DNA from: Bacteroidales bacterium
Lineage (GTDB): Bacteria; Bacteroidota; Bacteroidia; Bacteroidales; VadinHA17
Direction of reading: 5' to 3'
Assembly (NCBI GenBank): GCA_029932855.1
Contig: JAOZPG010000002.1
Span: 3,162-65,613, forward strand
Length of the DNA: 62,452 nt
Part shown: piece after piece, positions 1 to 62,452 of the stretch
Position numbering within the stretch: position 1 is the first letter of the stretch
How the letters are laid out: each line of letters opens with the position of its first letter
Program-made: the position numbers and the translations under genes
Notes under the pieces: generated by a model
The model's input: only the letters and a program-made list of their open reading frames with translations
What the model was told of the DNA's origin: nothing
Database searches by the model: none

Positions 1-1895
1 ACTGCTCGCTGGAGCGGGGGAGAGGCAACGGGTACATGGTCTATAAATGATGCCAGTCCCCAGCTTGTTACATATACACCAAATGCAGGTGAGACAAGCG
101 GAAGCTTTACAGCTACCATTACAGTTACTGGGACAGGAGCATGTACAGGCAGTGATGCTACTGATACAAGGACAATTACATGGGGAGAGACCCCTGCTGT
201 TGATGCAGGAAGTGATATCTCACGTTGTACAGCCACCCCACTTGATCCTATTGCAATGACAGGGGCAACTGCCACAGGAACATATACAACTGCAAGGTGG
301 ACAGGAGGAGAGGCGACGGGTGTATGGACAATTAATGATGCCAGTCCCCAGCTTGTTACATATACGCCAAATGCTGGTGAGACAAGCGGAAACTTTATTG
401 CTACTCTTACTGTAACGGGAACAGGCTCGTGTACAGGCACTGATGTGACTGATACAAGGATGGTTACATGGGGAGAATCTCCGGCTGTTGAGGCTGGTAA
501 TGACATATCTCGTTGCGATGCCAACCCGACGAATCCTATTGTAATGGCCGGTGCTTCTGCAACAGGTACATATACCACCGCACAATGGAGCGGTGGCGGA
601 GGAGATGGTACATGGACACAGAACGATGCAAGTCCTGAAAATGCTACGTTTAATCCGACCAGCACATCAGGAAGCTTTACAGCAACACTAACTGTAACAG
701 GAACCGGGTCATGCACAGGTAGCAATGTAACAGATACAAGGACAATTACATGGGGTGAACAGCCCACGGTTGAGGCTGGTAATAATATTTCTCGTTGCGA
801 TGCAACTCCGACTGCAGCAATTACAATGACCGGTGCTGATGCAACAGGTACTTATACAAGCGCAAGGTGGACAGGAGGAGAGGCAACGGGTACATGGACA
901 ATTAATGATGCCAACCCCCAGCTTGTTACATATACACCAAATGCAGGTGAGACAAGCGGTAGCTTTACCGCTACACTTACTGTAATTGCAACGGGAGCAT
1001 GTACGGGAAATGATGTAACAGATACAAGGACAATTACATGGGGGGAGTCTCCGGCAGCGGATGCGGGATCTGATATATCGCGTTGTGATGACTTTCCTAC
1101 TTCACCTATTGCAATGACCGGTGCTGATGCAAGCGGTAGCTACACTACTGCACGATGGAGCGGAGGTGAAGCAACAGGCAGCTGGACGGTTAACGATGCA
1201 GATCCTGATCTTGTAACATATACACCTAATGCAGGTGAGACAAGCGGTAGTTTTACAGCTACTCTTACAGTTGCCGGAACAGGATCTTGTACAGGCAATG
1301 ATGATACTGATACAAGGACTATTACATGGGGAGAATCTCCTACGGCAGATGCGGGTAATGATATATCACGATGTGATCTGAATCCCACTGCAGCAATAGC
1401 TATGACAGCTGCCACGGCAACAGGTACATATAGCTCAGCTGACTGGAGCGGAGGAGCCCTCCTGGGTACATGGAGCCAGGACATGGATCCTTCACAGGCA
1501 ACATTTAATCCCTCTGTACAAAGCGGCACATTTACGGCAACCCTTACTGTAACAGGTACAGGGGCATGTTCTGCTGAATTGGAGATTGATACAAGAATAA
1601 TATCATGGGGACAGACTCCTGTGGTGGTTGCAGGTGCGGATATTGAAAGATGTGATGCAAATCCTACGGCAGATATATTAATGACCGGGGCGACAGCCAC
1701 TGGTTCATTCAGCAATAATCTCTGGAGCGGAGGTCCAGGATCATGGGTGCAACATGTTGATCCGGCCCAGGCAAGATACCAGCCGGGTGCTGCAAGCGGC
1801 TCATTCACAGCTGCCCTTCAGCTTACTGGCAAGGACGGTTGTCTTGGTAATAATCCGACAGATACCCGTGACATATCATGGGCAGAGCAGCCTGT
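1..1895 (+). repeat. Ig-like repeat array A (about 95-residue units)
   Basis: Successive copies of the DIS-R-C-D element fall near 214, 502, 784, 1071, 1360 and 1636, so the unit is 276-289 bp. Each unit holds ARWSGGEATGTW-like, NDASPQLVTYTPNAGETSG-like and TLTVTGTG-C-TG blocks. The first unit is cut by the window edge. Cys occurs once near the start and once near the end of each unit. Confidence 0.9.
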
Positions 1896-4800
1896 GGCAG
1901 ATGCCGGCAGTGATGATGCTCAGTGCGGACTTTTATATACCCTGGCTGCCGTGCCAAGTGTCGGTGCGGGACAATGGACCCTGGAAAGTGGTCCCGGGAC
2001 AGTTGATTCATGGGGCGCAGGACAGTCTGTGCCAAATACTGATGTTACTGTCAGTGATTTTGGGACTTATACCTTCAGGTGGACTGAGACAAATATTGTA
2101 TGTAGTGATTATGATGAGGTAGATATAACCTTTATTGTTGCTCCATTGACTCCTCCGATAACAGGGGGGCTGACGGAGATGTGTGTTGGTACGGGGGGTC
2201 AGTATTATTCTGTGCCTCTTAATGCGGGCAATAGCTATACATGGCTAATCCCTGCATCTATGATTATTGCATCGGGTGGGGGTGCATCAGATAACTTTGT
2301 TGTCCTCAATTTCCCGGTTGCAACGAGTGATACCATAGAAGTTACTGAATTTACTCCGGCCCCGGGATCATGTCCGGGACCAGTACAGAAGCTTGGTATA
2401 AATGTGTATGATCCTCCTATAGTTGAAGCCGGTGATCCGGTTACAATTTGCCAGGGCGGGTCTGCTGTGCTTGGCGGAAGTCCCAATGGAGTGGGTGCTG
2501 CTGCAACAGGTGGTTCAGGTGATTTTACCTTTGCATGGTCTCCTTCATTCGGACTTGATGATTCACATTTAGAGCATCCTACAGCATCACCTATAGTAAC
2601 TACTACATATACACTTACGGTAACAGATAACCTTAGCGGCTGTTCCGATATTCAGGATCAGGTAATAGTTACTATTGAGCCTTTAGCTGCAGTGGATGCA
2701 GGAAGCAATGGAGAGACATGCGAGGATGTGGATTTCGATCTCAGTAGCCTTGCAGTGAACCCCTCAGGAAGTGATTACAGCCAGGTAACATGGACATCAA
2801 ATGATCCAATGGGAAGCTTTGACGATGTTAATATATTTACACCAATATATACACCTGGTACAGGTACTACCGGGTTTACAATCCTTACACTTACCGCTGA
2901 CGGGAATGCTCCATGCGGACAGGTTCAGGACCAGATGACGCTGACCATAAATCCCAAACCGGTATTCAGTGCCGGTAGTGATGAGACAAGTTGTGAGGGG
3001 CAGCCTTTCGACCTGAACAATTCGGCTACTCCTCCATCGGCAACGAACTATGTATCTGTATCATGGTCGACATATGACGGTATTGGTTCTTTTAATAATC
3101 CAAATCTTTTTACACCGACATATATGCCTGGGGCAGGAGAGACGGGAGTAATCCACTTTGTGATGGCTGTAACGGGTAACGGAAGCTGCGGTGTATTTAC
3201 GGATACCATGGAGCTTAGCATAGCACCTGCACCTACGGTGGATGCAGGAAGCAGCGGGGAGTTTTGTGGGAGCGATCCTTTCGATCTGGCGACTCTTACA
3301 GTTCCTCCTTCAGCAACGAATTATACTTCAATATTGTGGACTCATAATGGTGCGGGTAGCTTCAGCGATCCTGCTGTAGAGGTTCCTGTTTATATACCGG
3401 GTGCAGGTGATAACGGGGTGATTACTCTTACAATGACGGTTACAGGAGATGCTGTATGCAGCCAGGTAGCAGATAATACCGGCCTTACAATAAATCCCAG
3501 GCCTGTACTGGATCCTAACCTCGGAGTTACATTGTGCAGTGATGAGGCTACTGCCATAATACTTGACACGGATATGGGCAGTGAGCCTGCAGGTACATAT
3601 AATATTATATCCTGTACTACCGATGCCGGTATTACCGGATCGGGTACTACGGGAGACGGTCTTTCAATAACCGCCATATTCAATGATGCTTTCGGTAATA
3701 TTACCGGCGCTGCTCTGAATGTGGTTTACGAGATAGCCCCGGTCAGCCTTAAGGGATGTGTGGGAGATACCGGGACGGTTAACCTGGTGATAAATTCGAG
3801 TCCAATGGGAATGGATGATACGGATGCTCTGTGCAGCGGCGGAACAATGGCTTATGATCTGCAGAATAATGTTACTACGCTTGGTAACGGACAGACAGCA
3901 ACATTCAGCTGGGTAGCAATCCCCAATGCAAGTGTGGGGGGTGAAAGTACTACCCCTGTATCAGGGGCTGTGATAAATGATGTGCTCATAAATACTACAG
4001 GACTGCCACAATCAGTGACATACAATGTTACTCCTACAGGCACCAACTTATGTGACGGGCTGCCTTTTACCGTGACCGTAACGGTTAACTCCGAACCGGT
4101 AGGTATTAACCATAATGATGAGATATGCAGTGACGGGGCTCTTGCCTACGACCTGCAGAATAATGTAAATGTTCTTGGCAATACCCAGCCTGCAACATTC
4201 AGCTGGCTGGCTGCCGACAATCCTAATGTCAGCGGAGAGAGTACGGTTGCTGTTGCCTCGGCAACAATAAACGATGCTCTTAATAATGTAAGTGGTCTTG
4301 TTCAGACGGTAGTTTATACCGTAACGCCTACCGGCACTAATAGCTGTGTGGGTGCTGACTTCACTGTTACAGTAAGGGTTAATCCCGAACCTGTGGGTGT
4401 TGATGATACGGAGGCCACATGCAGTGACGTGGCACTTGCCTATAACCTGCAGAACAATGTGTCTATTCTGGGTAATAACCAGACGGCTACCTTCAGCTGG
4501 CTGGCTGCCGATAATCCCAATGTTACCGGTGAGAGCTCCTCTGCGGTTTCAGGAGGCATAATAAATGATATTATCACCAATGTTTCGGGAGGTGATGAGA
4601 CAGTTGTCTATACTGTTACACCTACGGGTACCAATGCTTGTGCCGGGGATGACTTTTTAATAACAGTGACTGTAAGATCAGAACCTGTTGGGGCTGACCA
4701 GGCAGATAATACATGCAGTGGCATAGCACTTGCCTATGACCTGCAAAATAATGTAACAAGCCTTGGTAATGGCCAGGCGGCCACCTTTACATGGAGTGCT

Positions 4801-7800
4801 GCGTCTAACACTAATGTTAACGGTGAGAGCCTGAGTTCTCAGTCGGGATCAGTGATAAATGATGTGCTCACCAACCTTACCGGTCTGCCGGAGACAGTTG
4901 TCTATACTGTTACACCTGTGGGGGCCAATTCATGTGCCGGAGATCCTTTTACCATCACAATAACTGTTGATCCCGAGCCTGTTGGTGTAAATCATACAGA
5001 TGCGATATGTAGTGATGAGCTGCTTGCTTACGACCTGCAGAATAATGTAAATATACTTGGCAACGGACAACTGGCAACATTCAGCTGGCTGGCTGCCGAT
5101 AACCCCAACGTCAGCGGAGAGAGTACGGTTGCTGTTGCCTCGGCAACAATAAACGATGCTCTTATTAATGTAAGTGGTTTTGTTCAGACTGTAGTTTATA
5201 CCGTAACACCTACCGGTACTAATAGCTGTGTGGGAGCAGATTTTACTATTACGGTAACGGTTAATTCCAAACCTGTGGGTGCTGATGATACGGATGCCAC
5301 ATGCAGTGGCCAGGCACTTGCCTATAACCTGCAGAATAATGTAAATACACTGGGTAATGGCCAGGCAGCAACATATAGCTGGGTGGCTGCCGATAATGCA
5401 AATGTTACGGGTGAGAGCACCACGGCACAGGCAGGAGGTACAATAAGTGATGTTCTTATCAATCTTACGGGTGCTCCTGAGACAGTTGTCTATACTGTAA
5501 CACCAACGGGAAGCAATAGCTGTGTGGGGGATCCCTTTACCATTACGATAACGGTTGATCCCGAACCGGTCGGGGCAGCTGAGACAATAAGCACATGCAG
5601 CGACCAGGCACTTGCCTACGACCTGCAGAACAATGTAAACACGCTTGGCAACGGACAGGCTGCAACATTTACATGGGTGGCAGCATCCAATACAAATGTG
5701 AGCGGCGAGAGCCTCGTTGCACAACCGGGTGTCATCATTAACGATGTACTCACCAACCTTACAGGCTCTGTTGAGACAGTTATCTATACCGTTACACCGA
5801 CAGGTATGAATACATGTGCCGGTGCACAGTTTACAATTACTGTAAATGTTGATCCCGAACCTGTGGGAGTGAATGATAATGATAACACATGTAGCAATAT
5901 TGCTCTTGCTTACGACCTGCAGAATAACCTGACAACACTTGGTAATGGACAGACGGCTGACTTCAGCTGGCTGGCTGCCGATAATGCAAATGTTACAGGT
6001 GAAAGCCTTGTTGCTGTTGCAACGGGCACCATTACGGATGTGCTTGTCAACCATAGCAGTTCACCCCAGGCAGTCATCTATACAGTAACACCAACGGGTA
6101 ATCCCAACGGCTGTGTTGGAGATGACTTCACTGTGACTGTTACGGTAAATCCCGAACCTGTGGGTGTCAATGATATTGACGGTACATGCAGCGGCCAGGC
6201 ACTTGCCTACGACCTGCAGTTTAATGTGAATACCCTTGGTAACGGGGAGAATTCTACCTTCAGCTGGCAGGCTGCCCCCAATGCAAATGTTGCCGGGGAG
6301 AGCACTGCAGCACAGGCTGGAGCTGTGATAAATGATATACTTACCAATATTTCAGGCTCTGCACAGATAGTGGTCTATACGGTTACCCCGACGGGAAGCA
6401 CGGGCTGTGTGGGATCGGATTTTACTATCAGCGTGACGGTGGATCCTGAGCCTGTGGGAGTGGATGATACAGACGGTACATGCAGCGATCAGGCTCTTGC
6501 CTACGACCTGCAGAACAATGTAAATACACTGGGTAACGGGCAGGCTGCTACATTTACATGGCTGGCCGCAGATAATGCCAATGTAAGTGGTGAAAGCACC
6601 GCTCCTGTTGCCGGGGCAACTATAGATGATGTACTTATCAACCTGGGTGGTGCGGATGAGACAGTTGTCTATACAGTGACTCCTGTAAGTAATCCGGGAG
6701 GCTGTACAGGTGATCCTTTCACCATTACGGTAACGGTGAACCCCGAACCTGTGGGTGCTGATGACGGAACAAGCACATGCAGTGATGCGGCCCTTGCTTA
6801 CGACCTGCAGAATAATATAACAACACTTGGCAATGCACAGACGGCTGACTTCAGCTGGGTGGCTGCCGATAATGTAAATGTTACGGGTGAGAGCCTTGTT
6901 GCTGTTGCAACGGGCACTATTACGGATGTGCTTACCAACCTTAGCGGTTCGCCCGAGGTAGTTATCTATACCGTAACACCAACGGGTAATCCTAACGGAT
7001 GTACTGGAGATCCTTTCACTGTTACGGTGACTGTTGACCCCGAACCTGTTGGGGCTGCCGATACTGATAATGCATGTAGTGACGAGGCTCTTGCTTACGA
7101 CCTGCAGAATAATGTGAATATGCTTGGTAACGGATTGGCTGCTACATTCAGCTGGGTGGCTGCCGATAATGTTAATGTTAGTGGTGAGAGCCTTGTTGCA
7201 CAGAGTGGGGCAAGCATAGATGACATGATAACAAATATCACAAACACAGATCAGCTTGTGGTATATACCGTAACACCAACCGGCACTAACGGATGTCCGG
7301 GAGATCCTTTTACAGTAAGCATAACTGTAAGTCCTGAGCCCGTGGGAGTGAATGATACGGAATCTGCCTGCAGCGATCAGGCTCTTGCCTACGACCTGCA
7401 GAACAATGTAAATACGCTGGGTAACAACCTGCCTGCAACATTTATATGGTCGGCTGCCGATAACTTTAATGTAAGCGGCGAAAGCCTGGCCCCTGTTGCA
7501 GGATCTGTGATTGATGATGCCCTTACAAACATTTCAGGGGTACCGCAGACAGTGGTCTATACGGTTACACCGGCCAGCAATCCCGGGGGATGTGATGGGA
7601 ATTCCTTCACAGTGACGGTGACGGTTGATCCTGAACCGCTGGGTGTGAATGAAAGTGAGATAACCTGCAGTGATGTGGCATTGTCTTACGACCTGCAGAC
7701 AAATATTAATAATCTTGGAAACGGTGTGAGCTCAAGCTTTGTATGGCGTGCCTCTGCCGATAATCCGAATGTTAGCGGAGAGAGCCTTACTGATGTTGCC

Positions 7801-10800
7801 GGCGGAACTATCAACGATCTGCTTGTGAACCTTACGGGTGCAGATGAGCAGCTAACTTACTGGGTAATACCTGTTAGTAATCCTGGTCTCTGTACCGGCG
7901 ATACCTTTAATATTACAGTGACCGTCAATTCTGAACCTGTAGGTGTGAATGATACGGAAGGTGCATGCAGCAATGAGCAGCTTGCTTACGACCTGCAGAA
8001 TAATATTACTACACTGGGGAACGGGCTTACATCTACATTTATGTGGGTGGCAGCAGATAATCCCAATCTTAGCGGAGAAAGCACAGGTCCCAGGTTTACA
8101 AACACTATCAATGATGTGATAACAAACACTACAGGTGCAACTGAGACAGTTATATATACGGTTACACCAACGGGAACCAAGCTTTGTGTAGGTAAACCCT
8201 TTACTATAAGTGTGGATGTGGATCCCGAGCCCATACTTGCATCTAACCTTAACACTGTGATCTGTAGCGATGTAGAGACAGGACTGATGCTTGATGTGGA
8301 AGCAGGCTCGGTAGCTGCAGATCATTACAATCTCTTAAGTATTGATGTGGGGGCAGGACTGATAGCAGGGGCAGCGAATGTTTCTCCGGGAGTTAATATG
8401 GCTAATGATAGCCTCAGCAGGGATGTGTTTACGAATATGACAGCGGGACCGATACTGGTAATGTACGAAGTAGTGCCGGTTAGTGCCGATGACTGTGAGG
8501 GAGAAGCTAAGGTAATTATGCTGCAGGTGAACCCCGAACCTATATTGAATCCTAACCTCGATGCCATCGTATGTAGCGACGCGCCAGCCGGCATTACACT
8601 CTCGGTAGCTGCAGGTTCTTATCCTGCAGCAAGCTATGAGCTTGTTGCAGTAGATCCCGACCCGGTACTGATTGCCGGTCCGGCTAATGCATTGCCTGCA
8701 GCGGGACTTCCAATCCCGGCTATCTCGGCAGATGTGTTTACCAACCTTTCAGCTAACCAGATGGATGTTATTTATACGATAATACCTATGAGCAATGCCG
8801 GATGTTCCGGAGATACAGCATTTATTACACTGTCAGTTAATCCCGAACCGGTTCTCTTAGCTGATCTTGATACTACTGTTTGCAGTAACTCAACATCGGG
8901 AATATTGCTGGATGAGGAAGTCGGTTCGGTTGATGCATTGGACTATAACCTTACCAATATCCAGGTTGCTGCCGGATTATACGGAACGGCAGGAAATGCT
9001 ACTGTGGGCATAATGAAGCCTGCTACAGTATTGATAAATGATGCCTTTACAAATACTACTGCCGCTCCCCTGGATGTGATATATACAGTTGTGCCGGTAA
9101 GTGCCGGCGACTGCCCGGGAGATCCTGTAGATATTATATTTACCATTAATCCCAAGCCTGTGCTTGATCCCGGCCTGAACGCTACTGTTTGCAGTGGGGA
9201 GACAAGCGGAATTACCCTTGGTGTGACCGGTACTTCTGTTGCAGCGGCCAGTTATGATATAATAGCAATAAACGTTCAGGGAGGTTTGACACAGACAGGA
9301 ACAGCCACTATTGGTGCAGGACAGGCTGATAATGCAATTGCCTTTGATGCATATGAAAATCTGAGTAGCGGACCACTGCAGGTAACTTACGATGTGGTGC
9401 CTGTAAGTGCTGACGGATGCGAGGGAGACCTGCTTACCATTACTCTTACTGTTAGCCCTGAACCAATCCTGCTACCTGAATCTCCAACGGTTTGCAGCGG
9501 TGAGGGTACAGGAATAGTATTTACGGTGGCAGGAGGAAGCACGATGGCCATGAACTATAATGTTGTAAGCTTTACTCCCGATCCTGCCCTTGTTGCAGAT
9601 GCAGGGAACACTGTAACAGCTGCAGCGGATGGTCTTATGTCGAATGCAATAATTGCCGATAAGTTTGTGAACACTACTAATGCCGCCCTTTATGTTGACT
9701 ATGAAGTGGCTCCGGTAAGTCTTGGCAGCTGTATAGGTGATACTGTCTTGTATTCCGTAATGGTTAATCCCGAGCCTGTGCTCAGGGCCGACCTGGATAC
9801 CACTGTATGCAGTGATGCTGCCAACGGAATATTACTGGATGTAATTCCTGCAAGCGTAGGAGCTGCCACATATACTATTAATTCCATAAATGCTGAATTC
9901 GGACTTATAGCTAATGGTCCGGTTGCCGGGCCGGGACCATTGCAGCCGGCTACAGCTATATCGGCAGATATATATACCAATAATACTGCCGGAGCACTGA
10001 CTGTAACATACAACGTGGTTCCTGTAAGTACTGGCGGTGGATGTAACGGTCAGCCGGTGGATGTGGTGGTAAGCATTAATCCCGAGCCAATACTTGCCAA
10101 CGGACTGAATACCACTGTATGCAGTGATGAGGAGACCGGAGTTGTGTTTGATGTCAGGGCGGGAGGTGCTTCTGCTGTGGCATACAATATTACAGGCTTC
10201 CTAATGGATCCCGGCCTTACTGCTGATGCCGCTAATCTTGTAAGCGGAATAAGTATGGCTGTTGCGGACAATGCTATTCAGACCGATAAGTTTACCAATC
10301 TTACGGCATTCCCGCTGACTGTTGTTTACGATGTGGTTCCTGTTTCAGCTGATGGATGTGAAGGAAAGATGAGTCAGCTAACTGTCGTGGTTAATCCCGA
10401 GCCTATACTTACACCGGGCCTTGGCCAGGAGCTTTGTAGCGGAACGGCTACCAGCCTGCAGCTTAGTGTGCAGAATGGTGTTTCAGGGATTACTTATAAC
10501 TGGGATGCTCCCACAAATACCGGTGGCATGACAGGTGGAACGGCGGGTCCTTCGGCTTATATAACGGATACCTTTGATAACCAGACGGCTACGGCTCAGA
10601 CAGCTACATATTATGTTGTTCCTGTAAGCGGAATGGGATGTGCCGGGGATACGGTGCCTGTTGTGATAACTGTTAACCCGAATCCTTCTGCCGATATTAA
10701 CGGCGGCATGGATCCCATACCGGTGTGTGGTGGTATTGACCTTATCCTTGACGGAATGCCGGCAGGTGGTACGGGCAACTATACACACCAGTGGAGCGGA

Positions 10801-12489
10801 CAGGTAGGCGGTCTGGATAATATAAGCACACAGACACCGGTATTTAATTCGGTATTTTCTGCGGATTATTCACTCACATACACTGTTACCGATGATAAGG
10901 GATGTAAGGGATCTGACCAGGTTATTGTCAGTGTTAATGCCCCGCGTGCCTTGTACAGCATGGACCAGAACACCGGATGTACTTCATTTGATGTGGCCTT
11001 TACCAATAACTCTACCGATGCTGATGCATATGCATGGGACTTTGGAGACGGATCGGCTGAAGATAATACTACAGGCCCGACACATACATTCACTAATGCT
11101 GGCTCGGTTATCGAGTACTTTAATGTGAAGCTGACAGCTGAGTCGGCGGGATGTTATGACAGCATCACCCAGGTGGTAAGCGTATATCCTTCAACACCTG
11201 CCGGCTTCCAGATACTGCCGGACACCATCTGTCATGGTGATGCTCCGGTGCAGATAGTGGCTCTGCCGGGTGCTGCAACATATTACTGGGACTTTGGCGA
11301 TGGTAATGCTGGCTATGCAAGCGACCAGACCACTCACAGCTTTAGCAATACAACAACGGATATTCTGACAAGGACAGTAAGCCTTACAACAGAGTCTTTC
11401 TACGGTTGTGTGGAGACGGCAACAGAGGATATAGTCATCTATCCTATGCCGGTTCCCGACTTTACAGCTAATCCGTCTGTACAGACATGGCCTGATAATC
11501 ATGTTGATTTTACAGATAATACCAATACAGGTACATGGAGCTATCTCTGGGACTTTGATGATGGGAATTCTTCTACAGCCTCAGATCCGGGCAATGATTA
11601 CCTGGCACCGGGATTATACCAGGTGAGGATGGAAGTGTCGAATGACAGGTGCTCTGATTATGTTGTCAAGACTGTTGAGATAAAGCCTATCAGTCCTGTG
11701 GCAGAGTTTGAGGATGTACCCCCGGCATGTAATGAGTACACTGTAACATTCAGCAATATATCGCAGAATGCCACATCTTACTTATGGGACTTTGGTGATG
11801 GTAATACGGATAATACCGAAAGCCCCACACATACTTTCTACTATGCAGGTGAATACAATGTGATACTAACTGCTTACGGGCCCGGGGGACAGGATCAGTA
11901 CTTCCAGATGCTGACTGTTTATCAGACTCCTGCGGCTTACCTGACCGTTGCTCCCGACAAGGTTTATGTGAATGACAGGCCTGTCCAGTGTTTCAACCAG
12001 AGCAGTTATGGAGATACATGGTTATGGGACTTTGGCGACGGAGATACGGATACCGTCTTTCAGCCTTCGCATGTTTACAGGGAAGAAGGAGTATATGATG
12101 TGTCTCTTACTGCTTATACAAATGATGGCTGTGAAGACATATTCATACTGAATCCTGCGGTTACTGTCGAGCCTGCCGGAGACCTGCGCTTTGCCACGGC
12201 CTTTAAGCCTAATCCTAACGGTCCTTCGGGCGGACATATACCTGACGATCCTAACCTGGTCAATACGGTATTCTATCCTCCTATCAAACAGCAGATAGAT
12301 AATTATCATCTTGAGATATATAACCGCTGGGGTGAGAAAATGTTTGAGAGTGATGATATAAACATTGGCTGGGACGGTTATTACAAGGAGAAAATATGTA
12401 AGCAGGATGTTTATGTATGGCAGGTAACCGGAAATTATAGTAATGGTTCGCCATACCGTCAGGCAGGGGATATTACATTATTGCACTAG
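1..12489 (+). CDS. Giant repeat adhesin, T9SS type B cargo (5' end outside window)
   Basis: The frame is open from base 1 to the TAG at 12487, giving 4162 visible residues; the N-terminus and signal peptide lie upstream, and the first Met at 256 is internal. Blocks in order: about six and a half Ig-like units of ~95 residues (1-1895), mixed Ig/PKD-like units, three related units (2695-3498), one type C unit, fifteen PKD-like units of ~98 residues (3799-8220), eight more type C units of ~103 residues (8221-10690), classical PKD domains with WDFGDG motifs, and a C-terminal gliding-motility-type sorting domain. The last part contains IYNRWGEKMFES, GWDGYY and DVYVWQV and ends in ITLLH, as in T9SS type B cargo. 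Inferred role: a very long surface adhesin, exported by the T9SS and attached outside the outer membrane. A PorP/SprF gene follows, as in SprB-SprF pairs. Partner and ligand cannot be read from the sequence. Confidence 0.93.
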   Translation, partial: TARWSGGEATGTWSINDASPQLVTYTPNAGETSGSFTATITVTGTGACTGSDATDTRTITWGETPAVDAGSDISRCTATPLDPIAMTGATATGTYTTARWTGGEATGVWTINDASPQLVTYTPNAGETSGNFIATLTVTGTGSCTGTDVTDTRMVTWGESPAVEAGNDISRCDANPTNPIVMAGASATGTYTTAQWSGGGGDGTWTQNDASPENATFNPTSTSGSFTATLTVTGTGSCTGSNVTDTRTITWGEQPTVEAGNNISRCDATPTAAITMTGADATGTYTSARWTGGEATGTWTINDANPQLVTYTPNAGETSGSFTATLTVIATGACTGNDVTDTRTITWGESPAADAGSDISRCDDFPTSPIAMTGADASGSYTTARWSGGEATGSWTVNDADPDLVTYTPNAGETSGSFTATLTVAGTGSCTGNDDTDTRTITWGESPTADAGNDISRCDLNPTAAIAMTAATATGTYSSADWSGGALLGTWSQDMDPSQATFNPSVQSGTFTATLTVTGTGACSAELEIDTRIISWGQTPVVVAGADIERCDANPTADILMTGATATGSFSNNLWSGGPGSWVQHVDPAQARYQPGAASGSFTAALQLTGKDGCLGNNPTDTRDISWAEQPVADAGSDDAQCGLLYTLAAVPSVGAGQWTLESGPGTVDSWGAGQSVPNTDVTVSDFGTYTFRWTETNIVCSDYDEVDITFIVAPLTPPITGGLTEMCVGTGGQYYSVPLNAGNSYTWLIPASMIIASGGGASDNFVVLNFPVATSDTIEVTEFTPAPGSCPGPVQKLGINVYDPPIVEAGDPVTICQGGSAVLGGSPNGVGAAATGGSGDFTFAWSPSFGLDDSHLEHPTASPIVTTTYTLTVTDNLSGCSDIQDQVIVTIEPLAAVDAGSNGETCEDVDFDLSSLAVNPSGSDYSQVTWTSNDPMGSFDDVNIFTPIYTPGTGTTGFTILTLTADGNAPCGQVQDQMTLTINPKPVFSAGSDETSCEGQPFDLNNSATPPSATNYVSVSWSTYDGIGSFNNPNLFTPTYMPGAGETGVIHFVMAVTGNGSCGVFTDTMELSIAPAPTVDAGSSGEFCGSDPFDLATLTVPPSATNYTSILWTHNGAGSFSDPAVEVPVYIPGAGDNGVITLTMTVTGDAVCSQVADNTGLTINPRPVLDPNLGVTLCSDEATAIILDTDMGSEPAGTYNIISCTTDAGITGSGTTGDGLSITAIFNDAFGNITGAALNVVYEIAPVSLKGCVGDTGTVNLVINSSPMGMDDTDALCSGGTMAYDLQNNVTTLGNGQTATFSWVAIPNASVGGESTTPVSGAVINDVLINTTGLPQSVTYNVTPTGTNLCDGLPFTVTVTVNSEPVGINHNDEICSDGALAYDLQNNVNVLGNTQPATFSWLAADNPNVSGESTVAVASATINDALNNVSGLVQTVVYTVTPTGTNSCVGADFTVTVRVNPEPVGVDDTEATCSDVALAYNLQNNVSILGNNQTATFSWLAADNPNVTGESSSAVSGGIINDIITNVSGGDETVVYTVTPTGTNACAGDDFLITVTVRSEPVGADQADNTCSGIALAYDLQNNVTSLGNGQAATFTWSAASNTNVNGESLSSQSGSVINDVLTNLTGLPETVVYTVTPVGANSCAGDPFTITITVDPEPVGVNHTDAICSDELLAYDLQNNVNILGNGQLATFSWLAADNPNVSGESTVAVASATINDALINVSGFVQTVVYTVTPTGTNSCVGADFTITVTVNSKPVGADDTDATCSGQALAYNLQNNVNTLGNGQAATYSWVAADNANVTGESTTAQAGGTISDVLINLTGAPETVVYTVTPTGSNSCVGDPFTITITVDPEPVGAAETISTCSDQALAYDLQNNVNTLGNGQAATFTWVAASNTNVSGESLVAQPGVIINDVLTNLTGSVETVIYTVTPTGMNTCAGAQFTITVNVDPEPVGVNDNDNTCSNIALAYDLQNNLTTLGNGQTADFSWLAADNANVTGESLVAVATGTITDVLVNHSSSPQAVIYTVTPTGNPNGCVGDDFTVTVTVNPEPVGVNDIDGTCSGQALAYDLQFNVNTLGNGENSTFSWQAAPNANVAGESTAAQAGAVINDILTNISGSAQIVVYTVTPTGSTGCVGSDFTISVTVDPEPVGVDDTDGTCSDQALAYDLQNNVNTLGNGQAATFTWLAADNANVSGESTAPVAGATIDDVLINLGGADETVVYTVTPVSNPGGCTGDPFTITVTVNPEPVGADDGTSTCSDAALAYDLQNNITTLGNAQTADFSWVAADNVNVTGESLVAVATGTITDVLTNLSGSPEVVIYTVTPTGNPNGCTGDPFTVTVTVDPEPVGAADTDNACSDEALAYDLQNNVNMLGNGLAATFSWVAADNVNVSGESLVAQSGASIDDMITNITNTDQLVVYTVTPTGTNGCPGDPFTVSITVSPEPVGVNDTESACSDQALAYDLQNNVNTLGNNLPATFIWSAADNFNVSGESLAPVAGSVIDDALTNISGVPQTVVYTVTPASNPGGCDGNSFTVTVTVDPEPLGVNESEITCSDVALSYDLQTNINNLGNGVSSSFVWRASADNPNVSGESLTDVAGGTINDLLVNLTGADEQLTYWVIPVSNPGLCTGDTFNITVTVNSEPVGVNDTEGACSNEQLAYDLQNNITTLGNGLTSTFMWVAADNPNLSGESTGPRFTNTINDVITNTTGATETVIYTVTPTGTKLCVGKPFTISVDVDPEPILASNLNTVICSDVETGLMLDVEAGSVAADHYNLLSIDVGAGLIAGAANVSPGVNMANDSLSRDVFTNMTAGPILVMYEVVPVSADDCEGEAKVIMLQVNPEPILNPNLDAIVCSDAPAGITLSVAAGSYPAASYELVAVDPDPVLIAGPANALPAAGLPIPAISADVFTNLSANQMDVIYTIIPMSNAGCSGDTAFITLSVNPEPVLLADLDTTVCSNSTSGILLDEEVGSVDALDYNLTNIQVAAGLYGTAGNATVGIMKPATVLINDAFTNTTAAPLDVIYTVVPVSAGDCPGDPVDIIFTINPKPVLDPGLNATVCSGETSGITLGVTGTSVAAASYDIIAINVQGGLTQTGTATIGAGQADNAIAFDAYENLSSGPLQVTYDVVPVSADGCEGDLLTITLTVSPEPILLPESPTVCSGEGTGIVFTVAGGSTMAMNYNVVSFTPDPALVADAGNTVTAAADGLMSNAIIADKFVNTTNAALYVDYEVAPVSLGSCIGDTVLYSVMVNPEPVLRADLDTTVCSDAANGILLDVIPASVGAATYTINSINAEFGLIANGPVAGPGPLQPATAISADIYTNNTAGALTVTYNVVPVSTGGGCNGQPVDVVVSINPEPILANGLNTTVCSDEETGVVFDVRAGGASAVAYNITGFLMDPGLTADAANLVSGISMAVADNAIQTDKFTNLTAFPLTVVYDVVPVSADGCEGKMSQLTVVVNPEPILTPGLGQELCSGTATSLQLSVQNGVSGITYNWDAPTNTGGMTGGTAGPSAYITDTFDNQTATAQTATYYVVPVSGMGCAGDTVPVVITVNPNPSADINGGMDPIPVCGGIDLILDGMPAGGTGNYTHQWSGQVGGLDNISTQTPVFNSVFSADYSLTYTVTDDKGCKGSDQVIVSVNAPRALYSMDQNTGCTSFDVAFTNNSTDADAYAWDFGDGSAEDNTTGPTHTFTNAGSVIEYFNVKLTAESAGCYDSITQVVSVYPSTPAGFQILPDTICHGDAPVQIVALPGAATYYWDFGDGNAGYASDQTTHSFSNTTTDILTRTVSLTTESFYGCVETATEDIVIYPMPVPDFTANPSVQTWPDNHVDFTDNTNTGTWSYLWDFDDGNSSTASDPGNDYLAPGLYQVRMEVSNDRCSDYVVKTVEIKPISPVAEFEDVPPACNEYTVTFSNISQNATSYLWDFGDGNTDNTESPTHTFYYAGEYNVILTAYGPGGQDQYFQMLTVYQTPAAYLTVAPDKVYVNDRPVQCFNQSSYGDTWLWDFGDGDTDTVFQPSHVYREEGVYDVSLTAYTNDGCEDIFILNPAVTVEPAGDLRFATAFKPNPNGPSGGHIPDDPNLVNTVFYPPIKQQIDNYHLEIYNRWGEKMFESDDINIGWDGYYKEKICKQDVYVWQVTGNYSNGSPYRQAGDITLLH
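2695..3498 (+). repeat. Three Ig-like units, variant of array A
   Basis: Three consecutive units of about 90 residues share DAGS-(x)4-C, FDL, W and a Y-PGAG motif, and end in a VTG-(x)3-C-type strand. They resemble array A in layout (late Y-P-G-A-G, terminal TLT-V strand) but have diverged well beyond it. Confidence 0.75.
3799..8220 (+). repeat. PKD-like repeat array B, 15 units of about 98 residues
   Basis: Fifteen units each start with a variant of EPVGVDDTD-(x)2-CS and continue with LAYDLQNNV, LGNGQ-AATF-W, AADN-NVSGES, a VxYTVTP strand and a second Cys before DPFT. The mean unit is 295 bp. Pairwise reading shows that units three apart are the closest relatives (2/5, 3/6, 4/7, 6/9, 8/11, 9/12, 10/13). 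Units 2 and 5 share an identical 55-bp run at 4228-4282 and 5110-5164. Confidence 0.9.
8221..10690 (+). repeat. PKD-like repeat array C, 8 units of about 103 residues
   Basis: Eight units begin with EPIL/EPVL plus a VCSDxxTG-like block, and carry an INDxFTNxT-like strand and a VPVSADGCEG-like end. Mean unit about 307 bp. A ninth, isolated unit of this type sits ahead of array B at about 3499-3798, so array B appears to have been inserted or expanded inside a type C series. Confidence 0.85.
10941..12170 (+). repeat. Classical PKD domains
   Basis: Five successive units carry the WDFGDG signature (WDFDDG in the third), at visible residues near 3679, 3763, 3850, 3929 and 4009. Four have a following H-T/S-F/Y or similar motif and a VxLTA-type strand. 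This is the normal membrane-proximal spacer ahead of a T9SS sorting domain. Confidence 0.88.
12181..12486 (+). other. T9SS type B C-terminal sorting domain
   Basis: The last ~100 residues match the gliding-motility-associated C-terminal domain: FATAFKPNPNG, FYPPIKQQI, YHLEIYNRWGEKMFES, IGWDGYYKEKIC, QDVYVWQVTG and GDITLLH. In this family the domain targets the protein through the T9SS and is processed or retained at the cell surface. Confidence 0.9.
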
Positions 12490-12500
12490 AATGATAAATG

Positions 12501-12530
12501 AACGGCCCCTGTCCTGTGATAGGGGTCGTT
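12501..12530 (+). terminator. Hairpin terminator after adhesin gene
   Basis: AACGGCCCCT and AGGGGTCGTT form a 10-bp stem with one G-U pair around a 10-base loop, 11 bases after the adhesin stop. The following T-tract is weak (TATAAGTCAT), so termination may be partial and allow read-through to the PorP/SprF gene. Confidence 0.6.
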
Positions 12531-12666
12531 TATAAGTCATAATAATGTTCATGTCTGCAGAACATAATAGGAAAAAAATCGTATCAAAGAAACGAAGAGT
12601 AGTTGATAATTATTTATATTAGTGGATTGATTGGCCCGGTGGCATTATAAATTGACCAGATACCCT

Positions 12667-13650
12667 GTGAAGAAATATATAATATTAATAGGCATATTAC
12701 TTTTTTTCAGGTCTGTCGGCTATTCACAGGATCCTCGTTTTTCTCAGTTTTATGCTAATCCTCTTTACCTGGCTCCTTCATTTGCAGGGGCTACGGAAGA
12801 GAACAGGCTTATAATGAACTACAGGAACCAGTGGCCTGCCGTCCCGGGAGTATTTGTTACTTACAGCTTTTCTTACGACAGGGCCTTCCCTGAATTTAAT
12901 TCGGGTGTTGGCGTTCTTGTTACCCACGACAGGGCAGGATCGGGGCGTCTGAGTAATACCAATATCGGCTTATTGTATTCATATGACATTCCTGTTAACA
13001 GGCTGCTGCACATAAGGCCGGGACTGACATTCAAATATACACAGACAAGCATTGATTTCTGGCGGCTTGTGTTTAACGACCAGATAACCCCCGGAGGGAC
13101 CAACCCGGGAATTGAACAGCCTCCTTTTGATAATGTTGCCGATATAGATGTCGGTACATCGGTCCTTGCATATACCGATAAGCTGTGGCTGGGCGTTACG
13201 GTAGATCATCTATTAAGGCCCAACAGGTCGCTATATGGTGAGGAAAGCAGGGTGCCGGTAAAATACTCCATATTTGGAGGGGCACAGATAATTAAAAAGG
13301 GCAGGTTGTTAAAACCTGTTGAGGAAAGCCTCTCCCTGGCCTTTAACTTTGAGGGTCAGGCACAGTTTACCCAGCTCGATTTTGGACTGTACTGGTATAA
13401 AAACCCCCTGATGTTTGGTTTCTGGTACAGGGGACTGGCAGGGTTTAATTATGGTTTTGACCGCGATGCCCTTATAGTCCTTGTTGGTTATAAAACAAAA
13501 GAGCTGCATATAGGTTACAGCTACGACTTTACTATATCAGAGCTTCTTGGCTCAACAGGGGGATCGCATGAGATATCCGTGATGTATGAATTCAAGTCCA
13601 ATAAAAAGCGTAAGCGCAAGATACACGCTATTCCCTGTCCGGAATTCTAA
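12667..13650 (+). CDS. PorP/SprF family type IX secretion system membrane protein
   Basis: Predicted 327-residue outer-membrane beta-barrel of the PorP/SprF family. Members help attach or secrete a particular large T9SS adhesin, often encoded next to it. Typical features: signal peptide MKKYIILIGILLFFRSVGYSQ, then DPRFSQFYANPLYLAPSFAGA near the mature N-terminus, then N-Y-RNQWP, and many alternating-hydrophobic strands ending in a basic tail. The frame also opens at TTG 12631 and TTG 12652, but GTG 12667 gives a compact signal peptide with the usual MKK start, so I chose it. The gene lies 177 bases after the giant adhesin and in the same direction, so this pair probably works like SprB-SprF. 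No clear ribosome-binding site is seen, which is normal in this phylum. The family call is firm; the exact start is not. Confidence 0.88.
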   Translation: MKKYIILIGILLFFRSVGYSQDPRFSQFYANPLYLAPSFAGATEENRLIMNYRNQWPAVPGVFVTYSFSYDRAFPEFNSGVGVLVTHDRAGSGRLSNTNIGLLYSYDIPVNRLLHIRPGLTFKYTQTSIDFWRLVFNDQITPGGTNPGIEQPPFDNVADIDVGTSVLAYTDKLWLGVTVDHLLRPNRSLYGEESRVPVKYSIFGGAQIIKKGRLLKPVEESLSLAFNFEGQAQFTQLDFGLYWYKNPLMFGFWYRGLAGFNYGFDRDALIVLVGYKTKELHIGYSYDFTISELLGSTGGSHEISVMYEFKSNKKRKRKIHAIPCPEF

Positions 13651-13744
13651 TATGCCATATTCCGGCTAATCACATTTTTCACTTTGTTTTTTCTTAGTTT
13701 GCCAAAGCATGAATTAACTCATAAATTATTTCATGCCGGGGCTA

Positions 13745-13752
13745 TATTTTTG
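13745..13752 (+). promoter_or_regulatory. Candidate -7 box upstream of pruA
   Basis: TATTTTTG fits the Bacteroidota TAnnTTTG -7 element, 42 bases before the pruA ATG. No convincing TTTG lies 19-20 bases upstream, so this is tentative. Confidence 0.35.
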
Positions 13753-13753
13753 T

Positions 13754-13765
13754 GTATAATTATAC
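13754..13765. promoter_or_regulatory. Perfect palindrome upstream of pruA
   Basis: GTATAATTATAC is a perfect 12-bp palindrome, flanked by TTTTTG on the left and AAAAACA on the right, directly after the candidate -7 box and 28 bases before pruA. The position suits an operator for a dimeric regulator, but the AT-rich setting makes chance possible. Confidence 0.3.
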
Positions 13766-13793
13766 AAAAACAATAAAATAAAGATCTAATATC

Positions 13794-15422
13794 ATGATTG
13801 ACAATTTGTATCAGGTGCCCAGGGCTGAGAATGAACCCGTATATTCATATGCCCCGGGAACCAGGGAAAGGGAATTGCTTCAGCAGGCTATTAAAGAAGC
13901 AAGGTCTCAGGAGCTGGAAATACCCATGTATATTAATGGTAAGGAAGTAAGATCGGGTAATCTGGTTGATATTCATCCTCCCCATGAGCTGAAGCACAGC
14001 CTGGGAAGATATCATAAGGGCGATGCTTCTCATGTGAAAATGGCCATAGAGGCGGCTCTTAATGCTAAGGCAGCATGGGCCAAGATGCCGTGGAAAGCCA
14101 GGGCTGCAATATTTCAGAAGGCCGCTTCACTGCTGGCAGGGCCATACCGTTATAAGATGAATGCCGCCACCATGCTGGCCCAGTCAAAGAATCCCTTCCA
14201 GGCGGAGATAGACTCGGCATGTGAGACAATTGATTTCTGGAGGTATAATGTACAGTTCATGTCTGAGATATATGCCCAGCAGCCAAGATCCTCAGAGCAT
14301 ACATGGAACAGGCTGGAGCAGCGTCCTCTTGAAGGATTTGTGTTTGCGCTTACTCCTTTTAACTTTACCTCTATTGCCGCCAACCTGCCAACAGCACCTG
14401 CCATGATGGGTAATACCGTGGTATGGAAGCCTTCAAACACACAGGTGTATTCTGCAAGGCTCCTGATGGAGATATTTATGGAGGCAGGCCTTCCCGACGG
14501 TGTTATTAACCTGGTCTATGTTTCCGGTCCGGTAATTGGCAGGGAGGTGTTCTCGCATCCCGACTTTGCAGGGATACATTATACCGGTTCAACGGAGGTG
14601 TTTCAGACAATATGGAAGGAGATAGGTAATAATATAAGTAAGTATAAGTCATACCCCCGCATAGTTGGTGAGACAGGAGGCAAGGATTTTATTATGGTAC
14701 ATAAGTCGGCTGATCCGGCACAGGTGGCTACGGCATGTACGCGTGGGGCATTTGAGTACCAGGGACAAAAATGTTCGGCTGCCTCAAGGGCTTATATCCC
14801 GGCATCACTATGGACGGATGTAAAGAGGATAATGGCTGAGCAGCTGGCAGACATGAAGATGGGAGGCGTTGAGGACTTTTCGAACTTTGTGAATGCAGTG
14901 ATTGATGAAGTGAGCTTCGATAAGCTGGCTGCCTATATCGACAATGCCGGGAAGGATAAAGAGGCAGAGATAATATTTGGTGGTAATTATGACAAGTCTA
15001 AAGGTTATTTTATTGAACCGACGGTAATACTTGCCAAAGATCCCGGCTATGTTACCATGGCAGAGGAGCTTTTTGGTCCCGTATTAACAATATATGTTTA
15101 TGATGATGATAAGTTTGAGGAGACCCTCGACCTGCTTGACAATACTTCTCCCTATGCATTAACGGGAGCGATATTTGCTAAAGACCGCACTGTGATAGAG
15201 ATGGCAAGTGAAAAACTGACAAATGCAGCGGGTAATTTCTATATAAATGACAAGCCCACAGGGGCAGTTGTCGGCCATCAGCCATTTGGCGGATCAAGGG
15301 CCTCGGGGACAAATGATAAGGCCGGCTCGGCACTTAACCTGTACCGCTGGGTCTCTCCGCGGACAATAAAGGAAACATTTCTTCCGGCGGCGGATTACAG
15401 ATATCCTTTTATGGAAGAGTAG
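13794..15422 (+). CDS. pruA: L-glutamate gamma-semialdehyde dehydrogenase (P5C dehydrogenase)
   Basis: Oxidises L-glutamate gamma-semialdehyde (from 1-pyrroline-5-carboxylate) to glutamate with NAD+, the second step of proline breakdown, in the cytosol. The 542-residue length fits the stand-alone P5CDH subgroup rather than bifunctional PutA. Visible aldehyde dehydrogenase motifs: FALTPFNFTSIAANLP (residues 184-199), the cofactor-binding TGSTEVF (264-270), the general-base Glu293 in VGETGGKDF and the nucleophile Cys327 in YQGQKCSAA; PFGGSRASGTNDKAG lies near the C-terminus. ATG 13794 gives the normal N-terminus. No proline dehydrogenase gene is seen in the window, so the partner enzyme must be elsewhere. 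A strong hairpin terminator follows, making this a one-gene unit. Confidence 0.95.
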   Translation: MIDNLYQVPRAENEPVYSYAPGTRERELLQQAIKEARSQELEIPMYINGKEVRSGNLVDIHPPHELKHSLGRYHKGDASHVKMAIEAALNAKAAWAKMPWKARAAIFQKAASLLAGPYRYKMNAATMLAQSKNPFQAEIDSACETIDFWRYNVQFMSEIYAQQPRSSEHTWNRLEQRPLEGFVFALTPFNFTSIAANLPTAPAMMGNTVVWKPSNTQVYSARLLMEIFMEAGLPDGVINLVYVSGPVIGREVFSHPDFAGIHYTGSTEVFQTIWKEIGNNISKYKSYPRIVGETGGKDFIMVHKSADPAQVATACTRGAFEYQGQKCSAASRAYIPASLWTDVKRIMAEQLADMKMGGVEDFSNFVNAVIDEVSFDKLAAYIDNAGKDKEAEIIFGGNYDKSKGYFIEPTVILAKDPGYVTMAEELFGPVLTIYVYDDDKFEETLDLLDNTSPYALTGAIFAKDRTVIEMASEKLTNAAGNFYINDKPTGAVVGHQPFGGSRASGTNDKAGSALNLYRWVSPRTIKETFLPAADYRYPFMEE

Positions 15423-15445
15423 TACATATCCGGTTTAGCTTAAAT

Positions 15446-15478
15446 AAAACCTTTCAGGCCTTAATGCTGAAGGGTTTT
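15446..15478 (+). terminator. Rho-independent terminator after pruA
   Basis: AAAACCTTTCAG (15446-15457) pairs with CTGAAGGGTTTT (15467-15478), a 12-bp stem with one G-U pair and a 9-base loop, followed by TATTTTTAATCTT. It lies 24 bases after the pruA stop. An upstream ATG at 15464, in frame with the next gene, sits in the loop. Confidence 0.85.
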
Positions 15479-15505
15479 ATTTTTAATCTTAACTTTACCA
15501 GCCTG

Positions 15506-15811
15506 ATGTGGATTGGCTTCAGGAAAATATTATCCCTTTTTAAGAATAAATACATTCTTACGGCTGTGGTATTCTTGCTATGGCTCTTACTGTTCGATTC
15601 CAATAACCTTCTCGATCGATTCAAAGATATGCGCGAACTAAACAAGCTCAGAAGAGATAAGGAGTACTACCTGGAAAAGACTGAGCAGGATTCACTGAGG
15701 CTGAATGAGCTAAAAACAGATAATGCCAACCTTGAGAAATTTGCACGTGAGCAATACCTTATGAAGAGGGATAATGAGGATATTTTCGTGGTGGTAAAGA
15801 AGGAGAAATAA
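15506..15811 (+). CDS. Septum formation initiator family protein (DivIC/FtsB-like)
   Basis: Predicted 101-residue bitopic membrane protein: a short basic cytoplasmic N-terminus, one membrane helix (about residues 15-31, YILTAVVFLLWLLLFDS), then a periplasmic coiled coil (about 33-80, RELNKLRRDKEYYLEKTEQD) and a short tail with REQYLMKRDNED, the conserved end seen in DivIC/FtsB proteins. These bind FtsL and FtsQ/DivIB and help activate septal peptidoglycan synthesis. The frame extends back to ATG 15464, but that codon is in the loop of the pruA terminator, so ATG 15506 is the better start. The next gene is convergent, so the gene appears single. The role is inferred from family resemblance. 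Confidence 0.82.
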   Translation: MWIGFRKILSLFKNKYILTAVVFLLWLLLFDSNNLLDRFKDMRELNKLRRDKEYYLEKTEQDSLRLNELKTDNANLEKFAREQYLMKRDNEDIFVVVKKEK

Positions 15812-15844
15812 ATACCCGGTGCAGTAGATAGAATAATCTCCCGA

Positions 15845-17113
15845 TCATGATTCTGTCTTTTCAAGTCTCCTGTATTCTTTCAGAAGATCTTCTGCCTTGC
15901 CGCTGATTTTTGTTTCATACTTACGCTCAAGGAATTGCCTGGCCATTATCAGCACATCTTTTCTTTTGTATATGCTCTTGTGTGCATGGTTGAGGAACCT
16001 TATCAGCATTAGGCCGTTAAACCATACAAAGAACCTTATTAAATAATTTGTCCTGCTTGAGGTGTTGGATATTATCTCATCTGTCTTTTCGAAAAGCTTA
16101 TTCTTATCAAGAAAGTTCTTCATTGCCGGGGGCAGCTCATTAAAGATGATCTCCCGCTCAGCCTTATCACAATCATAAAGAAGTGTTATTGAGTCTATGA
16201 ATTTTCTTATGTCTGCGAATGCCCCGGGCTCGTAGGCAGGGTAGCTGTTTGCCTCTCCGTCCTGGAACTTTTTTATCCAGGGTCCGGTGCCAAAAAGTAC
16301 TCTTTCGGAAGGCCTGGAAGAGGGTATCACCCTTGTGCCTGTGAGGTAAGTGCTATGTACACCGGGCATGAGTTTTTGGAGGAAATAAAAATCCTCGCCT
16401 GCCAGCCTCTTATTCATCCCGCCGGCTTTTGCATAAGCCAGGGCACTCACAAAAAATGCAGAGCCCAGGCTGTGATGCACATAAGGATAGTTGCTCCATC
16501 TTAAGGCCTGGTAATAATACCTCATATTCAGCTCGTAGAGTGTGGCAGCCCTGTATGTCCTGGGCGGGAACTCATCTCCCTGTACAGGATGTTCAAAATA
16601 GATTGTTCCTGCCTCTGCCGCACTGCTTCCACTTGTTGCTTTCTCTATCTCTGTAAAATAATTATCATCACAGAGGCTGTCGGCATCGAGCGAGCAAATA
16701 ATTCCTCCGGGCCTGTCAAGCAGCTTAAAGCGGTGGACGGCCTCATCCATACCGATCTTTCTTGCCAGTCCCGGTCCCGCATAGCGTACAGGCAGCATAT
16801 AATCTCTTATGCAATGGATATTAAAATTATCCCTGCTGTTCTTTCCTGTCCATTCAATTATCTCTCTGTGGCTTTTTTCATTGGCTGCAATAATGCCGGG
16901 GGACTCTTTTTCAGAGGCATTTAACACTAGCACTACTTCTATGCCGCTGTATGAGGGAGGACTACATCCTGCCAGTGAACCGAGAGTTTTGAGTATTCCG
17001 GGTTCATTATAGCAGGGTATAACAACAATAAAGCCGGTGTTCTCAACAGGATAGCTATTTATCCGTGCTGAGAAACCGGCCTGTCTGTTTAAATAGTCAG
17101 CCAGATGATTCAT
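15845..17113 (-). CDS. Glycosyltransferase family 2
   Basis: A 422-residue GT-A-fold glycosyltransferase. GFIVVIPCYNEP (about residues 27-38) is the nucleotide-binding N-terminal strand. GGIICSLDADSLCDDNYF (about 137-154) holds the D-x-D metal/nucleotide site. AGEDFYFLQKL (about 238-248) resembles the ED acceptor-site motif of GT2 enzymes. The C-terminal third is helical and basic and has no clear membrane anchor, so the enzyme is probably cytosolic or peripheral. Donor and acceptor cannot be read from the sequence. It is transcribed toward the divIC-like gene; the OmpH-like gene lies 36 bases upstream on the same strand, so the two may share a transcript. Confidence 0.82.
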   Translation of the reverse strand: MNHLADYLNRQAGFSARINSYPVENTGFIVVIPCYNEPGILKTLGSLAGCSPPSYSGIEVVLVLNASEKESPGIIAANEKSHREIIEWTGKNSRDNFNIHCIRDYMLPVRYAGPGLARKIGMDEAVHRFKLLDRPGGIICSLDADSLCDDNYFTEIEKATSGSSAAEAGTIYFEHPVQGDEFPPRTYRAATLYELNMRYYYQALRWSNYPYVHHSLGSAFFVSALAYAKAGGMNKRLAGEDFYFLQKLMPGVHSTYLTGTRVIPSSRPSERVLFGTGPWIKKFQDGEANSYPAYEPGAFADIRKFIDSITLLYDCDKAEREIIFNELPPAMKNFLDKNKLFEKTDEIISNTSSRTNYLIRFFVWFNGLMLIRFLNHAHKSIYKRKDVLIMARQFLERKYETKISGKAEDLLKEYRRLEKTES

Positions 17114-17149
17114 AGCAAAACTACTTTTTATCCAGCCTCAGGGAGATGA

Positions 17150-17761
17150 TTATTTCTTGTCAGACTCTTCCGAGTATTTATTATTCAGTCCTTCCAGTAC
17201 CTCATTGGTAATATCGAGCGAACTGTTGGCATACATTACATTGCTGCCAAATGATTTTCCGAGAATATATTTATAGTTTTTTGAAGCATTGTATTCCTCG
17301 AGGAAATCGACAATGGCATATCTTACCTGACGCTCCATAACTGTAGCTTCCTCTGCCAGCTCACGTGTCATCTGGTCTCTCAGCTGTATTAGGCTTTGCT
17401 GGTCCTGGTAAAGCTGTGCTTCTATCTGGGCGGCATTAGACCTGGTTATAAGGCCCTTGCTCATTTTATCCTGGTAGTCGGCAGCTCTTTTTTCCCATGA
17501 TTGTGATTTGGAGCTAAGCTCTGCTTCAGATTTTGTCTGCTTGTCCATAAGGTTGCCCTGCAGGTCAATGAACATTTTATAGTTCATAAGTACTGAGTCG
17601 AACTCAACATAAGCTATTGTGAAGCCGCTTGTATCGACTGTTGATGTGTCTGCCTCAGCTGTTTTTCCGGTTTTCTCAGAAGAAGAGGAAAACTGGAAGA
17701 AGAACAATAGGGCAACAGCAATGATCAATACTGCATTCAGGATGGTTTGTAGGTGTTTCAT
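17150..17761 (-). CDS. OmpH/Skp family periplasmic chaperone-like protein
   Basis: A 203-residue protein with an N-terminal hydrophobic segment (about residues 7-23, ILNAVLIIAVALLFFFQ) that acts as an uncleaved anchor or signal, then a Ser/Thr-rich linker. The OmpH domain starts with IAYVEFDSVLMNY (about 49-61), followed by a long charged coiled coil (about 66-150) and a closing segment YKYILGKSFGSNVMYANSSLDIT. Skp/OmpH proteins hold unfolded outer-membrane proteins in the periplasm. Here the anchor lacks a clear cleavage site, so it may stay attached to the inner membrane. A TATATTTG box on the minus strand at 17807-17814 could drive this gene and the downstream glycosyltransferase. Confidence 0.85.
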   Translation of the reverse strand: MKHLQTILNAVLIIAVALLFFFQFSSSSEKTGKTAEADTSTVDTSGFTIAYVEFDSVLMNYKMFIDLQGNLMDKQTKSEAELSSKSQSWEKRAADYQDKMSKGLITRSNAAQIEAQLYQDQQSLIQLRDQMTRELAEEATVMERQVRYAIVDFLEEYNASKNYKYILGKSFGSNVMYANSSLDITNEVLEGLNNKYSEESDKK

Positions 17762-17806
17762 ATTCTTGTTTTATTAAATATTTCGTGATCCTGTGTTTCA
17801 GGCGCA

Positions 17807-17814
17807 CAAATATA
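17807..17814 (-). promoter_or_regulatory. Candidate -7 box of ompH-like gene
   Basis: Read on the minus strand this is TATATTTG, matching TAnnTTTG, 45 bases before the ATG at 17761. No clear -33 TTTG is seen. Confidence 0.4.
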
Positions 17815-17904
17815 ATTTAAAAAGTTTAAGAGTTTAAGCCATTAATTAAAAAAGACGAAAGAAGCAGGTAAAATGATAAGATTAAAAAGTTTCGGGACTA
17901 ACAA

Positions 17905-19236
17905 TTATTTCCTGCTGTTTATCTTTAAATATCCTACAAGCCTTTCATAGCGCGATCCCGGGGCCATATGATAAACAAAGACAAGGTAATCGTTCCCGGT
18001 CTCATAATGACTGCCTTCAAATACCGTGTTGTCGGCATAATTGCTTCCCCGGGCACGCCACACATATTCATAATTATAATAGCCCTGTTTAATAAGCATG
18101 GAGCCTTCGTAAGAGCCTGTTTCATAATTAAAGATCATACGGTTTTCTTTGCTGCACCGCCAGTCGGATAAGCCGCCAAACACAAAAACATCACCTTCAC
18201 TTTCAGGGTAGCCGGTGTTGAGGCTGAAGTACACTCTTACATAGTCGGCATCAACATTGCTGTCTGTGCCTTCCTGCTTTTTCACCAGGAAGCTCCCGTT
18301 AGAGTCCTGCTCGTAAAAATAGGCCCTGTCTGTTTTTGGCTTTGAAGGGAAAAGGGCTATCTGGTGCATGCCGTCGATAAAATCTATATGCTGCACATAT
18401 TCGGTCTGATACCTTAAACTCTTAATATCGAAATACCTGTACTCCGAACCTCCGTAAAAAATATTCTTCCTGTCGAAATCATAAACTATCTCATTGCTTC
18501 TTACAAATGAGGGCTTGATCAGTTCCACGGCATTGTCCCAGCGGCCGTTCTGACTTATTACTATCTTTATCTCATTAAAGGGGTTCATGACAGGGTAGCC
18601 GGGAAAATTTACCGAGACACTTATTTCCTGGCCTGTATCCCTGAATTTGGCAAGGCTTGGCCTTTTCAGCTGTGCATTGACATTTACAAGCTTTTCGTTT
18701 ACCATAAACCGGCGGCTAAGCACAGGCTCGTCCTTATTGTAATTGCTATATACATATAATATGTAGTTGCCCGACAGCTTGAACTTAACATCTTCATTCG
18801 GAATGCTTAGCCTGTAATGTATGTACTTCGGCACAGTATTGAATGAGTAATTATAATCATATATCTGGTTCTCGGAGAAGCCTTCTATATAATCACTTTC
18901 CATAAGGCCGGAAGGGTTCCAGTCGGCATTACAGTGAATGAAACTGTAATAATAATTTCCAACATCATCACTCAGATCGTCGAAGCTGAGAACCAGCCTT
19001 TCATCAGAGTTCAGCTCCAGTACCGGGTAAGATATCTCCCAGCCTTCCCTGTATAGTTGTACTGTTTTGATTGTCGGCAGGAAGATGTAGCTGGTGTGGA
19101 TCAATGAATCGAGTGGGAGAGCGGCAGCCTGTGGGGCAGCTGATAAAAAGGGGAAAAACAGGAAGAAGCCATATATCTGCATTTTAGAAATTATCGCTGT
19201 GGCCTTTGTCCTGAGATATTTAGCATGCTTTTTCAT
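17905..19236 (-). CDS. Type IX secretion system plug protein (DUF5103 family)
   Basis: A 443-residue secreted protein. After a basic N-terminus comes a signal segment (about residues 19-41, MQIYGFFLFFPFLSAAPQAA). The body carries family landmarks: LNSDERLVLSFDDLSDD, YYYSFIHCNADWNPSGL, YIEGFSENQIYDYNYSFNT and FKLSGNYILYVYSN, which I recognise as the DUF5103 pattern. In Flavobacterium this family supplies the Plug that closes the periplasmic side of the SprA translocon when no cargo is bound; that is established for the family and not shown here. The signal peptide could start at Met19 (19182) rather than Met1. No other core T9SS gene is adjacent. It runs divergently from nqrA across a 326-base AT-rich spacer. 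Confidence 0.85.
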   Translation of the reverse strand: MKKHAKYLRTKATAIISKMQIYGFFLFFPFLSAAPQAAALPLDSLIHTSYIFLPTIKTVQLYREGWEISYPVLELNSDERLVLSFDDLSDDVGNYYYSFIHCNADWNPSGLMESDYIEGFSENQIYDYNYSFNTVPKYIHYRLSIPNEDVKFKLSGNYILYVYSNYNKDEPVLSRRFMVNEKLVNVNAQLKRPSLAKFRDTGQEISVSVNFPGYPVMNPFNEIKIVISQNGRWDNAVELIKPSFVRSNEIVYDFDRKNIFYGGSEYRYFDIKSLRYQTEYVQHIDFIDGMHQIALFPSKPKTDRAYFYEQDSNGSFLVKKQEGTDSNVDADYVRVYFSLNTGYPESEGDVFVFGGLSDWRCSKENRMIFNYETGSYEGSMLIKQGYYNYEYVWRARGSNYADNTVFEGSHYETGNDYLVFVYHMAPGSRYERLVGYLKINSRK

Positions 19237-19562
19237 TATTGTGAAATTATCAATTTTTTTAAGATGCTTTCACGACATATACTGTATAAAATCCTGAACA
19301 GCTATGCTTATACTTTTTAAGTATTTTTTTAGCTGTAATTCATCGCCTGCTTTCTTTCTAATATTAAAAATTATTATGATATTTAGATTAAACTGAAAAA
19401 TGTCTGAATAATTGTGCAAACTTGTAATAATCAGTATAATCTGTTTCATAACATATAAAAGAATAGTATGTCTTTTATTCTAAAATAGTATAATTGAACT
19501 ACAGAAATCATCAATAAACAAAAAAATTCTAATATTTTTAACTCAATAATTATATATATAAC
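19237..19562. other. AT-rich divergent intergenic region (plug gene / nqrA)
   Basis: This 326-base spacer has no supportable ORF, tRNA or hairpin with a T-tract. It must hold the promoters for the plug gene (minus) and the nqr operon (plus), but I found no good TAnnTTTG box for either. ATAGTAT occurs twice 21 bases apart (19466 and 19487), around the near-palindromic AGAATAGTATGTCTTTTATTCT, a weak candidate control site. The nqrA leader ends in a TATATATATA run just before the ATG. Confidence 0.5.
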
Positions 19563-20909
19563 ATGCTTGTTAATATTAAGAAGGGTCTCGACATAAAAAT
19601 TAAAGGTAAGCCTGCTGCCCGGATCGATACCCTGGACGATCAGGGACTGTATGCTCTTAAGCCTACGGATTTTCCGGGACTTACTCCCAGGCTTGCAGTT
19701 AAGGCGGAGGATAAAGTAAAAACGGGCTCTGTATTGTTTTTTGATAAATACAGGCCTGAAGTTAAGTTCACCTCTCCTGTAAGCGGCAGGGTGCTTGCGG
19801 TGAACCGTGGCGAGAGAAGAATGATACTTGAGGTGATTGTTGAGTCGGACGGGAAGGATGAAGCTATTGATTTTACAAAGGCCGATCCAAAGGACCTGCA
19901 GCGGGAGGAGGTGATAAAGAAGCTCATGGACAGTGGCTTATGGCCTTTTGTCAGGCAGCGTCCCTTTAACATTATTGCTGCTCCGGGGGATAAGCCCAGG
20001 GATATTTTTATTTCTGCCTTCGATTCTTCGCCTCTGGCTCCCGATAATGAGATGATACTGAAGGAGCATAAGGCTTCTTTGCAGACAGGCATAGATGCCC
20101 TGGCCAGGCTTACCGATGGTAAGATATATGTGGGAATAAGAAAAGCTACTGTCCCGGAGAGTGTTTTTGGAGAGATAAGAGGGGTGGAGATTAATGAGTT
20201 CAGCGGTCCCCATCCTGCAGGTAATGTTGGGATACAGATTCATCATATAAAGCCCGTTAACAAGGGCGATATAGTGTGGGTCATCAATCCGCAGGACATA
20301 CTTTCTATTGGGCGGCTGTTTGAAACGGGGCGACTGAACGCTGAAAGGGTGATAAGCATTGCCGGTCCGGAAGTGAAGAGACCCGGATATGTTAAGACCA
20401 GGATAGGAGCCTGCATCAGTCCTTTGCTTGAAGGGAATGTTGAGGAGGGCAGGCTGAGGTTTATAAGTGGTAATGTGCTTAGCGGGGAGAAGATAAGCAG
20501 GGATGGTTTTCTCGCTTATTACGATAACCAGCTGACAGTAATACGGGAGGGTGATTACCATGAGCTATTTGGCTGGATAATGCCTCGTTTCCATAAGTTC
20601 AGCACATCTATGAGTTATTTCAGCTGGCTGATGCCTAAGAAGGAATACAGGCCCGATACTAACCTGAACGGGGGCCAGAGGGCTTTTGTATTATCGGGTG
20701 AGTATGAGAAGGTATTGCCCATGGATATCTATCCGGTACAATTACTTAAATCCATTATGACAGAAGATATTGATAAGATGGAGAATCTTGGGATATATGA
20801 GCTGGCTGAGGAAGATATGGCCCTGTGTGAATATGTTTGTACGTCTAAGATAGAGGTGCAGTCTGTTTTACGCCAGGGATTTGAACTGATGATAAAAGAA
20901 CTGGGTTAA
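19563..20909 (+). CDS. nqrA: Na+-translocating NADH:quinone reductase subunit A
   Basis: NqrA is a peripheral subunit on the cytoplasmic face of Na+-NQR, which couples NADH oxidation and quinone reduction to outward sodium pumping. The 448-residue length and motifs such as KKGLDIKIKGKPAARI at the N-terminus, KVKTGSVLFFDKYRP (a lipoyl/Rnf-like barrel-sandwich segment) and GPHPAGNVGIQIHHIKPVNKGD match NqrA. ATG 19563 opens the operon. nqrB follows after 38 bases, in the usual A-B-C-D-E-F order. No membrane helix is apparent, as expected. The gene does not look truncated or altered. Confidence 0.96.
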   Translation: MLVNIKKGLDIKIKGKPAARIDTLDDQGLYALKPTDFPGLTPRLAVKAEDKVKTGSVLFFDKYRPEVKFTSPVSGRVLAVNRGERRMILEVIVESDGKDEAIDFTKADPKDLQREEVIKKLMDSGLWPFVRQRPFNIIAAPGDKPRDIFISAFDSSPLAPDNEMILKEHKASLQTGIDALARLTDGKIYVGIRKATVPESVFGEIRGVEINEFSGPHPAGNVGIQIHHIKPVNKGDIVWVINPQDILSIGRLFETGRLNAERVISIAGPEVKRPGYVKTRIGACISPLLEGNVEEGRLRFISGNVLSGEKISRDGFLAYYDNQLTVIREGDYHELFGWIMPRFHKFSTSMSYFSWLMPKKEYRPDTNLNGGQRAFVLSGEYEKVLPMDIYPVQLLKSIMTEDIDKMENLGIYELAEEDMALCEYVCTSKIEVQSVLRQGFELMIKELG

Positions 20910-20947
20910 TTAGTGTTCTGAAATTTAAAACTCAAAATTATAATAAG

Positions 20948-22114
20948 GTGAAGTTCCTAAGAAATTTTATTGATAAGATCAAGCCGGGCTTTCAGGAAGG
21001 AGGGAAACTGTATATGTTTCATTCATTCTTCGATGCCATAGAAACATTTTTATATGTCCCCGATACTGTTACGGGGCCGAGGGGTGCACATATTCGTGAT
21101 GCCATGGACATGAAAAGGACCATGATGATGGTTATAATAGCTCTTGTTCCCTCCCTCTTGTTTGGAATGTGGAACGTTGGCCACTGGCACTTCCTGGCTT
21201 TTGGGGAAGATGCAGACTTCTGGCAGACATTCTGGTTTGGCTTTTTAAAAGTATTGCCGATAATAGTTGTTTCTTATGTGGTGGGTCTTGGTATTGAGAT
21301 AATCTTTGCCCAGAGCAGGAAGCATGAGGTTAATGAAGGCTATTTCGTGACGGGCTTTCTTATTCCTCTTATTGTGCCTGTTGACACTCCCCTCTGGATG
21401 CTTGCCATAGCTATTGCCTTTGCCGTGGTGCTGGGCAAGGAGGTGTTTGGTGGAACAGGCATGAACATTCTTAACCCGGCCCTCACAGTAAGGGCATTCC
21501 TGTTTTTTGCCTACCCGGGATGGATGTCGGGCGACTCTGTATGGATAGAGGGAATGACAAAAAATGCCGGTATGCTGGTTGACGGCTTCTCAGGTGCTAC
21601 CCCGCTTGCTGAGGCAGCTGCCGGGAATGTGGCAAATCTTCCCTCAATAATGGATATGCTTATAGGTATTGTCCCCGGTTCAATAGGGGAGACCTCTGTA
21701 ATAGCGATCTTTGCAGGAGCCATAATATTATTGTGGACAGGTGTTGGCAGCTGGAAGATAATGCTTTCTATGTTTGCAGGGGGATTATTAATGGGTCTTA
21801 CTCTGAACCTTTTTGCCGTGAATCCTTACATGGAGCTTCCTGCATGGGAACATCTTCTGCTGGGGGGATTTGCTTTTGGTGCCGTGTTTATGGCTACCGA
21901 CCCGGTAACAGCCACCCAGACAGAGAAAGGTAAATGGATATATGGGTTTTTGACAGGCCTGCTGGCTATATTGATAAGGGTGCTGAACCCGGCATATCCC
22001 GAGGGGGTAATGCTGGCAATATTGTTTATGAATGTTTTTGCCCCTCTTATCGATCATTATGTGGTGGAAGCGAATATTAAAAAGAGACTGAAGAGGGCAC
22101 AGACGAAGGGATGA
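20948..22114 (+). CDS. nqrB: Na+-translocating NADH:quinone reductase subunit B
   Basis: A polytopic membrane subunit of 388 residues, with about ten hydrophobic segments, that binds FMN covalently and helps form the sodium path. The flavinylation site is visible as DGFSGATPLAEA, with Thr218 the expected FMN acceptor. Other landmarks: FLYVPDTVTGPRGAHIRDAMDMKR near the N-terminus, GGTGMNILNPALTVRAFLFF and FMATDPVTATQTEKGKWIYG. Translation starts at GTG 20948; this gives the normal N-terminus and no closer ATG does. FMN would be attached by the ApbE encoded at the end of this operon. Confidence 0.96.
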   Translation: MKFLRNFIDKIKPGFQEGGKLYMFHSFFDAIETFLYVPDTVTGPRGAHIRDAMDMKRTMMMVIIALVPSLLFGMWNVGHWHFLAFGEDADFWQTFWFGFLKVLPIIVVSYVVGLGIEIIFAQSRKHEVNEGYFVTGFLIPLIVPVDTPLWMLAIAIAFAVVLGKEVFGGTGMNILNPALTVRAFLFFAYPGWMSGDSVWIEGMTKNAGMLVDGFSGATPLAEAAAGNVANLPSIMDMLIGIVPGSIGETSVIAIFAGAIILLWTGVGSWKIMLSMFAGGLLMGLTLNLFAVNPYMELPAWEHLLLGGFAFGAVFMATDPVTATQTEKGKWIYGFLTGLLAILIRVLNPAYPEGVMLAILFMNVFAPLIDHYVVEANIKKRLKRAQTKG

Positions 22115-22167
22115 TAAGCTTAGGGGCAAAGCGGCTTACTTATGAAATTTAAAATTTATTAATACAT

Positions 22168-22881
22168 ATGAAATCTTTCAGCAACACCTACATCTTTGTC
22201 TTTGCTTCGGTGATGGTAATACTGGTTGCAGCAATACTGTCATCTGCAGCAATGCTTCTGCAGCCCCTGCAGCAGAAAAATATTGAGACAGAGCAGAAGA
22301 GAAATATTCTTGCTTCAATTGATATTGAAAGCAGCGCTTCGGATGCGGGGGAGTTATATGATAAATATATACTGGAAAGCTTTGTGCTCGACTCCAGGGG
22401 GGGGGTAAGGGAAGGGGTGGATGCTTTTTATGTGAATATGAAAGAGGAACTTGGCAAGCCTGATGAAGAAAAGAATCTTCCCGTTTTTGTTGGGCTGCCT
22501 GATGATGGCAGTAAAAAATACGTGGTGCCGGTAAGGGGCACGGGACTATGGGGTCCCATTTATGGCTATATATCGCTGGAAAATGATTTTACCACTGTAT
22601 CGGGAACCACCTTCGGCCATGACGGGGAGACCCCGGGACTTGGAGCGGAGATCACTACCGGCTGGTTTCAGGACCAGTTTAAAGGAAAGAAGATATTTGA
22701 CAGTGAGGGCAGCTTTATATCCATAGATGTTGTTAAAGGCAGGTCTGATCCCTCCAGCCTGAACCAGGTGGATGGTATCTCAGGCTCCACGCTAACATCT
22801 GTGGGACTGGAGAATATGTTGCGTGACTGCCTGAAACTTTATGAGGCTTATTTTAAGAACCAAATGAAAAAAATACAATGA
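22168..22881 (+). CDS. nqrC: Na+-translocating NADH:quinone reductase subunit C
   Basis: NqrC (237 residues) has one N-terminal membrane helix (about residues 8-32) and a soluble periplasmic FMN-binding domain. The flavinylation motif is DGISGSTLTS, with Thr208 the expected acceptor; the usual Ala before it is Ser here. GLWGPIYGYISLE and GETPGLGAEI are typical of the flavin domain. The gene overlaps nqrD by four bases (ATGA), suggesting translational coupling. A run of nine G residues at 22397-22405 lies inside the coding region (codons for Arg-Gly-Gly-Val); the frame is intact here, but the tract could slip. The spacing from nqrB is 53 bases. Confidence 0.95.
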   Translation: MKSFSNTYIFVFASVMVILVAAILSSAAMLLQPLQQKNIETEQKRNILASIDIESSASDAGELYDKYILESFVLDSRGGVREGVDAFYVNMKEELGKPDEEKNLPVFVGLPDDGSKKYVVPVRGTGLWGPIYGYISLENDFTTVSGTTFGHDGETPGLGAEITTGWFQDQFKGKKIFDSEGSFISIDVVKGRSDPSSLNQVDGISGSTLTSVGLENMLRDCLKLYEAYFKNQMKKIQ

Positions 22882-23519
22882 GCAGCGATCCGTTATTTTC
22901 ATCGAAAAACCTCAAGGTGCTTACCAGTCCTCTTAACGAGGACAACCCTATAACCGTGCAGGTGCTTGGAATTTGTTCGGCCCTGGCCATTACGGCCAAG
23001 CTTGAACCGGCAATAGTGATGACCTTTTCCGTACTTGCCGTGCTGAGTGTGTCAAACGTGGTGATATCATTACTGAGAAGCTATATACCGCCCAGGATAA
23101 GAATAATAGTGCAGCTGACTGTTATTGCTGCAATGGTGATTCTTGTTGATCAGGTATTAAAGGCTTTTGCCTATGAGGTGAGTAAGCAGTTGTCGGTTTA
23201 TGTGGGACTGATAATTACCAATTGTATAATAATGGGAAGGCTTGAGGCCTTTGCCATGACAAACAAGCCATGGCCGGCCTTCCTCGATGGGGTGGGCAAT
23301 GCGGCAGGCTACGGCATAATACTGGTGATAGTTGCTTTCTTCAGGGAGCTTCTTGGTGCCGGCACGTTATTCGGATATCCTGTGATAGAGAAGATAGGCC
23401 TCTATAATATTGGCTATGAGAATAACGGCCTGATGATACTTCCTCCCATGGCCCTGATGCTTGTGGGGATAATAATATGGATACAGAGGAAGAGGAAGCC
23501 TGAATTAATTGAAGACTAA
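22878..23519 (+). CDS. nqrD: Na+-translocating NADH:quinone reductase subunit D
   Basis: NqrD (213 residues) is an integral membrane subunit of the NqrD/RnfE family with about six helices. With NqrE it carries an iron cofactor between the membrane halves and is part of the electron path. LVYVGLIITNCIIMGRLEAFAM-type sequence is visible (VGLIITNCIIMGRLEAFAMT), containing the conserved Cys used for the cofactor in this family. PVTVQVLGICSALAIT-like sequence near the N-terminus holds a second candidate Cys. The ATG overlaps the nqrC stop. nqrE starts 34 bases downstream. Confidence 0.95.
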   Translation: MSSDPLFSSKNLKVLTSPLNEDNPITVQVLGICSALAITAKLEPAIVMTFSVLAVLSVSNVVISLLRSYIPPRIRIIVQLTVIAAMVILVDQVLKAFAYEVSKQLSVYVGLIITNCIIMGRLEAFAMTNKPWPAFLDGVGNAAGYGIILVIVAFFRELLGAGTLFGYPVIEKIGLYNIGYENNGLMILPPMALMLVGIIIWIQRKRKPELIED

Positions 23520-23553
23520 ACAAGAAAACGAAGCTAAATAAACAAAGAAGCAA

Positions 23554-24171
23554 ATGGAAAATCTGATAAACATATTTGTTAAGTCCGTTTTCGTTGACAA
23601 CATGATATTTGCCTATTTCCTGGGCATGTGTTCATACCTTGCCGTTTCGAAAACTGTTAAGACTTCGGTGGGACTGGGTATTGCGGTGGTTTTTGTGCTG
23701 GGAATAACTGTCCCCATAGACTATCTGTTGCATAATTATGTATTAAAAAAGGGTGCTCTGGTGTGGCTTGGTGAGAACTTTGCAAATATAGACCTTAGCT
23801 TCCTGTCTTTTATAATGTTCATAGCTGTTATAGCTTCTATGGTTCAGCTGGTTGAGATGGTCATAGAGAAATTTTCGCCTGCTCTTTATATATCTCTGGG
23901 GATATTCCTTCCCCTTATTGCTGTTAACTGTGCCATACTTGGGGGCTCTCTTTTTATGCAGCAGAGGGAATATCAGAATATTGCAGAGGCCACTTCTTTC
24001 GGACTGGGTTCGGGTGTGGGCTTCCTGCTGGCAATAGTAGGCATAGCTGCCATAAGGGAGAAAATACGATATTCAAATGTTCCGGCACCATTAAGGGGCC
24101 TGGGCATAACATTTATTATTACAGGCCTTATGGGAATAGCTTTTATGAGTTTTATGGGCATTAAACTTTAA
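23554..24171 (+). CDS. nqrE: Na+-translocating NADH:quinone reductase subunit E
   Basis: NqrE (205 residues) is a six-helix membrane subunit, the inverted-topology partner of NqrD in the NqrE/RnfA family. Landmarks: [22 protein letters not shown] near the N-terminus (first conserved Cys in GMCSY) and [17 protein letters not shown] in the fourth helix (second conserved Cys). Those cysteines are the expected ligands of the intramembrane iron centre. The sequence ends in a hydrophobic helix, as usual. nqrF begins 24 bases downstream. Confidence 0.96.
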
Positions 24172-24195
24172 CTGACATTTAAACCAGAGTCAAAA

Positions 24196-25449
24196 ATGAT
24201 CCTTTTATCCACATCACTAACTGTTATACTGACGAGCATTGTCGTATTTCTTTTTGTTATCATTTTCCTTGTGGCTATTCTGCTGTATGCCAGGGAAAAG
24301 CTTATCCCTCAGGGAGAGGTAAGTATGAAGGTTAACGACAGGGAGTTTATTGTAAAGCCTGGTTCTACGGTATTGTCCCTGCTGATGAGAAACGAGATAT
24401 ACCTGCCTTCGGCATGCGGGGGAAAGGGAACCTGCGGAATGTGTTCATGCCAGGTACTTGAAGGGGGAGGCACGATACTGCCAACAGAAACAGGCTTCTT
24501 TACCCGCAGGGAGCAACAGGATAACTGGCGGCTGGGCTGCCAGGTGAAGGTGAGGGAAGATATTAATATAAAGGTGCCTGAGGCTGTTATGGGGATAAGG
24601 AAATGGGAGTGTGAGGTTATTTCAAACCATAATGTATCAAGCTTTATCAAGGAGTTTGTGCTGAGGCTGCCTGAAGGGGAGAATCTTAATTTTAAGAGCG
24701 GCGGTTATGTACAGATAGATGTGCCAAAGATAGATGTTGACTTTAAGGATATGGATATAGAGGATGAATACAGGGATGAGTGGGATATGTACAAGATGTG
24801 GGACCTGAAGATGAAAAATCCCGAGGAGACATACAGGGCTTACTCAATGGCAAACCATCCGGCTGAAGGAAACATAGTTATGCTTAATATTCGTATTGCA
24901 CCGCCTCCGTGGGTCAGGGAAAAGGGAGAATTCATGAATGTTAATCCTGGGATATGTTCATCTTATATCTTCAGTCGCAAACCGGGTGATAAGGTTGTAC
25001 TTTCGGGCCCCTACGGGGAGTTCTTTATTAAAGATACCGATGCGGAGATGATGTATATAGGAGGTGGTGCGGGAATGGCTCCACTCAGGTCACACCTCTT
25101 TCACCTTTTTCATACACTGAAGACAAACAGGAAAGTGAGCTACTGGTATGGGGCTCGTTCCAGGAAGGAGATATTTTATGAGGAGCATTTTCGTGAGATA
25201 GAAAGAAATTTTCCGAACTTTAAATTCCATATTGCCCTGTCTGAACCTCTTGAAGAGGATAAGTGGGATGGTCCGGTAGGATTTATTCACCAGGTGATAT
25301 ATGATAGTTACCTGAGCATGCATGAGGAGCCTGAAGATATTGAATACTACATGTGCGGACCTCCGATGATGAATAATGCGGTTAATAGAATGCTGTACGA
25401 CCTGGGTGTTCCCGGGGAAATGATTGCCTTTGATGACTTTGGAGCTTAA
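24196..25449 (+). CDS. nqrF: Na+-translocating NADH:quinone reductase subunit F
   Basis: NqrF (417 residues) is the NADH-oxidising entry subunit. It has one N-terminal helix (about residues 6-31) and a plant-type 2Fe-2S ferredoxin domain with Cys74, Cys80, Cys83 and Cys115. A ferredoxin-NADP reductase-like domain follows, with the FAD motif RAYSMAN, the NAD motif YIGGGAGMAPLRSH and CGPPMMNNAV near the end. All expected ligands are present. The C-terminus ends DDFGA, close to the usual FAD-stacking aromatic end of NqrF. apbE starts two bases after the stop, so the last two genes are tightly linked. Confidence 0.96.
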   Translation: MILLSTSLTVILTSIVVFLFVIIFLVAILLYAREKLIPQGEVSMKVNDREFIVKPGSTVLSLLMRNEIYLPSACGGKGTCGMCSCQVLEGGGTILPTETGFFTRREQQDNWRLGCQVKVREDINIKVPEAVMGIRKWECEVISNHNVSSFIKEFVLRLPEGENLNFKSGGYVQIDVPKIDVDFKDMDIEDEYRDEWDMYKMWDLKMKNPEETYRAYSMANHPAEGNIVMLNIRIAPPPWVREKGEFMNVNPGICSSYIFSRKPGDKVVLSGPYGEFFIKDTDAEMMYIGGGAGMAPLRSHLFHLFHTLKTNRKVSYWYGARSRKEIFYEEHFREIERNFPNFKFHIALSEPLEEDKWDGPVGFIHQVIYDSYLSMHEEPEDIEYYMCGPPMMNNAVNRMLYDLGVPGEMIAFDDFGA

Positions 25450-25450
25450 A

Positions 25451-26455
25451 ATGATGTTTGGAAATATTTCATGTGGCCGGATGGCATCTGTTCTTTTTCT
25501 TGCACTATTGTTTTCTTCCTGCAGCAGGATCCGGACAATGGACGGTTTTACACAGGGGACAACTTATCATATTGTTACCGTGGGAGGAGGAATAAACAAA
25601 CAACAGATAGATTCTTTGCTCTCTGCTTTTGATCTTTCACTGTCAACTTATATTCCCGGCTCCCTCATTTCAAGGATAAACAGGGATGAACCGGCAGTAT
25701 TGCTCGATGATTATTTTATAGAACTTTTCAATATATCTGCCAGGGTCTATGAGGAAACAGGGGGGGCTTTCGACCTGACGGTGGGCCCGCTGGTGAATGC
25801 ATGGGGCTTTGGTCCCGAAAACAGTGCCGGTAATGACAGCCTTCTCATAGACAGTCTTTTACAATTTGTGGGTATGGACAAGCTGAGGATAAAGGATGGT
25901 TTCCTGGAGAAGGATATGGCAGGGATGAAGCTTGATGTAAATGCTGTGGCCCAGGGCTACTCAGTTGATGTTGTCGGGGACTTTCTTGAGGATAATGGCA
26001 TAGGCAATTATCTTGTTGAGATAGGAGGTGAGGTGAGGGCAAGGGGAAAGAAGCCTCATGATTCATCGTGGCGCATAGGCATAGATAAGCCTTATGAGAA
26101 TAATTTTAGTCCCGGCAAAGATCTGCAGGAGATACTTGTGCTAAATGATATGTCGCTGGCAACATCGGGCAATTACAGGAAATTTTATGTTAAGGATGGT
26201 GTGAAATATTCTCATTCCATTAATCCGGCTACGGGCTATCCTGTAATGGACAGGCTGCTGAGTGCCACGATAGTAAGCAGGCAATGTGCCTGTGCCGATG
26301 CTTTTGCTACGGCCTGCATGATAATGGGACTGGAGGAAAGCATGAGTATGATTGAGGGAAACGATATGCTTGAGGCTTATTTTGTGTATTCGGGCGATAA
26401 GGGGGAGTTTCTGGTAAGATACAGCAGTGGCTTCGAAAATTTTATCGCTCCTTAA
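25451..26455 (+). CDS. apbE: FAD:protein FMN transferase (ApbE), lipoprotein
   Basis: ApbE transfers FMN from FAD to a Thr of NqrB and NqrC by a phosphoester bond, outside the cytoplasmic membrane. Predicted 334 residues with a lipoprotein signal ending FLALLFSSC. Family motifs: STYIPGSLISRINR, FDLTVGPLVNAWGFGP, LDVNAVAQGYSVD, EIGGEVRARGK and SHSINPATGYPV. The frame also opens at TTG 25424, inside nqrF, but ATG 25451 follows the nqrF stop and gives a normal signal peptide. Its place at the end of the nqr operon fits maturation of the flavin subunits. A G7 tract at 25760-25766 lies in the coding region. The 3' end overlaps the convergent YqgE gene by four bases. Confidence 0.95.
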   Translation: MMFGNISCGRMASVLFLALLFSSCSRIRTMDGFTQGTTYHIVTVGGGINKQQIDSLLSAFDLSLSTYIPGSLISRINRDEPAVLLDDYFIELFNISARVYEETGGAFDLTVGPLVNAWGFGPENSAGNDSLLIDSLLQFVGMDKLRIKDGFLEKDMAGMKLDVNAVAQGYSVDVVGDFLEDNGIGNYLVEIGGEVRARGKKPHDSSWRIGIDKPYENNFSPGKDLQEILVLNDMSLATSGNYRKFYVKDGVKYSHSINPATGYPVMDRLLSATIVSRQCACADAFATACMIMGLEESMSMIEGNDMLEAYFVYSGDKGEFLVRYSSGFENFIAP

Positions 26456-27042
26456 TTCATATCAGGCGACTCCGGGAAGCCTGTCCATAATTTATACTTG
26501 TTGCCCAGCCTGCTGAGGGCGTCTTTCCATATCCCTTCAGCCTGTATGGCCATTACCCTGGCAGGGTCCATGTCTGCTATTACCCACGAGTTTGTTTCTA
26601 TCTCTTGCTCAAGCTGGCCGGGAGCCCAGCCCGAGTAACCTATGAAAAACCTTATGCTGTCACCGTCTGCCAGTCCCGATGAAAGGAGACTTTTTACAAT
26701 GTCAAAATCACCTCCCCATGAGATATTTCCATATACCTTAATGCTTCCGGGTATCTTGTCTCCCATGCTGTGTATATAATGCACGGTGTCGGTGCTTACC
26801 GGTCCTCCCACGGACAGGGCTATGTCAATATCCGGAAAGTCTTTTATCACTTCATTTATCCTTGCCTCGACAGGCTTATTAAGCACAAAGCCAACTGTGC
26901 CTTTTGCATTATGTTCTGTAAGCAGTATTACCGATCTTTTAAAATATTCATCTCCAAGGAAAGGCCCTGATATAAGGACTTTCCCCTTTCCGGGTTTCGA
27001 AAATTCCGGGTCTATGGTGAAGAAATCAAAGTTGAGATCCAT
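26452..27042 (-). CDS. YqgE/AlgH family protein
   Basis: Predicted 196 residues. The YqgE/AlgH family has no settled biochemical role, although a known fold; an old link to alginate regulation is not reliable. Motifs seen: GKVLISGPFLGDEYFKRSV, GTVGFVLNKPVE, SVGGPVSTDTVHYIHS and GYSGWAPGQLEQEI, all hallmarks of the family. The frame runs 17 codons further upstream to 27093, but Met at 27042 (MDLNFDFF) matches the usual start in this phylum, so I chose it. The stop codon overlaps that of apbE by tail-to-tail reading. Confidence 0.9.
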   Translation of the reverse strand: MDLNFDFFTIDPEFSKPGKGKVLISGPFLGDEYFKRSVILLTEHNAKGTVGFVLNKPVEARINEVIKDFPDIDIALSVGGPVSTDTVHYIHSMGDKIPGSIKVYGNISWGGDFDIVKSLLSSGLADGDSIRFFIGYSGWAPGQLEQEIETNSWVIADMDPARVMAIQAEGIWKDALSRLGNKYKLWTGFPESPDMN

Positions 27043-27205
27043 ATAGTAATGATGGCCGGGAGTACAGATATAATCTCCTGCTTGCAGGACCACAGCTATT
27101 AGTTATTAATAATACTTTAAAGATAAATAATAAATGTTTAATTTTCCGGTTCATTGACTATGAAATCAAAAGGCGGCGATATTCTAAAATACAGGCTAAA
27201 ATTTG

Positions 27206-27213
27206 TACATTTG
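27206..27213 (+). promoter_or_regulatory. Candidate -7 box of polysaccharide export gene
   Basis: TACATTTG matches TAnnTTTG and lies 18 bases before ATG 27232, inside the longer reading frame. It argues that translation starts at 27232 rather than at the upstream TTG 27154. Confidence 0.5.
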
Positions 27214-27231
27214 CAGAAATCAAATAATACT

Positions 27232-28002
27232 ATGTCCAGATATAATTATGTGATAGCGGCTTTTATTGTTTTCCTGTCTTTTTCTGCCTGTACATCCCAG
27301 AAGCAGTTGACATATCTTCAGAATGTTGATTCCGATTCAAGCACTGTATATTATAAGGAACCCATTGAATACAGGATACAGAATGAAGATATCCTATATA
27401 TAAGGGTTATAAGCCTGAATGATGAGATCAATACCATGATCAATACCTTTTCAACTTCTGCAAATTCCAACCAGTTTCAGAACGAGATAAGCCTTTACCT
27501 CTATGGTTATTCTGTTAATGATTCGGGTTATGTGGATGTTCCTTATATAGGAAAGGTAAACGTGATGGGCATGACCCTGGAAGAGGCTCATGCCGTAATA
27601 ACCGAAAAAGTGGCCAGGGCCGTGCGTAATGCCACGGTGATTGTTAAGCTGGTTAGCTTTAAGTTTTCCGTGCTGGGAGAGGTTCATCGTCCCGGGGTAT
27701 ATAAGAATTACAATAATCAGCTTACGATTTTTGAGGCTATAAGCATGGCAGGCGATATAACCGATTATGGCGACAGGTTTAATGTGCTGGTTGTGAGGCC
27801 TACCAAAGATGAGACAAAAACATACAGGGTGGACCTGGCAGACAGGGATGTTCTGAGCTCTGAAGCATTTTTTCTCTTACCCAACGATGTGGTTTATATT
27901 CAGCCTATAAAGAGTAAATCATTCAGAGTGAACATCCCGACAATGACATTGTTCCTTACAACTATTTCCACCCTGATACTGGTACTTAATTTTGTTAATT
28001 AA
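27232..28002 (+). CDS. Polysaccharide biosynthesis/export protein (Wza-like lipoprotein)
   Basis: Outer-membrane export channel protein of the Wza family, 256 residues, which would pass capsule or exopolysaccharide across the outer membrane. A lipoprotein signal ends FLSFSAC. The Poly_export domain follows (YRIQNEDILYIRVIS, then GYVDVPYIGKVNVMGMTLEEA), then a SLBB-like segment (SVLGEVHRPGVYKNYNN, FEAISMAGDITDYGDR), and a C-terminal hydrophobic helix (about residues 236-253). The frame opens at TTG 27154, but ATG 27232 gives the lipobox and follows a -7 box. The tyrosine autokinase gene starts five bases downstream, the usual Wza-Wzc pair. No polymerase or flippase is adjacent, so the sugar genes must be elsewhere. 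Confidence 0.92.
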   Translation: MSRYNYVIAAFIVFLSFSACTSQKQLTYLQNVDSDSSTVYYKEPIEYRIQNEDILYIRVISLNDEINTMINTFSTSANSNQFQNEISLYLYGYSVNDSGYVDVPYIGKVNVMGMTLEEAHAVITEKVARAVRNATVIVKLVSFKFSVLGEVHRPGVYKNYNNQLTIFEAISMAGDITDYGDRFNVLVVRPTKDETKTYRVDLADRDVLSSEAFFLLPNDVVYIQPIKSKSFRVNIPTMTLFLTTISTLILVLNFVN

Positions 28003-28007
28003 TATTG

Positions 28008-30434
28008 ATGGAGAATAACGAAAACATATATTTCCAGGAAGAGAATATCGATATAAAGAAATTCCTGATGCGCATACTGGCACGCTGGTACTGGTTTGCC
28101 ATATCCCTGTTTATAACTATTACGGTGGCTTACCTGGTAAACCGTTACTCCGAGCCTGTTTACAGTGTTACTTCAACAGTGATTGTTCGGGATGATGAAA
28201 AGGGCAAGGGCCTGTCGGGTGCCGAGCAGATGATGGAGGGAATGGAGATGTTCAGGAGCAGGAAGAACATTTATAACGAGATGGGTATTTTGCAGTCTTA
28301 TGCACTTACGAACAGGGTGCTGAAGGATCTTGATGATTTTGAGATTACTTACATAAATGTTGGAAGAAGGGGCATAAAGGAGTCTAAATTATATAATCGT
28401 TCTCCCTTTGTTGTGAATATAGATACTGGCTTTGCACAGAGAAGGGGCTACCCTGTATTTGTCAGCATACTTTCCGGGGAGAAATACCTGCTTGAGATAG
28501 ATGAGGGGATGGATATACATAAGGAAATGAGCTTTGGAGAGCAGTTCACGAATGAGGCATTCAGCTTTAATATTGAGCTCAGGGATCCCGGAAATTTTGA
28601 GATACGTGAGAAAGCTTCCAATAAGTATTATTTTGTAATAAATGACCTTAACGCCCTTACGAATAGGTATAAGGGCAAGCTCGGCATTAGCGTAAACGAT
28701 AAAAAAGGCTCGATACTTATATTAACAACACAGGGATATGTTGCTCAGCAGGAGGCAGATTTTCTTAATAAGCTGGGGGAGGTCTATATTCTTTCGGGAC
28801 TTGAAGAAAAGAACAGGACAGCCGAGAATACCATTGAGTTTATAGATTCGCAGCTGCAGGATATAGCACATAAACTGACCCTGGCAGAGGAAGATCTGCA
28901 GGATTTTCGTACAGAGAACCAGGTGATAGATATTAGTAAGGAAGGCCAGGTAATATTTGAAAAGCTCGGTACTTACCAGGCACAGAAGAGCAACCTTGAC
29001 ATAAGCCTGAAATATTACGATTACCTGCGGGACTATATCATGGAGAGAAATAATTTTAATGATATTATTGCTCCCTCCATAATGGGAATTAGCGATCCTG
29101 TGCTAAATGCTACCCTGGTAAAGCTGGGCCAGCTTAATTCAGACAAGACCAGCCTGGAGTTTACGGTAACCGAATCGAGCCCGTCCATTGAGCTTATTAA
29201 TGCACAGATAGAAGCTACCATGCGTGAGCTGGAGGAGAATCTTAACAGCCTGATACGATCGACAAATATTACCATTGATGAGGTTGAAAAGAATATTAAA
29301 GAGGTGGAGAAACAGCTGAAAGTACTCCCTGTTACCGAAAGGGAACTGATACAGATACAGAGGATGTTTAACCTTAATAATGAGATATATAATTACCTGC
29401 TTGAGAAGCGTGCTGAATCAGGTATTGCAAAGGCTTCCAATATACCTGATAACAAGCTGCTTGATATAGCCAGGGCTGAGAATGCCACAATGGTAACACC
29501 CAAGACTTCTCTTAATTATATGGTGGCTCTGGTGCTGGGAGTGATGATACCTGTAATTATTATTCTTCTCCTGGATTTTTTTAATAATAAGATAATAGAC
29601 AAAAAGGATATCGAAGACATGGTAAATCTGCCTGTGCTTGGTGGCATAGGGCATAATAATACCGAAAGTCCCATACCTGTACATTCAACTCCCAAGTCAT
29701 CCATTGCCGAGTCCTTCAGGTCGCTGAGGACCAATATGCAGTATTTTATCAGGGGGAAGGAAGCAAAGGTGGTGCTGGTATCTTCAACAGTAAGCGGGGA
29801 AGGGAAAACATTTTGTGCAACTAACCTTGCGGCAATAACGGCCATGTCGGGGAAGAAAACATTGCTGGTGGGCCTCGACCTGAGGAAGCCTAAGATACAC
29901 AGGGACTTCAAGCTGGATAATGATAAGGGGATAAGTACTTTTCTTATTAACTCAATATCTTTTGAAGAGCTTATACAGCCGGGAGGCATTGATAACCTGT
30001 ATGTTGCTGTATCGGGACCTGTTCCGCCCAACCCGGCTGAGCTTATAGAATCCCTAAGGATGGATGAGTTTTTCGAGCTTGCAAGGAAAGAATACGACTT
30101 CATAGTGGTTGACAGTCCCCCGGTGGCTGTTGTTACAGATCCAATCCTTCTTAGCAAGTATGCAGACAGCAATATTTATGTGGTGAGACAGAACTATACA
30201 AGTAAGAATGCAGGACAGTTGCTGGATGACCTTAACAAAAAGATAAAGCTTAAGAGTCTTGGCATAGTAGTTAATGATATAAAGATAAAAAGCTACTATG
30301 GTTATGGTTACGGTTACGGTTACGGCTATGGTTACGGCTATGGTTACGGTTACGGCCAGGGTTATTACGGTGAGGATGATGATGAGAGTGTTACAAAAGG
30401 GATTGTATCAAAACTATTACGGAGAAGGACTTAA
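28008..30434 (+). CDS. Polysaccharide chain-length/tyrosine autokinase (Wzc-like, BY-kinase)
   Basis: An inner-membrane co-polymerase and bacterial tyrosine kinase of 808 residues that controls export with the upstream Wza-like protein. A Wzz-type domain with a membrane helix (about residues 25-44) comes first. A long periplasmic region with coiled coil and a GNVR-like segment (PVTERELIQIQR, about 443-454) follows, and then a second helix (about 503-522). The cytoplasmic kinase domain has Walker A SGEGKTFCATNL, Walker A' GLDLRKPKIHRDF and Walker B FIVVDSPPVAVVTD. The tail contains nine consecutive Gly-Tyr pairs between two Tyr-Tyr pairs (30294-30365); Tyr clusters here are the autophosphorylation sites of the family. 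ATG 28008 was chosen over TTG 28005. Confidence 0.94.
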   Translation: MENNENIYFQEENIDIKKFLMRILARWYWFAISLFITITVAYLVNRYSEPVYSVTSTVIVRDDEKGKGLSGAEQMMEGMEMFRSRKNIYNEMGILQSYALTNRVLKDLDDFEITYINVGRRGIKESKLYNRSPFVVNIDTGFAQRRGYPVFVSILSGEKYLLEIDEGMDIHKEMSFGEQFTNEAFSFNIELRDPGNFEIREKASNKYYFVINDLNALTNRYKGKLGISVNDKKGSILILTTQGYVAQQEADFLNKLGEVYILSGLEEKNRTAENTIEFIDSQLQDIAHKLTLAEEDLQDFRTENQVIDISKEGQVIFEKLGTYQAQKSNLDISLKYYDYLRDYIMERNNFNDIIAPSIMGISDPVLNATLVKLGQLNSDKTSLEFTVTESSPSIELINAQIEATMRELEENLNSLIRSTNITIDEVEKNIKEVEKQLKVLPVTERELIQIQRMFNLNNEIYNYLLEKRAESGIAKASNIPDNKLLDIARAENATMVTPKTSLNYMVALVLGVMIPVIIILLLDFFNNKIIDKKDIEDMVNLPVLGGIGHNNTESPIPVHSTPKSSIAESFRSLRTNMQYFIRGKEAKVVLVSSTVSGEGKTFCATNLAAITAMSGKKTLLVGLDLRKPKIHRDFKLDNDKGISTFLINSISFEELIQPGGIDNLYVAVSGPVPPNPAELIESLRMDEFFELARKEYDFIVVDSPPVAVVTDPILLSKYADSNIYVVRQNYTSKNAGQLLDDLNKKIKLKSLGIVVNDIKIKSYYGYGYGYGYGYGYGYGYGYGQGYYGEDDDESVTKGIVSKLLRRRT
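30300..30353 (+). repeat. Nine Gly-Tyr codon pairs (6-bp tandem repeat)
   Basis: Nine consecutive GGY-TAY units encode Gly-Tyr, with mixed GGT/GGC and TAT/TAC codons, so the DNA repeat is imperfect although the protein repeat is exact. Preceded by Tyr-Tyr and followed by Gly-Gln-Gly-Tyr-Tyr, for 13 Tyr in total. Confidence 0.95.
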
Positions 30435-30460
30435 TTAACTACCGGTATAAATATCCCTGA

Positions 30461-31930
30461 ATGAAATCAAAAGAACCCGGCTTAATAGCTTCCATCATAC
30501 CCCTCGTTTTTCTTATCCTGCTTCTTTCATTCAATGTGAAGTTTTTTGGGGATGATACCCTGGGAGGCTCCAACCAGATGGCCCTGATATTTGCTGCGGC
30601 CCTGGCTGCAATTATTGCCGCCCTGTCGGGTTTTAAGTGGAACACACTCAGGGACGGGATAGTAAAAAGCATAGGCTCGGCCATGCCCTCAATATTGATA
30701 TTGTTTCTTATTGGTTCGCTTGCAGGTACATGGATGATAAGCGGTGTGGTGCCGGGACTTATTTATTACGGACTGAAAGTGTTGAATCCAAAGATCTTTC
30801 TTTTTGCATCGGTCATTATTACAGCCCTGGTATCACTGGCTACCGGCAGCTCATGGTCGACAGTGGCTACCATAGGTATTGCCCTGCTGGGAATAGGCAA
30901 GGCCATGGGAATGAGTGAGGCTGTTGTTGCCGGGGCAATAATCTCGGGGGCCTATTTCGGGGATAAGATGTCTCCTATGTCTGACACTACCAACCTGGCA
31001 CCGGCAATGGCGGGGACAGACCTGTTCACCCATATAAGGTATATGGTATATACCACCCTGCCCTCTATATTGATCACCCTTGTTATCTTCCTGATAATGG
31101 GCTTTACTATGGATATTGATGGTAATTCCGGCATGGTGGAGGAGGTTCTGCTTGTGCTGGACAATAATTTTAACCTTAATCCTCTTCTTTTTCTTGTTCC
31201 GGCCTTCCTGATCTTTATTATTATCAGGAAAGTGGCACCGGTGCCGGCCCTGCTGGCGGCGGCTCTGCTCGGAGGGATATTTGCAGTAATATTTCAGCCT
31301 GATATTGTAAGGGAAGTGGGAGGAAACTCGGGTAGTTACCTTAAGGATTCTTATATAGCTGTGATGAAGTCATTATTCGGACCGGTAAGCGTAAAGACAA
31401 GCCTTGATTCGGTAAATGAGCTGCTTGTTACCAAGGGAATGGCAGGAATGCTCAATACTATATGGCTTATCATTGCAGCCATGGTCTTTGGCGGGATAAT
31501 GGAAGCTTCAGGCATGCTAAGGGTAATTACAAAGACTGTTATAAGCTATGTTAAATCGACAGCGGGACTGGTGGCATCGACAGTGGGAACATGCCTGTTT
31601 TTTAATCTTACTGCTTCAGATCAGTATATTTCCATAGTGGTGCCGGGACGAATGTACGCCAAGGCTTACAGGGATAAAAATCTTAAGCCTGAATTGCTGA
31701 GCAGGACACTTGAAGATTCGGGGACGGTGACATCAGTGCTTATTCCATGGAATACCTGCGGTGCCACACAGGCAGGAGTGCTGGGTGTTTCAACCTTTGC
31801 TTATGCTCCCTTTGCCTTTTTCAATATAATAAGTCCCTTCATGAGCATCTTTATGGCAGCCTTTAATATAAAGATCAGGAAAATTGATGAGGATATAAAA
31901 AGCTCCCGGGGGAAGAAATCAGGAAAATAG
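30461..31930 (+). CDS. nhaC: Na+/H+ antiporter, NhaC family
   Basis: A polytopic inner-membrane antiporter of 489 residues with about eleven or twelve hydrophobic segments, which exchanges cytoplasmic sodium for protons (family knowledge). NhaC motifs include ATGSSWSTVATIGIALLGIG, GAYFGDKMSPMSDTTNLAP and SGTVTSVLIPWNTCGATQAG. In a cell with an Nqr sodium pump such a carrier would adjust sodium and pH balance, but it is separated from nqr by YqgE and the export genes. ATG 30461 follows the kinase gene by 26 bases, so the two may share a transcript. The 3' end overlaps the convergent E1 gene by 12 bases. Confidence 0.9.
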   Translation: MKSKEPGLIASIIPLVFLILLLSFNVKFFGDDTLGGSNQMALIFAAALAAIIAALSGFKWNTLRDGIVKSIGSAMPSILILFLIGSLAGTWMISGVVPGLIYYGLKVLNPKIFLFASVIITALVSLATGSSWSTVATIGIALLGIGKAMGMSEAVVAGAIISGAYFGDKMSPMSDTTNLAPAMAGTDLFTHIRYMVYTTLPSILITLVIFLIMGFTMDIDGNSGMVEEVLLVLDNNFNLNPLLFLVPAFLIFIIIRKVAPVPALLAAALLGGIFAVIFQPDIVREVGGNSGSYLKDSYIAVMKSLFGPVSVKTSLDSVNELLVTKGMAGMLNTIWLIIAAMVFGGIMEASGMLRVITKTVISYVKSTAGLVASTVGTCLFFNLTASDQYISIVVPGRMYAKAYRDKNLKPELLSRTLEDSGTVTSVLIPWNTCGATQAGVLGVSTFAYAPFAFFNIISPFMSIFMAAFNIKIRKIDEDIKSSRGKKSGK

Positions 31931-34348
31931 CTCCGGGTACTTCTCCGGATTATGCCCGTTCATCATGCTGTAAATCATCTCGAATACATCTTCTGCATTA
32001 GGGTTTGAGAAGTAATCACCATCAGTGGCATATGCAGGCCTGTGCTCATGGGCCGAAAGTGTCCTGGGTTCTGCATCGAGGTAATAGAATGCTCCCTGCT
32101 CTTCAATAACTTTCTGCATCATAAAGGCTGTGGCCCCACCGGGAACATCTTCATCAAAGAGGAGCAGCTTGTTGGTTTTCTTTACCGATGCAAGAATCGT
32201 CTTATCCAGGTCGAAAGGCAAAAGGGTCTGCACATCAATAAGCTCAACGGAAATATTGAAGTCTTTAAGCTGCTTAACGGCATCCTGCGCTATTTTTACA
32301 CATGAGCCATATGTTACAAGTGTAAGGTCGCTGCCTTCCTGCATTATCTCCGGCTGCCCCAGGGCTATTTTATAGCTTCCTATATTATCAGGCCTCTTTT
32401 CTTTAAGCCTGTAGCCATTCAGTGGCTCAATTACCAGTGCTGTATCATTTGCTTCCAGCAGGGTGTTATAAAATCCTGCCGCCTGGGTCATGTTTCTCGG
32501 AACACATACATAAATGCCCCGGATGGAGTTTATTACCATGCTCAGGGGTGAGCCTGAATGCCATATCCCCTCAAGGCGGTGACCCCTGGTGCGAATTATC
32601 AGGGGTGCATTCATGTTTCCGCGTGTGCGATACATGGTTGTTGCCAGGTCGTCGCTCATGGTCTGCAAGGCATATAAGAGGTAGTCGAAATACTGTATCT
32701 CTGCAATAGGACGTAAGCCGCGCAGTGCAAGTCCTATGCCCTGTCCCAGTATTGTGTTTTCTCTTATGCCGGTGTCTGTTATCCTTAGATCCCCGTATTT
32801 CTTCTGAAGCCCTTCCAGGCTCTGGTTCACTCCTCCTATAAGGCCGCTGTCTTCTCCAAATGTTACTACGAGTGGGTTATTCTGAAAGATATGATCGAAG
32901 TTCTCCCTGAGTATCTGGCGGCCCGGGACCTCCTCGCTCTTATCTGTAATTACCGGGGCCTCGGCTTTTACTTTGAGTGCTGAGTACTCTGTGTCGTTAT
33001 ACAGGAAAGTGTTATATCTCTCAAAATTATCTTCCTGGTTTCTCCTGAGCCATGTTGCCAGGTCTCGTTGCAGCTCTTCCCTTATGGGACAGTCGGAACA
33101 AACAGAACGCAGTATTTTCCTGGCCGAGCTGACAATATCTTTCCTTATGGGATTGATTATCTTTTTAAGATCCTTTGTTATGTTTCCTATCTTGTCGGTA
33201 TGTTCGCGCTTACACATACACGACCTGTTGTCGATTATCTTTACAAGACTTTCTCTTTCCTTCTTAATAGGTTCTGTATATGCATTCCATCCGTTTTTTC
33301 TTGCTTGCCTGGCTTCATCGGAAGCTTCTTTTACAATATTGTCGAGTTCCTCTCCGGTGGCCAGGTCAGAATCCAGTATCCATTCCCTCATTTTTTTTAA
33401 GCCGTCAAACTCCTCTTCCCACTTTAGTCTTTCAGCGGATTTGTAACGTTCATGCGATCCGGATGTTGAGTGTCCCATAGGCTGTGTAACTTCCTCTATA
33501 TGAAAGATTACGGGAATATGCTCCTCGCGGCATCTTTGTATCCCTTCTTCATAAACTTTGCACAAAGAGGGGTAGTCCCATCCTTTTGCTTTATATATCA
33601 GGAAGCCCTCCTTGTCATCTGTTTTCTCAAAGCCTTTCAGCAGACCGGATATGCTTCCCTTGGTGGTCTGGTATTTTTTGGGGACGGATATGCCGTAGCC
33701 GTCATCCCATATTGAAAGGGCCATGGGAACCTGCAGCACGCCTGCTGCATTTACGGTCTCCCAGAAATGACCTTCCGACGTGCTGGCATCTCCAATGGAA
33801 CCAAATGCCACCTCATTGCCTTTAAGCGAAAATTTGCTGAAAGAGTGCAGCTCTTTGTTTTGCCTGAACAGCTTTGATGCATATGCAAGTCCCAGTAAAC
33901 GGGGCATCTGTCCTGCCGTAGGAGAGATGTCTGCAGAAGAGTTCTTTTGAGCTGTTAGATCTTTCCAGCTTCCGTCTTTGTTAATATTGGCTGTTGAAAA
34001 ATGATTGTTAAATGACCTGCCTCCGTTGCCGGGATTTAGCTCCCCGTCGGTATTGCCATATAGCTGATGAAAAAATTCCTCGGCAGTAAACAGGCCTGCT
34101 GCCATCATCCATGTCTGGTCGCGGTAATAGCCACTCCTCCAGTCACCCTTCCTGAATTGTTTGGCCAGTGCCAGCTGGGGCAGCTCCTTGCCATCTCCGA
34201 ATATGCCGAATTTGGCTTTTCCTGTCAGTACTTCCCTTCTGCCGGCCAGAGAGATATGCCTGCTGAGCCAGGCAAGTTTGTAGTCATCAAGTACCTCTTT
34301 CCTGAAATCTTCAAATGATATATCCTTCTTATCTCTGCTTGTACTCAT
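31919..34348 (-). CDS. 2-oxoacid dehydrogenase E1, alpha/beta fusion (TPP-dependent)
   Basis: An 809-residue fusion. Residues about 1-400 resemble the E1 alpha chain and about 465-809 the E1 beta chain of the branched-chain 2-oxoacid or pyruvate dehydrogenase type, which decarboxylates a 2-oxoacid on thiamine diphosphate and passes the acyl group to the lipoyl arm of E2. The TPP site departs from the usual GDG...NN form: GSIGDASTSEG with GDA, followed about 24 residues later by WDDGYGIS with DD. The beta part has VTFGEDSGLIGGV, GLRPIAEIQYFDY and DVQTLLPFD. A matching E2 is at 46479-47882 on the same strand; no E3 is seen. Substrate is uncertain. A -7 box lies at 34374. Confidence 0.88.
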   Translation of the reverse strand: MSTSRDKKDISFEDFRKEVLDDYKLAWLSRHISLAGRREVLTGKAKFGIFGDGKELPQLALAKQFRKGDWRSGYYRDQTWMMAAGLFTAEEFFHQLYGNTDGELNPGNGGRSFNNHFSTANINKDGSWKDLTAQKNSSADISPTAGQMPRLLGLAYASKLFRQNKELHSFSKFSLKGNEVAFGSIGDASTSEGHFWETVNAAGVLQVPMALSIWDDGYGISVPKKYQTTKGSISGLLKGFEKTDDKEGFLIYKAKGWDYPSLCKVYEEGIQRCREEHIPVIFHIEEVTQPMGHSTSGSHERYKSAERLKWEEEFDGLKKMREWILDSDLATGEELDNIVKEASDEARQARKNGWNAYTEPIKKERESLVKIIDNRSCMCKREHTDKIGNITKDLKKIINPIRKDIVSSARKILRSVCSDCPIREELQRDLATWLRRNQEDNFERYNTFLYNDTEYSALKVKAEAPVITDKSEEVPGRQILRENFDHIFQNNPLVVTFGEDSGLIGGVNQSLEGLQKKYGDLRITDTGIRENTILGQGIGLALRGLRPIAEIQYFDYLLYALQTMSDDLATTMYRTRGNMNAPLIIRTRGHRLEGIWHSGSPLSMVINSIRGIYVCVPRNMTQAAGFYNTLLEANDTALVIEPLNGYRLKEKRPDNIGSYKIALGQPEIMQEGSDLTLVTYGSCVKIAQDAVKQLKDFNISVELIDVQTLLPFDLDKTILASVKKTNKLLLFDEDVPGGATAFMMQKVIEEQGAFYYLDAEPRTLSAHEHRPAYATDGDYFSNPNAEDVFEMIYSMMNGHNPEKYPELFS

Positions 34349-34373
34349 AATGCCTGGTTTATATTTTATAATA

Positions 34374-34381
34374 CAAAGATA
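34374..34381 (-). promoter_or_regulatory. -7 box of E1 fusion gene
   Basis: Read on the minus strand this is TATCTTTG, a full match to TAnnTTTG, 25 bases ahead of the ATG at 34348. The -33 element is weak (TTG at the wrong spacing). Confidence 0.5.
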
Positions 34382-34435
34382 CTAATAATTACAACAATTA
34401 AGAATTATTCTAAATAGAACCCGGTGGTAATAAAT

Positions 34436-34462
34436 TTGTTGTCAACAATAAAATATGTTGAC
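34436..34462. promoter_or_regulatory. Nested inverted repeats in divergent spacer
   Basis: TTGTTG-T-CAACAA (34436-34448) is a perfect odd palindrome. It overlaps GTCAACA (34441-34447), which pairs with TGTTGAC (34456-34462) across 8 bases. The site lies between the divergent E1 gene and the 75-residue membrane protein gene, where an operator could act on either. No regulator is linked to it. Confidence 0.3.
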
Positions 34463-34532
34463 TTTAATTCCGGGAGCCTTAATGACAGCTGCCTTATAAA
34501 AAAGTATTATCTTTAATGATCAATCAGGACTT

Positions 34533-34760
34533 ATGTTTTTAACATTACTTATATTATCGGTATTCCTGCTTGCACTCAGTATTATGGGTCTTGCAATTAA
34601 GATACTTGTTCTTAAGGATGGTAAGTTCCCTGTGACCACTGTTGGGGGAAACATTCATCTGAAAAAAAGGGGTATAGGCTGTCCGAAGCACCAGGAATTA
34701 CGTGAATACCGAAAGTACAAAGAGGGTGATGACTGTGCCGGATGCGGGTTCCAGGTGTGA
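34533..34760 (+). CDS. Small membrane protein of unknown function, Cys motif
   Basis: A 75-residue protein I cannot name with a known function; I believe similar short proteins are common in Bacteroidota, but I could not check. It has one N-terminal membrane helix (about residues 2-26, with a hydrophobic run LILSVFLLALSIMGLAIKI), then a soluble tail of about 45 residues with GGNIHLKKRGIGCPKHQE and a closing DDCAGCGFQV. The three Cys (at about 50, 69 and 72) could form a metal site or disulfide. ATG 34533 is the only plausible start. It ends 15 bases before a hairpin terminator, which supports it being a real single gene. Confidence 0.72.
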   Translation: MFLTLLILSVFLLALSIMGLAIKILVLKDGKFPVTTVGGNIHLKKRGIGCPKHQELREYRKYKEGDDCAGCGFQV

Positions 34761-34774
34761 TTAGCCTTAGCCTG

Positions 34775-34800
34775 TACCTGCCTTTTTGTATGAGGCGGTA
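34775..34800 (+). terminator. Bulged hairpin terminator
   Basis: TACC-T-GCCT pairs with AGGC-GGTA, eight base pairs with one bulged T and a 9-base loop, followed by TTTTTGTTTTATC. It lies just after the small membrane protein gene, in the plus direction. Confidence 0.6.
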
Positions 34801-34819
34801 TTTTTGTTTTATCTGCTTC

Positions 34820-35821
34820 TTAGTGCAGTATTTTAAAGACAAGTTCCTTCAGTAGTTCACAATTGCTTGTGCTTACATTGTTTACTCCTTTTGATTTCAG
34901 GTCGTATTCCCTGATATAAGATATTATCCTTGCCAGTTTTCCCGTGGGATATGCTTTTGAGGCTGCCTGGTACTCATTAATAAAGTAGGGATTTATCTTA
35001 AGCACTGAGGCAAGCTGCTGCCTTGGCTTATCCTTCACATAATGATAAAGCAGCAGCCTGGTAAAATAGTTATGCAGTGAGGCTATGGTTAGCGGCATGG
35101 GATTGTTCTTAGGGTTGTTGCAGAAGTGCTGAATTATCCTGTTTGCCTTGAGTATATCCTTACGGGCCAATGCCTTTTGAAATTCAAAATTATTATAGTC
35201 CTTGCTTATCCCTATGTTACGCTCTACCAGGCTCGCAGTGATGGTCTTGCTGCCGGGGGGCATAACTATTATCAGCTTTTCAAGCTCATTGACTATCTTT
35301 GAGAGATCATTTCCCAGGAAATCGGTAAGGCTCTGGCCAACTCCCGGTTCAAGCTCATAATTCTTTTTTTTCAGGTAATCTGCAATCCATGCGGGTACCT
35401 TGTTGTCGTAAAGCCTGGGGGATTCGAAGAAGACCGATTTTTGTTGCAGGCTTTTATAAAGTTTAGTCCTCTTATCAAGTTTTTTGTACTTATAGTTTAC
35501 TACAAGTAATGTTGACTCCAGTGGTTTATCGAGGTAGAACCCGAGCTTATCAATATCCCGGATGTTTTGTGCTTCTTTAAGTATCACTACCTGGTGACTG
35601 GCCATCATGGGGAAGCGTTTGGCCGTATTGATCACAGTGGATATATCAGTATCGCGTCCGTAGAAAATATGCTGGTTAAAAGTCTTCTCTTCTTCCTTAA
35701 GTATGTTTTTCTCTATGTATCCGGAAATAAGGTCAATATAATAAGCTTCTTCACCACTCAGGAAATATACCGGGTGGTAGGACTTTTTCTCAAGCTCCTC
35801 AATGATCTGCTTATGAGTCAT
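34820..35821 (-). CDS. holA: DNA polymerase III subunit delta
   Basis: The 333-residue delta subunit of the clamp loader opens the beta sliding clamp during loading onto primed DNA. Landmarks: HPVYFLSGEEAYYIDLISGYI at the N-terminus, FPMMASHQVVILKEAQ, a LSKIVNELEKLIIV helix and a C-terminal helical domain with NYFTRLLLYHYVKD, as in HolA. It lacks a functional Walker A site, as expected for delta. ATG 35821 is six bases after the amn stop at 35828 (reading along the minus strand), so the two genes probably form an operon. Confidence 0.9.
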   Translation of the reverse strand: MTHKQIIEELEKKSYHPVYFLSGEEAYYIDLISGYIEKNILKEEEKTFNQHIFYGRDTDISTVINTAKRFPMMASHQVVILKEAQNIRDIDKLGFYLDKPLESTLLVVNYKYKKLDKRTKLYKSLQQKSVFFESPRLYDNKVPAWIADYLKKKNYELEPGVGQSLTDFLGNDLSKIVNELEKLIIVMPPGSKTITASLVERNIGISKDYNNFEFQKALARKDILKANRIIQHFCNNPKNNPMPLTIASLHNYFTRLLLYHYVKDKPRQQLASVLKINPYFINEYQAASKAYPTGKLARIISYIREYDLKSKGVNNVSTSNCELLKELVFKILH

Positions 35822-35827
35822 TAATTA

Positions 35828-36598
35828 TCAGAATTTAAGGTGTTTGACTGAAAGCCTCATATTTTTTAATTCTTTCAGCGATTCAATGCCTATTCTCAGG
35901 TGATCCTCAACAAACTGGCCTGTCACCTTCTTGTCGCTCACATCTGTCTTAATGCCCGTGGATATCATTGGCTGGTCGGATACAAGCAGAAGAGCACCGC
36001 TTGGGATACCATTTGCAAATCCCACGGTAAAGATTGTGGCTGTTTCCATATCTATTGCCATTGCCCGGGTCTTTCTCAGGTATCTCTTAAACCTGTCGTC
36101 ATACTCCCATACCCTCCTGTTGGTTGTATAAACAGTACCTGTCCAGTAGTCTCTTCCTGCTTTGCTTATTGAATCGGATATGATCTTCTGCAGGTTGAAT
36201 GATGGTAAAGCAGGTACTTCCGGGGGCAGGTAATCGTCTGAAGTTCCGTCACTCCTTATAGCGGCTATGGGAAGTATAAGATCTCCTATCTTGTTCTTTT
36301 TCTTTAATCCCCCGCATTTACCAATGAAGAGCACTGCCTTGGGTTTTATGGCGCTTAAAAGGTCCATTATTGTCGCTGCATTGGGACTGCCCATGCCGAA
36401 ATCAATAATAGTGAAGTCTTCAAATGTTGCGTTAGGCATATTTGTTTCTATACCTTTTATCTCAACCTTATGCCATTTTGCAAACAACTCAACATAATAC
36501 TGGAAGTTGGTGAGCAGTATGTATTTGCCGAAGTTTTCCAGTTCATTTCCGGTGTATCTGGGTAACCAGTTCCTGACTATTTCGTTTTTTGTTTTCAA
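35828..36598 (-). CDS. amn: AMP nucleosidase
   Basis: A 256-residue enzyme of the nucleoside phosphorylase/AMP nucleosidase superfamily that cleaves AMP to adenine and ribose 5-phosphate (family role). Visible motifs: ATFEDFTIIDFGMGSPNAAT, KAVLFIGKCGGLKKKNKIGDL, AIRSDGTSDDYLPPEVPA and the substrate motif MAIDMETATIFTVGFAN, with the conserved ME pair. The length fits the short Bacteroidota form rather than the longer E. coli Amn, which has an N-terminal domain. holA follows on the same strand with a six-base gap; the HsdR-N protein diverges upstream. Confidence 0.88.
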   Translation of the reverse strand: MKTKNEIVRNWLPRYTGNELENFGKYILLTNFQYYVELFAKWHKVEIKGIETNMPNATFEDFTIIDFGMGSPNAATIMDLLSAIKPKAVLFIGKCGGLKKKNKIGDLILPIAAIRSDGTSDDYLPPEVPALPSFNLQKIISDSISKAGRDYWTGTVYTTNRRVWEYDDRFKRYLRKTRAMAIDMETATIFTVGFANGIPSGALLLVSDQPMISTGIKTDVSDKKVTGQFVEDHLRIGIESLKELKNMRLSVKHLKF

Positions 36599-36738
36599 GA
36601 CTAAATATTTTAATAACAGTAATTTCCTGACTTAAGTGACTGCGGATGAGGTTATCCCCCGTAAAAGTTATATTTTCGTCAGGAAGAATATTTATAGAAT
36701 ATTCACATTGCTAAGATACTAAAATTGTATAGTTAATA

Positions 36739-37191
36739 ATGGAACGCTTAAAGCTTCCTGAATACTCTTTCAGAATTAAAAGCAGGGATGGAAAGAACTA
36801 TATTTTCGACCCTCTGCGAAAGAAGGATTATGTTTTGACCCCTGAAGAGTGGGTGAGGCAGAATTTTATTCAATATCTTATTAATGAGAAAGGATTCCCT
36901 GCTGCACTCATCAGGGTGGAGATGGCTTTCAGGCTAAATAAGCTTGTGAAGAGGGGAGATGTGGTGGTTTTTGACAGGGCGGCTAATCCCTTGCTTATAG
37001 TGGAGTGCAAGGCCAGTTCGGTTAAGATATCACAGGCCAGCTTCGACCAGGTGGCAAGGTATAATATGAGCCTGAATGTGAACTTCCTGATTGTAACAAA
37101 CGGAATGCAACACTATTGCTGCAGGATGGATTTTAAAAATAAGACATATGAATTCCTCGATGAGATCCCTGACTTTGATGCTATAGCTTAA
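36739..37191 (+). CDS. Orphan HsdR N-terminal-domain protein (PD-(D/E)xK fold)
   Basis: A 150-residue protein matching only the N-terminal nuclease-like domain of type I restriction subunit R. Likely catalytic residues: Asp74 in RGDVVVFD and Glu89/Lys91 in LIVECKAS, the PD-(D/E)xK arrangement with a short gap. TPEEWVRQNFIQYLINEKGFP is the typical helix ahead of the core. No helicase, HsdM or HsdS part is nearby, so it is not a restriction system by itself. Similar stand-alone domains are widespread in Bacteroidota as far as I recall, and its function there is unknown. It is divergent from amn, with 140 bases between. Confidence 0.85.
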   Translation: MERLKLPEYSFRIKSRDGKNYIFDPLRKKDYVLTPEEWVRQNFIQYLINEKGFPAALIRVEMAFRLNKLVKRGDVVVFDRAANPLLIVECKASSVKISQASFDQVARYNMSLNVNFLIVTNGMQHYCCRMDFKNKTYEFLDEIPDFDAIA

Positions 37192-37275
37192 TATAGCTGA
37201 TGGGAATTATTCTGTTGAGAATTATTATAGCTGATTAGAGTTAGTAATATAGTTAATGAGGATTATTATAGCTTT
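37189..37275. repeat. Short imperfect ATTATTATAGCT repeats
   Basis: TATAGCT recurs from the end of the HsdR-N gene through the spacer: ATATAGCTGAT near 37192, ATTATTATAGCTGATTAGAG near 37221 and GATTATTATAGCTTTTGAGG near 37261, about 40 bases apart. The copies are imperfect. Role unknown; a degenerate tandem repeat in a convergent spacer. Confidence 0.4.
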
Positions 37276-37281
37276 TGAGGT

Positions 37282-37824
37282 CTATTTTAAGATAAGTTGA
37301 AGGAAATATTCATCCATCCATTCTTCATTATAGAAAAGCCAGTCTTTCCTGGTTCCGCTTATCTCAAATCCGTATTTTTTGAACAGGGCAAGGCTTGCCT
37401 TATTATCGCTTGAGATATTGCAGTACAGCTGATGCAGTGAAAGTATATTTAAACTGTAATCAATAAGTATCTTCAGGGCTGTGCCTGCATATCCTTTATT
37501 TCGCATTGCTTTATCCCTGATAAGTATTCCTACGCCTGCCCTTTTGTGTATGGGGTCATAATCAAAGAGGTCTATGCTACCTATGGTGCCTGTATCTGTT
37601 CCGTCCTCAAACTCTATCATCCATCTCGCCTGTTTGGTCTGAAAAATATCGGTGCCGGAGTTTAACACAAACTCTTCGATCTTATGCCTGGAAAATGGTA
37701 ATAAAGTATTACTGAACCTCCATATTCCGGGATCGTTCTCCCAGTTATAAAGAAGATCAATGTCGTGGGGTTCAGGTGCACGCAGCCTGATACTGCCTTG
37801 TTCAAAAGAGAATGACTGCTTCAA
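37282..37824 (-). CDS. GNAT family N-acetyltransferase
   Basis: A 180-residue acetyltransferase of the RimJ/RimL or SpeG-like group, which moves acetyl from acetyl-CoA to an amine; the acceptor is unknown. The N-terminus IRLRAPEPHDIDLLYNWEND and GIWRFS, the core strand AGVGILIRDKAMRNKGYAG with the CoA-binding R/Q-x-x-G-x-G/A loop (here MRNKGYAG), and ALFKKYGFEISG support this. It is six bases after the fourth PD40 gene and shares its strand, so it may be read from the same transcript. Confidence 0.82.
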   Translation of the reverse strand: MKQSFSFEQGSIRLRAPEPHDIDLLYNWENDPGIWRFSNTLLPFSRHKIEEFVLNSGTDIFQTKQARWMIEFEDGTDTGTIGSIDLFDYDPIHKRAGVGILIRDKAMRNKGYAGTALKILIDYSLNILSLHQLYCNISSDNKASLALFKKYGFEISGTRKDWLFYNEEWMDEYFLQLILK

Positions 37825-37830
37825 TGAGTA

Positions 37831-39306
37831 TTATTGTTCTTTTTCTTTAAAATCAAAGTTCAGACCGGCATTTTTCAGTCTATAGCTTAAGCTGCCGCTT
37901 TCCTTATCAAAATGAATTGTTCCTATCTGCGTTTTTCCGTCAGCATCCATTATACGGATATCGAAACTATGATCAAATTCCAGCTTAAGGCCTTTGGTAT
38001 CTATAAGTCCTTCAACAGGTCCTGCTACGCTCTCCTCATCCTCATGAAACAGGATATGGTAGATGTCTTCCTTTCCAAGACCTTCCTTAAGTATCTTGGC
38101 AATATATCCTTCTTTCCCATTTCCCACAGGGGCATAACAGATATCATCACCCGTGGTATTTACCGGGTAGCCGAGATTTACCGGGTTGGTCCAGTTCCCG
38201 GGTTCCCCTTTGCTATAGAATACATCAAATCCTCCCATATTGTAATGAGCGTTTGAGCTGAAATATAAAATGCCTTTACAAATATTGGGATATTCTTCAG
38301 AGAATCTGGTGTTTATAAGGGGACCCAGGTTTTCTGCAGTGCCCCATGAGCCATCGCTGTTGCGCCTGGAGACATAGATGTCGAATTCACCTGCCCCGCC
38401 CCTTTTGTTACTTGAGAAATACAGGCTCTGGTTATCGTCGGAGATTGAGGCGTGACTTTCTGCCCTGACCGAATTAATATTGGTGTTCAGTGGTTCCATC
38501 TTTCCCCAGAAAGTGCCGTCAAACCTGCTAATATAAATGTCGCGGTTATCGTCTTCTCCTTTAACCAGGTATATTTCATTTTTATCATTTGAAATAGCAC
38601 AGGGTACCACGTCCCCGTCAGAGCCTACCTGTGGATTGATGTTCTCGGGTTCGCTCCATATGCCGTTTTTCTTCCTTGAGATAAATATGCCATTATAGAA
38701 CTTCAGCTCGCTCATATATGCTATCATATTCCCATCGTTGCTTATGGCAGGCCTGTAGTTTGAGACTCCCGAGTTAACCGGCTCACCCAGGTTGATAATG
38801 CTGACATTAACAGGGATATCCTTTATGATCTTGGCTTTTTCACATGCTCTTATCTCTTTCTCAACCATTTCCTGGTTAAACTTATTTTCGAAATCAGGGA
38901 TTTCAAGAAACTCCTGATATGTGTCCAGGGCTTTATCCAGCTGGTTATTTATACGATATGCATTGCCAAGATAAAAGAGTGAATATTCCGGTGCTTTTGT
39001 TTCTTTGGTAGATCGTTTCTTATATTTTTCTGTTGTGTTTGTTGATGCTTCTTTAAGAAAAGGGATGGCCTTTTCTTCCTGTCCTGGTATATTAAGGTAG
39101 CAAACACCCATCTTGAATTGAATATTACTGTTTAGCAGATCAGAACCCAGCAGTTTGTTATAGTGAAAGATGGCCTCGGTATAATCTTCGGCATAATAGA
39201 AGAAATCTCCGTCATTCAGGGCTTCTTCCTTGCTAGCTGTCTCCTGGGGCATGCCCGTAAACAGAAATATGAAGAATATAAATAAAGAAGCAAGTGTTTT
39301 TTTCAC
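37831..39306 (-). CDS. TPR-PD40 envelope protein without OmpA domain (paralogue 4)
   Basis: A 491-residue secreted protein, the last of four paralogues on the minus strand. It begins with a signal segment (MKKTLASLFIFFIFLFTG), then TPR-like helices with MGVCYLNIPGQEEKAIPFL and YRINNQLDKAL. PD40 beta-propeller repeats follow (about residues 165-400: SNDGNMIAYMS, SDDNQSLYFSSNKRG, NMGGFDVFYSKG, LGYPVNTTGDD). The C-terminal ~75 residues hold a short beta-rich segment with no OmpA motif and no membrane helix, unlike the OmpA-bearing paralogues. In T9SS organisms related OmpA-containing proteins (PorE type) anchor the machine to peptidoglycan; this one could act only through partners. The GNAT gene follows after six bases. 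No assigned function. Confidence 0.8.
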   Translation of the reverse strand: MKKTLASLFIFFIFLFTGMPQETASKEEALNDGDFFYYAEDYTEAIFHYNKLLGSDLLNSNIQFKMGVCYLNIPGQEEKAIPFLKEASTNTTEKYKKRSTKETKAPEYSLFYLGNAYRINNQLDKALDTYQEFLEIPDFENKFNQEMVEKEIRACEKAKIIKDIPVNVSIINLGEPVNSGVSNYRPAISNDGNMIAYMSELKFYNGIFISRKKNGIWSEPENINPQVGSDGDVVPCAISNDKNEIYLVKGEDDNRDIYISRFDGTFWGKMEPLNTNINSVRAESHASISDDNQSLYFSSNKRGGAGEFDIYVSRRNSDGSWGTAENLGPLINTRFSEEYPNICKGILYFSSNAHYNMGGFDVFYSKGEPGNWTNPVNLGYPVNTTGDDICYAPVGNGKEGYIAKILKEGLGKEDIYHILFHEDEESVAGPVEGLIDTKGLKLEFDHSFDIRIMDADGKTQIGTIHFDKESGSLSYRLKNAGLNFDFKEKEQ

Positions 39307-39418
39307 GTGTATGATTTTTTGTAATTATCTAATAAATTAAACAATTATAATTTGTGCAATCCTTCCTGTACTGCTCATTCTATTTTGCCAGGAACAGGCA
39401 GAGATTAAAATTAGCAAT

Positions 39419-39446
39419 AAAAGACTAAAGATAAAAGTATAAAGAT
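39419..39446. repeat. Short direct duplication upstream of paralogue 4
   Basis: AAAAGACTAAAGAT (39419-39432) is followed at once by AAAAGTATAAAGAT (39433-39446) and then TAAAAGACC, a 14-bp tandem repeat of about 2.6 copies with one- or two-base changes. It lies in the 174-base spacer between paralogues 3 and 4. I see no convincing promoter motif in that spacer. Confidence 0.5.
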
Positions 39447-39480
39447 TAAAAGACCGGATATGGAATATAATGCCTGCAGA

Positions 39481-41319
39481 TCAGAGTTTAAGTTTTTCAG
39501 GGACCGGCCTGGGATTAATCTTTAGCTGCTGCCTGTCTGTGCCCTCTATGCTGAAGCTGACACGGCGGTTATATTTACGGCCTTCACGGCAGTCTGTACC
39601 GTTGGGATTGGTGTTAAGGGCTACAGGTTCTTCTTCGCCATGGTAAGATATTATTATCCTTTCCCGCTTAATGCCGGCATTTTCAAGATAAGCTGCCACA
39701 GACAGTGCCCTTCTTTTCGATAGTTTACGGTTATATTCTGCCGGTCCCACGGAATCGGTGTGCCCGCTTAGGGAGATGTTCAGGCTGCTGATCATATTCA
39801 TTGCCCTGACGATAATATCAAGTTCCTTTTTTGCATTATCTGTGATGACTGAACTGTCGAAAGCAAATAATACCGAGTTTAAGATATACTGTGTTTCAAC
39901 AAGAGGCTGTTTTGCAGTTTTTTGTGACTCGGGACTTAGTGCCAATCTATTCTCTTTTGCTGCATGGCTGAGTACTGTTGTTTCTACGGGAGCTTTGTCA
40001 AAGCTTATCAGCTTCCTGCTTTCTTTCTGCCTCCTCGGATTTTCTGCTGAATAGAATTCCCAGTACCAGACCGATTGTATCTTGCCCGGCAGGGAATCGA
40101 AATGAGATTTTATTCCTGTAAACTCATTCTCTGCAGGAGAAAAGAAAAGATCATCATCAGTAGTATTTAAAGGATATCCGTAATTTACAACTTCAGACCA
40201 TGAACCATTCTTCTTATCGGTATGGAAGATATCATAGCCCCCCATGTTATTGTGCCCTTTAGAGCTGAATATCAGCCTGCTGCCATTATTTGAAAAGAAA
40301 GGAGTAGCTTCATCCCAGGCTGTGTTGATTATCTTTCCTGCATTTTCAGGCTGTGAGAAGGAAGCGTCTTCATTTATGGCAGCCTTATAAATGTCATATC
40401 CTCCATATCCTCCTTTCCTGTCACTTACAAACCACAGAAAATTATCAGTTGTGAAAATGGCATGTGTCTCATTTGCATCACTATTGATCCCGCTTTCAAG
40501 CCTTTGTGCCTTAGTCCACCTGCCATCTTTGTATTCACTCAGATACAGGTCGTAATCTGTTGAGTTAAGATGAGATAGCAATAACTTATCTCCTGTGGGG
40601 GATAATGAACAGACAAGGTATTTGCCGTCAGATTCTATTTCAGCAGTAATATTCAAAGGCTTTGTCCAGAGAGAGTCTTTTTTAACGGAGTAAAAGACAG
40701 CTTCATAATATTCTCTTTTTCTCATAAAAACCAGGGAGTTTCCATCTTCAGATAATACTGCACGGTAGCTTGATGTTCCTGCTTCGGAGAGATCAAGTTT
40801 TATGCTGTCGTAGTCGCTAACAGCATTTATCCTTTCACGGGCATAGATACAGCCGGCTATATGCCTGTCGGCCTCACTGCTATCCATGTTATTGTCGGTA
40901 AGCAGCTTCTTATAGCTTTTATACTTGTCTAGTGCCTTGTCGAGTTGCATATCTGTCTGTAAGGCTTCACCAAGCAATAAATATGATCTGACAGGTGAGT
41001 TTATTTCTTTAAAAGAATATTCTTTCCTGTATTTAAGGGAAGTATTTTTTACAGCTTCCTCAAGGTAAGGGATGGCCCTGGTCTTCTGGCCGGGAATATG
41101 CAGATAAGCATTGCCTGTCTTATATTGTACATTGGCATTTGAAAAGTCGTTATCAATAAGGCTGAGGTAAAGTGGAAGTGCTTCTTCAAATCTATTGTAC
41201 AACTCCAGGAATTCGGCATCATAGTATGTTTTTTCAGCATCAAACACATCTTGTGCACATACTATTCCGAAGGGCATAATAATAAGAATAACAAAAAAGT
41301 ATCTTTTTATGAATGCCAC
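39481..41319 (-). CDS. TPR-PD40-OmpA envelope protein (paralogue 3)
   Basis: A 612-residue protein: signal segment (FIKRYFFVILIIMPFGIVCAQ), TPR-like helices with YKTGNAYLHIPGQKTRAIPY, PD40 propeller repeats (about 180-400: ETHAIFTTDNFLWFVSDRKG, NMGGYDIFHTDK, YGYPLNTTDDDLFF) and a C-terminal OmpA domain (about 476-595). The last has FAFDSSVITDNAKKEL, LSGHTDSVGPAEYNRKLSKR and GRKYNRRVSF, including the Asp and Arg expected to bind peptidoglycan diaminopimelate. Unlike paralogue 2 it has no regulatory-like domain between propeller and OmpA, but a longer Lys/Ser/Thr linker. It lies 21 bases downstream of paralogue 2, so both are probably in one operon. Resembles PorE-type T9SS proteins; actual role unknown. 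Confidence 0.87.
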   Translation of the reverse strand: MAFIKRYFFVILIIMPFGIVCAQDVFDAEKTYYDAEFLELYNRFEEALPLYLSLIDNDFSNANVQYKTGNAYLHIPGQKTRAIPYLEEAVKNTSLKYRKEYSFKEINSPVRSYLLLGEALQTDMQLDKALDKYKSYKKLLTDNNMDSSEADRHIAGCIYARERINAVSDYDSIKLDLSEAGTSSYRAVLSEDGNSLVFMRKREYYEAVFYSVKKDSLWTKPLNITAEIESDGKYLVCSLSPTGDKLLLSHLNSTDYDLYLSEYKDGRWTKAQRLESGINSDANETHAIFTTDNFLWFVSDRKGGYGGYDIYKAAINEDASFSQPENAGKIINTAWDEATPFFSNNGSRLIFSSKGHNNMGGYDIFHTDKKNGSWSEVVNYGYPLNTTDDDLFFSPAENEFTGIKSHFDSLPGKIQSVWYWEFYSAENPRRQKESRKLISFDKAPVETTVLSHAAKENRLALSPESQKTAKQPLVETQYILNSVLFAFDSSVITDNAKKELDIIVRAMNMISSLNISLSGHTDSVGPAEYNRKLSKRRALSVAAYLENAGIKRERIIISYHGEEEPVALNTNPNGTDCREGRKYNRRVSFSIEGTDRQQLKINPRPVPEKLKL

Positions 41320-41340
41320 TTTTCTTCTGTTAAAAGATGA

Positions 41341-43332
41341 TTATTTCTCGATTTTCAGCTTGTCAGGCACAGCAGCATTTTCTCCCTGTATTGCCTTATT
41401 TGATGATTCAATTACCCGGAAGTCCACCCTCCTGTTAAATTTCCTTCCATCAGGAGCATCAGAACCGTTGGCATTTTTATTCCTGGCAATGAATTTAGAT
41501 TCACCAAATGCTTTAACCTGCAGGCGGCTACCGTCAATACCTTCTTTAATCAGGTAGTTAACTACGGATTTTGCACGTTTTGCGGACAGCTTATTATTAT
41601 ATGTATCCGAACCAATAGCATCTGTATGGCCGCCTACTTCAAGTACCAGGTCGGGATAGTCATTCAGTACAGCAAGAACTGTATTTAGTTTTTCTGTTTC
41701 CGTTGAGCCGATATTTGAACTGTTAAATCCGAAATAAACGGTTTTAAGTAATATCGCTTCATGCTTTGCAGGCTTGAGATCAATATTTATAACTATTTCA
41801 CCCAGCGAGTAATTATCCGGGATAACAAAAGATGTCGTGTCTGAAATGTAATCATAAGCACTTATCTCCATTTTATATTCACCAGGGATTTTTACAATTG
41901 AGAAAAAGTCTCCTCCGGGAGAATCTGCAAAGAACTGCTGGCTGCTTCCTTCTTTATCTGATTCAAACCGGATATTTACGGCTTTAGCATAAATGGGTGC
42001 TTCATCTTCCAGACTTATTTTTCCTTTTACTTCAACCGGCCTGGGATTATTATCAGAGTATATATCAAGAAGATATATGTTCTTTACTCCTTCACTTCCT
42101 TCAATGTCTGCCCTTGCCATATATCCACTATTTCCGGCCTGAAGAGGCACAAAGAAGAGATCATCATCTGAAGTGTTTATGGGGTAGCCTATATTTACAG
42201 CTTCGCCAAAACTACCGTCTTCATTGATGCTGGAATGGAAAATATCAAATCCGCCCATTCCTTCATGTCCCTGAGATGAAAAGTATAAAGAATTATTTGT
42301 TACACAAAGGAATGGTGTCTCTTCGTTAAACTGTGTGTTAATGTCGGGACCAAGATTGACCGGATCGGACCATTCTTTAGTGTCGGGATCCCTTACTGTC
42401 TTATAAATATCAAGTCCCCCATAGCCTCCGGGACGGTTGCTGGTAAAAAAGATAGTATTATCATCGGTGGCATAGGATGCATGCGATTCCCAGTATTTAG
42501 AGTTTATCTGTTTGTCCATCTCTGTTGCTGCTGTCCACTTACCGTCCACATACCTGCTGTAATATATGTTGCTGTTGAACTTATCATTCATTGTCAGAAG
42601 TAACATATTCCCGTCACTTGAAAGGTCTGTAGGATAATAATTGCCGTCAGACTTAATGTCGGGAGTAATATTAAAAGGGCTTTCCCATTTAGCATTAACA
42701 TTTTTTGAATAGAAAAGGGCGTCATAAAACTTTTGACTCGAGGTATATACCATTGTTGTTCCGTCTCTGGAGAAGACTGCGTCGGAGTCACTGTGGTCTG
42801 AGTTTATTTTATCCCCCAGGCTCTTTGCTTTATAATATATCCTGTTATTTATCATTTTCCCTGCATTTGCACAGCCTTTGATCTGCTGCTTAACAAAGTT
42901 AATGTTAACTGTATCTTCAGGTTCAAGGAGATCCAGGTATTCGGTATATTTCCGGCTTGCCTTATCAAACTGATTTTGTATATGGTATGCACTGGCCAGG
43001 AAGAAAATGGCATCTTCAGGGGCACTTACTTCTTTCAGGCTTCCCTCTTTATAGCTTCCCGTGATATTTTGGGAAGCTTTCTCGAGGTAAGGTATTGCTT
43101 TTTCTTTTTGGCCGTCTATATTCAGGTAGCACAAACCTATCTTGTAATTGATATTGGCATTGTCAGTATCCTGTTTATATACTTTCTTATAAAAACCCAG
43201 GGCATCAACATAGGCTTCATATGCAAGGAAGTATTCCCCGTCCTGAAAGGCTTCCTTTATTTCTTTTGGACTCTGGCTATATGAATAAACAGAAAGAATG
43301 ACACAGGCAATAAGTAAGAGGGTCTTTTTCAT
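41341..43332 (-). CDS. TPR-PD40-CPD-OmpA envelope protein (paralogue 2)
   Basis: A 663-residue protein with signal peptide (MKKTLLLIACVILSVYSYSQ) and TPR-like helices with YKIGLCYLNIDGQKEKAIPYL. PD40 repeats follow (WESHASYATDDNTIFFTSNR, GGLDIYKTVR, MGGFDIFHSS, IGYPINTSDDDLFF). A carboxypeptidase-regulatory-like beta domain (about 432-520, VEVKGKISLEDEAP) and an OmpA domain (about 525-645, VYFGFNSSNIGSTE, EVGGHTDAIGSDTYNNKLSAKR, GRKFNRRVDF) complete it. This is the classic PorE-like T9SS layout: the OmpA part would bind peptidoglycan and the propeller would contact the periplasmic machine. A TAAATTTG -7 box on the minus strand precedes it. It stands 122 bases below paralogue 1 and 21 above paralogue 3. 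Not proven to be PorE. Confidence 0.88.
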   Translation of the reverse strand: MKKTLLLIACVILSVYSYSQSPKEIKEAFQDGEYFLAYEAYVDALGFYKKVYKQDTDNANINYKIGLCYLNIDGQKEKAIPYLEKASQNITGSYKEGSLKEVSAPEDAIFFLASAYHIQNQFDKASRKYTEYLDLLEPEDTVNINFVKQQIKGCANAGKMINNRIYYKAKSLGDKINSDHSDSDAVFSRDGTTMVYTSSQKFYDALFYSKNVNAKWESPFNITPDIKSDGNYYPTDLSSDGNMLLLTMNDKFNSNIYYSRYVDGKWTAATEMDKQINSKYWESHASYATDDNTIFFTSNRPGGYGGLDIYKTVRDPDTKEWSDPVNLGPDINTQFNEETPFLCVTNNSLYFSSQGHEGMGGFDIFHSSINEDGSFGEAVNIGYPINTSDDDLFFVPLQAGNSGYMARADIEGSEGVKNIYLLDIYSDNNPRPVEVKGKISLEDEAPIYAKAVNIRFESDKEGSSQQFFADSPGGDFFSIVKIPGEYKMEISAYDYISDTTSFVIPDNYSLGEIVINIDLKPAKHEAILLKTVYFGFNSSNIGSTETEKLNTVLAVLNDYPDLVLEVGGHTDAIGSDTYNNKLSAKRAKSVVNYLIKEGIDGSRLQVKAFGESKFIARNKNANGSDAPDGRKFNRRVDFRVIESSNKAIQGENAAVPDKLKIEK

Positions 43333-43365
43333 AGCATTGTTATTTCGAGGGTCATAGGATTATAA

Positions 43366-43373
43366 CAAATTTA
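43366..43373 (-). promoter_or_regulatory. Candidate -7 box of PD40 paralogue 2
   Basis: On the minus strand this reads TAAATTTG, 33 bases before the ATG at 43332. It suggests that paralogues 2-3 have their own promoter, separate from paralogue 1. Confidence 0.45.
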
Positions 43374-43454
43374 ATAAATATATTGAAAGATCGTCTATTA
43401 CATTATAACAAAACGAACAAGCCGGTTTTTCATGTATCAGCTATGGCACTTTGA

Positions 43455-46340
43455 TTAATCTTCTTTTTTCTTACGCTTCCAGACAATGAAAAGGACAGAT
43501 GCTGAGGCAGCAAGTACAAGTATAAGCAGTCCTGCTTTCATTCCTGTACCCATTCCCTTGCTTTCTTTTGCTTCTTCCTGTATCAGGTCCTTGACCTTGC
43601 TAATGTCTATATCGGTTTCTGCTATTATATCTATAAGCAGGTTCATAAGGTCGGCTGTTGAATAGCCCAGCTCATCTTTATGTTCGAGGAGGTATCTTAT
43701 AAGTTCCTGAATGCTGTTTATATCTTCCTGCTCAAGATTGAGCTGCTCAAGGGCAGTTTTAAGATTACCCGGGAGAGAAGCGGAAATCATTTTTTTAAGG
43801 AATCCATTCAGGTCGGGATCTCCGTTTCCTGACATGTTGGCCAGAAGTATGGCAAGCTCTTCTTCGGTATAACCCAGTATGTCAGCATTGTCTAAAAGGA
43901 AGCTCACCAGTTCGTATGTTGAATAGATATTTTCTTTTTCAGGTTCCAGCTCTTTAAGTACTTCTTTTAATTCTCCTTCAGCCAGGGAATCGAGAACGCT
44001 TCTCATCCTTGCCAGTTCCTCATCTTCCTCAACAGCCATTTGTGCAATAGCCTCCTGCAGTTCCTCTTTTGACACCTCTACACCGATACGGAAATTAATG
44101 AATGCAATAAGTTCCTCTATATTGCTAATATTATTTTTGTCGAGCTGAAGCGTATCCAGCAGGGCTCTTAGTTCACCCGATGAATTCTTGTGCAGGTTCG
44201 TAAAGAACTGAAGCAGGTTCTTATTGTTTCTGGCTGCAGTATGCATTAAGAGGATATTTACATCAGCTTCTGTATAATCCCTGTATTTTGCCTGCTCAAG
44301 GAGGTAATTAACAAAGGACTTGCTGTCGCTTATGTTGCTGGCTTCAGGATCGGCTTCGTCAATAGTGGCTTTAAGATCTCCTTCTGCATATTTGCTGAGA
44401 CGATTTATAAATGCAATCAGTTCTTCTTCATCCTTAGTAGATACTTCAATACTGTCCTCATCAAGAGTCTCATCACTACCGGCCAGGATCACTGGCGGCA
44501 CAGGTGCAGGAACATGTATATCCATGTTCATGCTTTTTGTGTTTCCGAACTTATCAGTAAGTATGAATTTTATATTTGTTTGTCCCGGTACGGGAACATG
44601 CCTGTAAACAAATACGGAATCTGTCATCAGGAACTCTTCCGAAGAAAGCAGTGTGCTGTCTCTATATGTTTCAACAGTCAGTATGGATGCTGGTTCAACA
44701 CTGAGCTTAATATCTATCGTGTCCTGATCCATAACATATGTACTGTCCATAAGGTTCAGGTCTGCAGTAATATCTTTCAGGCTCAGGTGTGTTTCATCCA
44801 GTTCAACGATATAGCCTTCCCTGGAATTTGGCAGTGATAAATGCTGATTAAAACTTTCAAAGCCTTCTCCCTCAAAGCTGATGTCGTATTCTCCTGCTTT
44901 TAGCTCAAGGCTGTAAGCTCCTTTACTGTCGGGATTCAGTACGGCAGTTGTATCGTTCTTGCTGCTTTCAATAACATGTATATTTATATTATGGAGTATA
45001 TCGGCATTATTTATAATTCCAAGTGATACTATCCCGGTAATAAGGAACTTACGGGGATGCTCGTCAGAATATATGGCAAGCCTGAACAGGTCCTTGCCTC
45101 CGATTCCTGATTCTGAGAACATTGAATAATATGCAATGTTCCCGTCTCCTGCAGGCTGGTAGAAGAGGTCGTTATCAGGAGTGTTTATGGGATATCCCAT
45201 ATTCAGGGGAGTGCTCCACTCATTATTATCAAAAAGTGAGGAGTAAAAAATATCGTAGCCTCCAATGTTAAAATGTCCGTATGAACTAAAATACAGTGTT
45301 TTGCCATCTGCACTTATGAAAGGTGTTTCTTCATTATATGAGGTGTTGATATTCGGACCCAGGTTTACGGCAGGGCCCCATTGTCCCAGGCTGTCTTTTT
45401 CCGACCTGTAGATATCAAGTCCCCCGTAGCCGCCTTTACGGTTGCTTGTAAAATACAGTGTCTGTCCGTCTTTTGTCTGGCAGGCATGCGATTCCCAGTA
45501 TTTTGTGTTGATATTTTCATTCAGTTTTTTAACAACCTGCCATAAACCATCAACATATTCACTGGTATATATGTTGCCGTCGTAATTATCATTCTTATAC
45601 AGGTAAAGCAGCTTCCCGTCGAAAGAAAGTGATGATGAATAAAAGTCCTGGTCAATCTGAAAGTCGGGTGTGAGGTTCCTGGGGTTGGTCCATTTGCCGT
45701 TTATCTTTTGTGAAAAGAAAACGGCATCGTAGAAAGCAAGTTCCTGTGTATATACAAGAGTTTTTTCATCACCTGAAATGACGGGATTGTAATCTGAACG
45801 TTTTGTATTTATAGTTGTTCCCAGGTTTTGATAACTTAAGAATAAGGGTGTTTTCTGTACTCTTATAGCATTATTACAGGTCTCTATCTGGTGTTCAACT
45901 ATCCGTTTATCATATACTTTCTCATCAAGGTTGTTTTTGAAATACTCATATGTTTCAATGGCTTTATCAAGCATGTTATTTACCCTGTAAGCATCGCCAA
46001 GGTAAAAGTATGCATCCAGGGGGGCCCCGGTTTCACTTATGGAACGTTCTTTATAGTTGGGATTGATATCTTTTATTGCTTTTTCAAGGAACCCGATTGC
46101 CTTCTTTTTTTGTCCGGGAGTATTTAAATAGCAAATGCCTGTCCTGTAATTCAGTTTAGTGTTTTCAGGTTCCAGTTTCAGAAGTTGCAGGTAAATAGGC
46201 AGAGCCTCGTTATATTCCTCAAAAAGGAAATAGGATTCAGCTTCAAGAAACATTTCTTTTGTCTCTGCTTTTGTTTGGGCAAACAGAGGATTAGCTACAA
46301 GAAACAGGAGCAAAGGAAGAATAAAGAATATCTTTTTCAT
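43455..46340 (-). CDS. TPR-PD40 protein with fourfold helical repeat and C-terminal anchor (paralogue 1)
   Basis: A 961-residue protein. Signal peptide MKKIFFILPLLLFLVANPLFAQ, TPR-like helices (YRTGICYLNTPGQKKKAIGFL), PD40 repeats (about 170-420), a regulatory-like beta domain (about 430-510) and an Ig-like stretch (about 515-620) are followed by four tandem helical units starting near residues 653, 721, 788 and 856, each 67-68 residues. A single hydrophobic segment (about 938-957, GLLILVLAASASVLFIVW) and a basic tail (KRKKKED) close the protein, so the C-terminus would sit in the inner membrane with the bulk in the periplasm, unlike the OmpA paralogues. I do not recognise the helical repeat. 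The frame starts at 46358, but Met 46340 gives the signal peptide. The gene lies between E2 upstream and paralogue 2. Confidence 0.83.
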   Translation of the reverse strand: MKKIFFILPLLLFLVANPLFAQTKAETKEMFLEAESYFLFEEYNEALPIYLQLLKLEPENTKLNYRTGICYLNTPGQKKKAIGFLEKAIKDINPNYKERSISETGAPLDAYFYLGDAYRVNNMLDKAIETYEYFKNNLDEKVYDKRIVEHQIETCNNAIRVQKTPLFLSYQNLGTTINTKRSDYNPVISGDEKTLVYTQELAFYDAVFFSQKINGKWTNPRNLTPDFQIDQDFYSSSLSFDGKLLYLYKNDNYDGNIYTSEYVDGLWQVVKKLNENINTKYWESHACQTKDGQTLYFTSNRKGGYGGLDIYRSEKDSLGQWGPAVNLGPNINTSYNEETPFISADGKTLYFSSYGHFNIGGYDIFYSSLFDNNEWSTPLNMGYPINTPDNDLFYQPAGDGNIAYYSMFSESGIGGKDLFRLAIYSDEHPRKFLITGIVSLGIINNADILHNINIHVIESSKNDTTAVLNPDSKGAYSLELKAGEYDISFEGEGFESFNQHLSLPNSREGYIVELDETHLSLKDITADLNLMDSTYVMDQDTIDIKLSVEPASILTVETYRDSTLLSSEEFLMTDSVFVYRHVPVPGQTNIKFILTDKFGNTKSMNMDIHVPAPVPPVILAGSDETLDEDSIEVSTKDEEELIAFINRLSKYAEGDLKATIDEADPEASNISDSKSFVNYLLEQAKYRDYTEADVNILLMHTAARNNKNLLQFFTNLHKNSSGELRALLDTLQLDKNNISNIEELIAFINFRIGVEVSKEELQEAIAQMAVEEDEELARMRSVLDSLAEGELKEVLKELEPEKENIYSTYELVSFLLDNADILGYTEEELAILLANMSGNGDPDLNGFLKKMISASLPGNLKTALEQLNLEQEDINSIQELIRYLLEHKDELGYSTADLMNLLIDIIAETDIDISKVKDLIQEEAKESKGMGTGMKAGLLILVLAASASVLFIVWKRKKKED

Positions 46341-46478
46341 ATACCAGTCATTATGCATACGAAAATAAAAAATAAAACGGAAGATATGAAAATAAAATGA
46401 TGAAACCGGATATTATATACTTAAGTTGCAGCCGGACGTTAATGACACATGCCCTCGAGTGATTAAGATTACAACTTT

Positions 46479-47882
46479 TCAGATACTGCGGCTCACATCA
46501 AATTCTTCCAGGATATCTGCAATTCTTTTTAGAAACATGCCACCAAGGGCTCCGTCCACTACCCTGTGATCGTATGAGAGTGAAAGTATGATCATCTGCC
46601 TTATGCCTATGGTATCGCCCATCTTAGTTTCTATAACTGCGGGTTTCTTAATTATTGTACCAAGTCCCAGTATGGCTGCCTCGGGCTGGTTTATAATGGG
46701 AGTGCCGCTAAGGTTCCGAAAGCTGCCAAAATTAGTTATTGTAAATGTGCCACCACTGATCTCATCAGGCTTAAGTTTATTGGAGCGGGCCCTGGCGGCC
46801 AGGTCGTTTACATCCTTGGTAAGTCCCAAGAGGCTTTTCGTATCTGCATCTTTTATTACCGGAACTATAAGGTTGCCCGAGGGCAGGGCAGTTGCCATTC
46901 CTATGTTTATTCTCTTTCTTACTATTATGTTTGTGCCGTCTGCAGAAACATTAAGCATGGGGTAATCCCTTAGTGCTCTGGCTGTGGCCTCGATAAACAA
47001 AGGGGTAAAAGTTAATTTTTGGTTCTCCTTTTCCAGGAAATCATTTTTTATCCTGTTTCTCCAGTTTACCATGGCTGTTACATCTGCTTCAATAAAGGAG
47101 GTGACATGGGGAGCAGTTGTTTTGGAATGAACCATATGGTTGGCTATAAGCTGCCTCATCCTGTCCATCTTAATTATTTCATCGCCCGGGGCAAGGGATA
47201 TTGATGCTGCCGTAGTGTCTGCGGTTGTTGTGGCAGGGCCGGTGGCGGAGATGTCTTTTCCGATAAGTGGCAGGATATCTGCTTTGCCTATCCTTCCGTT
47301 TATTCCGCTTCCCCTGATCTTATCAAGTATCCCGGCAGCTATGCCTTCTTCCCTGGCGATCTTTCTTGCCAGCGGTGAAAGGAATTTTCCTGATATTGTC
47401 CGGTTCTCTATAAGCGTTTCGGAGATTATTGCTTCTGTTTTATTTTTTGTTTGTACAGGGCTTATTGTCCTGGTTTCCCGGTCTGCCTGGCCGGAACTGT
47501 CTGTTTCCGTTTCCCGGTCTGCCTGGCCGGTACTTTCCGTTTCAGAAATTTCTTCTTTTTGTTCGCTGCTTTTTTCTTCAGCCATGCTGTCTGTCTGTTC
47601 CGGTGCTTCCGGCGGGCTGCTGACGGCTTCCTGTTCTTCTGCTTGGGTCTCCATTACCAGTAGCAGATCTCCAACTTTTGGTATATCACCTTCTTTAAGT
47701 ATTAGTTCCTTTATCACCCCGGCTTCAGGAGCTGGTATTTCTGAGTCAACTTTATCGGTGGCAACCTCCAGCAGGGAATCATCTTCCTCAACATGGTCAC
47801 CTGTATTTACCAGCCATTTTGTGATGCCGGCCTCAATTATTCCTTCGCCCATGGCAGGGAGCAGTATTTCAAGTCTGGCCAT
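46479..47882 (-). CDS. Dihydrolipoamide acyltransferase (E2) of 2-oxoacid dehydrogenase
   Basis: A 467-residue E2 core protein that takes the acyl group from E1 onto lipoate and then CoA. The lipoyl domain (residues 1-80) has Lys44 in ATDKVDSEIP. A flexible acidic linker (about 85-160) contains two GQADRET repeats. The peripheral-subunit-binding domain (about 167-203) has FLSPLARKIAREEGI and GRIGKADIL. The catalytic domain (about 235-467) ends with SYDHRVVDG, His439 and Asp443. Only one lipoyl domain is present. Likely partner: the E1 fusion at 31919-34348. A branched-chain or pyruvate complex cannot be told apart from sequence alone. No E3 gene is nearby. Confidence 0.92.
   Translation of the reverse strand: MARLEILLPAMGEGIIEAGITKWLVNTGDHVEEDDSLLEVATDKVDSEIPAPEAGVIKELILKEGDIPKVGDLLLVMETQAEEQEAVSSPPEAPEQTDSMAEEKSSEQKEEISETESTGQADRETETDSSGQADRETRTISPVQTKNKTEAIISETLIENRTISGKFLSPLARKIAREEGIAAGILDKIRGSGINGRIGKADILPLIGKDISATGPATTTADTTAASISLAPGDEIIKMDRMRQLIANHMVHSKTTAPHVTSFIEADVTAMVNWRNRIKNDFLEKENQKLTFTPLFIEATARALRDYPMLNVSADGTNIIVRKRINIGMATALPSGNLIVPVIKDADTKSLLGLTKDVNDLAARARSNKLKPDEISGGTFTITNFGSFRNLSGTPIINQPEAAILGLGTIIKKPAVIETKMGDTIGIRQMIILSLSYDHRVVDGALGGMFLKRIADILEEFDVSRSI
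47473..47530 (-). repeat. 22-bp direct repeat in E2 linker
   Basis: The 22 bases at 47473-47494 recur at 47509-47530, a 36-bp period that encodes a 12-residue repeat containing GQADRET in the flexible linker. The exact DNA identity over 22 bases suggests recent duplication. Confidence 0.8.
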
Positions 47883-47911
47883 TGTGTGGTATATTTATTT
47901 AGTCTAAATAA

Positions 47912-47919
47912 CAAAAATA
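47912..47919 (-). promoter_or_regulatory. Candidate -7 box of E2 gene
   Basis: On the minus strand this is TATTTTTG, 29 bases before the ATG at 47882. No clear -33 element accompanies it. Confidence 0.35.
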
Positions 47920-48027
47920 AGCATTTTTTCCGGGATTATGCTATTCAGGGGAAAACCATCCCTATTATAAAATACAAAAAACCTTATTAGCCTCCGGTTG
48001 ATTTATCCGGATATGAAAAAAAATATG

Positions 48028-49953
48028 TCAGGAACCAAGTTTATTAAACTTCCTGCTTATAATATACAGATCAGTCCGGAGGCTATAATCACGGGCATAA
48101 TCGATATTTACATTATGTATGTCTGTTTCCGATAAGCCGGAAATATCAGTGCCCATGTATGGCGTAAGCACTGCAGGCCGTAAGGCAGGCAGATCGTCAT
48201 TATTACCGGCTCCGGACAGGTAGCCTGTCCAGCTGAGTCTTCCGGACAGTACTTTTAATATATTAGCAAAGTAATTGGTGGCATTCTTAACAAAAATAAA
48301 TGTAAGGGGATAGCTTAAGATAAGGAAAAGTGAAACAATTATGTCTAGTGACCTTTTCTTCCTTCTGTTTTCCTTTTTGCCTATTGAGTTGATTTCATAC
48401 AGGTAGAGGTCGCCTCTCAGATTCTTCGATGAGCTTCCGATAAGTGACATACTCTCGGGGGGTGCAATCTTAAACTCAAGTGTATAAGATTCAAGTTCTA
48501 TCATACACCTTATTATTTCTTCGGTGCTAAAGTCTTTGGAGCAGAATATTATTTCGTCTATTTTATGATAACTTACCATTTCGTTTATGCGGGCCAGTTC
48601 GCTTGTTCCAACATTAGCAATAAAGCCGGTATTTACTCTTGCCTGCTTAAGAAGGCTTTTAACTCTTTCTGTTTCATCTTCCTTCCCGGCAATCAACAAT
48701 CTTTTCTTCTTAAAGCGGTATAGTTTAAAATTTTTTCCGGCAAAACTGCTTAATAAAAACCTGATCCCAACAGTTGAGGCAAGTGTCCACAGGCTGCCGA
48801 TCAATATCAGTGCCCTGGAGAACCTCAGTTCATTGGGGAGTAGGGCATAGGCTATTAAGATAACAAGGCTGCCTGCAAGAATTCCCTTTATATGTCTTGC
48901 CAGTTGAACGGGTTTACGGTATGCAGAGAAGATGTAAACGGAAAAAAGCCATACAAGGATATATGCTGGCACCACAAACATAAGAAAGTTGTCGGGGTAA
49001 TGTGCCGGGTTCCCGAATTTCATTTGCCCCCAGACAGGTGTGATGATCATATATCCGGCATATATCAGACTTATGTCCAGCAATGGGAGGATAGATGAGA
49101 GGAAGATTCTTTTTACTATTGATAATCCTGCCCTGAAATATATAGCCAGTGATACAAGCAGTGAGTAGAGTCTTATGTTCTTTTTTGAGAAATGCTTGCC
49201 TGCAAAGATCAGCATGGCCTTGTAAAAAAGACTTACGTAGTTAAGACTGCCTTTCTGGGTGCTCTCTCCCTTGTAATGAATGATCCTGGTCTCAGGAAAG
49301 TAATAGTTTTTATACCCGCCCTTTAATATCTTATATGAAAGGTCTATATCCTCACCATACATGAAGTAATCTTCGTCAAAGGCTCCCAGCTTATCTATCA
49401 CCGATTTGCGCAGAAACATAAATGCACCGCTCAGGATGTCAACCTCTTGTGTCTGGCCGGCATCAAGGTATCCAAGGTGATACTTCCCAAATATTCTGGA
49501 ACGTGGAAATAATCCTGCCAGGCCGAAGATCTTGTAAAATGCTACGGCAGGGGTGGGTAAGGCCCGTTTCGATTCAGGAAGGAACTTGCCCTTGCCGTCT
49601 ATCATTTTTACTCCGCTTGCCCCGGCGTCAGGATGTGAATCCATAAAATAAATACACTTCCTGAGAGTATTTTCCTCTAAAATCGTGTCGGGGTTCAGTA
49701 TAAGAATATACCTTCCCACTGCTTTTTCAATTGCCTGGTTATTGGCCTTTGCAAATCCCAGGTTCTCTTTGTTTTCTATAAGCCTGTATCCCGGAAATTT
49801 TTCCTTTACCATGCCGGGGGAGCCATCCACGGAATTATTGTCAACAATAAAGACTTCCCCTTTGATGCCTTCCATGGCCCTGGCTACCGAGTGCAGACAT
49901 TGCTCAAGGAAGTGTTTTACATTGTAATTGACAATGATAATGCTGAGGTCCAT
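48028..49953 (-). CDS. GT2 glycosyltransferase fused to a shortened phosphoglycosyltransferase
   Basis: A 641-residue fusion. Residues about 1-235 are a rhamnosyltransferase-like GT2 domain with SIIIVNYNVKHFLEQCL, ILNPDTIL (metal/nucleotide site) and YFMYGEDIDLSYKI. About four or five membrane helices follow (about 290-410), then a Rossmann-like soluble segment (about 418-520). The C-terminal ~110 residues resemble the ends of a polyisoprenyl-phosphate sugar transferase: KKRSLDIIVSLFLILSYPLTF at the start, NILKVLSGRLSWTGY in place of the NVLKGDMSLVGPRP element, and NIDYARDYSLRTDLYII at the end. The usual loop between those elements, with the F-x-Q-x-R-x-G and catalytic Asp-Glu, is absent. Whether it has transferase activity beyond GT2 is unknown. 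Confidence 0.78.
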   Translation of the reverse strand: MDLSIIIVNYNVKHFLEQCLHSVARAMEGIKGEVFIVDNNSVDGSPGMVKEKFPGYRLIENKENLGFAKANNQAIEKAVGRYILILNPDTILEENTLRKCIYFMDSHPDAGASGVKMIDGKGKFLPESKRALPTPAVAFYKIFGLAGLFPRSRIFGKYHLGYLDAGQTQEVDILSGAFMFLRKSVIDKLGAFDEDYFMYGEDIDLSYKILKGGYKNYYFPETRIIHYKGESTQKGSLNYVSLFYKAMLIFAGKHFSKKNIRLYSLLVSLAIYFRAGLSIVKRIFLSSILPLLDISLIYAGYMIITPVWGQMKFGNPAHYPDNFLMFVVPAYILVWLFSVYIFSAYRKPVQLARHIKGILAGSLVILIAYALLPNELRFSRALILIGSLWTLASTVGIRFLLSSFAGKNFKLYRFKKKRLLIAGKEDETERVKSLLKQARVNTGFIANVGTSELARINEMVSYHKIDEIIFCSKDFSTEEIIRCMIELESYTLEFKIAPPESMSLIGSSSKNLRGDLYLYEINSIGKKENRRKKRSLDIIVSLFLILSYPLTFIFVKNATNYFANILKVLSGRLSWTGYLSGAGNNDDLPALRPAVLTPYMGTDISGLSETDIHNVNIDYARDYSLRTDLYIISRKFNKLGS

Positions 49954-49959
49954 TAGGCT

Positions 49960-50586
49960 TTATGATGAGAGGTTGTTTTCAAATAATGTACGGTTGATCA
50001 GTGATCTTCCAAGAGTAACTTCATCTGCATATTCTATTTCGTCCCCAACAGAAACACCCCTGGCCAGCGTGGTTATTTTAATATCTTCACCCTGGTATTT
50101 ACGGTAAAGGTAAAAATTTGTTGTATCTCCCTCCATTGTGGTGCTTAAAGCCAGGATAAGTTCTTTCACTTCTCCTTTCTTTATTTTTTCATCAAGAAGG
50201 TCTGTGTTAAGTTCATCGGGACCAATGCCGTTCATTGGTGAGATTATCCCGCCCAGCACATGATATATCCCAAAATACTGGTTGGTATTCTCTATTGCCA
50301 TAACATCCTGTATATTTTCAACTACGCATATTGTTGACTTGTCCCTGCCGGTGTCGGCACATATTTCGCAAATCTCGGTATCGGAAATATTGTTACAGCT
50401 TTTACAGTATCTTATATTTTCTTTAAGCCTGATGATGCTGTTCCCAAATTGTCTGACATCATTTACATCCTGTCTGAGCAGATGCAGTACAAGCCGTAAG
50501 GCTGTCTTTTTCCCTATTCCGGGGAGACCGGAGAATTCTTCAACAGATTCTTCAAGTAATTTTGATGGAAACCGGTGTAATGACAT
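49960..50586 (-). CDS. recR: Recombination mediator protein RecR
   Basis: A 208-residue RecR, which with RecF and RecO loads RecA at single-strand gaps. The helix-hairpin-helix segment [17 protein letters not shown], a four-Cys zinc finger (Cys61, Cys64, Cys73, Cys76 in [20 protein letters not shown]) and a Toprim domain ([48 protein letters not shown]) are all present. It ends seven bases from the GT2 gene start, so the two probably form a short operon. ATG at 50586 gives the normal start. Confidence 0.95.
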
Positions 50587-50673
50587 GCCTCAAAAATAAT
50601 AAGCCCTGACAGGCTATGCAATTTTTTTCACTTAAATGTTTTTCTTATCCTTGTACTTTAAAATTTTAAAAAT

Positions 50674-52146
50674 ATGAGTCCACTTTTAGTTTTTAGCATT
50701 ATTGCCGGCTATTTCATTGTGTTGATAGTTATTTCCCAGATTACATCCAAGAAGACTACAACAGATTCGTTTTTTACAGGCGACCGCCAGTCTCCATGGT
50801 TTGTAGTGGCATTCGGAATGATAGGCACAACACTCTCAGGAGTTACCTTTATATCTATACCCGGGGAGGTGGGTGGACTGATCTCGGATGCAGAACCACA
50901 TCTGAAAGCTTTTTCTTATTTCCAGATGGTACTGGGATATGTGGCCGGCTATTTTGTTATTGCCAATGTGCTGATGCCCATATATTACAAGCTTAATCTG
51001 GTGTCTATATATTCTTATCTGGATACCCGATTCGGCATGAAGTCCTATAAGACAGGCTCATTATTCTTTCTGCTGTCACAGTCAATAGGTGCTGCCCTGA
51101 GATTGTTTATTGTGTCGACAGTGCTGCAGATAGGTTTCTTTGATGCTTATAATATACCTTTTGCTGTAACAGTGCTTATAACAATATTGCTTATATGGCT
51201 TTATACTGCCAGGGCTGGTATAAAGACAATTGTGTGGACCGGGACAATGCAGACCTTTTTTATGATACTTGCGGTAATAATAACTGTTATTGTAATCTCA
51301 AAGGCACTTGGACTTTCTTCCGGCGGACTGGCATCAACTATAAAGGAGCATGAATATTCTCAAATATTTTTCTGGGACTGGAAAAGTTCAAAATTCTTTG
51401 TAAAGCAGTTCCTTGCAGGAGCCTTTATTGCTATTACAATGACAGGCCTGGATCAGAGTATGATGCAGAGGAACCTTACATGCAAGAATATCGGGGAGGC
51501 AAAGAAGAATATGTACTGGTTCAGTATCATACTTGTGCCGGTGAATTTCCTTTTCCTGAGCCTGGGTTTGCTTTTATACCTCTATGCTGCAAAGGAGGGG
51601 ATTGCTATTCCTGAGCGCACTGACGATCTTTATCCAATACTTGCCCTTCAGCATTTTACTCCCTTTATAGGGATAGTATTCCTGCTAGGGATAATTGCAG
51701 CTGCCTTTTCAAGTGCTGATTCCTCTCTTACTTCACTTACAACTTCTTTCTGTGTCGATTTCCTGCAGTTTAAGAATTTGCCGGAGAAGATCAGGGAAAA
51801 GAAGAGGCTGCTGGTGCATGTTGGCTTTTCAGTGCTCTTGTTCCTGATTATTATAATATTCAGGTCAATTAACAATGAGAGTGTAGTTACCTCATTGTTC
51901 CGGGTGGCCGGTTACACATATGGCCCCTTGCTTGGCTTATATTCATTTGGCCTGTTTACAAAATGGAAAGTCAGGGATAAGCTGGTCCCTGTGGTGGCTA
52001 TTTTGTCACCTTTGCTTACATTCCTGGTAAGCCGCTATTCCAGTTTGATAATCCCCGGTTATATTATGGGCTTTGAGCTTATACTTGTTAACGGGATACT
52101 TACATTCCTTGGATTGATGCTCCTCAGGATTAAGAAGGCTGAATAA
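50674..52146 (+). CDS. Sodium:solute symporter family protein
   Basis: A 490-residue inner-membrane carrier of the SSS family with about thirteen hydrophobic segments. Visible landmarks: FFTGDRQSPWFVVAFGMIGT near the first helices, GVTFISIPGEVGG, ITMTGLDQSMMQRNLTCKN and IIAAAFSSADSSLTSLTTS, typical of the fifth to eighth helices and the sodium site. The solute is unknown; a sugar, amino acid or organic acid are all possible. It diverges from recR with an 87-base spacer containing TATCCTTG, one base off a -7 box. It is followed by a hairpin that serves mainly the convergent gene. Confidence 0.9.
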   Translation: MSPLLVFSIIAGYFIVLIVISQITSKKTTTDSFFTGDRQSPWFVVAFGMIGTTLSGVTFISIPGEVGGLISDAEPHLKAFSYFQMVLGYVAGYFVIANVLMPIYYKLNLVSIYSYLDTRFGMKSYKTGSLFFLLSQSIGAALRLFIVSTVLQIGFFDAYNIPFAVTVLITILLIWLYTARAGIKTIVWTGTMQTFFMILAVIITVIVISKALGLSSGGLASTIKEHEYSQIFFWDWKSSKFFVKQFLAGAFIAITMTGLDQSMMQRNLTCKNIGEAKKNMYWFSIILVPVNFLFLSLGLLLYLYAAKEGIAIPERTDDLYPILALQHFTPFIGIVFLLGIIAAAFSSADSSLTSLTTSFCVDFLQFKNLPEKIREKKRLLVHVGFSVLLFLIIIIFRSINNESVVTSLFRVAGYTYGPLLGLYSFGLFTKWKVRDKLVPVVAILSPLLTFLVSRYSSLIIPGYIMGFELILVNGILTFLGLMLLRIKKAE

Positions 52147-52150
52147 AAAA

Positions 52151-52178
52151 AACACCTGCCGGGTGTATAGCAGGTGTT
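52151..52178 (-). terminator. Terminator for the acyl-CoA ligase gene
   Basis: AACACCTGC and GCAGGTGTT form a perfect 9-bp stem with a 10-base loop. On the minus strand it is followed by TTTTTT, 25 bases after the ligase stop. On the plus strand the tail is only AAAATTATT, so it mainly serves the minus-strand gene. Confidence 0.75.
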
Positions 52179-52203
52179 AAAATTATTCGGACTTATGCAG
52201 TCT

Positions 52204-53979
52204 TTAGTTTGATGAGAATATCTCCTTAATAATATGATCGTATTCTTTGTAAAGGTAATTTCTCTTTAGCTTCAATGTAGGTGACAGCTCTCCTGTGGCA
52301 GGAGTCCATTCCTTACAAACCAGCCTGAAACGTTTTATCTGCTCATGAAATGCCATTTTCTTATTTATCTCGTTCACTTCCTTCTGGTAGCGTTTTATTA
52401 CCTCAGGTATCCTTATCAGCTCTTCATTATCCCTGTATTTAACACCATGACGTGAACACCAGTTATGAAGAAATTCGAAGTTGGGCGAGATAAGGGCAGA
52501 TGCAAATTTCTCATTCTCACCTATTACCATTATCTGTTGTATAAAGAATGATTCCTTGCATTTGTTTTCAATGACCTGGGGCGCTACATATTTGCCGTTT
52601 GATAGTTTGAATATCTCTTTTTTCCTGTCAGTGATCTTCAGGTATTTATTGTCAATAAGGGTTCCTATGTCTCCGGTATGGAACCAGCCATCCTTATCTA
52701 TGGCCTCTGCTGTAAGTTCCGGTTTATTATAATAGCCCATCATAATGTTAGGTCCCTTACACAGTATCTCACCATCTTCGGCTATCTTTACTTCCACATC
52801 CTTTATCATTGGTCCCACTGTCCCTACCATGATCTCATCTGTTATCAGGTTGTTCACGGCTATTACCGGAGATGTCTCGGTGAGGCCGTATCCTTCCAGT
52901 ACCTTGATATCTGCACTCCAGAAGATTGTGGCCAGGCGGGGCTGAAGTGCTGCGCCACCTGATACTATTACATTCACGTTTCCTCCCAGGGCTTCTCTCC
53001 ATTTTGAGAATACCAGCTTATTGGCTATTTTCAGTTTCATTTTATAGAAGCCTGAGTTTTTTCCGTGCAGCTTAAATTTATGTCCCAGGTTTACAGCCCA
53101 GAAGAATATCTGTTTTTTAATCCCGTCCAGGTCCTTCCCTTTCTGAATGATCTTATCGTAAATTGTCTCCAGCAGCCTGGGTACAGTAGAGAACAGATCG
53201 GGCTTAATATCTTTGAGGTCATTTACAATGGTCCCCATGCTTTCAGCATAATAAACCGAAATGCCTTTATACTGAAAATGATAATTCAGCATCCTCTCAT
53301 AAATATGACAAAGGGGGAGGAAGCTAAGGCTTCTTGATTCGGGTCCGTGAGGATGAACTACGGAAGTGGCAATTGCATTACTCAGCAGGTTCTCGTGACT
53401 AAGCATTACACCTTTTGGATTGCCCGTTGTTCCGGATGTGTATATAAGTGTTACCAGGTCTGAAGCTTTTATGCTCTTTTTGACGTTCTCAACTTCAGGC
53501 TTATATTTTTCTGCATTCTTTCTTCCGAGCTCAACCACTTCCATCCAGTTTTTAACATCATCCAGCTTATTTATTGAATATAGCTTTTCAATGCTTTCTG
53601 CTTTATTGGCCAGGGGCTCAATCTTTGAGAAAAGGCCCTTGTCTGAGACAAAGATGATCCTGGGCTTACAGTCGTCGAGAATATATTCATATTCTTCTAT
53701 GCTTATTGTGGGGTATATGGGAACACTAACCATGCCGGCCAGGCTGATGCCCATATCTATAAAGTTCCATTCCGGCCTGTTATTGGATACCAGCGCCACC
53801 CTGTCACCCCGTTCAAGTCCCAGTGCCAGCAATCCGTAACTAAAGTTGGTGGCAAGATCGTGGTATTCAGCATGACTGTGTGTTAGCCATTTACCGTCCA
53901 CTTTTCCGGCAAGTGAAATTTCCTTATTATACTTTTCAAGGGAAAAATCCAAAAGATCAAATGTTCTTTTCACATCCAT
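52204..53979 (-). CDS. Long-chain fatty acid-CoA ligase (AMP-binding), paralogue 1
   Basis: A 591-residue adenylate-forming enzyme that activates a fatty acid with ATP and CoA to give acyl-CoA. The P-loop-like motif LIYTSGTTGNPKGVMLSH (about residues 174-191), the GYGLTETSPV motif (about 352-361) and the hinge region GWFHTGDIGTLID and ITDRKKEIFKLSNGKY are present, as is the ending LKLKRNYLYKEY. The long-chain type fits because the region before the AMP site matches FadD15/Faa-like proteins. A -7 box lies at 54036. A second ligase with similar layout lies 222 bases further up on the same strand, an apparent duplication. Confidence 0.9.
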   Translation of the reverse strand: MDVKRTFDLLDFSLEKYNKEISLAGKVDGKWLTHSHAEYHDLATNFSYGLLALGLERGDRVALVSNNRPEWNFIDMGISLAGMVSVPIYPTISIEEYEYILDDCKPRIIFVSDKGLFSKIEPLANKAESIEKLYSINKLDDVKNWMEVVELGRKNAEKYKPEVENVKKSIKASDLVTLIYTSGTTGNPKGVMLSHENLLSNAIATSVVHPHGPESRSLSFLPLCHIYERMLNYHFQYKGISVYYAESMGTIVNDLKDIKPDLFSTVPRLLETIYDKIIQKGKDLDGIKKQIFFWAVNLGHKFKLHGKNSGFYKMKLKIANKLVFSKWREALGGNVNVIVSGGAALQPRLATIFWSADIKVLEGYGLTETSPVIAVNNLITDEIMVGTVGPMIKDVEVKIAEDGEILCKGPNIMMGYYNKPELTAEAIDKDGWFHTGDIGTLIDNKYLKITDRKKEIFKLSNGKYVAPQVIENKCKESFFIQQIMVIGENEKFASALISPNFEFLHNWCSRHGVKYRDNEELIRIPEVIKRYQKEVNEINKKMAFHEQIKRFRLVCKEWTPATGELSPTLKLKRNYLYKEYDHIIKEIFSSN

Positions 53980-54035
53980 AGCTAAGTGTTTTTTGTTAGA
54001 GTTATAAGTTTAGTCTTTGTTCATTTTTGTTGGCG

Positions 54036-54043
54036 CAAAGATA
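54036..54043 (-). promoter_or_regulatory. -7 box of acyl-CoA ligase 1
   Basis: On the minus strand this reads TATCTTTG, an exact TAnnTTTG match, 56 bases before the ATG at 53979. The -33 TTTG is not clear. Confidence 0.5.
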
Positions 54044-54201
54044 TAAATTTCCTAAAGAATCTTCGACCCGGATAATATCATTGATTAATTGTCCTTTCCT
54101 GCAATTCATAAGTTACAGATAAACAGACAGATAGCAGAGATATGTGTAAAACCGGAATTCGACTGCAGGATTGAGGAGCTTAGCAGCTGTAAGGCCTGTC
54201 T

Positions 54202-55968
54202 TTAAGCATCGTAGATAGACTGAATATGATCTTTGTATTTCTTAAGTATGAAATTCCTTCTTAATTTCATGCTGGGCGACAGTTCACCACTTATAACCGA
54301 CCAGTCATTATTAACGATACGGAAGCGTTTTATCTGTTCGCAGGAATCAAGAGAACGGTTTATTTTATTTATCTCATTTTCTATCTCCCTGATAACCTGT
54401 GGTAGTTCAATAAGTTTTTTCCTGTCTGTCGTTTGTATCTTATGAATCGGCTTTATCCGCTTGAAAAGGGCATCAAAATCGGGGATCACCAGGGCTCCTG
54501 CAAACTTTTCTCCTTCACCTACCACCATAAACTGGTTTATCAGTTCCGATTCCCTGAACCTGCTTTCAATAGATTGAGGCGCTATATATTTACCGTAAGA
54601 AGTCTTGAAAAGTTCTTTTCGTCGTCCTTCGATAAAGAGGAATCCATTTGAAAAAAAACCAAGATCGCCTGTGTGGAACCAACCTTCACGGTCTATGGTT
54701 TCCTTTGTGAGCCTGTCTTCCATATAATAACCCGGGGTGACATTCGGACCCCTTACGAGTATTTCTTCATTATCCGAGATCTTAAGCTCAATCCCCGGTA
54801 TAAGCGGTCCCACCGAGCCTATATATTTTTCTTCGCTACGATTAAGTGAAATAAGCGGGGAGGTTTCGGTAAGACCGTATCCCTGATATACAGGAAGTCC
54901 TGCTGTCCAGAAAAATTTCTCTACCCCAGGTGCCAGTCGCGCTCCTCCGCAACCAATAAATTTTATCTTTCCTCCAAGCAGTTTTTTTACTTTTCTGAAA
55001 ACAAGAAGTCTTAAAAAAAATCTTTTTATCCTGAATGAGAAACGGGCTTTGTGGTCATGGGGATATTTATTAAAAAGCTCTACTGACTTTTTAAATATGA
55101 ACTTCCTGAAGCCCTTTAATTTTCTTCCCCCGGAAATATAATAGCTTCTTATTTTCTCTAATACACGGGGAACGGCAGTAAATCCATGCGGACTGAGTTC
55201 TGAGAGGTCGTTCATGATAGAGGAAATATCTGCAGAATAATAAATACTGGAGCCTGAATACTGGAACTGGTAATTTGATGTACGTTCGTATATATGGCTT
55301 AAAGGAAGGAAGCTTAAAACCTTGTCTTTATAGCCCAGCGGCTGTATTGATGAAGCAGTGATAAGGTTGCTTACCAGGTTCCTGTGTGTAAGTATTACCC
55401 CTTTATGATTTCCTGTTGTTCCAGATGTATATATTAATGTAACAGTATCTTCTTCCCTAATAGATCCTTCTATAGTTTTAAGTTTTTCCCTGAGTAGCTT
55501 TTGATTTTCTTTTCCTGCAGAGATCAGTTCTTTCCAGCAGGGAACATCTTTTACGGGACTGCAGGAGAATGTCCCTTTTAGTCCCGGCAGGCGATCCAGT
55601 ACGGGCTTTAGTCTTTTATATATGCTGGTGTCGGAGATAAAAATATAGCTGACATCCGCCTGCCCAAGGATATATTCAAATGAGTCCTCACTTATTGTGG
55701 GGTAAACAGGAACATGTATTATGCCTGCCCGGGCAAGGCCTATATCAATAAAGTTCCATTCTGGCATATTGGAAGAGCATATGGTGGCAACCTTATCCCC
55801 CTTTTTTAGTCCCAGGTTTAGAAAACCCATTGCTATCCAGATGGAATAATCAAGATATTCTTTAGTGGAGAAAGACTTCCATTTCCCGTCGGTCTTTCTT
55901 GAAAAGATATCATCACGGGGATGTTCCCTATGGCAATGTTCCGGTATGTCAAATGTTCTGAAAACCAA
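54202..55968 (-). CDS. Long-chain fatty acid-CoA ligase (AMP-binding), paralogue 2
   Basis: A 588-residue paralogue of the ligase at 52204, transcribed the same way, with LIYTSGTTGNHKGVILTHRN (AMP-binding), GYGLTETSPLISLN, GWFHTGDLGFFSNG and IEGRRKELFKTSYGKYIAP. Sequence identity with paralogue 1 is moderate, the lengths match, and the order of blocks is the same, so an old tandem duplication followed by divergence is likely. Substrate range may differ. The central region is more basic (ARFSFRIKRFFLRLLVFRK) than in paralogue 1. alaS is upstream with a 130-base spacer. No clear promoter was recognised there. Confidence 0.9.
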   Translation of the reverse strand: MVFRTFDIPEHCHREHPRDDIFSRKTDGKWKSFSTKEYLDYSIWIAMGFLNLGLKKGDKVATICSSNMPEWNFIDIGLARAGIIHVPVYPTISEDSFEYILGQADVSYIFISDTSIYKRLKPVLDRLPGLKGTFSCSPVKDVPCWKELISAGKENQKLLREKLKTIEGSIREEDTVTLIYTSGTTGNHKGVILTHRNLVSNLITASSIQPLGYKDKVLSFLPLSHIYERTSNYQFQYSGSSIYYSADISSIMNDLSELSPHGFTAVPRVLEKIRSYYISGGRKLKGFRKFIFKKSVELFNKYPHDHKARFSFRIKRFFLRLLVFRKVKKLLGGKIKFIGCGGARLAPGVEKFFWTAGLPVYQGYGLTETSPLISLNRSEEKYIGSVGPLIPGIELKISDNEEILVRGPNVTPGYYMEDRLTKETIDREGWFHTGDLGFFSNGFLFIEGRRKELFKTSYGKYIAPQSIESRFRESELINQFMVVGEGEKFAGALVIPDFDALFKRIKPIHKIQTTDRKKLIELPQVIREIENEINKINRSLDSCEQIKRFRIVNNDWSVISGELSPSMKLRRNFILKKYKDHIQSIYDA

Positions 55969-56098
55969 AATAATATAAGCTGTTAGTATATTATTAAAGA
56001 TAGGAAAATATGCACAATAGTTGCGTGTTGCAAATAAGATTTTTCAGATACTGATGTCTTAAGGAAATTCTTCTGTACGGCTCCCTGCTGTGAACAGA

Positions 56099-58720
56099 TT
56101 ATTTAATGAAGCCGGCAGCAATATTAAGTGCATTTTTTATTCCGGAGGGTTCTTTGCCTCCTGCTGTGGCAAGGAATGCCTGGCCTCCTCCTCCTCCTTT
56201 TATTTCTGAGGCTATTTTCCTGATTATCTCACCGGCATTAAGTTTGTATTTTTCAACCAGCTCATCAGATAGTGCAACAAGCAGGTGGGCTTTGCCGTCT
56301 ATCTCTGCTCCCAGTACTGCATAGAGCATTTTTACCTGCTGCCTTAGCTTAAAGGCAAGGTCTTTTAGTTCGGCGGGTGATCCTGCCTCAACCTGCTTTA
56401 TTATTACTGAAAATTCTCCCTGTTTTAGCATATGCTTGTTAATAAGCTCATCCGTCAGGTCTTTTGTATGGGATCTCTTCAGTGACTCAGAATCTTTTTT
56501 GAGTTTTTGGTTTTCTTCGACAAGAATTTGTATGGATCTTTCAATGTCGGCGGGATTTTTTAACATGCTGCTTATATTGGCCAGCTTTGCTTCAAGCTGC
56601 AATATATATTCTTCCGCCTTGCTGCCGCAAACTGCTTCAATCCTTCTGATACCTGCTGCTACTGATGCTTCCGACCTGATCTTGAAGATGCCTATCTCCC
56701 CTGTTGCATCAACATGAGTGCCCCCGCACAGCTCCAGCGACTCTCCAAATCCTATGAGTCTGACTTTATCACCATACTTTTCTCCAAACAGGGCAATTGC
56801 TCCTTTCCTGAGGGCTTCATTGTAGGAGAGGATTTCCGTTATACGCCTGTGGTTGGCCCTGATTTGTGTGTTTACTTTTTGTTCTGCCTCTACTAGCTCA
56901 CTGTTAGTGAGTTTACGGAAATGACTAAAATCGAATCTCAGTCCTTCACTGTTTACAAGCGAGCCTTTTTGCTCAACATGATCCCCAAGAGTGTCTTTCA
57001 GGGCTTTATGAAGAAGGTGAGTGGCTGAATGGTGACGGGCTGTGTTTTTGCGCTTCTCCTTATCTGGTATTGCAGTGAATGAGTCTCCTGGATTTTCAGG
57101 CAGTTCTTTTACATAATGTACTATAAGCTCATTTTCCTTTTGAGTATCAATTATCTCTATTTCCATGTTGCCATCTGAGATTATTCCTGTATCTCCTGCC
57201 TGGCCCCCGCTTTCTGCATAAAAAGGAGTGGCATTAAACACTAGCTGGTAATAGTCTTCACCCTGTTTTGTTATTTTTCTGTACTTCAGTATGTCAACCT
57301 GCGATTCTGTATTTTCATAGCCAATAAAGCCCAGTTCTTTATCATTGCTTAACACCATCCAGTCGCCTGTTTCCAGCCTGCCTGCTTTTCTTGATCTGGA
57401 CCTCTGCTGAAGCATACATTCTTCGAATTCTTTGTTATTGACTTTGATAGCATGCTCTTCAAGAATGAGTTCTGTCAGGTCGAGCGGGAATCCGTAAGTG
57501 TCGTAAAGCTCGAATGCAGCTTCACCGCTTATCTCCTTGCTGTTTGTTTGAAGGGCTTTACTCACCATCTCTTCCAGGAGAATAATTCCTTTTTCAAGTG
57601 TTTTCAGGAATGATGATTCCTCTTCTTCTATCACCCTGGATATAAGATCCTGCTGTGATAGCAATTCGGGGAAAGCCTCCCCGAGCTTTTGGCTGAGAAC
57701 AGGTACCAGTTTATATATAAATGCTTCCTTCCTGTCGAGAAAGGAATAGGAATACCTTACAGCCCGCCTTAATATCCTTCTTATCACATAGCCTGCCTTA
57801 TTGTTGGAAGGCAGCTGCCCCTCGGCAATACTGAAGGACACTGCCCTTAGATGGTCGGCTACAACCCTTATGGCAATATCCTGCATAGAATCACCGGCTT
57901 TATACTCAAGGCCTGTAATTTCTGAAATTTTACTTATTATGGACTGGAAAATGTCGGTATCATAGTTTGAGTCTTTTCCCTGGACAACCATGCATAGCCT
58001 CTCAATACCCATGCCCGTATCCACATGCTTGTGCGGAAGATCTTCCAGCCTGCCGTCTGCCATCCTGTTATACTGGATAAACACCAGGTTCCATATTTCA
58101 ATCAGGCGGGGATGATTTTTGTTTACCAGTTCACTGCCGGGTATGGCTTTTCTTTCATCATCAGGCCTGAGGTCTATATGTACTTCTGAGCATGGTCCGC
58201 AGGGCCCGGTCTCACCCATTTCCCAGAAATTATCTTTTTTTGATCCTTTAAGTACCCTGTCAGCTGGCAGGTGCTTCTTCCAGAAAGAGGCTGACTCGCT
58301 GTCTGTTTCCAGTCCCTCTGCACTGCTTCCCTCAAAGATGGTTGCATAAAGCCGGTCTTTATCTATACCCATCTTTTCCACAAGAAATTCATAAGACCAC
58401 TCTATGGCTTCTTCTTTGAAATAATCACCAAAGGACCAGTTGCCAAGCATTTCAAACATGGTATGGTGGTAAGTGTCTCTTCCAACCTCCTCAAGATCAT
58501 TGTGTTTGCCGGATACCCTCAGGCATTTCTGGGAATTTGCAACTCGTTTGGCGACTGCTTCCTGATTACCGAGGAATATATCTTTAAACTGATTCATCCC
58601 GGCATTGGTGAACATAAGAGTGGGATCATTCTTTATCACCATAGGGGCCGATGCAATAATTGAGTGTTCTTTTTGCCTGAAAAAATCGTAAAATGCATTC
58701 CTGAGTTGAGCACTATCCAT
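56099..58720 (-). CDS. alaS: Alanyl-tRNA synthetase
   Basis: An 873-residue enzyme that charges tRNA-Ala and edits mischarged Ser/Gly. The class II catalytic domain starts with LRNAFYDFFRQKEHSIIASAP and has MFTNAGMNQFKDIFLG and RDTYHHTMFEMLGNWSFGDY. The editing domain shows RHHSATHLLHKAL (about 561-573, HxxxH) and CGGTHVDATGEIG (about 663-675). The DHHA1 end has KGGGGGQAFLATAGG. All four zinc/editing residues are present, so editing should work. Normal length, and the ATG at 58720 is the usual start. Confidence 0.97.
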   Translation of the reverse strand: MDSAQLRNAFYDFFRQKEHSIIASAPMVIKNDPTLMFTNAGMNQFKDIFLGNQEAVAKRVANSQKCLRVSGKHNDLEEVGRDTYHHTMFEMLGNWSFGDYFKEEAIEWSYEFLVEKMGIDKDRLYATIFEGSSAEGLETDSESASFWKKHLPADRVLKGSKKDNFWEMGETGPCGPCSEVHIDLRPDDERKAIPGSELVNKNHPRLIEIWNLVFIQYNRMADGRLEDLPHKHVDTGMGIERLCMVVQGKDSNYDTDIFQSIISKISEITGLEYKAGDSMQDIAIRVVADHLRAVSFSIAEGQLPSNNKAGYVIRRILRRAVRYSYSFLDRKEAFIYKLVPVLSQKLGEAFPELLSQQDLISRVIEEEESSFLKTLEKGIILLEEMVSKALQTNSKEISGEAAFELYDTYGFPLDLTELILEEHAIKVNNKEFEECMLQQRSRSRKAGRLETGDWMVLSNDKELGFIGYENTESQVDILKYRKITKQGEDYYQLVFNATPFYAESGGQAGDTGIISDGNMEIEIIDTQKENELIVHYVKELPENPGDSFTAIPDKEKRKNTARHHSATHLLHKALKDTLGDHVEQKGSLVNSEGLRFDFSHFRKLTNSELVEAEQKVNTQIRANHRRITEILSYNEALRKGAIALFGEKYGDKVRLIGFGESLELCGGTHVDATGEIGIFKIRSEASVAAGIRRIEAVCGSKAEEYILQLEAKLANISSMLKNPADIERSIQILVEENQKLKKDSESLKRSHTKDLTDELINKHMLKQGEFSVIIKQVEAGSPAELKDLAFKLRQQVKMLYAVLGAEIDGKAHLLVALSDELVEKYKLNAGEIIRKIASEIKGGGGGQAFLATAGGKEPSGIKNALNIAAGFIK

Positions 58721-58786
58721 GAGTTATAATAATCAGATTATCAAGATTATGAATTATTAGAATGAGCTAAATCATCCGCTAATTGC

Positions 58787-58817
58787 TTGTAAAATTAGTT
58801 TTTTTCATTTAGATTTG
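58787..58817 (+). promoter_or_regulatory. Bacteroidota-type promoter of M23 peptidase gene
   Basis: TTG at 58787-58789 is followed after 20 bases by TAGATTTG at 58810-58817. Together they match the -33 TTTG / -7 TAnnTTTG pattern, the best-spaced promoter in this window. The -7 box ends 38 bases before ATG 58856. Confidence 0.55.
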
Positions 58818-58855
58818 TCCAATTCACAGGAAATTATAAATAAATAGAATTGTAT

Positions 58856-59827
58856 ATGGCAAAGGCTAAATTCAAATTTAACCCCCATTCATTACAATAC
58901 GATAAGATTCAGCCTACCTTCAGGGATTATTCTCTCAGGGTACTTGCTTATGCCCTGGGCAGCTTGCTTCTGGCAAGTGTTTACGGCCTGATTTTCTCAT
59001 ATTTTTTCGACCTTCCCAAGGAGAAACAGCTGAGGAGGGAAAATGTGCAGTTACAGACCCAGTATGAGTTGCTTAACAGGAAGCTTGATAAGCTTGATAT
59101 AGTGCTTACGGATCTTGAGGGAAGGGATGATAACCTGTATCGCACGGTTTTTGGCGTTGAACCTATATCAGGCTCGGTAAGGGCCCAGGGTCGTGGTGGA
59201 ATAAGCAGGTACAGTGAGCTTGAGGGTTATGAAAATTCTGAGATAGTTATAGAAACTGCTAAAACACTGGATGAGCTGACCAAAAGAATTTATGTGCAGA
59301 GCAAGAGCTATGATGAGCTTATAGATCTGGCAAAGAATAAGGAAGTAATGCTTGCAAGTATTCCTGCCATAATGCCGATTTCTAATAAAGATCTTAAGAG
59401 AACAGCTTCAGGGTGGGGCTACAGGACTCATCCTATTTATCATATCAGGAAATTTCATTACGGGATGGATTTTACAGCTCCCACAGGAACACCCGTGTAT
59501 GCTACAGGTGACGGGGTGATTAGCGTGGTTCGTTCATCCAGAAGGGGTTACGGGAACCAGGTTATGATAGATCATGGTTTTGGCTATCTTACCAGATATG
59601 GTCATTTAAGTGCTTTTAATGTAAAAAAGGGACAGAAGGTGAAGAGGGGAGATGTAATTGCTTTTGTCGGGAACACAGGCCTTTCCACTGCTCCCCATTT
59701 ACATTATGAGGTTCATAAAAATGGTAAAAGGGTAAATCCTATGAATTACTATTTCAACGATCTTACCGCTGATGAATACGACCGTATGATAGAGATTTCT
59801 TTAAAAAGCGGACAATCCTTTGATTAG
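58856..59827 (+). CDS. M23 family metallopeptidase (LytM-like)
   Basis: A 323-residue membrane-anchored peptidoglycan endopeptidase or LytM-domain activator. One membrane helix (about residues 28-49) is followed by a coiled coil (about 56-90) and the M23 domain (about 185-300). His201, Asp205, His281 and His283 form the metal and catalytic set (RKFHYGMDFTAPTGTP, APHLHYEVHKNG), so the domain should be active. ATG 58856 is preferred over the TTG six bases earlier. A promoter is placed at 58787-58817 and a strong terminator follows, so the gene is a single unit. Likely periplasmic, anchored in the inner membrane, cleaving peptide cross-links during growth. Confidence 0.92.
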   Translation: MAKAKFKFNPHSLQYDKIQPTFRDYSLRVLAYALGSLLLASVYGLIFSYFFDLPKEKQLRRENVQLQTQYELLNRKLDKLDIVLTDLEGRDDNLYRTVFGVEPISGSVRAQGRGGISRYSELEGYENSEIVIETAKTLDELTKRIYVQSKSYDELIDLAKNKEVMLASIPAIMPISNKDLKRTASGWGYRTHPIYHIRKFHYGMDFTAPTGTPVYATGDGVISVVRSSRRGYGNQVMIDHGFGYLTRYGHLSAFNVKKGQKVKRGDVIAFVGNTGLSTAPHLHYEVHKNGKRVNPMNYYFNDLTADEYDRMIEISLKSGQSFD

Positions 59828-59855
59828 GACTCAGGCTTATAATAATATTAATCAG

Positions 59856-59879
59856 GGACCACCAGAATTTTGGCGGTCC
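59856..59879 (+). terminator. Rho-independent terminator after M23 gene
   Basis: GGACCACCA (59856-59864) pairs with TGGCGGTCC (59871-59879) with one A-C mismatch and a 6-base loop, followed by eight T residues (59880-59887). The strongest terminator in the window. Confidence 0.85.
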
Positions 59880-59969
59880 TTTTTTTTGATAAAATATTTC
59901 ATGTTTGTTTCAATCTTATTTATTAATTTAGTGACCCTTACAGCTATTATTTAACAAAACTCTTTAATC

Positions 59970-60305
59970 ATGCCTTACAGGGAGAAAGAAATAGAGAAGC
60001 TTTTCTGGTCCATAGGAGAGGTGGCTGCGATGTTTAATGTGAAAACTTCGCTTATCAGGTACTGGGAAAAGGAATTTGATATTATCAGGCCAAAGAAAAA
60101 TAAGAAAGGAAACCGCCTTTTTACAAAGGAGGATATAGATAATTTTCATCTTATCTTTCATCTTGTGAAGGAAAGAGGCCTGACCCTGAAAGGGGCAAAG
60201 AAGAAGATAAAGGAGAACAGGAATGATGCCGAAAAGAACTTCGAAATAATAAAGTCTCTCCAGGATATCAGGCAGCAATTGCTGGAAGCCAGGGATATAT
60301 TATGA
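59970..60305 (+). CDS. MerR family transcriptional regulator
   Basis: A 111-residue DNA-binding protein with the MerR winged helix (residues about 13-80): FWSIGEVAAMFNVKTSLIRYWEKEF, then the wing NRLFTKEDIDNFHLIFHLVKERGLTLKGAKK. The dimerisation helix is short and there is no effector domain, so the ligand is unknown. Similar short forms are common in Bacteroidota. Its stop overlaps the start of the Nif3-like gene by four bases (ATGA), implying translational coupling of the two. No conserved Cys metal site was seen. Confidence 0.87.
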   Translation: MPYREKEIEKLFWSIGEVAAMFNVKTSLIRYWEKEFDIIRPKKNKKGNRLFTKEDIDNFHLIFHLVKERGLTLKGAKKKIKENRNDAEKNFEIIKSLQDIRQQLLEARDIL

Positions 60306-61399
60306 TGAAAATAAAGGAAATAGTATCCTATCTCGAAAGCGTTGCTCCTCCCTCTCTGCAGGAATCATACGATAATGCAGGATTACTGACCGGGGATATT
60401 AACAGGGAGGTCTCATCTGCTTTAATATGTCTTGAAGTTACCCCGGTGGTGCTTGATGAGGCTATAGACAAGGGGATAGAGTTTATAATAAGTCATCATC
60501 CCCTCATTTTTACGGGATTAAAGAAATTAACCGGAGAGAACCAGGTGGAGAGGATGATAATCAGGGCAATCCAAAATGGGATTGCCATTTTTGCTGCTCA
60601 CACCAATCTTGATGCTGTGGTCGGCGGACTGAATTCATTGCTGGCTGAAAAGGCCGGCATAAAGAATGCCAGGATACTTAAGCCCAAACAGGGACATTTA
60701 CTAAAGCTTGTGACATTTGTTCCTGCGGCTGATGTTGAAAAAGTGAGGGATGCTGTTTTTAGTGCTGGCGCCGGTACGATAGGAAATTACGATAGCTGTA
60801 GCTTTAATACCAGCGGGCAGGGGAGCTTCAGGGCAGGAGAGGGGACACATCCTTATGCCGGAGAGAAAGGGAAGCTGCATTTCGAGGATGAGCTAAGGAT
60901 AGAAACGGTTTTTCCCCGGCATATTAAATCTCTGCTCATAAATGCATTATTGAATGCACATCCTTATGAGGAGGTGGCCTATGACATATATCCCATTGAG
61001 AATGATTATCCCATGGCCGGTATGGGGATGATAGGAGAACTGCAGGAGAGCCTTAATGAAAAAGACTTCCTCGACAGGCTGAAGAAAACGCTGGATATTC
61101 ATACGATAAGACATACGGGTTTCCTGAACAAAGCTGTGAGAAAAGTGGCTGTTTGTGGGGGTGCCGGGAGCTTCTTGCTGGGCGATGCCATGAGGCAGGG
61201 AGCGGATGTTTTTGTATCGGCCGATTTTACATATCATAAATTTTTTGAGGCCGAAAATAAAATTCTTATTGCTGATATTGGACATTATGAAAGCGAACAG
61301 CTTGTTAAGGAGGTTTTTAGTGATTTAATTAAGAAAAAATTTCCTACCTTTGCAGCTCAAATTTCAGAGGTAAATACAAATCCGATAAATTATTATTGA
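60302..61399 (+). CDS. Nif3-like dinuclear metal centre hexameric protein
   Basis: A 365-residue protein of the Nif3/YqfO group, a metal-binding family with the NIF3 domain interrupted by an inserted domain (about residues 130-235). Motifs: ESYDNAGLLTGD, FIISHHPLIFTGLKKLTG, HTNLDAVVGGLNSLLAEKAG and, near the end, GGAGSFLLGDAMRQGADVFV and DFTYHKFFEA. These supply the two-metal site. Biological role remains uncertain in general; GTP cyclohydrolase I type 2 activity has been claimed for some relatives only. It is coupled to the MerR gene and is followed after three bases by the zinc-ribbon gene, so the three form an operon. Confidence 0.9.
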   Translation: MMKIKEIVSYLESVAPPSLQESYDNAGLLTGDINREVSSALICLEVTPVVLDEAIDKGIEFIISHHPLIFTGLKKLTGENQVERMIIRAIQNGIAIFAAHTNLDAVVGGLNSLLAEKAGIKNARILKPKQGHLLKLVTFVPAADVEKVRDAVFSAGAGTIGNYDSCSFNTSGQGSFRAGEGTHPYAGEKGKLHFEDELRIETVFPRHIKSLLINALLNAHPYEEVAYDIYPIENDYPMAGMGMIGELQESLNEKDFLDRLKKTLDIHTIRHTGFLNKAVRKVAVCGGAGSFLLGDAMRQGADVFVSADFTYHKFFEAENKILIADIGHYESEQLVKEVFSDLIKKKFPTFAAQISEVNTNPINYY

Positions 61400-61402
61400 A
61401 TT

Positions 61403-62389
61403 ATGGCACAAGCAAAGAAAGCCGTAGCTGCAGGAAAACAGGCTGTAGTGAAAAAAGAGATAACAAATGAAGAGAAATTAAAAGCTTTATACGAACTGCA
61501 GCTTGTTGATTCATCAATAGACCGTATAAGGACACTGAGGGGTGAACTGCCACTAGAGGTTCAGGACCTGGAAGATGAGATCGCCGGACTTGAAACAAGG
61601 GTTGCAAATTTCAGGGAAGATCATGATATGCTGGAGGAACAGATATCAAAAAAGAAGAATGAAATAATTCAGTCTGAAGGCCTTATTAAGAAATACGAAG
61701 AACAGCAGAAGAATGTAAGGAATAACCGCGAATTTGAATCCCTGTCCAAGGAGGTTGAGTTTCAGACCCTTGAGATAGAGCTTTGTAATAAGCGGATAAG
61801 AGAGTTCTCTGTGAGGCTGGAGAACAAGAAGGAAATAATTGAGCAATCAAAGCTTAACCTTGAAGGCCGTAAAGAGGATCTTGAGATAAAGAAGAAAGAG
61901 CTGGATGAGATAGTTGATGAAACCAGGAAAGAGGAAGAAGAGTATATTAAGAAGTCAGATGAGATCAAAGAACTGATAGAAGAGAGACTACTGACTGCTT
62001 ACCAGAGGATAAGGGATAATGCCAGGAACGGTCTTGCCGTAGTGGCAGTTGAGAGGGATGCCTGTGGTGGTTGTTTTAACAAGATCCCGCCCCAGCGTCA
62101 GCTTGATATCAAATCAAGAAAGAAGGTTATTGTCTGTGAATATTGCGGACGGATACTTGTGGATGACGAGATAATTGAGGCCAAAGAAACAGTAAAAGAA
62201 AAGGAAGAAGAAAAGAAGCCGCTTGCTAAGAAGGTAAGTAAGAAAGCTGTTGCTGCAAAACCTGCTGCAAAGAAACCTGCTGCAAAGAAACCTGCTGCAA
62301 AGAAACCTGCTGCAAAACCTGCTGCAAAACCTGCTGCAAAACCTGCTGCAAAGAAACCTGCTGCAAAGAAAGCTACTGCAAAAAAATAG
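61403..62389 (+). CDS. Coiled-coil C4 zinc-ribbon protein with Ala/Lys-rich tail
   Basis: A 328-residue protein. Residues about 45-200 are a long coiled coil in the zf-RING_7/Nif3-neighbour family style, and the zinc ribbon has Cys221, Cys224, Cys245 and Cys248 (ACGGCFNKIPP, VIVCEYCGRIL). The tail (about 272-328) is a low-complexity KPAAKKPAAKK series like histone H1-type DNA-binding tails. The N-terminus is also Lys/Ala-rich (MAQAKKAVAAGKQAVVKK). Such proteins commonly follow Nif3-like genes in Bacteroidota. The tail comes from 12- and 15-bp DNA repeats, so its length may vary between strains. ATG 61403 is three bases after the Nif3-like gene, and a strong hairpin terminator follows. Confidence 0.9.
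   Translation: MAQAKKAVAAGKQAVVKKEITNEEKLKALYELQLVDSSIDRIRTLRGELPLEVQDLEDEIAGLETRVANFREDHDMLEEQISKKKNEIIQSEGLIKKYEEQQKNVRNNREFESLSKEVEFQTLEIELCNKRIREFSVRLENKKEIIEQSKLNLEGRKEDLEIKKKELDEIVDETRKEEEEYIKKSDEIKELIEERLLTAYQRIRDNARNGLAVVAVERDACGGCFNKIPPQRQLDIKSRKKVIVCEYCGRILVDDEIIEAKETVKEKEEEKKPLAKKVSKKAVAAKPAAKKPAAKKPAAKKPAAKPAAKPAAKPAAKKPAAKKATAKK
62261..62370 (+). repeat. Tandem 12/15-bp repeat encoding KPAAKPAAKK tail
   Basis: Near-exact copies of CCTGCTGCAAAGAAA (15 bp) alternate with CCTGCTGCAAAA (12 bp). This is the kind of repeat that changes copy number by slippage without breaking the frame. Confidence 0.85.
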
Positions 62390-62411
62390 GATTTATAATA
62401 GCTGATATATT

Positions 62412-62438
62412 AAAGGCTGCCATGATATGGCGGCCTTT
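62412..62438 (+). terminator. Rho-independent terminator after zinc-ribbon gene
   Basis: AAAGGCTGCCA (62412-62422) pairs with TGGCGGCCTTT (62428-62438), an 11-bp stem with one G-U pair and a 5-base loop, ending in a T-tract. It closes the MerR/Nif3/zinc-ribbon unit. Confidence 0.85.
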
Positions 62439-62452
62439 TTATATCTTACCAC

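Follow-up and report, generated by a model that had tools for sequence, protein, structure and literature searches.

The window analyzed here, a 62,452-nt stretch of contig JAOZPG010000002.1 (positions 3,162-65,613; assembly GCA_029932855.1, Bacteroidales bacterium, VadinHA17), contains four tandem open reading frames on the minus strand, referred to as g1 to g4, which have a signal peptide, a TPR segment, and a PD40 propeller in common and differ at their C-termini. An acetyltransferase gene lies beyond g4:

43455-46340, minus strand: g1, TPR-PD40 protein with a helical stalk and a C-terminal transmembrane anchor, 961 aa (ORF, domains, orthologue alignment)
41341-43332, minus strand: g2, TPR-PD40-OmpA protein, 663 aa (ORF, Pfam, alignment)
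39481-41319, minus strand: g3, TPR-PD40-OmpA protein, 612 aa, GTG start (ORF, Pfam, alignment)
37831-39306, minus strand: g4, TPR-PD40 protein with a short C-terminal tail, 491 aa, GTG start (ORF, Pfam, model)
37282-37824, minus strand: GNAT acetyltransferase, an ancestral neighbour 6 nt after g4 (ORF, domain, comparison with relatives)

The length of g1 is counted from its MKK start; the longest possible ORF would begin at 46358. Intergenic gaps measure 122 nt (g1-g2), 21 nt (g2-g3), 174 nt (g3-g4), and 6 nt (g4-GNAT). The original prediction had described four paralogues with a shared signal peptide, TPR segment, and PD40 propeller and with different C-termini, the second and third genes being separated by 21 bases; ORFs, Pfam matches, head alignment, and the measured gap confirm both points. 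A scan of the genome's contigs with a single protein returned one locus. By eye, a Gln directly follows the apparent signal peptide in all four proteins (window 37831-46340), as is common among exported Bacteroidota proteins. Elsewhere in the window, two tandem acyl-CoA ligase-like genes occupy 52204-55968.

The heads, about 400 residues each, align throughout. Those of g2 to g4 are 37-44% identical to the head of g1, far beyond chance, and the mean column identity of the four-way alignment is 61%. PD40 exceeds the Pfam cut-off in all four proteins, and TPR models pass theirs in g1 and, barely, g4 only. The TPR score of g2 is below the cut-off and no TPR model is listed for g3 at E<=0.01, so that the TPR part of these two proteins rests on the head alignment. 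The core motif previously written as C/A-YLN-(x)-PGQ is indeed common to the heads, but this form is too narrow, as g2 has DGQ and g3 YLH; [CA]-Y-L-[NH]-x-[PD]-G-Q describes all four.

In a predicted structure of g4 (mean pLDDT 71.4), a TPR segment is followed by a propeller. Foldseek placed TolB at the top of its list for this model, with TM-scores of about 0.33, and the best VIA-align hit (Z 18.4, rmsd 3.8, 240 aligned) was a GH62 enzyme, with rows for GH43, GH62, and GH159 tied. GH43 and GH62 propellers are five-bladed. As modelled, the PD40 propeller resembles five-bladed folds, and the PorE propeller is likewise described as five-bladed in PMC7192894. Fold likeness to other propellers gives no function.

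The most elaborate architecture is that of g1:

45846-46274, minus strand: TPR segment, directly after the signal peptide (Pfam, sequence, model)
45066-45845, minus strand: PD40 beta-propeller (Pfam, model)
44751-45053, minus strand: beta-rich segment, carboxypeptidase-regulatory-like (sub-threshold Pfam, model)
44505-44738, minus strand: Ig-like segment (conserved in orthologues; model pLDDT mostly below 40)
43614-44423, minus strand: four helical repeats of 66-69 aa each (repeat comparison, orthologue alignment)
43458-43553, minus strand: transmembrane helix and K/R-rich tail (orthologue alignment, model)

Two modules proposed earlier for this protein, a fourfold helical repeat and a membrane anchor, are well supported. 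The repeat units (69, 66, 68, and 67 aa) match one another with pairwise z of 5.9-15.7 against shuffled units, and the transmembrane tail is present in 27/27 aligned orthologues (27 loci), which were drawn from 32 transmembrane-labelled tree rows and hence partly chosen by that label; the transmembrane-labelled L045, L060, L064, L066, and L080 and the shortened ORF L069_8131 lie outside the alignment. The proposed regulatory-like domain is found only at a sub-threshold Pfam score (21.6 bits, cut-off 32.2), with strands modelled at moderate confidence, and the Ig-like segment is conserved but poorly modelled (mean pLDDT of the g1 model, 58.9). Orthologues of g1 are known from the family to which the window belongs as well as from further families of its order, and among those aligned the helical region ranges from absent to longer than in the window. 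From its sequence, the anchor looks like an inner-membrane type. In one orthologue (L052:5925-9023), the helical repeats contain a sub-threshold EF-hand match (E 0.0014).

OmpA exceeds the Pfam cut-off in g2 and g3, and neither g1 nor g4 has an OmpA domain:

41464-41736, minus strand: g2 OmpA domain with D-x7-N-x6-R (Pfam, residue pattern)
39601-39870, minus strand: g3 OmpA domain with D-x7-N-x6-R (Pfam, residue pattern)
37834-38040, minus strand: g4 tail, strands predicted at low confidence (orthologue comparison, model)

The residue spacing in g2 and g3 equals that of Asp576, Asn584, and Arg591 of PorE, which bind the peptidoglycan stem according to PMC7192894. The pattern is present in 55 of 66 OmpA-type members, g2 and g3 included, and the 11 members without it include some broken off at contig ends. 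The OmpA end assigned earlier to g3 was recovered; for g2, the OmpA part of the assignment holds, but the regulatory-like domain placed before it is absent from the Pfam list at E<=0.01. The tail of g4 had been taken for nothing recognisable, and in fact its roughly 70 residues resemble the tail of close orthologues. The protein appears to be a short soluble form.

The array is widely retained among relatives. A match to g1 at E<=1e-20 is found in 57 of 60 related genomes, a count that includes matches to the common head. In a sample of the order, the g1 profile matched in 156/247 genomes (at most three candidates scored per genome). In a sample of the phylum, it matched at E<=1e-60 in 23/296 genomes (at most two candidates scored per genome), and none of the matches listed there from outside the order reaches beyond column 569 of the 951 in the profile. 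Array loci, defined by at least two head genes, were mapped in 51 cases. The usual content in relatives is a g1-type gene, one or two OmpA types, a short type, and a SPOR-tailed type, this frequent fifth member being missing from the window; in another lineage, the array combines g1-type, short, SPOR, and OmpA-plus-SPOR genes. The SPOR labels rest partly on a motif; of the 23 SPOR-type members, 8 have Pfam SPOR among their matches at E<=0.01. Most genomes mapped carry the array at one chromosomal site, upstream of the GNAT gene, with ordered content over many families. Partial arrays exist, one with g1-type and SPOR genes only (L068) and one without a g1-type gene (L119), so no fixed set is conserved. 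The array is a real, old, modular locus, and its persistence at one chromosomal position in relatives gives it the look of an ancient toolkit, presumably for fastening parts of the envelope. Recurrence in other Bacteroidota, which the original prediction proposed as a check, is thus seen in the 51 loci, with variable content; the absence of conservation in close relatives that it named as the opposing outcome did not come true.

The GNAT gene is found directly next to the array in 41 of the 51 loci. In the remaining ten, the array runs to a contig end (L040, L042, L061, L062, L079, and L080), is followed by another gene (L060, L120, and L125), or is followed by a fragment and then GNAT (L041). 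This fragment, a 114-aa ORF between the short gene and GNAT (L041:13861-14205), corresponds to the start of a TPR-PD40 head and is perhaps the remnant of a further paralogue. At another locus, two more array-type genes lie beyond GNAT (L121:9167-13766), as if the array had been partly duplicated across it. The median distance from the last array gene to GNAT is -4 nt for SPOR (18 loci), -1 for short (10), and +8 for OmpA-SPOR members (12), short distances which indicate that GNAT is probably co-transcribed with the array; in the window, co-transcription is possible. A GNAT homologue is also present in 19 of 21 genomes chosen for a weak or missing g1 match. Of 19 sites fetched, 12 have RecR no more than three genes away from GNAT and lack any array gene in the fetched sequence, and the other seven have no RecR nearby. 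The proposal that GNAT belongs to the array is weakened, because other genomes have it at a corresponding site where the array is lacking, and GNAT is not counted in the set. Its six-base distance stands as first noted, and in relatives, too, it follows the array closely.

The distribution of C-terminal modules was compared with the phylogeny of the heads. For the five C-terminal labels, a tree of 126 heads requires 12 changes, compared to 72.9 when shuffled, and a tree of 182 heads (56 added, 177 labelled) requires 14, compared to 103.3, with three changes over 43 rows for the transmembrane label; both are quick trees without bootstrap and with long-branch warnings, in which near-copies make labels cluster. 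The heads left unlabelled in the larger tree are L042_16423 and L079_10040 (contig ends), L128_3930 (cut), and L116_11571 and L126_13077 (unclassified). In the smaller tree, starred branches unite the 31 g1 rows, the 24 SPOR rows, the 15 g3-type rows, and two groups of short members with 12 and 15 rows, and g2-type rows are split over several branches, the largest at support 90. The small number of changes relative to shuffles indicates that the feet largely stay with their orthologue groups. That feet can move is indicated by L046_8628 (L046:8628-10517), an apparent natural tail swap in which a head of the g2 clade carries a SPOR-type tail. The head trees support the earlier idea of one propeller head copied and fitted to different attachment points.

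Sequences resembling promoters are found within the arrays. We take TAnnTTTG to be the Bacteroidota -7 element; among the four genes of the window, this box occurs upstream of g2 only:

43366-43373, minus strand: TAAATTTG, possible Bacteroidota -7 box upstream of g2 (motif scan)

A TTG was not found 17-23 nt before this box. Over the arrays, TAnnTTTG lies within 160 nt upstream of 20/45 OmpA, 15/43 short, and 13/25 SPOR members, compared to about 10% in mononucleotide shuffles. It is rarer upstream of g1-type genes (8/42), and its frequency upstream of OmpA-SPOR genes (2/20) is not above shuffles. The arrays may have internal promoters, and the excess over shuffles allows for separate expression of their members.

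The relation of the array to the type IX secretion system (T9SS) was assessed at the level of the order. SprA is present in 233/247 genomes; two of the 14 without it have an array relative, both being 82% complete (Fisher p 1.7e-4). The median number of PorP-like genes is 7 in 55 families with an array relative (E<=1e-90) and 1 in 39 families without, and this number correlates with the array relative (Spearman 0.78; 0.76 after genome size), in a test that uses one genome per family (118 of 247), in which a count of 9 means at least 9, and whose statistics ignore kinship. Because it scores best matches to a profile holding the common head, other PorE-like genes are also detected. In the window itself, a gene of this type is found about 24 kb from the array:

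12631-13650, plus strand: PorP/SprF-type gene, candidate partner (profile match 223 bits, homologue searches)

Within the same region (256-13650), it is preceded by a 4077-aa ORF with a weak type-B T9SS match at its C-terminus (29.5 bits, cut-off 35). Judging by these features, the two genes probably encode a giant adhesin with its carrier. The search for this PorP-like protein covered 33 array genomes of 11 families (19 of the 33 belonging to the window's own family); 32 of them encode a homologue at 46-72% identity, the exception being G006. In a comparison set of 33 genomes that have SprA but lack the array, each from a different family, eight match it at E<=1e-40, none above 40% identity. 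Array and homologue are on separate contigs in 26 of the 32 genomes, some with long contigs; the homologue shares the array's contig at 24-30 kb in the window genome, G007, G012, and G013, and at a greater distance in G525. Within the stretches fetched for the 51 array loci, only L060 (genome G059) has a PorP-like gene next to the array; there, the homologue is directly beside the g1-type gene in convergent orientation, on the opposite strand. This region (L060:8712-19900) comprises an array of short and g1-type genes, the PorP-like gene, and then a giant ORF, 2179 aa or longer, that ends in a weak type-B match (22.2 bits, cut-off 35). Coordinates suggest that a PorP-like gene is beside the array in G560 as well, of the same genus as L060, and not in G466 of the same family. 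In the window genome, none of the six PorP-like genes adjoins the array or other PorE-like genes. Shared ancestry may explain part of both the PorP number and the homologue co-occurrence.

In Flavobacterium johnsoniae, SprF is joined to the moving gliding track through a C-terminal Cys-x-Cys (PMC12635249), and it has been suggested that PorE-like proteins retain those type-B proteins that do not move (PMC9143113, PMC12618676). None of the six PorP-like proteins of the window genome has a C-terminal Cys-x-Cys, which fits static anchoring. Elsewhere in the genome, a possible link to gliding is a GldJ-like gene that scores just below its cut-off (G000:C4:79153-80616; score 439.7, cut-off 458.2) and follows a PorP-like gene by about 180 nt.

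Taken together, we consider it moderately probable that the array encodes periplasmic tethers of the PorE type, in which a common head is joined to various anchors, and that these serve PorP/SprF-type T9SS surface complexes. The heads would all bind one class of envelope partner, most likely barrels of the PorP/SprF type that carry type-B T9SS adhesins, and would do so from the periplasm, in the manner of PorE with PorP. The feet would fasten this partner either to peptidoglycan, through OmpA, or to the inner membrane, through the g1 anchor. By sequence, the foot of g1 is a transmembrane helix that looks like an inner-membrane anchor, carried on a stalk whose length varies, g4 is a short soluble form, and relatives add SPOR feet. 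The PorP-like gene at 12631-13650, behind the giant ORF, is the first candidate partner. Against the model, TPR-PD40 heads serve binding in general, and pure tethering leaves the anchorless short form, g4, unexplained. In a bolder version, which we regard as rather doubtful, the products form a PorE-derived hetero-oligomeric scaffold, whose equal heads would make up one body on a PorP-type barrel and whose feet would hold on to the inner membrane, to cross-linked peptidoglycan through OmpA, and, among relatives, to glycan through SPOR, linking a giant adhesin through all layers of the envelope.

Other explanations compete with the tether model. In an unlikely one, g1 to g4 together build a single trans-periplasmic scaffold from the inner membrane to peptidoglycan that has no direct part in T9SS or PorP anchoring and acts, for example, in envelope stability or division. 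Close gene spacing, joint conservation, and complementary feet, with SPOR feet in relatives, would agree with such an assembly, as would the reported need for CHU_0125, a TPR-PD40-OmpA protein, in outer-membrane integrity (PMC5891637). However, the partial arrays show that no fixed set is conserved, the promoter-like boxes allow separate expression, and the PorP co-occurrence would be left unexplained. Less likely again are independent, interchangeable PorE-like adaptors, each with its own partner, whose tandem arrangement reflects duplication only. The more than twenty PorE homologues of F. johnsoniae (reported in PMC7192894), the tail swap in one genome (L046_8628), and the variable array content are in line with this possibility, yet ordered content at one site over many families, instead of scattering, and a link between module and head that is far from random argue against it. 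That the propellers act as sensors, relaying a signal from the envelope to several compartments, is very unlikely: this reading draws on the propeller fold only, with the best alignments of the g4 model to glycan-active five-bladed enzymes, whereas no signalling domain is listed for g1 to g4 (for g2 and g3, among the best 25 NCBIfam matches), only a few K/R-rich residues follow the transmembrane helix of g1, and the flanking genes scanned in the window include no regulator.

For PorE-like genes, which are reportedly numerous in some Bacteroidota (PMC7192894), the array offers a defined set in which to ask what the copies do, and specifically whether the foot decides at which layer of the envelope a common docking head is placed. 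Head and foot are matched over many families, one member is seemingly anchored in the inner membrane, and a candidate partner is named in the same window. If the model is correct, static anchoring of T9SS surface proteins would extend beyond peptidoglycan.

Searches of the open literature on PorE, PorE-like, and TPR/PD40/OmpA proteins (titles and starts of abstracts) did not find such an array described, and nothing was found there on the combination of PD40, SPOR, and OmpA. The closest profiles in NCBIfam are PorE and CHU_0125, the first and second matches for all four proteins. Scores for g1 to g4 are 130.2, 238.2, 184.1, and 150.4 bits with PorE (NF052230, cut-off 600) and 158.0, 250.1, 193.5, and 146.4 bits with CHU_0125 (NF053607, cut-off 620). 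Despite this ranking, it is barely credible that the array is the organism's own T9SS PorE anchor in diverged form, and its identity with PorE was rejected, since a true PorE is encoded elsewhere (G000:C43) at 702.1 bits, above the cut-off, and the array genes fall far below it. The genome also encodes an OmpA-plus-SPOR protein on contig C7 and two more OmpA forms as further PorE-like members. The view that the array is related to PorE and distinct from it thus proved correct.

PorE (PG1058/PGN_1296) resembles the array in its succession of TPR segment, five-bladed propeller, and OmpA domain; its regulatory-like domain has a counterpart below threshold in g1. A TPR segment followed by a beta-propeller is found in g1 to g4 (with the TPR sub-threshold in g2 and by alignment in g3), g2 matches the PorE model over nearly its full length, and g2 and g3 hold the peptidoglycan-binding residues. 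In contrast to PorE, g1 ends in a transmembrane anchor and g4 is without an anchor. By eye, none of the four has a convincing lipobox, another PorE feature, or a Cys at the expected cleavage site; an early LIAC in g2 is probably too close to the start. CHU_0125 of Cytophaga hutchinsonii has the TPR-PD40-OmpA arrangement of g2 and g3, but it is described as a single gene rather than as an array with different feet.

TolB-Pal resembles the array in pairing a periplasmic PD40 propeller with an OmpA-type peptidoglycan domain. Unlike in TolB-Pal, head and OmpA domain are on one chain in the array, and VIA-align ranks five-bladed enzymes first; the TolB model (TIGR02800) scores 16.4 bits in g4 (cut-off 343.15) and is absent from the full list for g1. 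PorE binds both PorP and peptidoglycan, and the porE-like, porP-like, and type-B operons of F. johnsoniae, in which several porE-like genes adjoin porP-like genes (PMC9143113, PMC12618676), are like the array in that PorE-like proteins are multiplied where several PorP-like barrels exist. In comparison, the array of the window genome is without an adjacent porP-like gene and includes transmembrane and soluble forms, to which relatives add SPOR-tailed ones.
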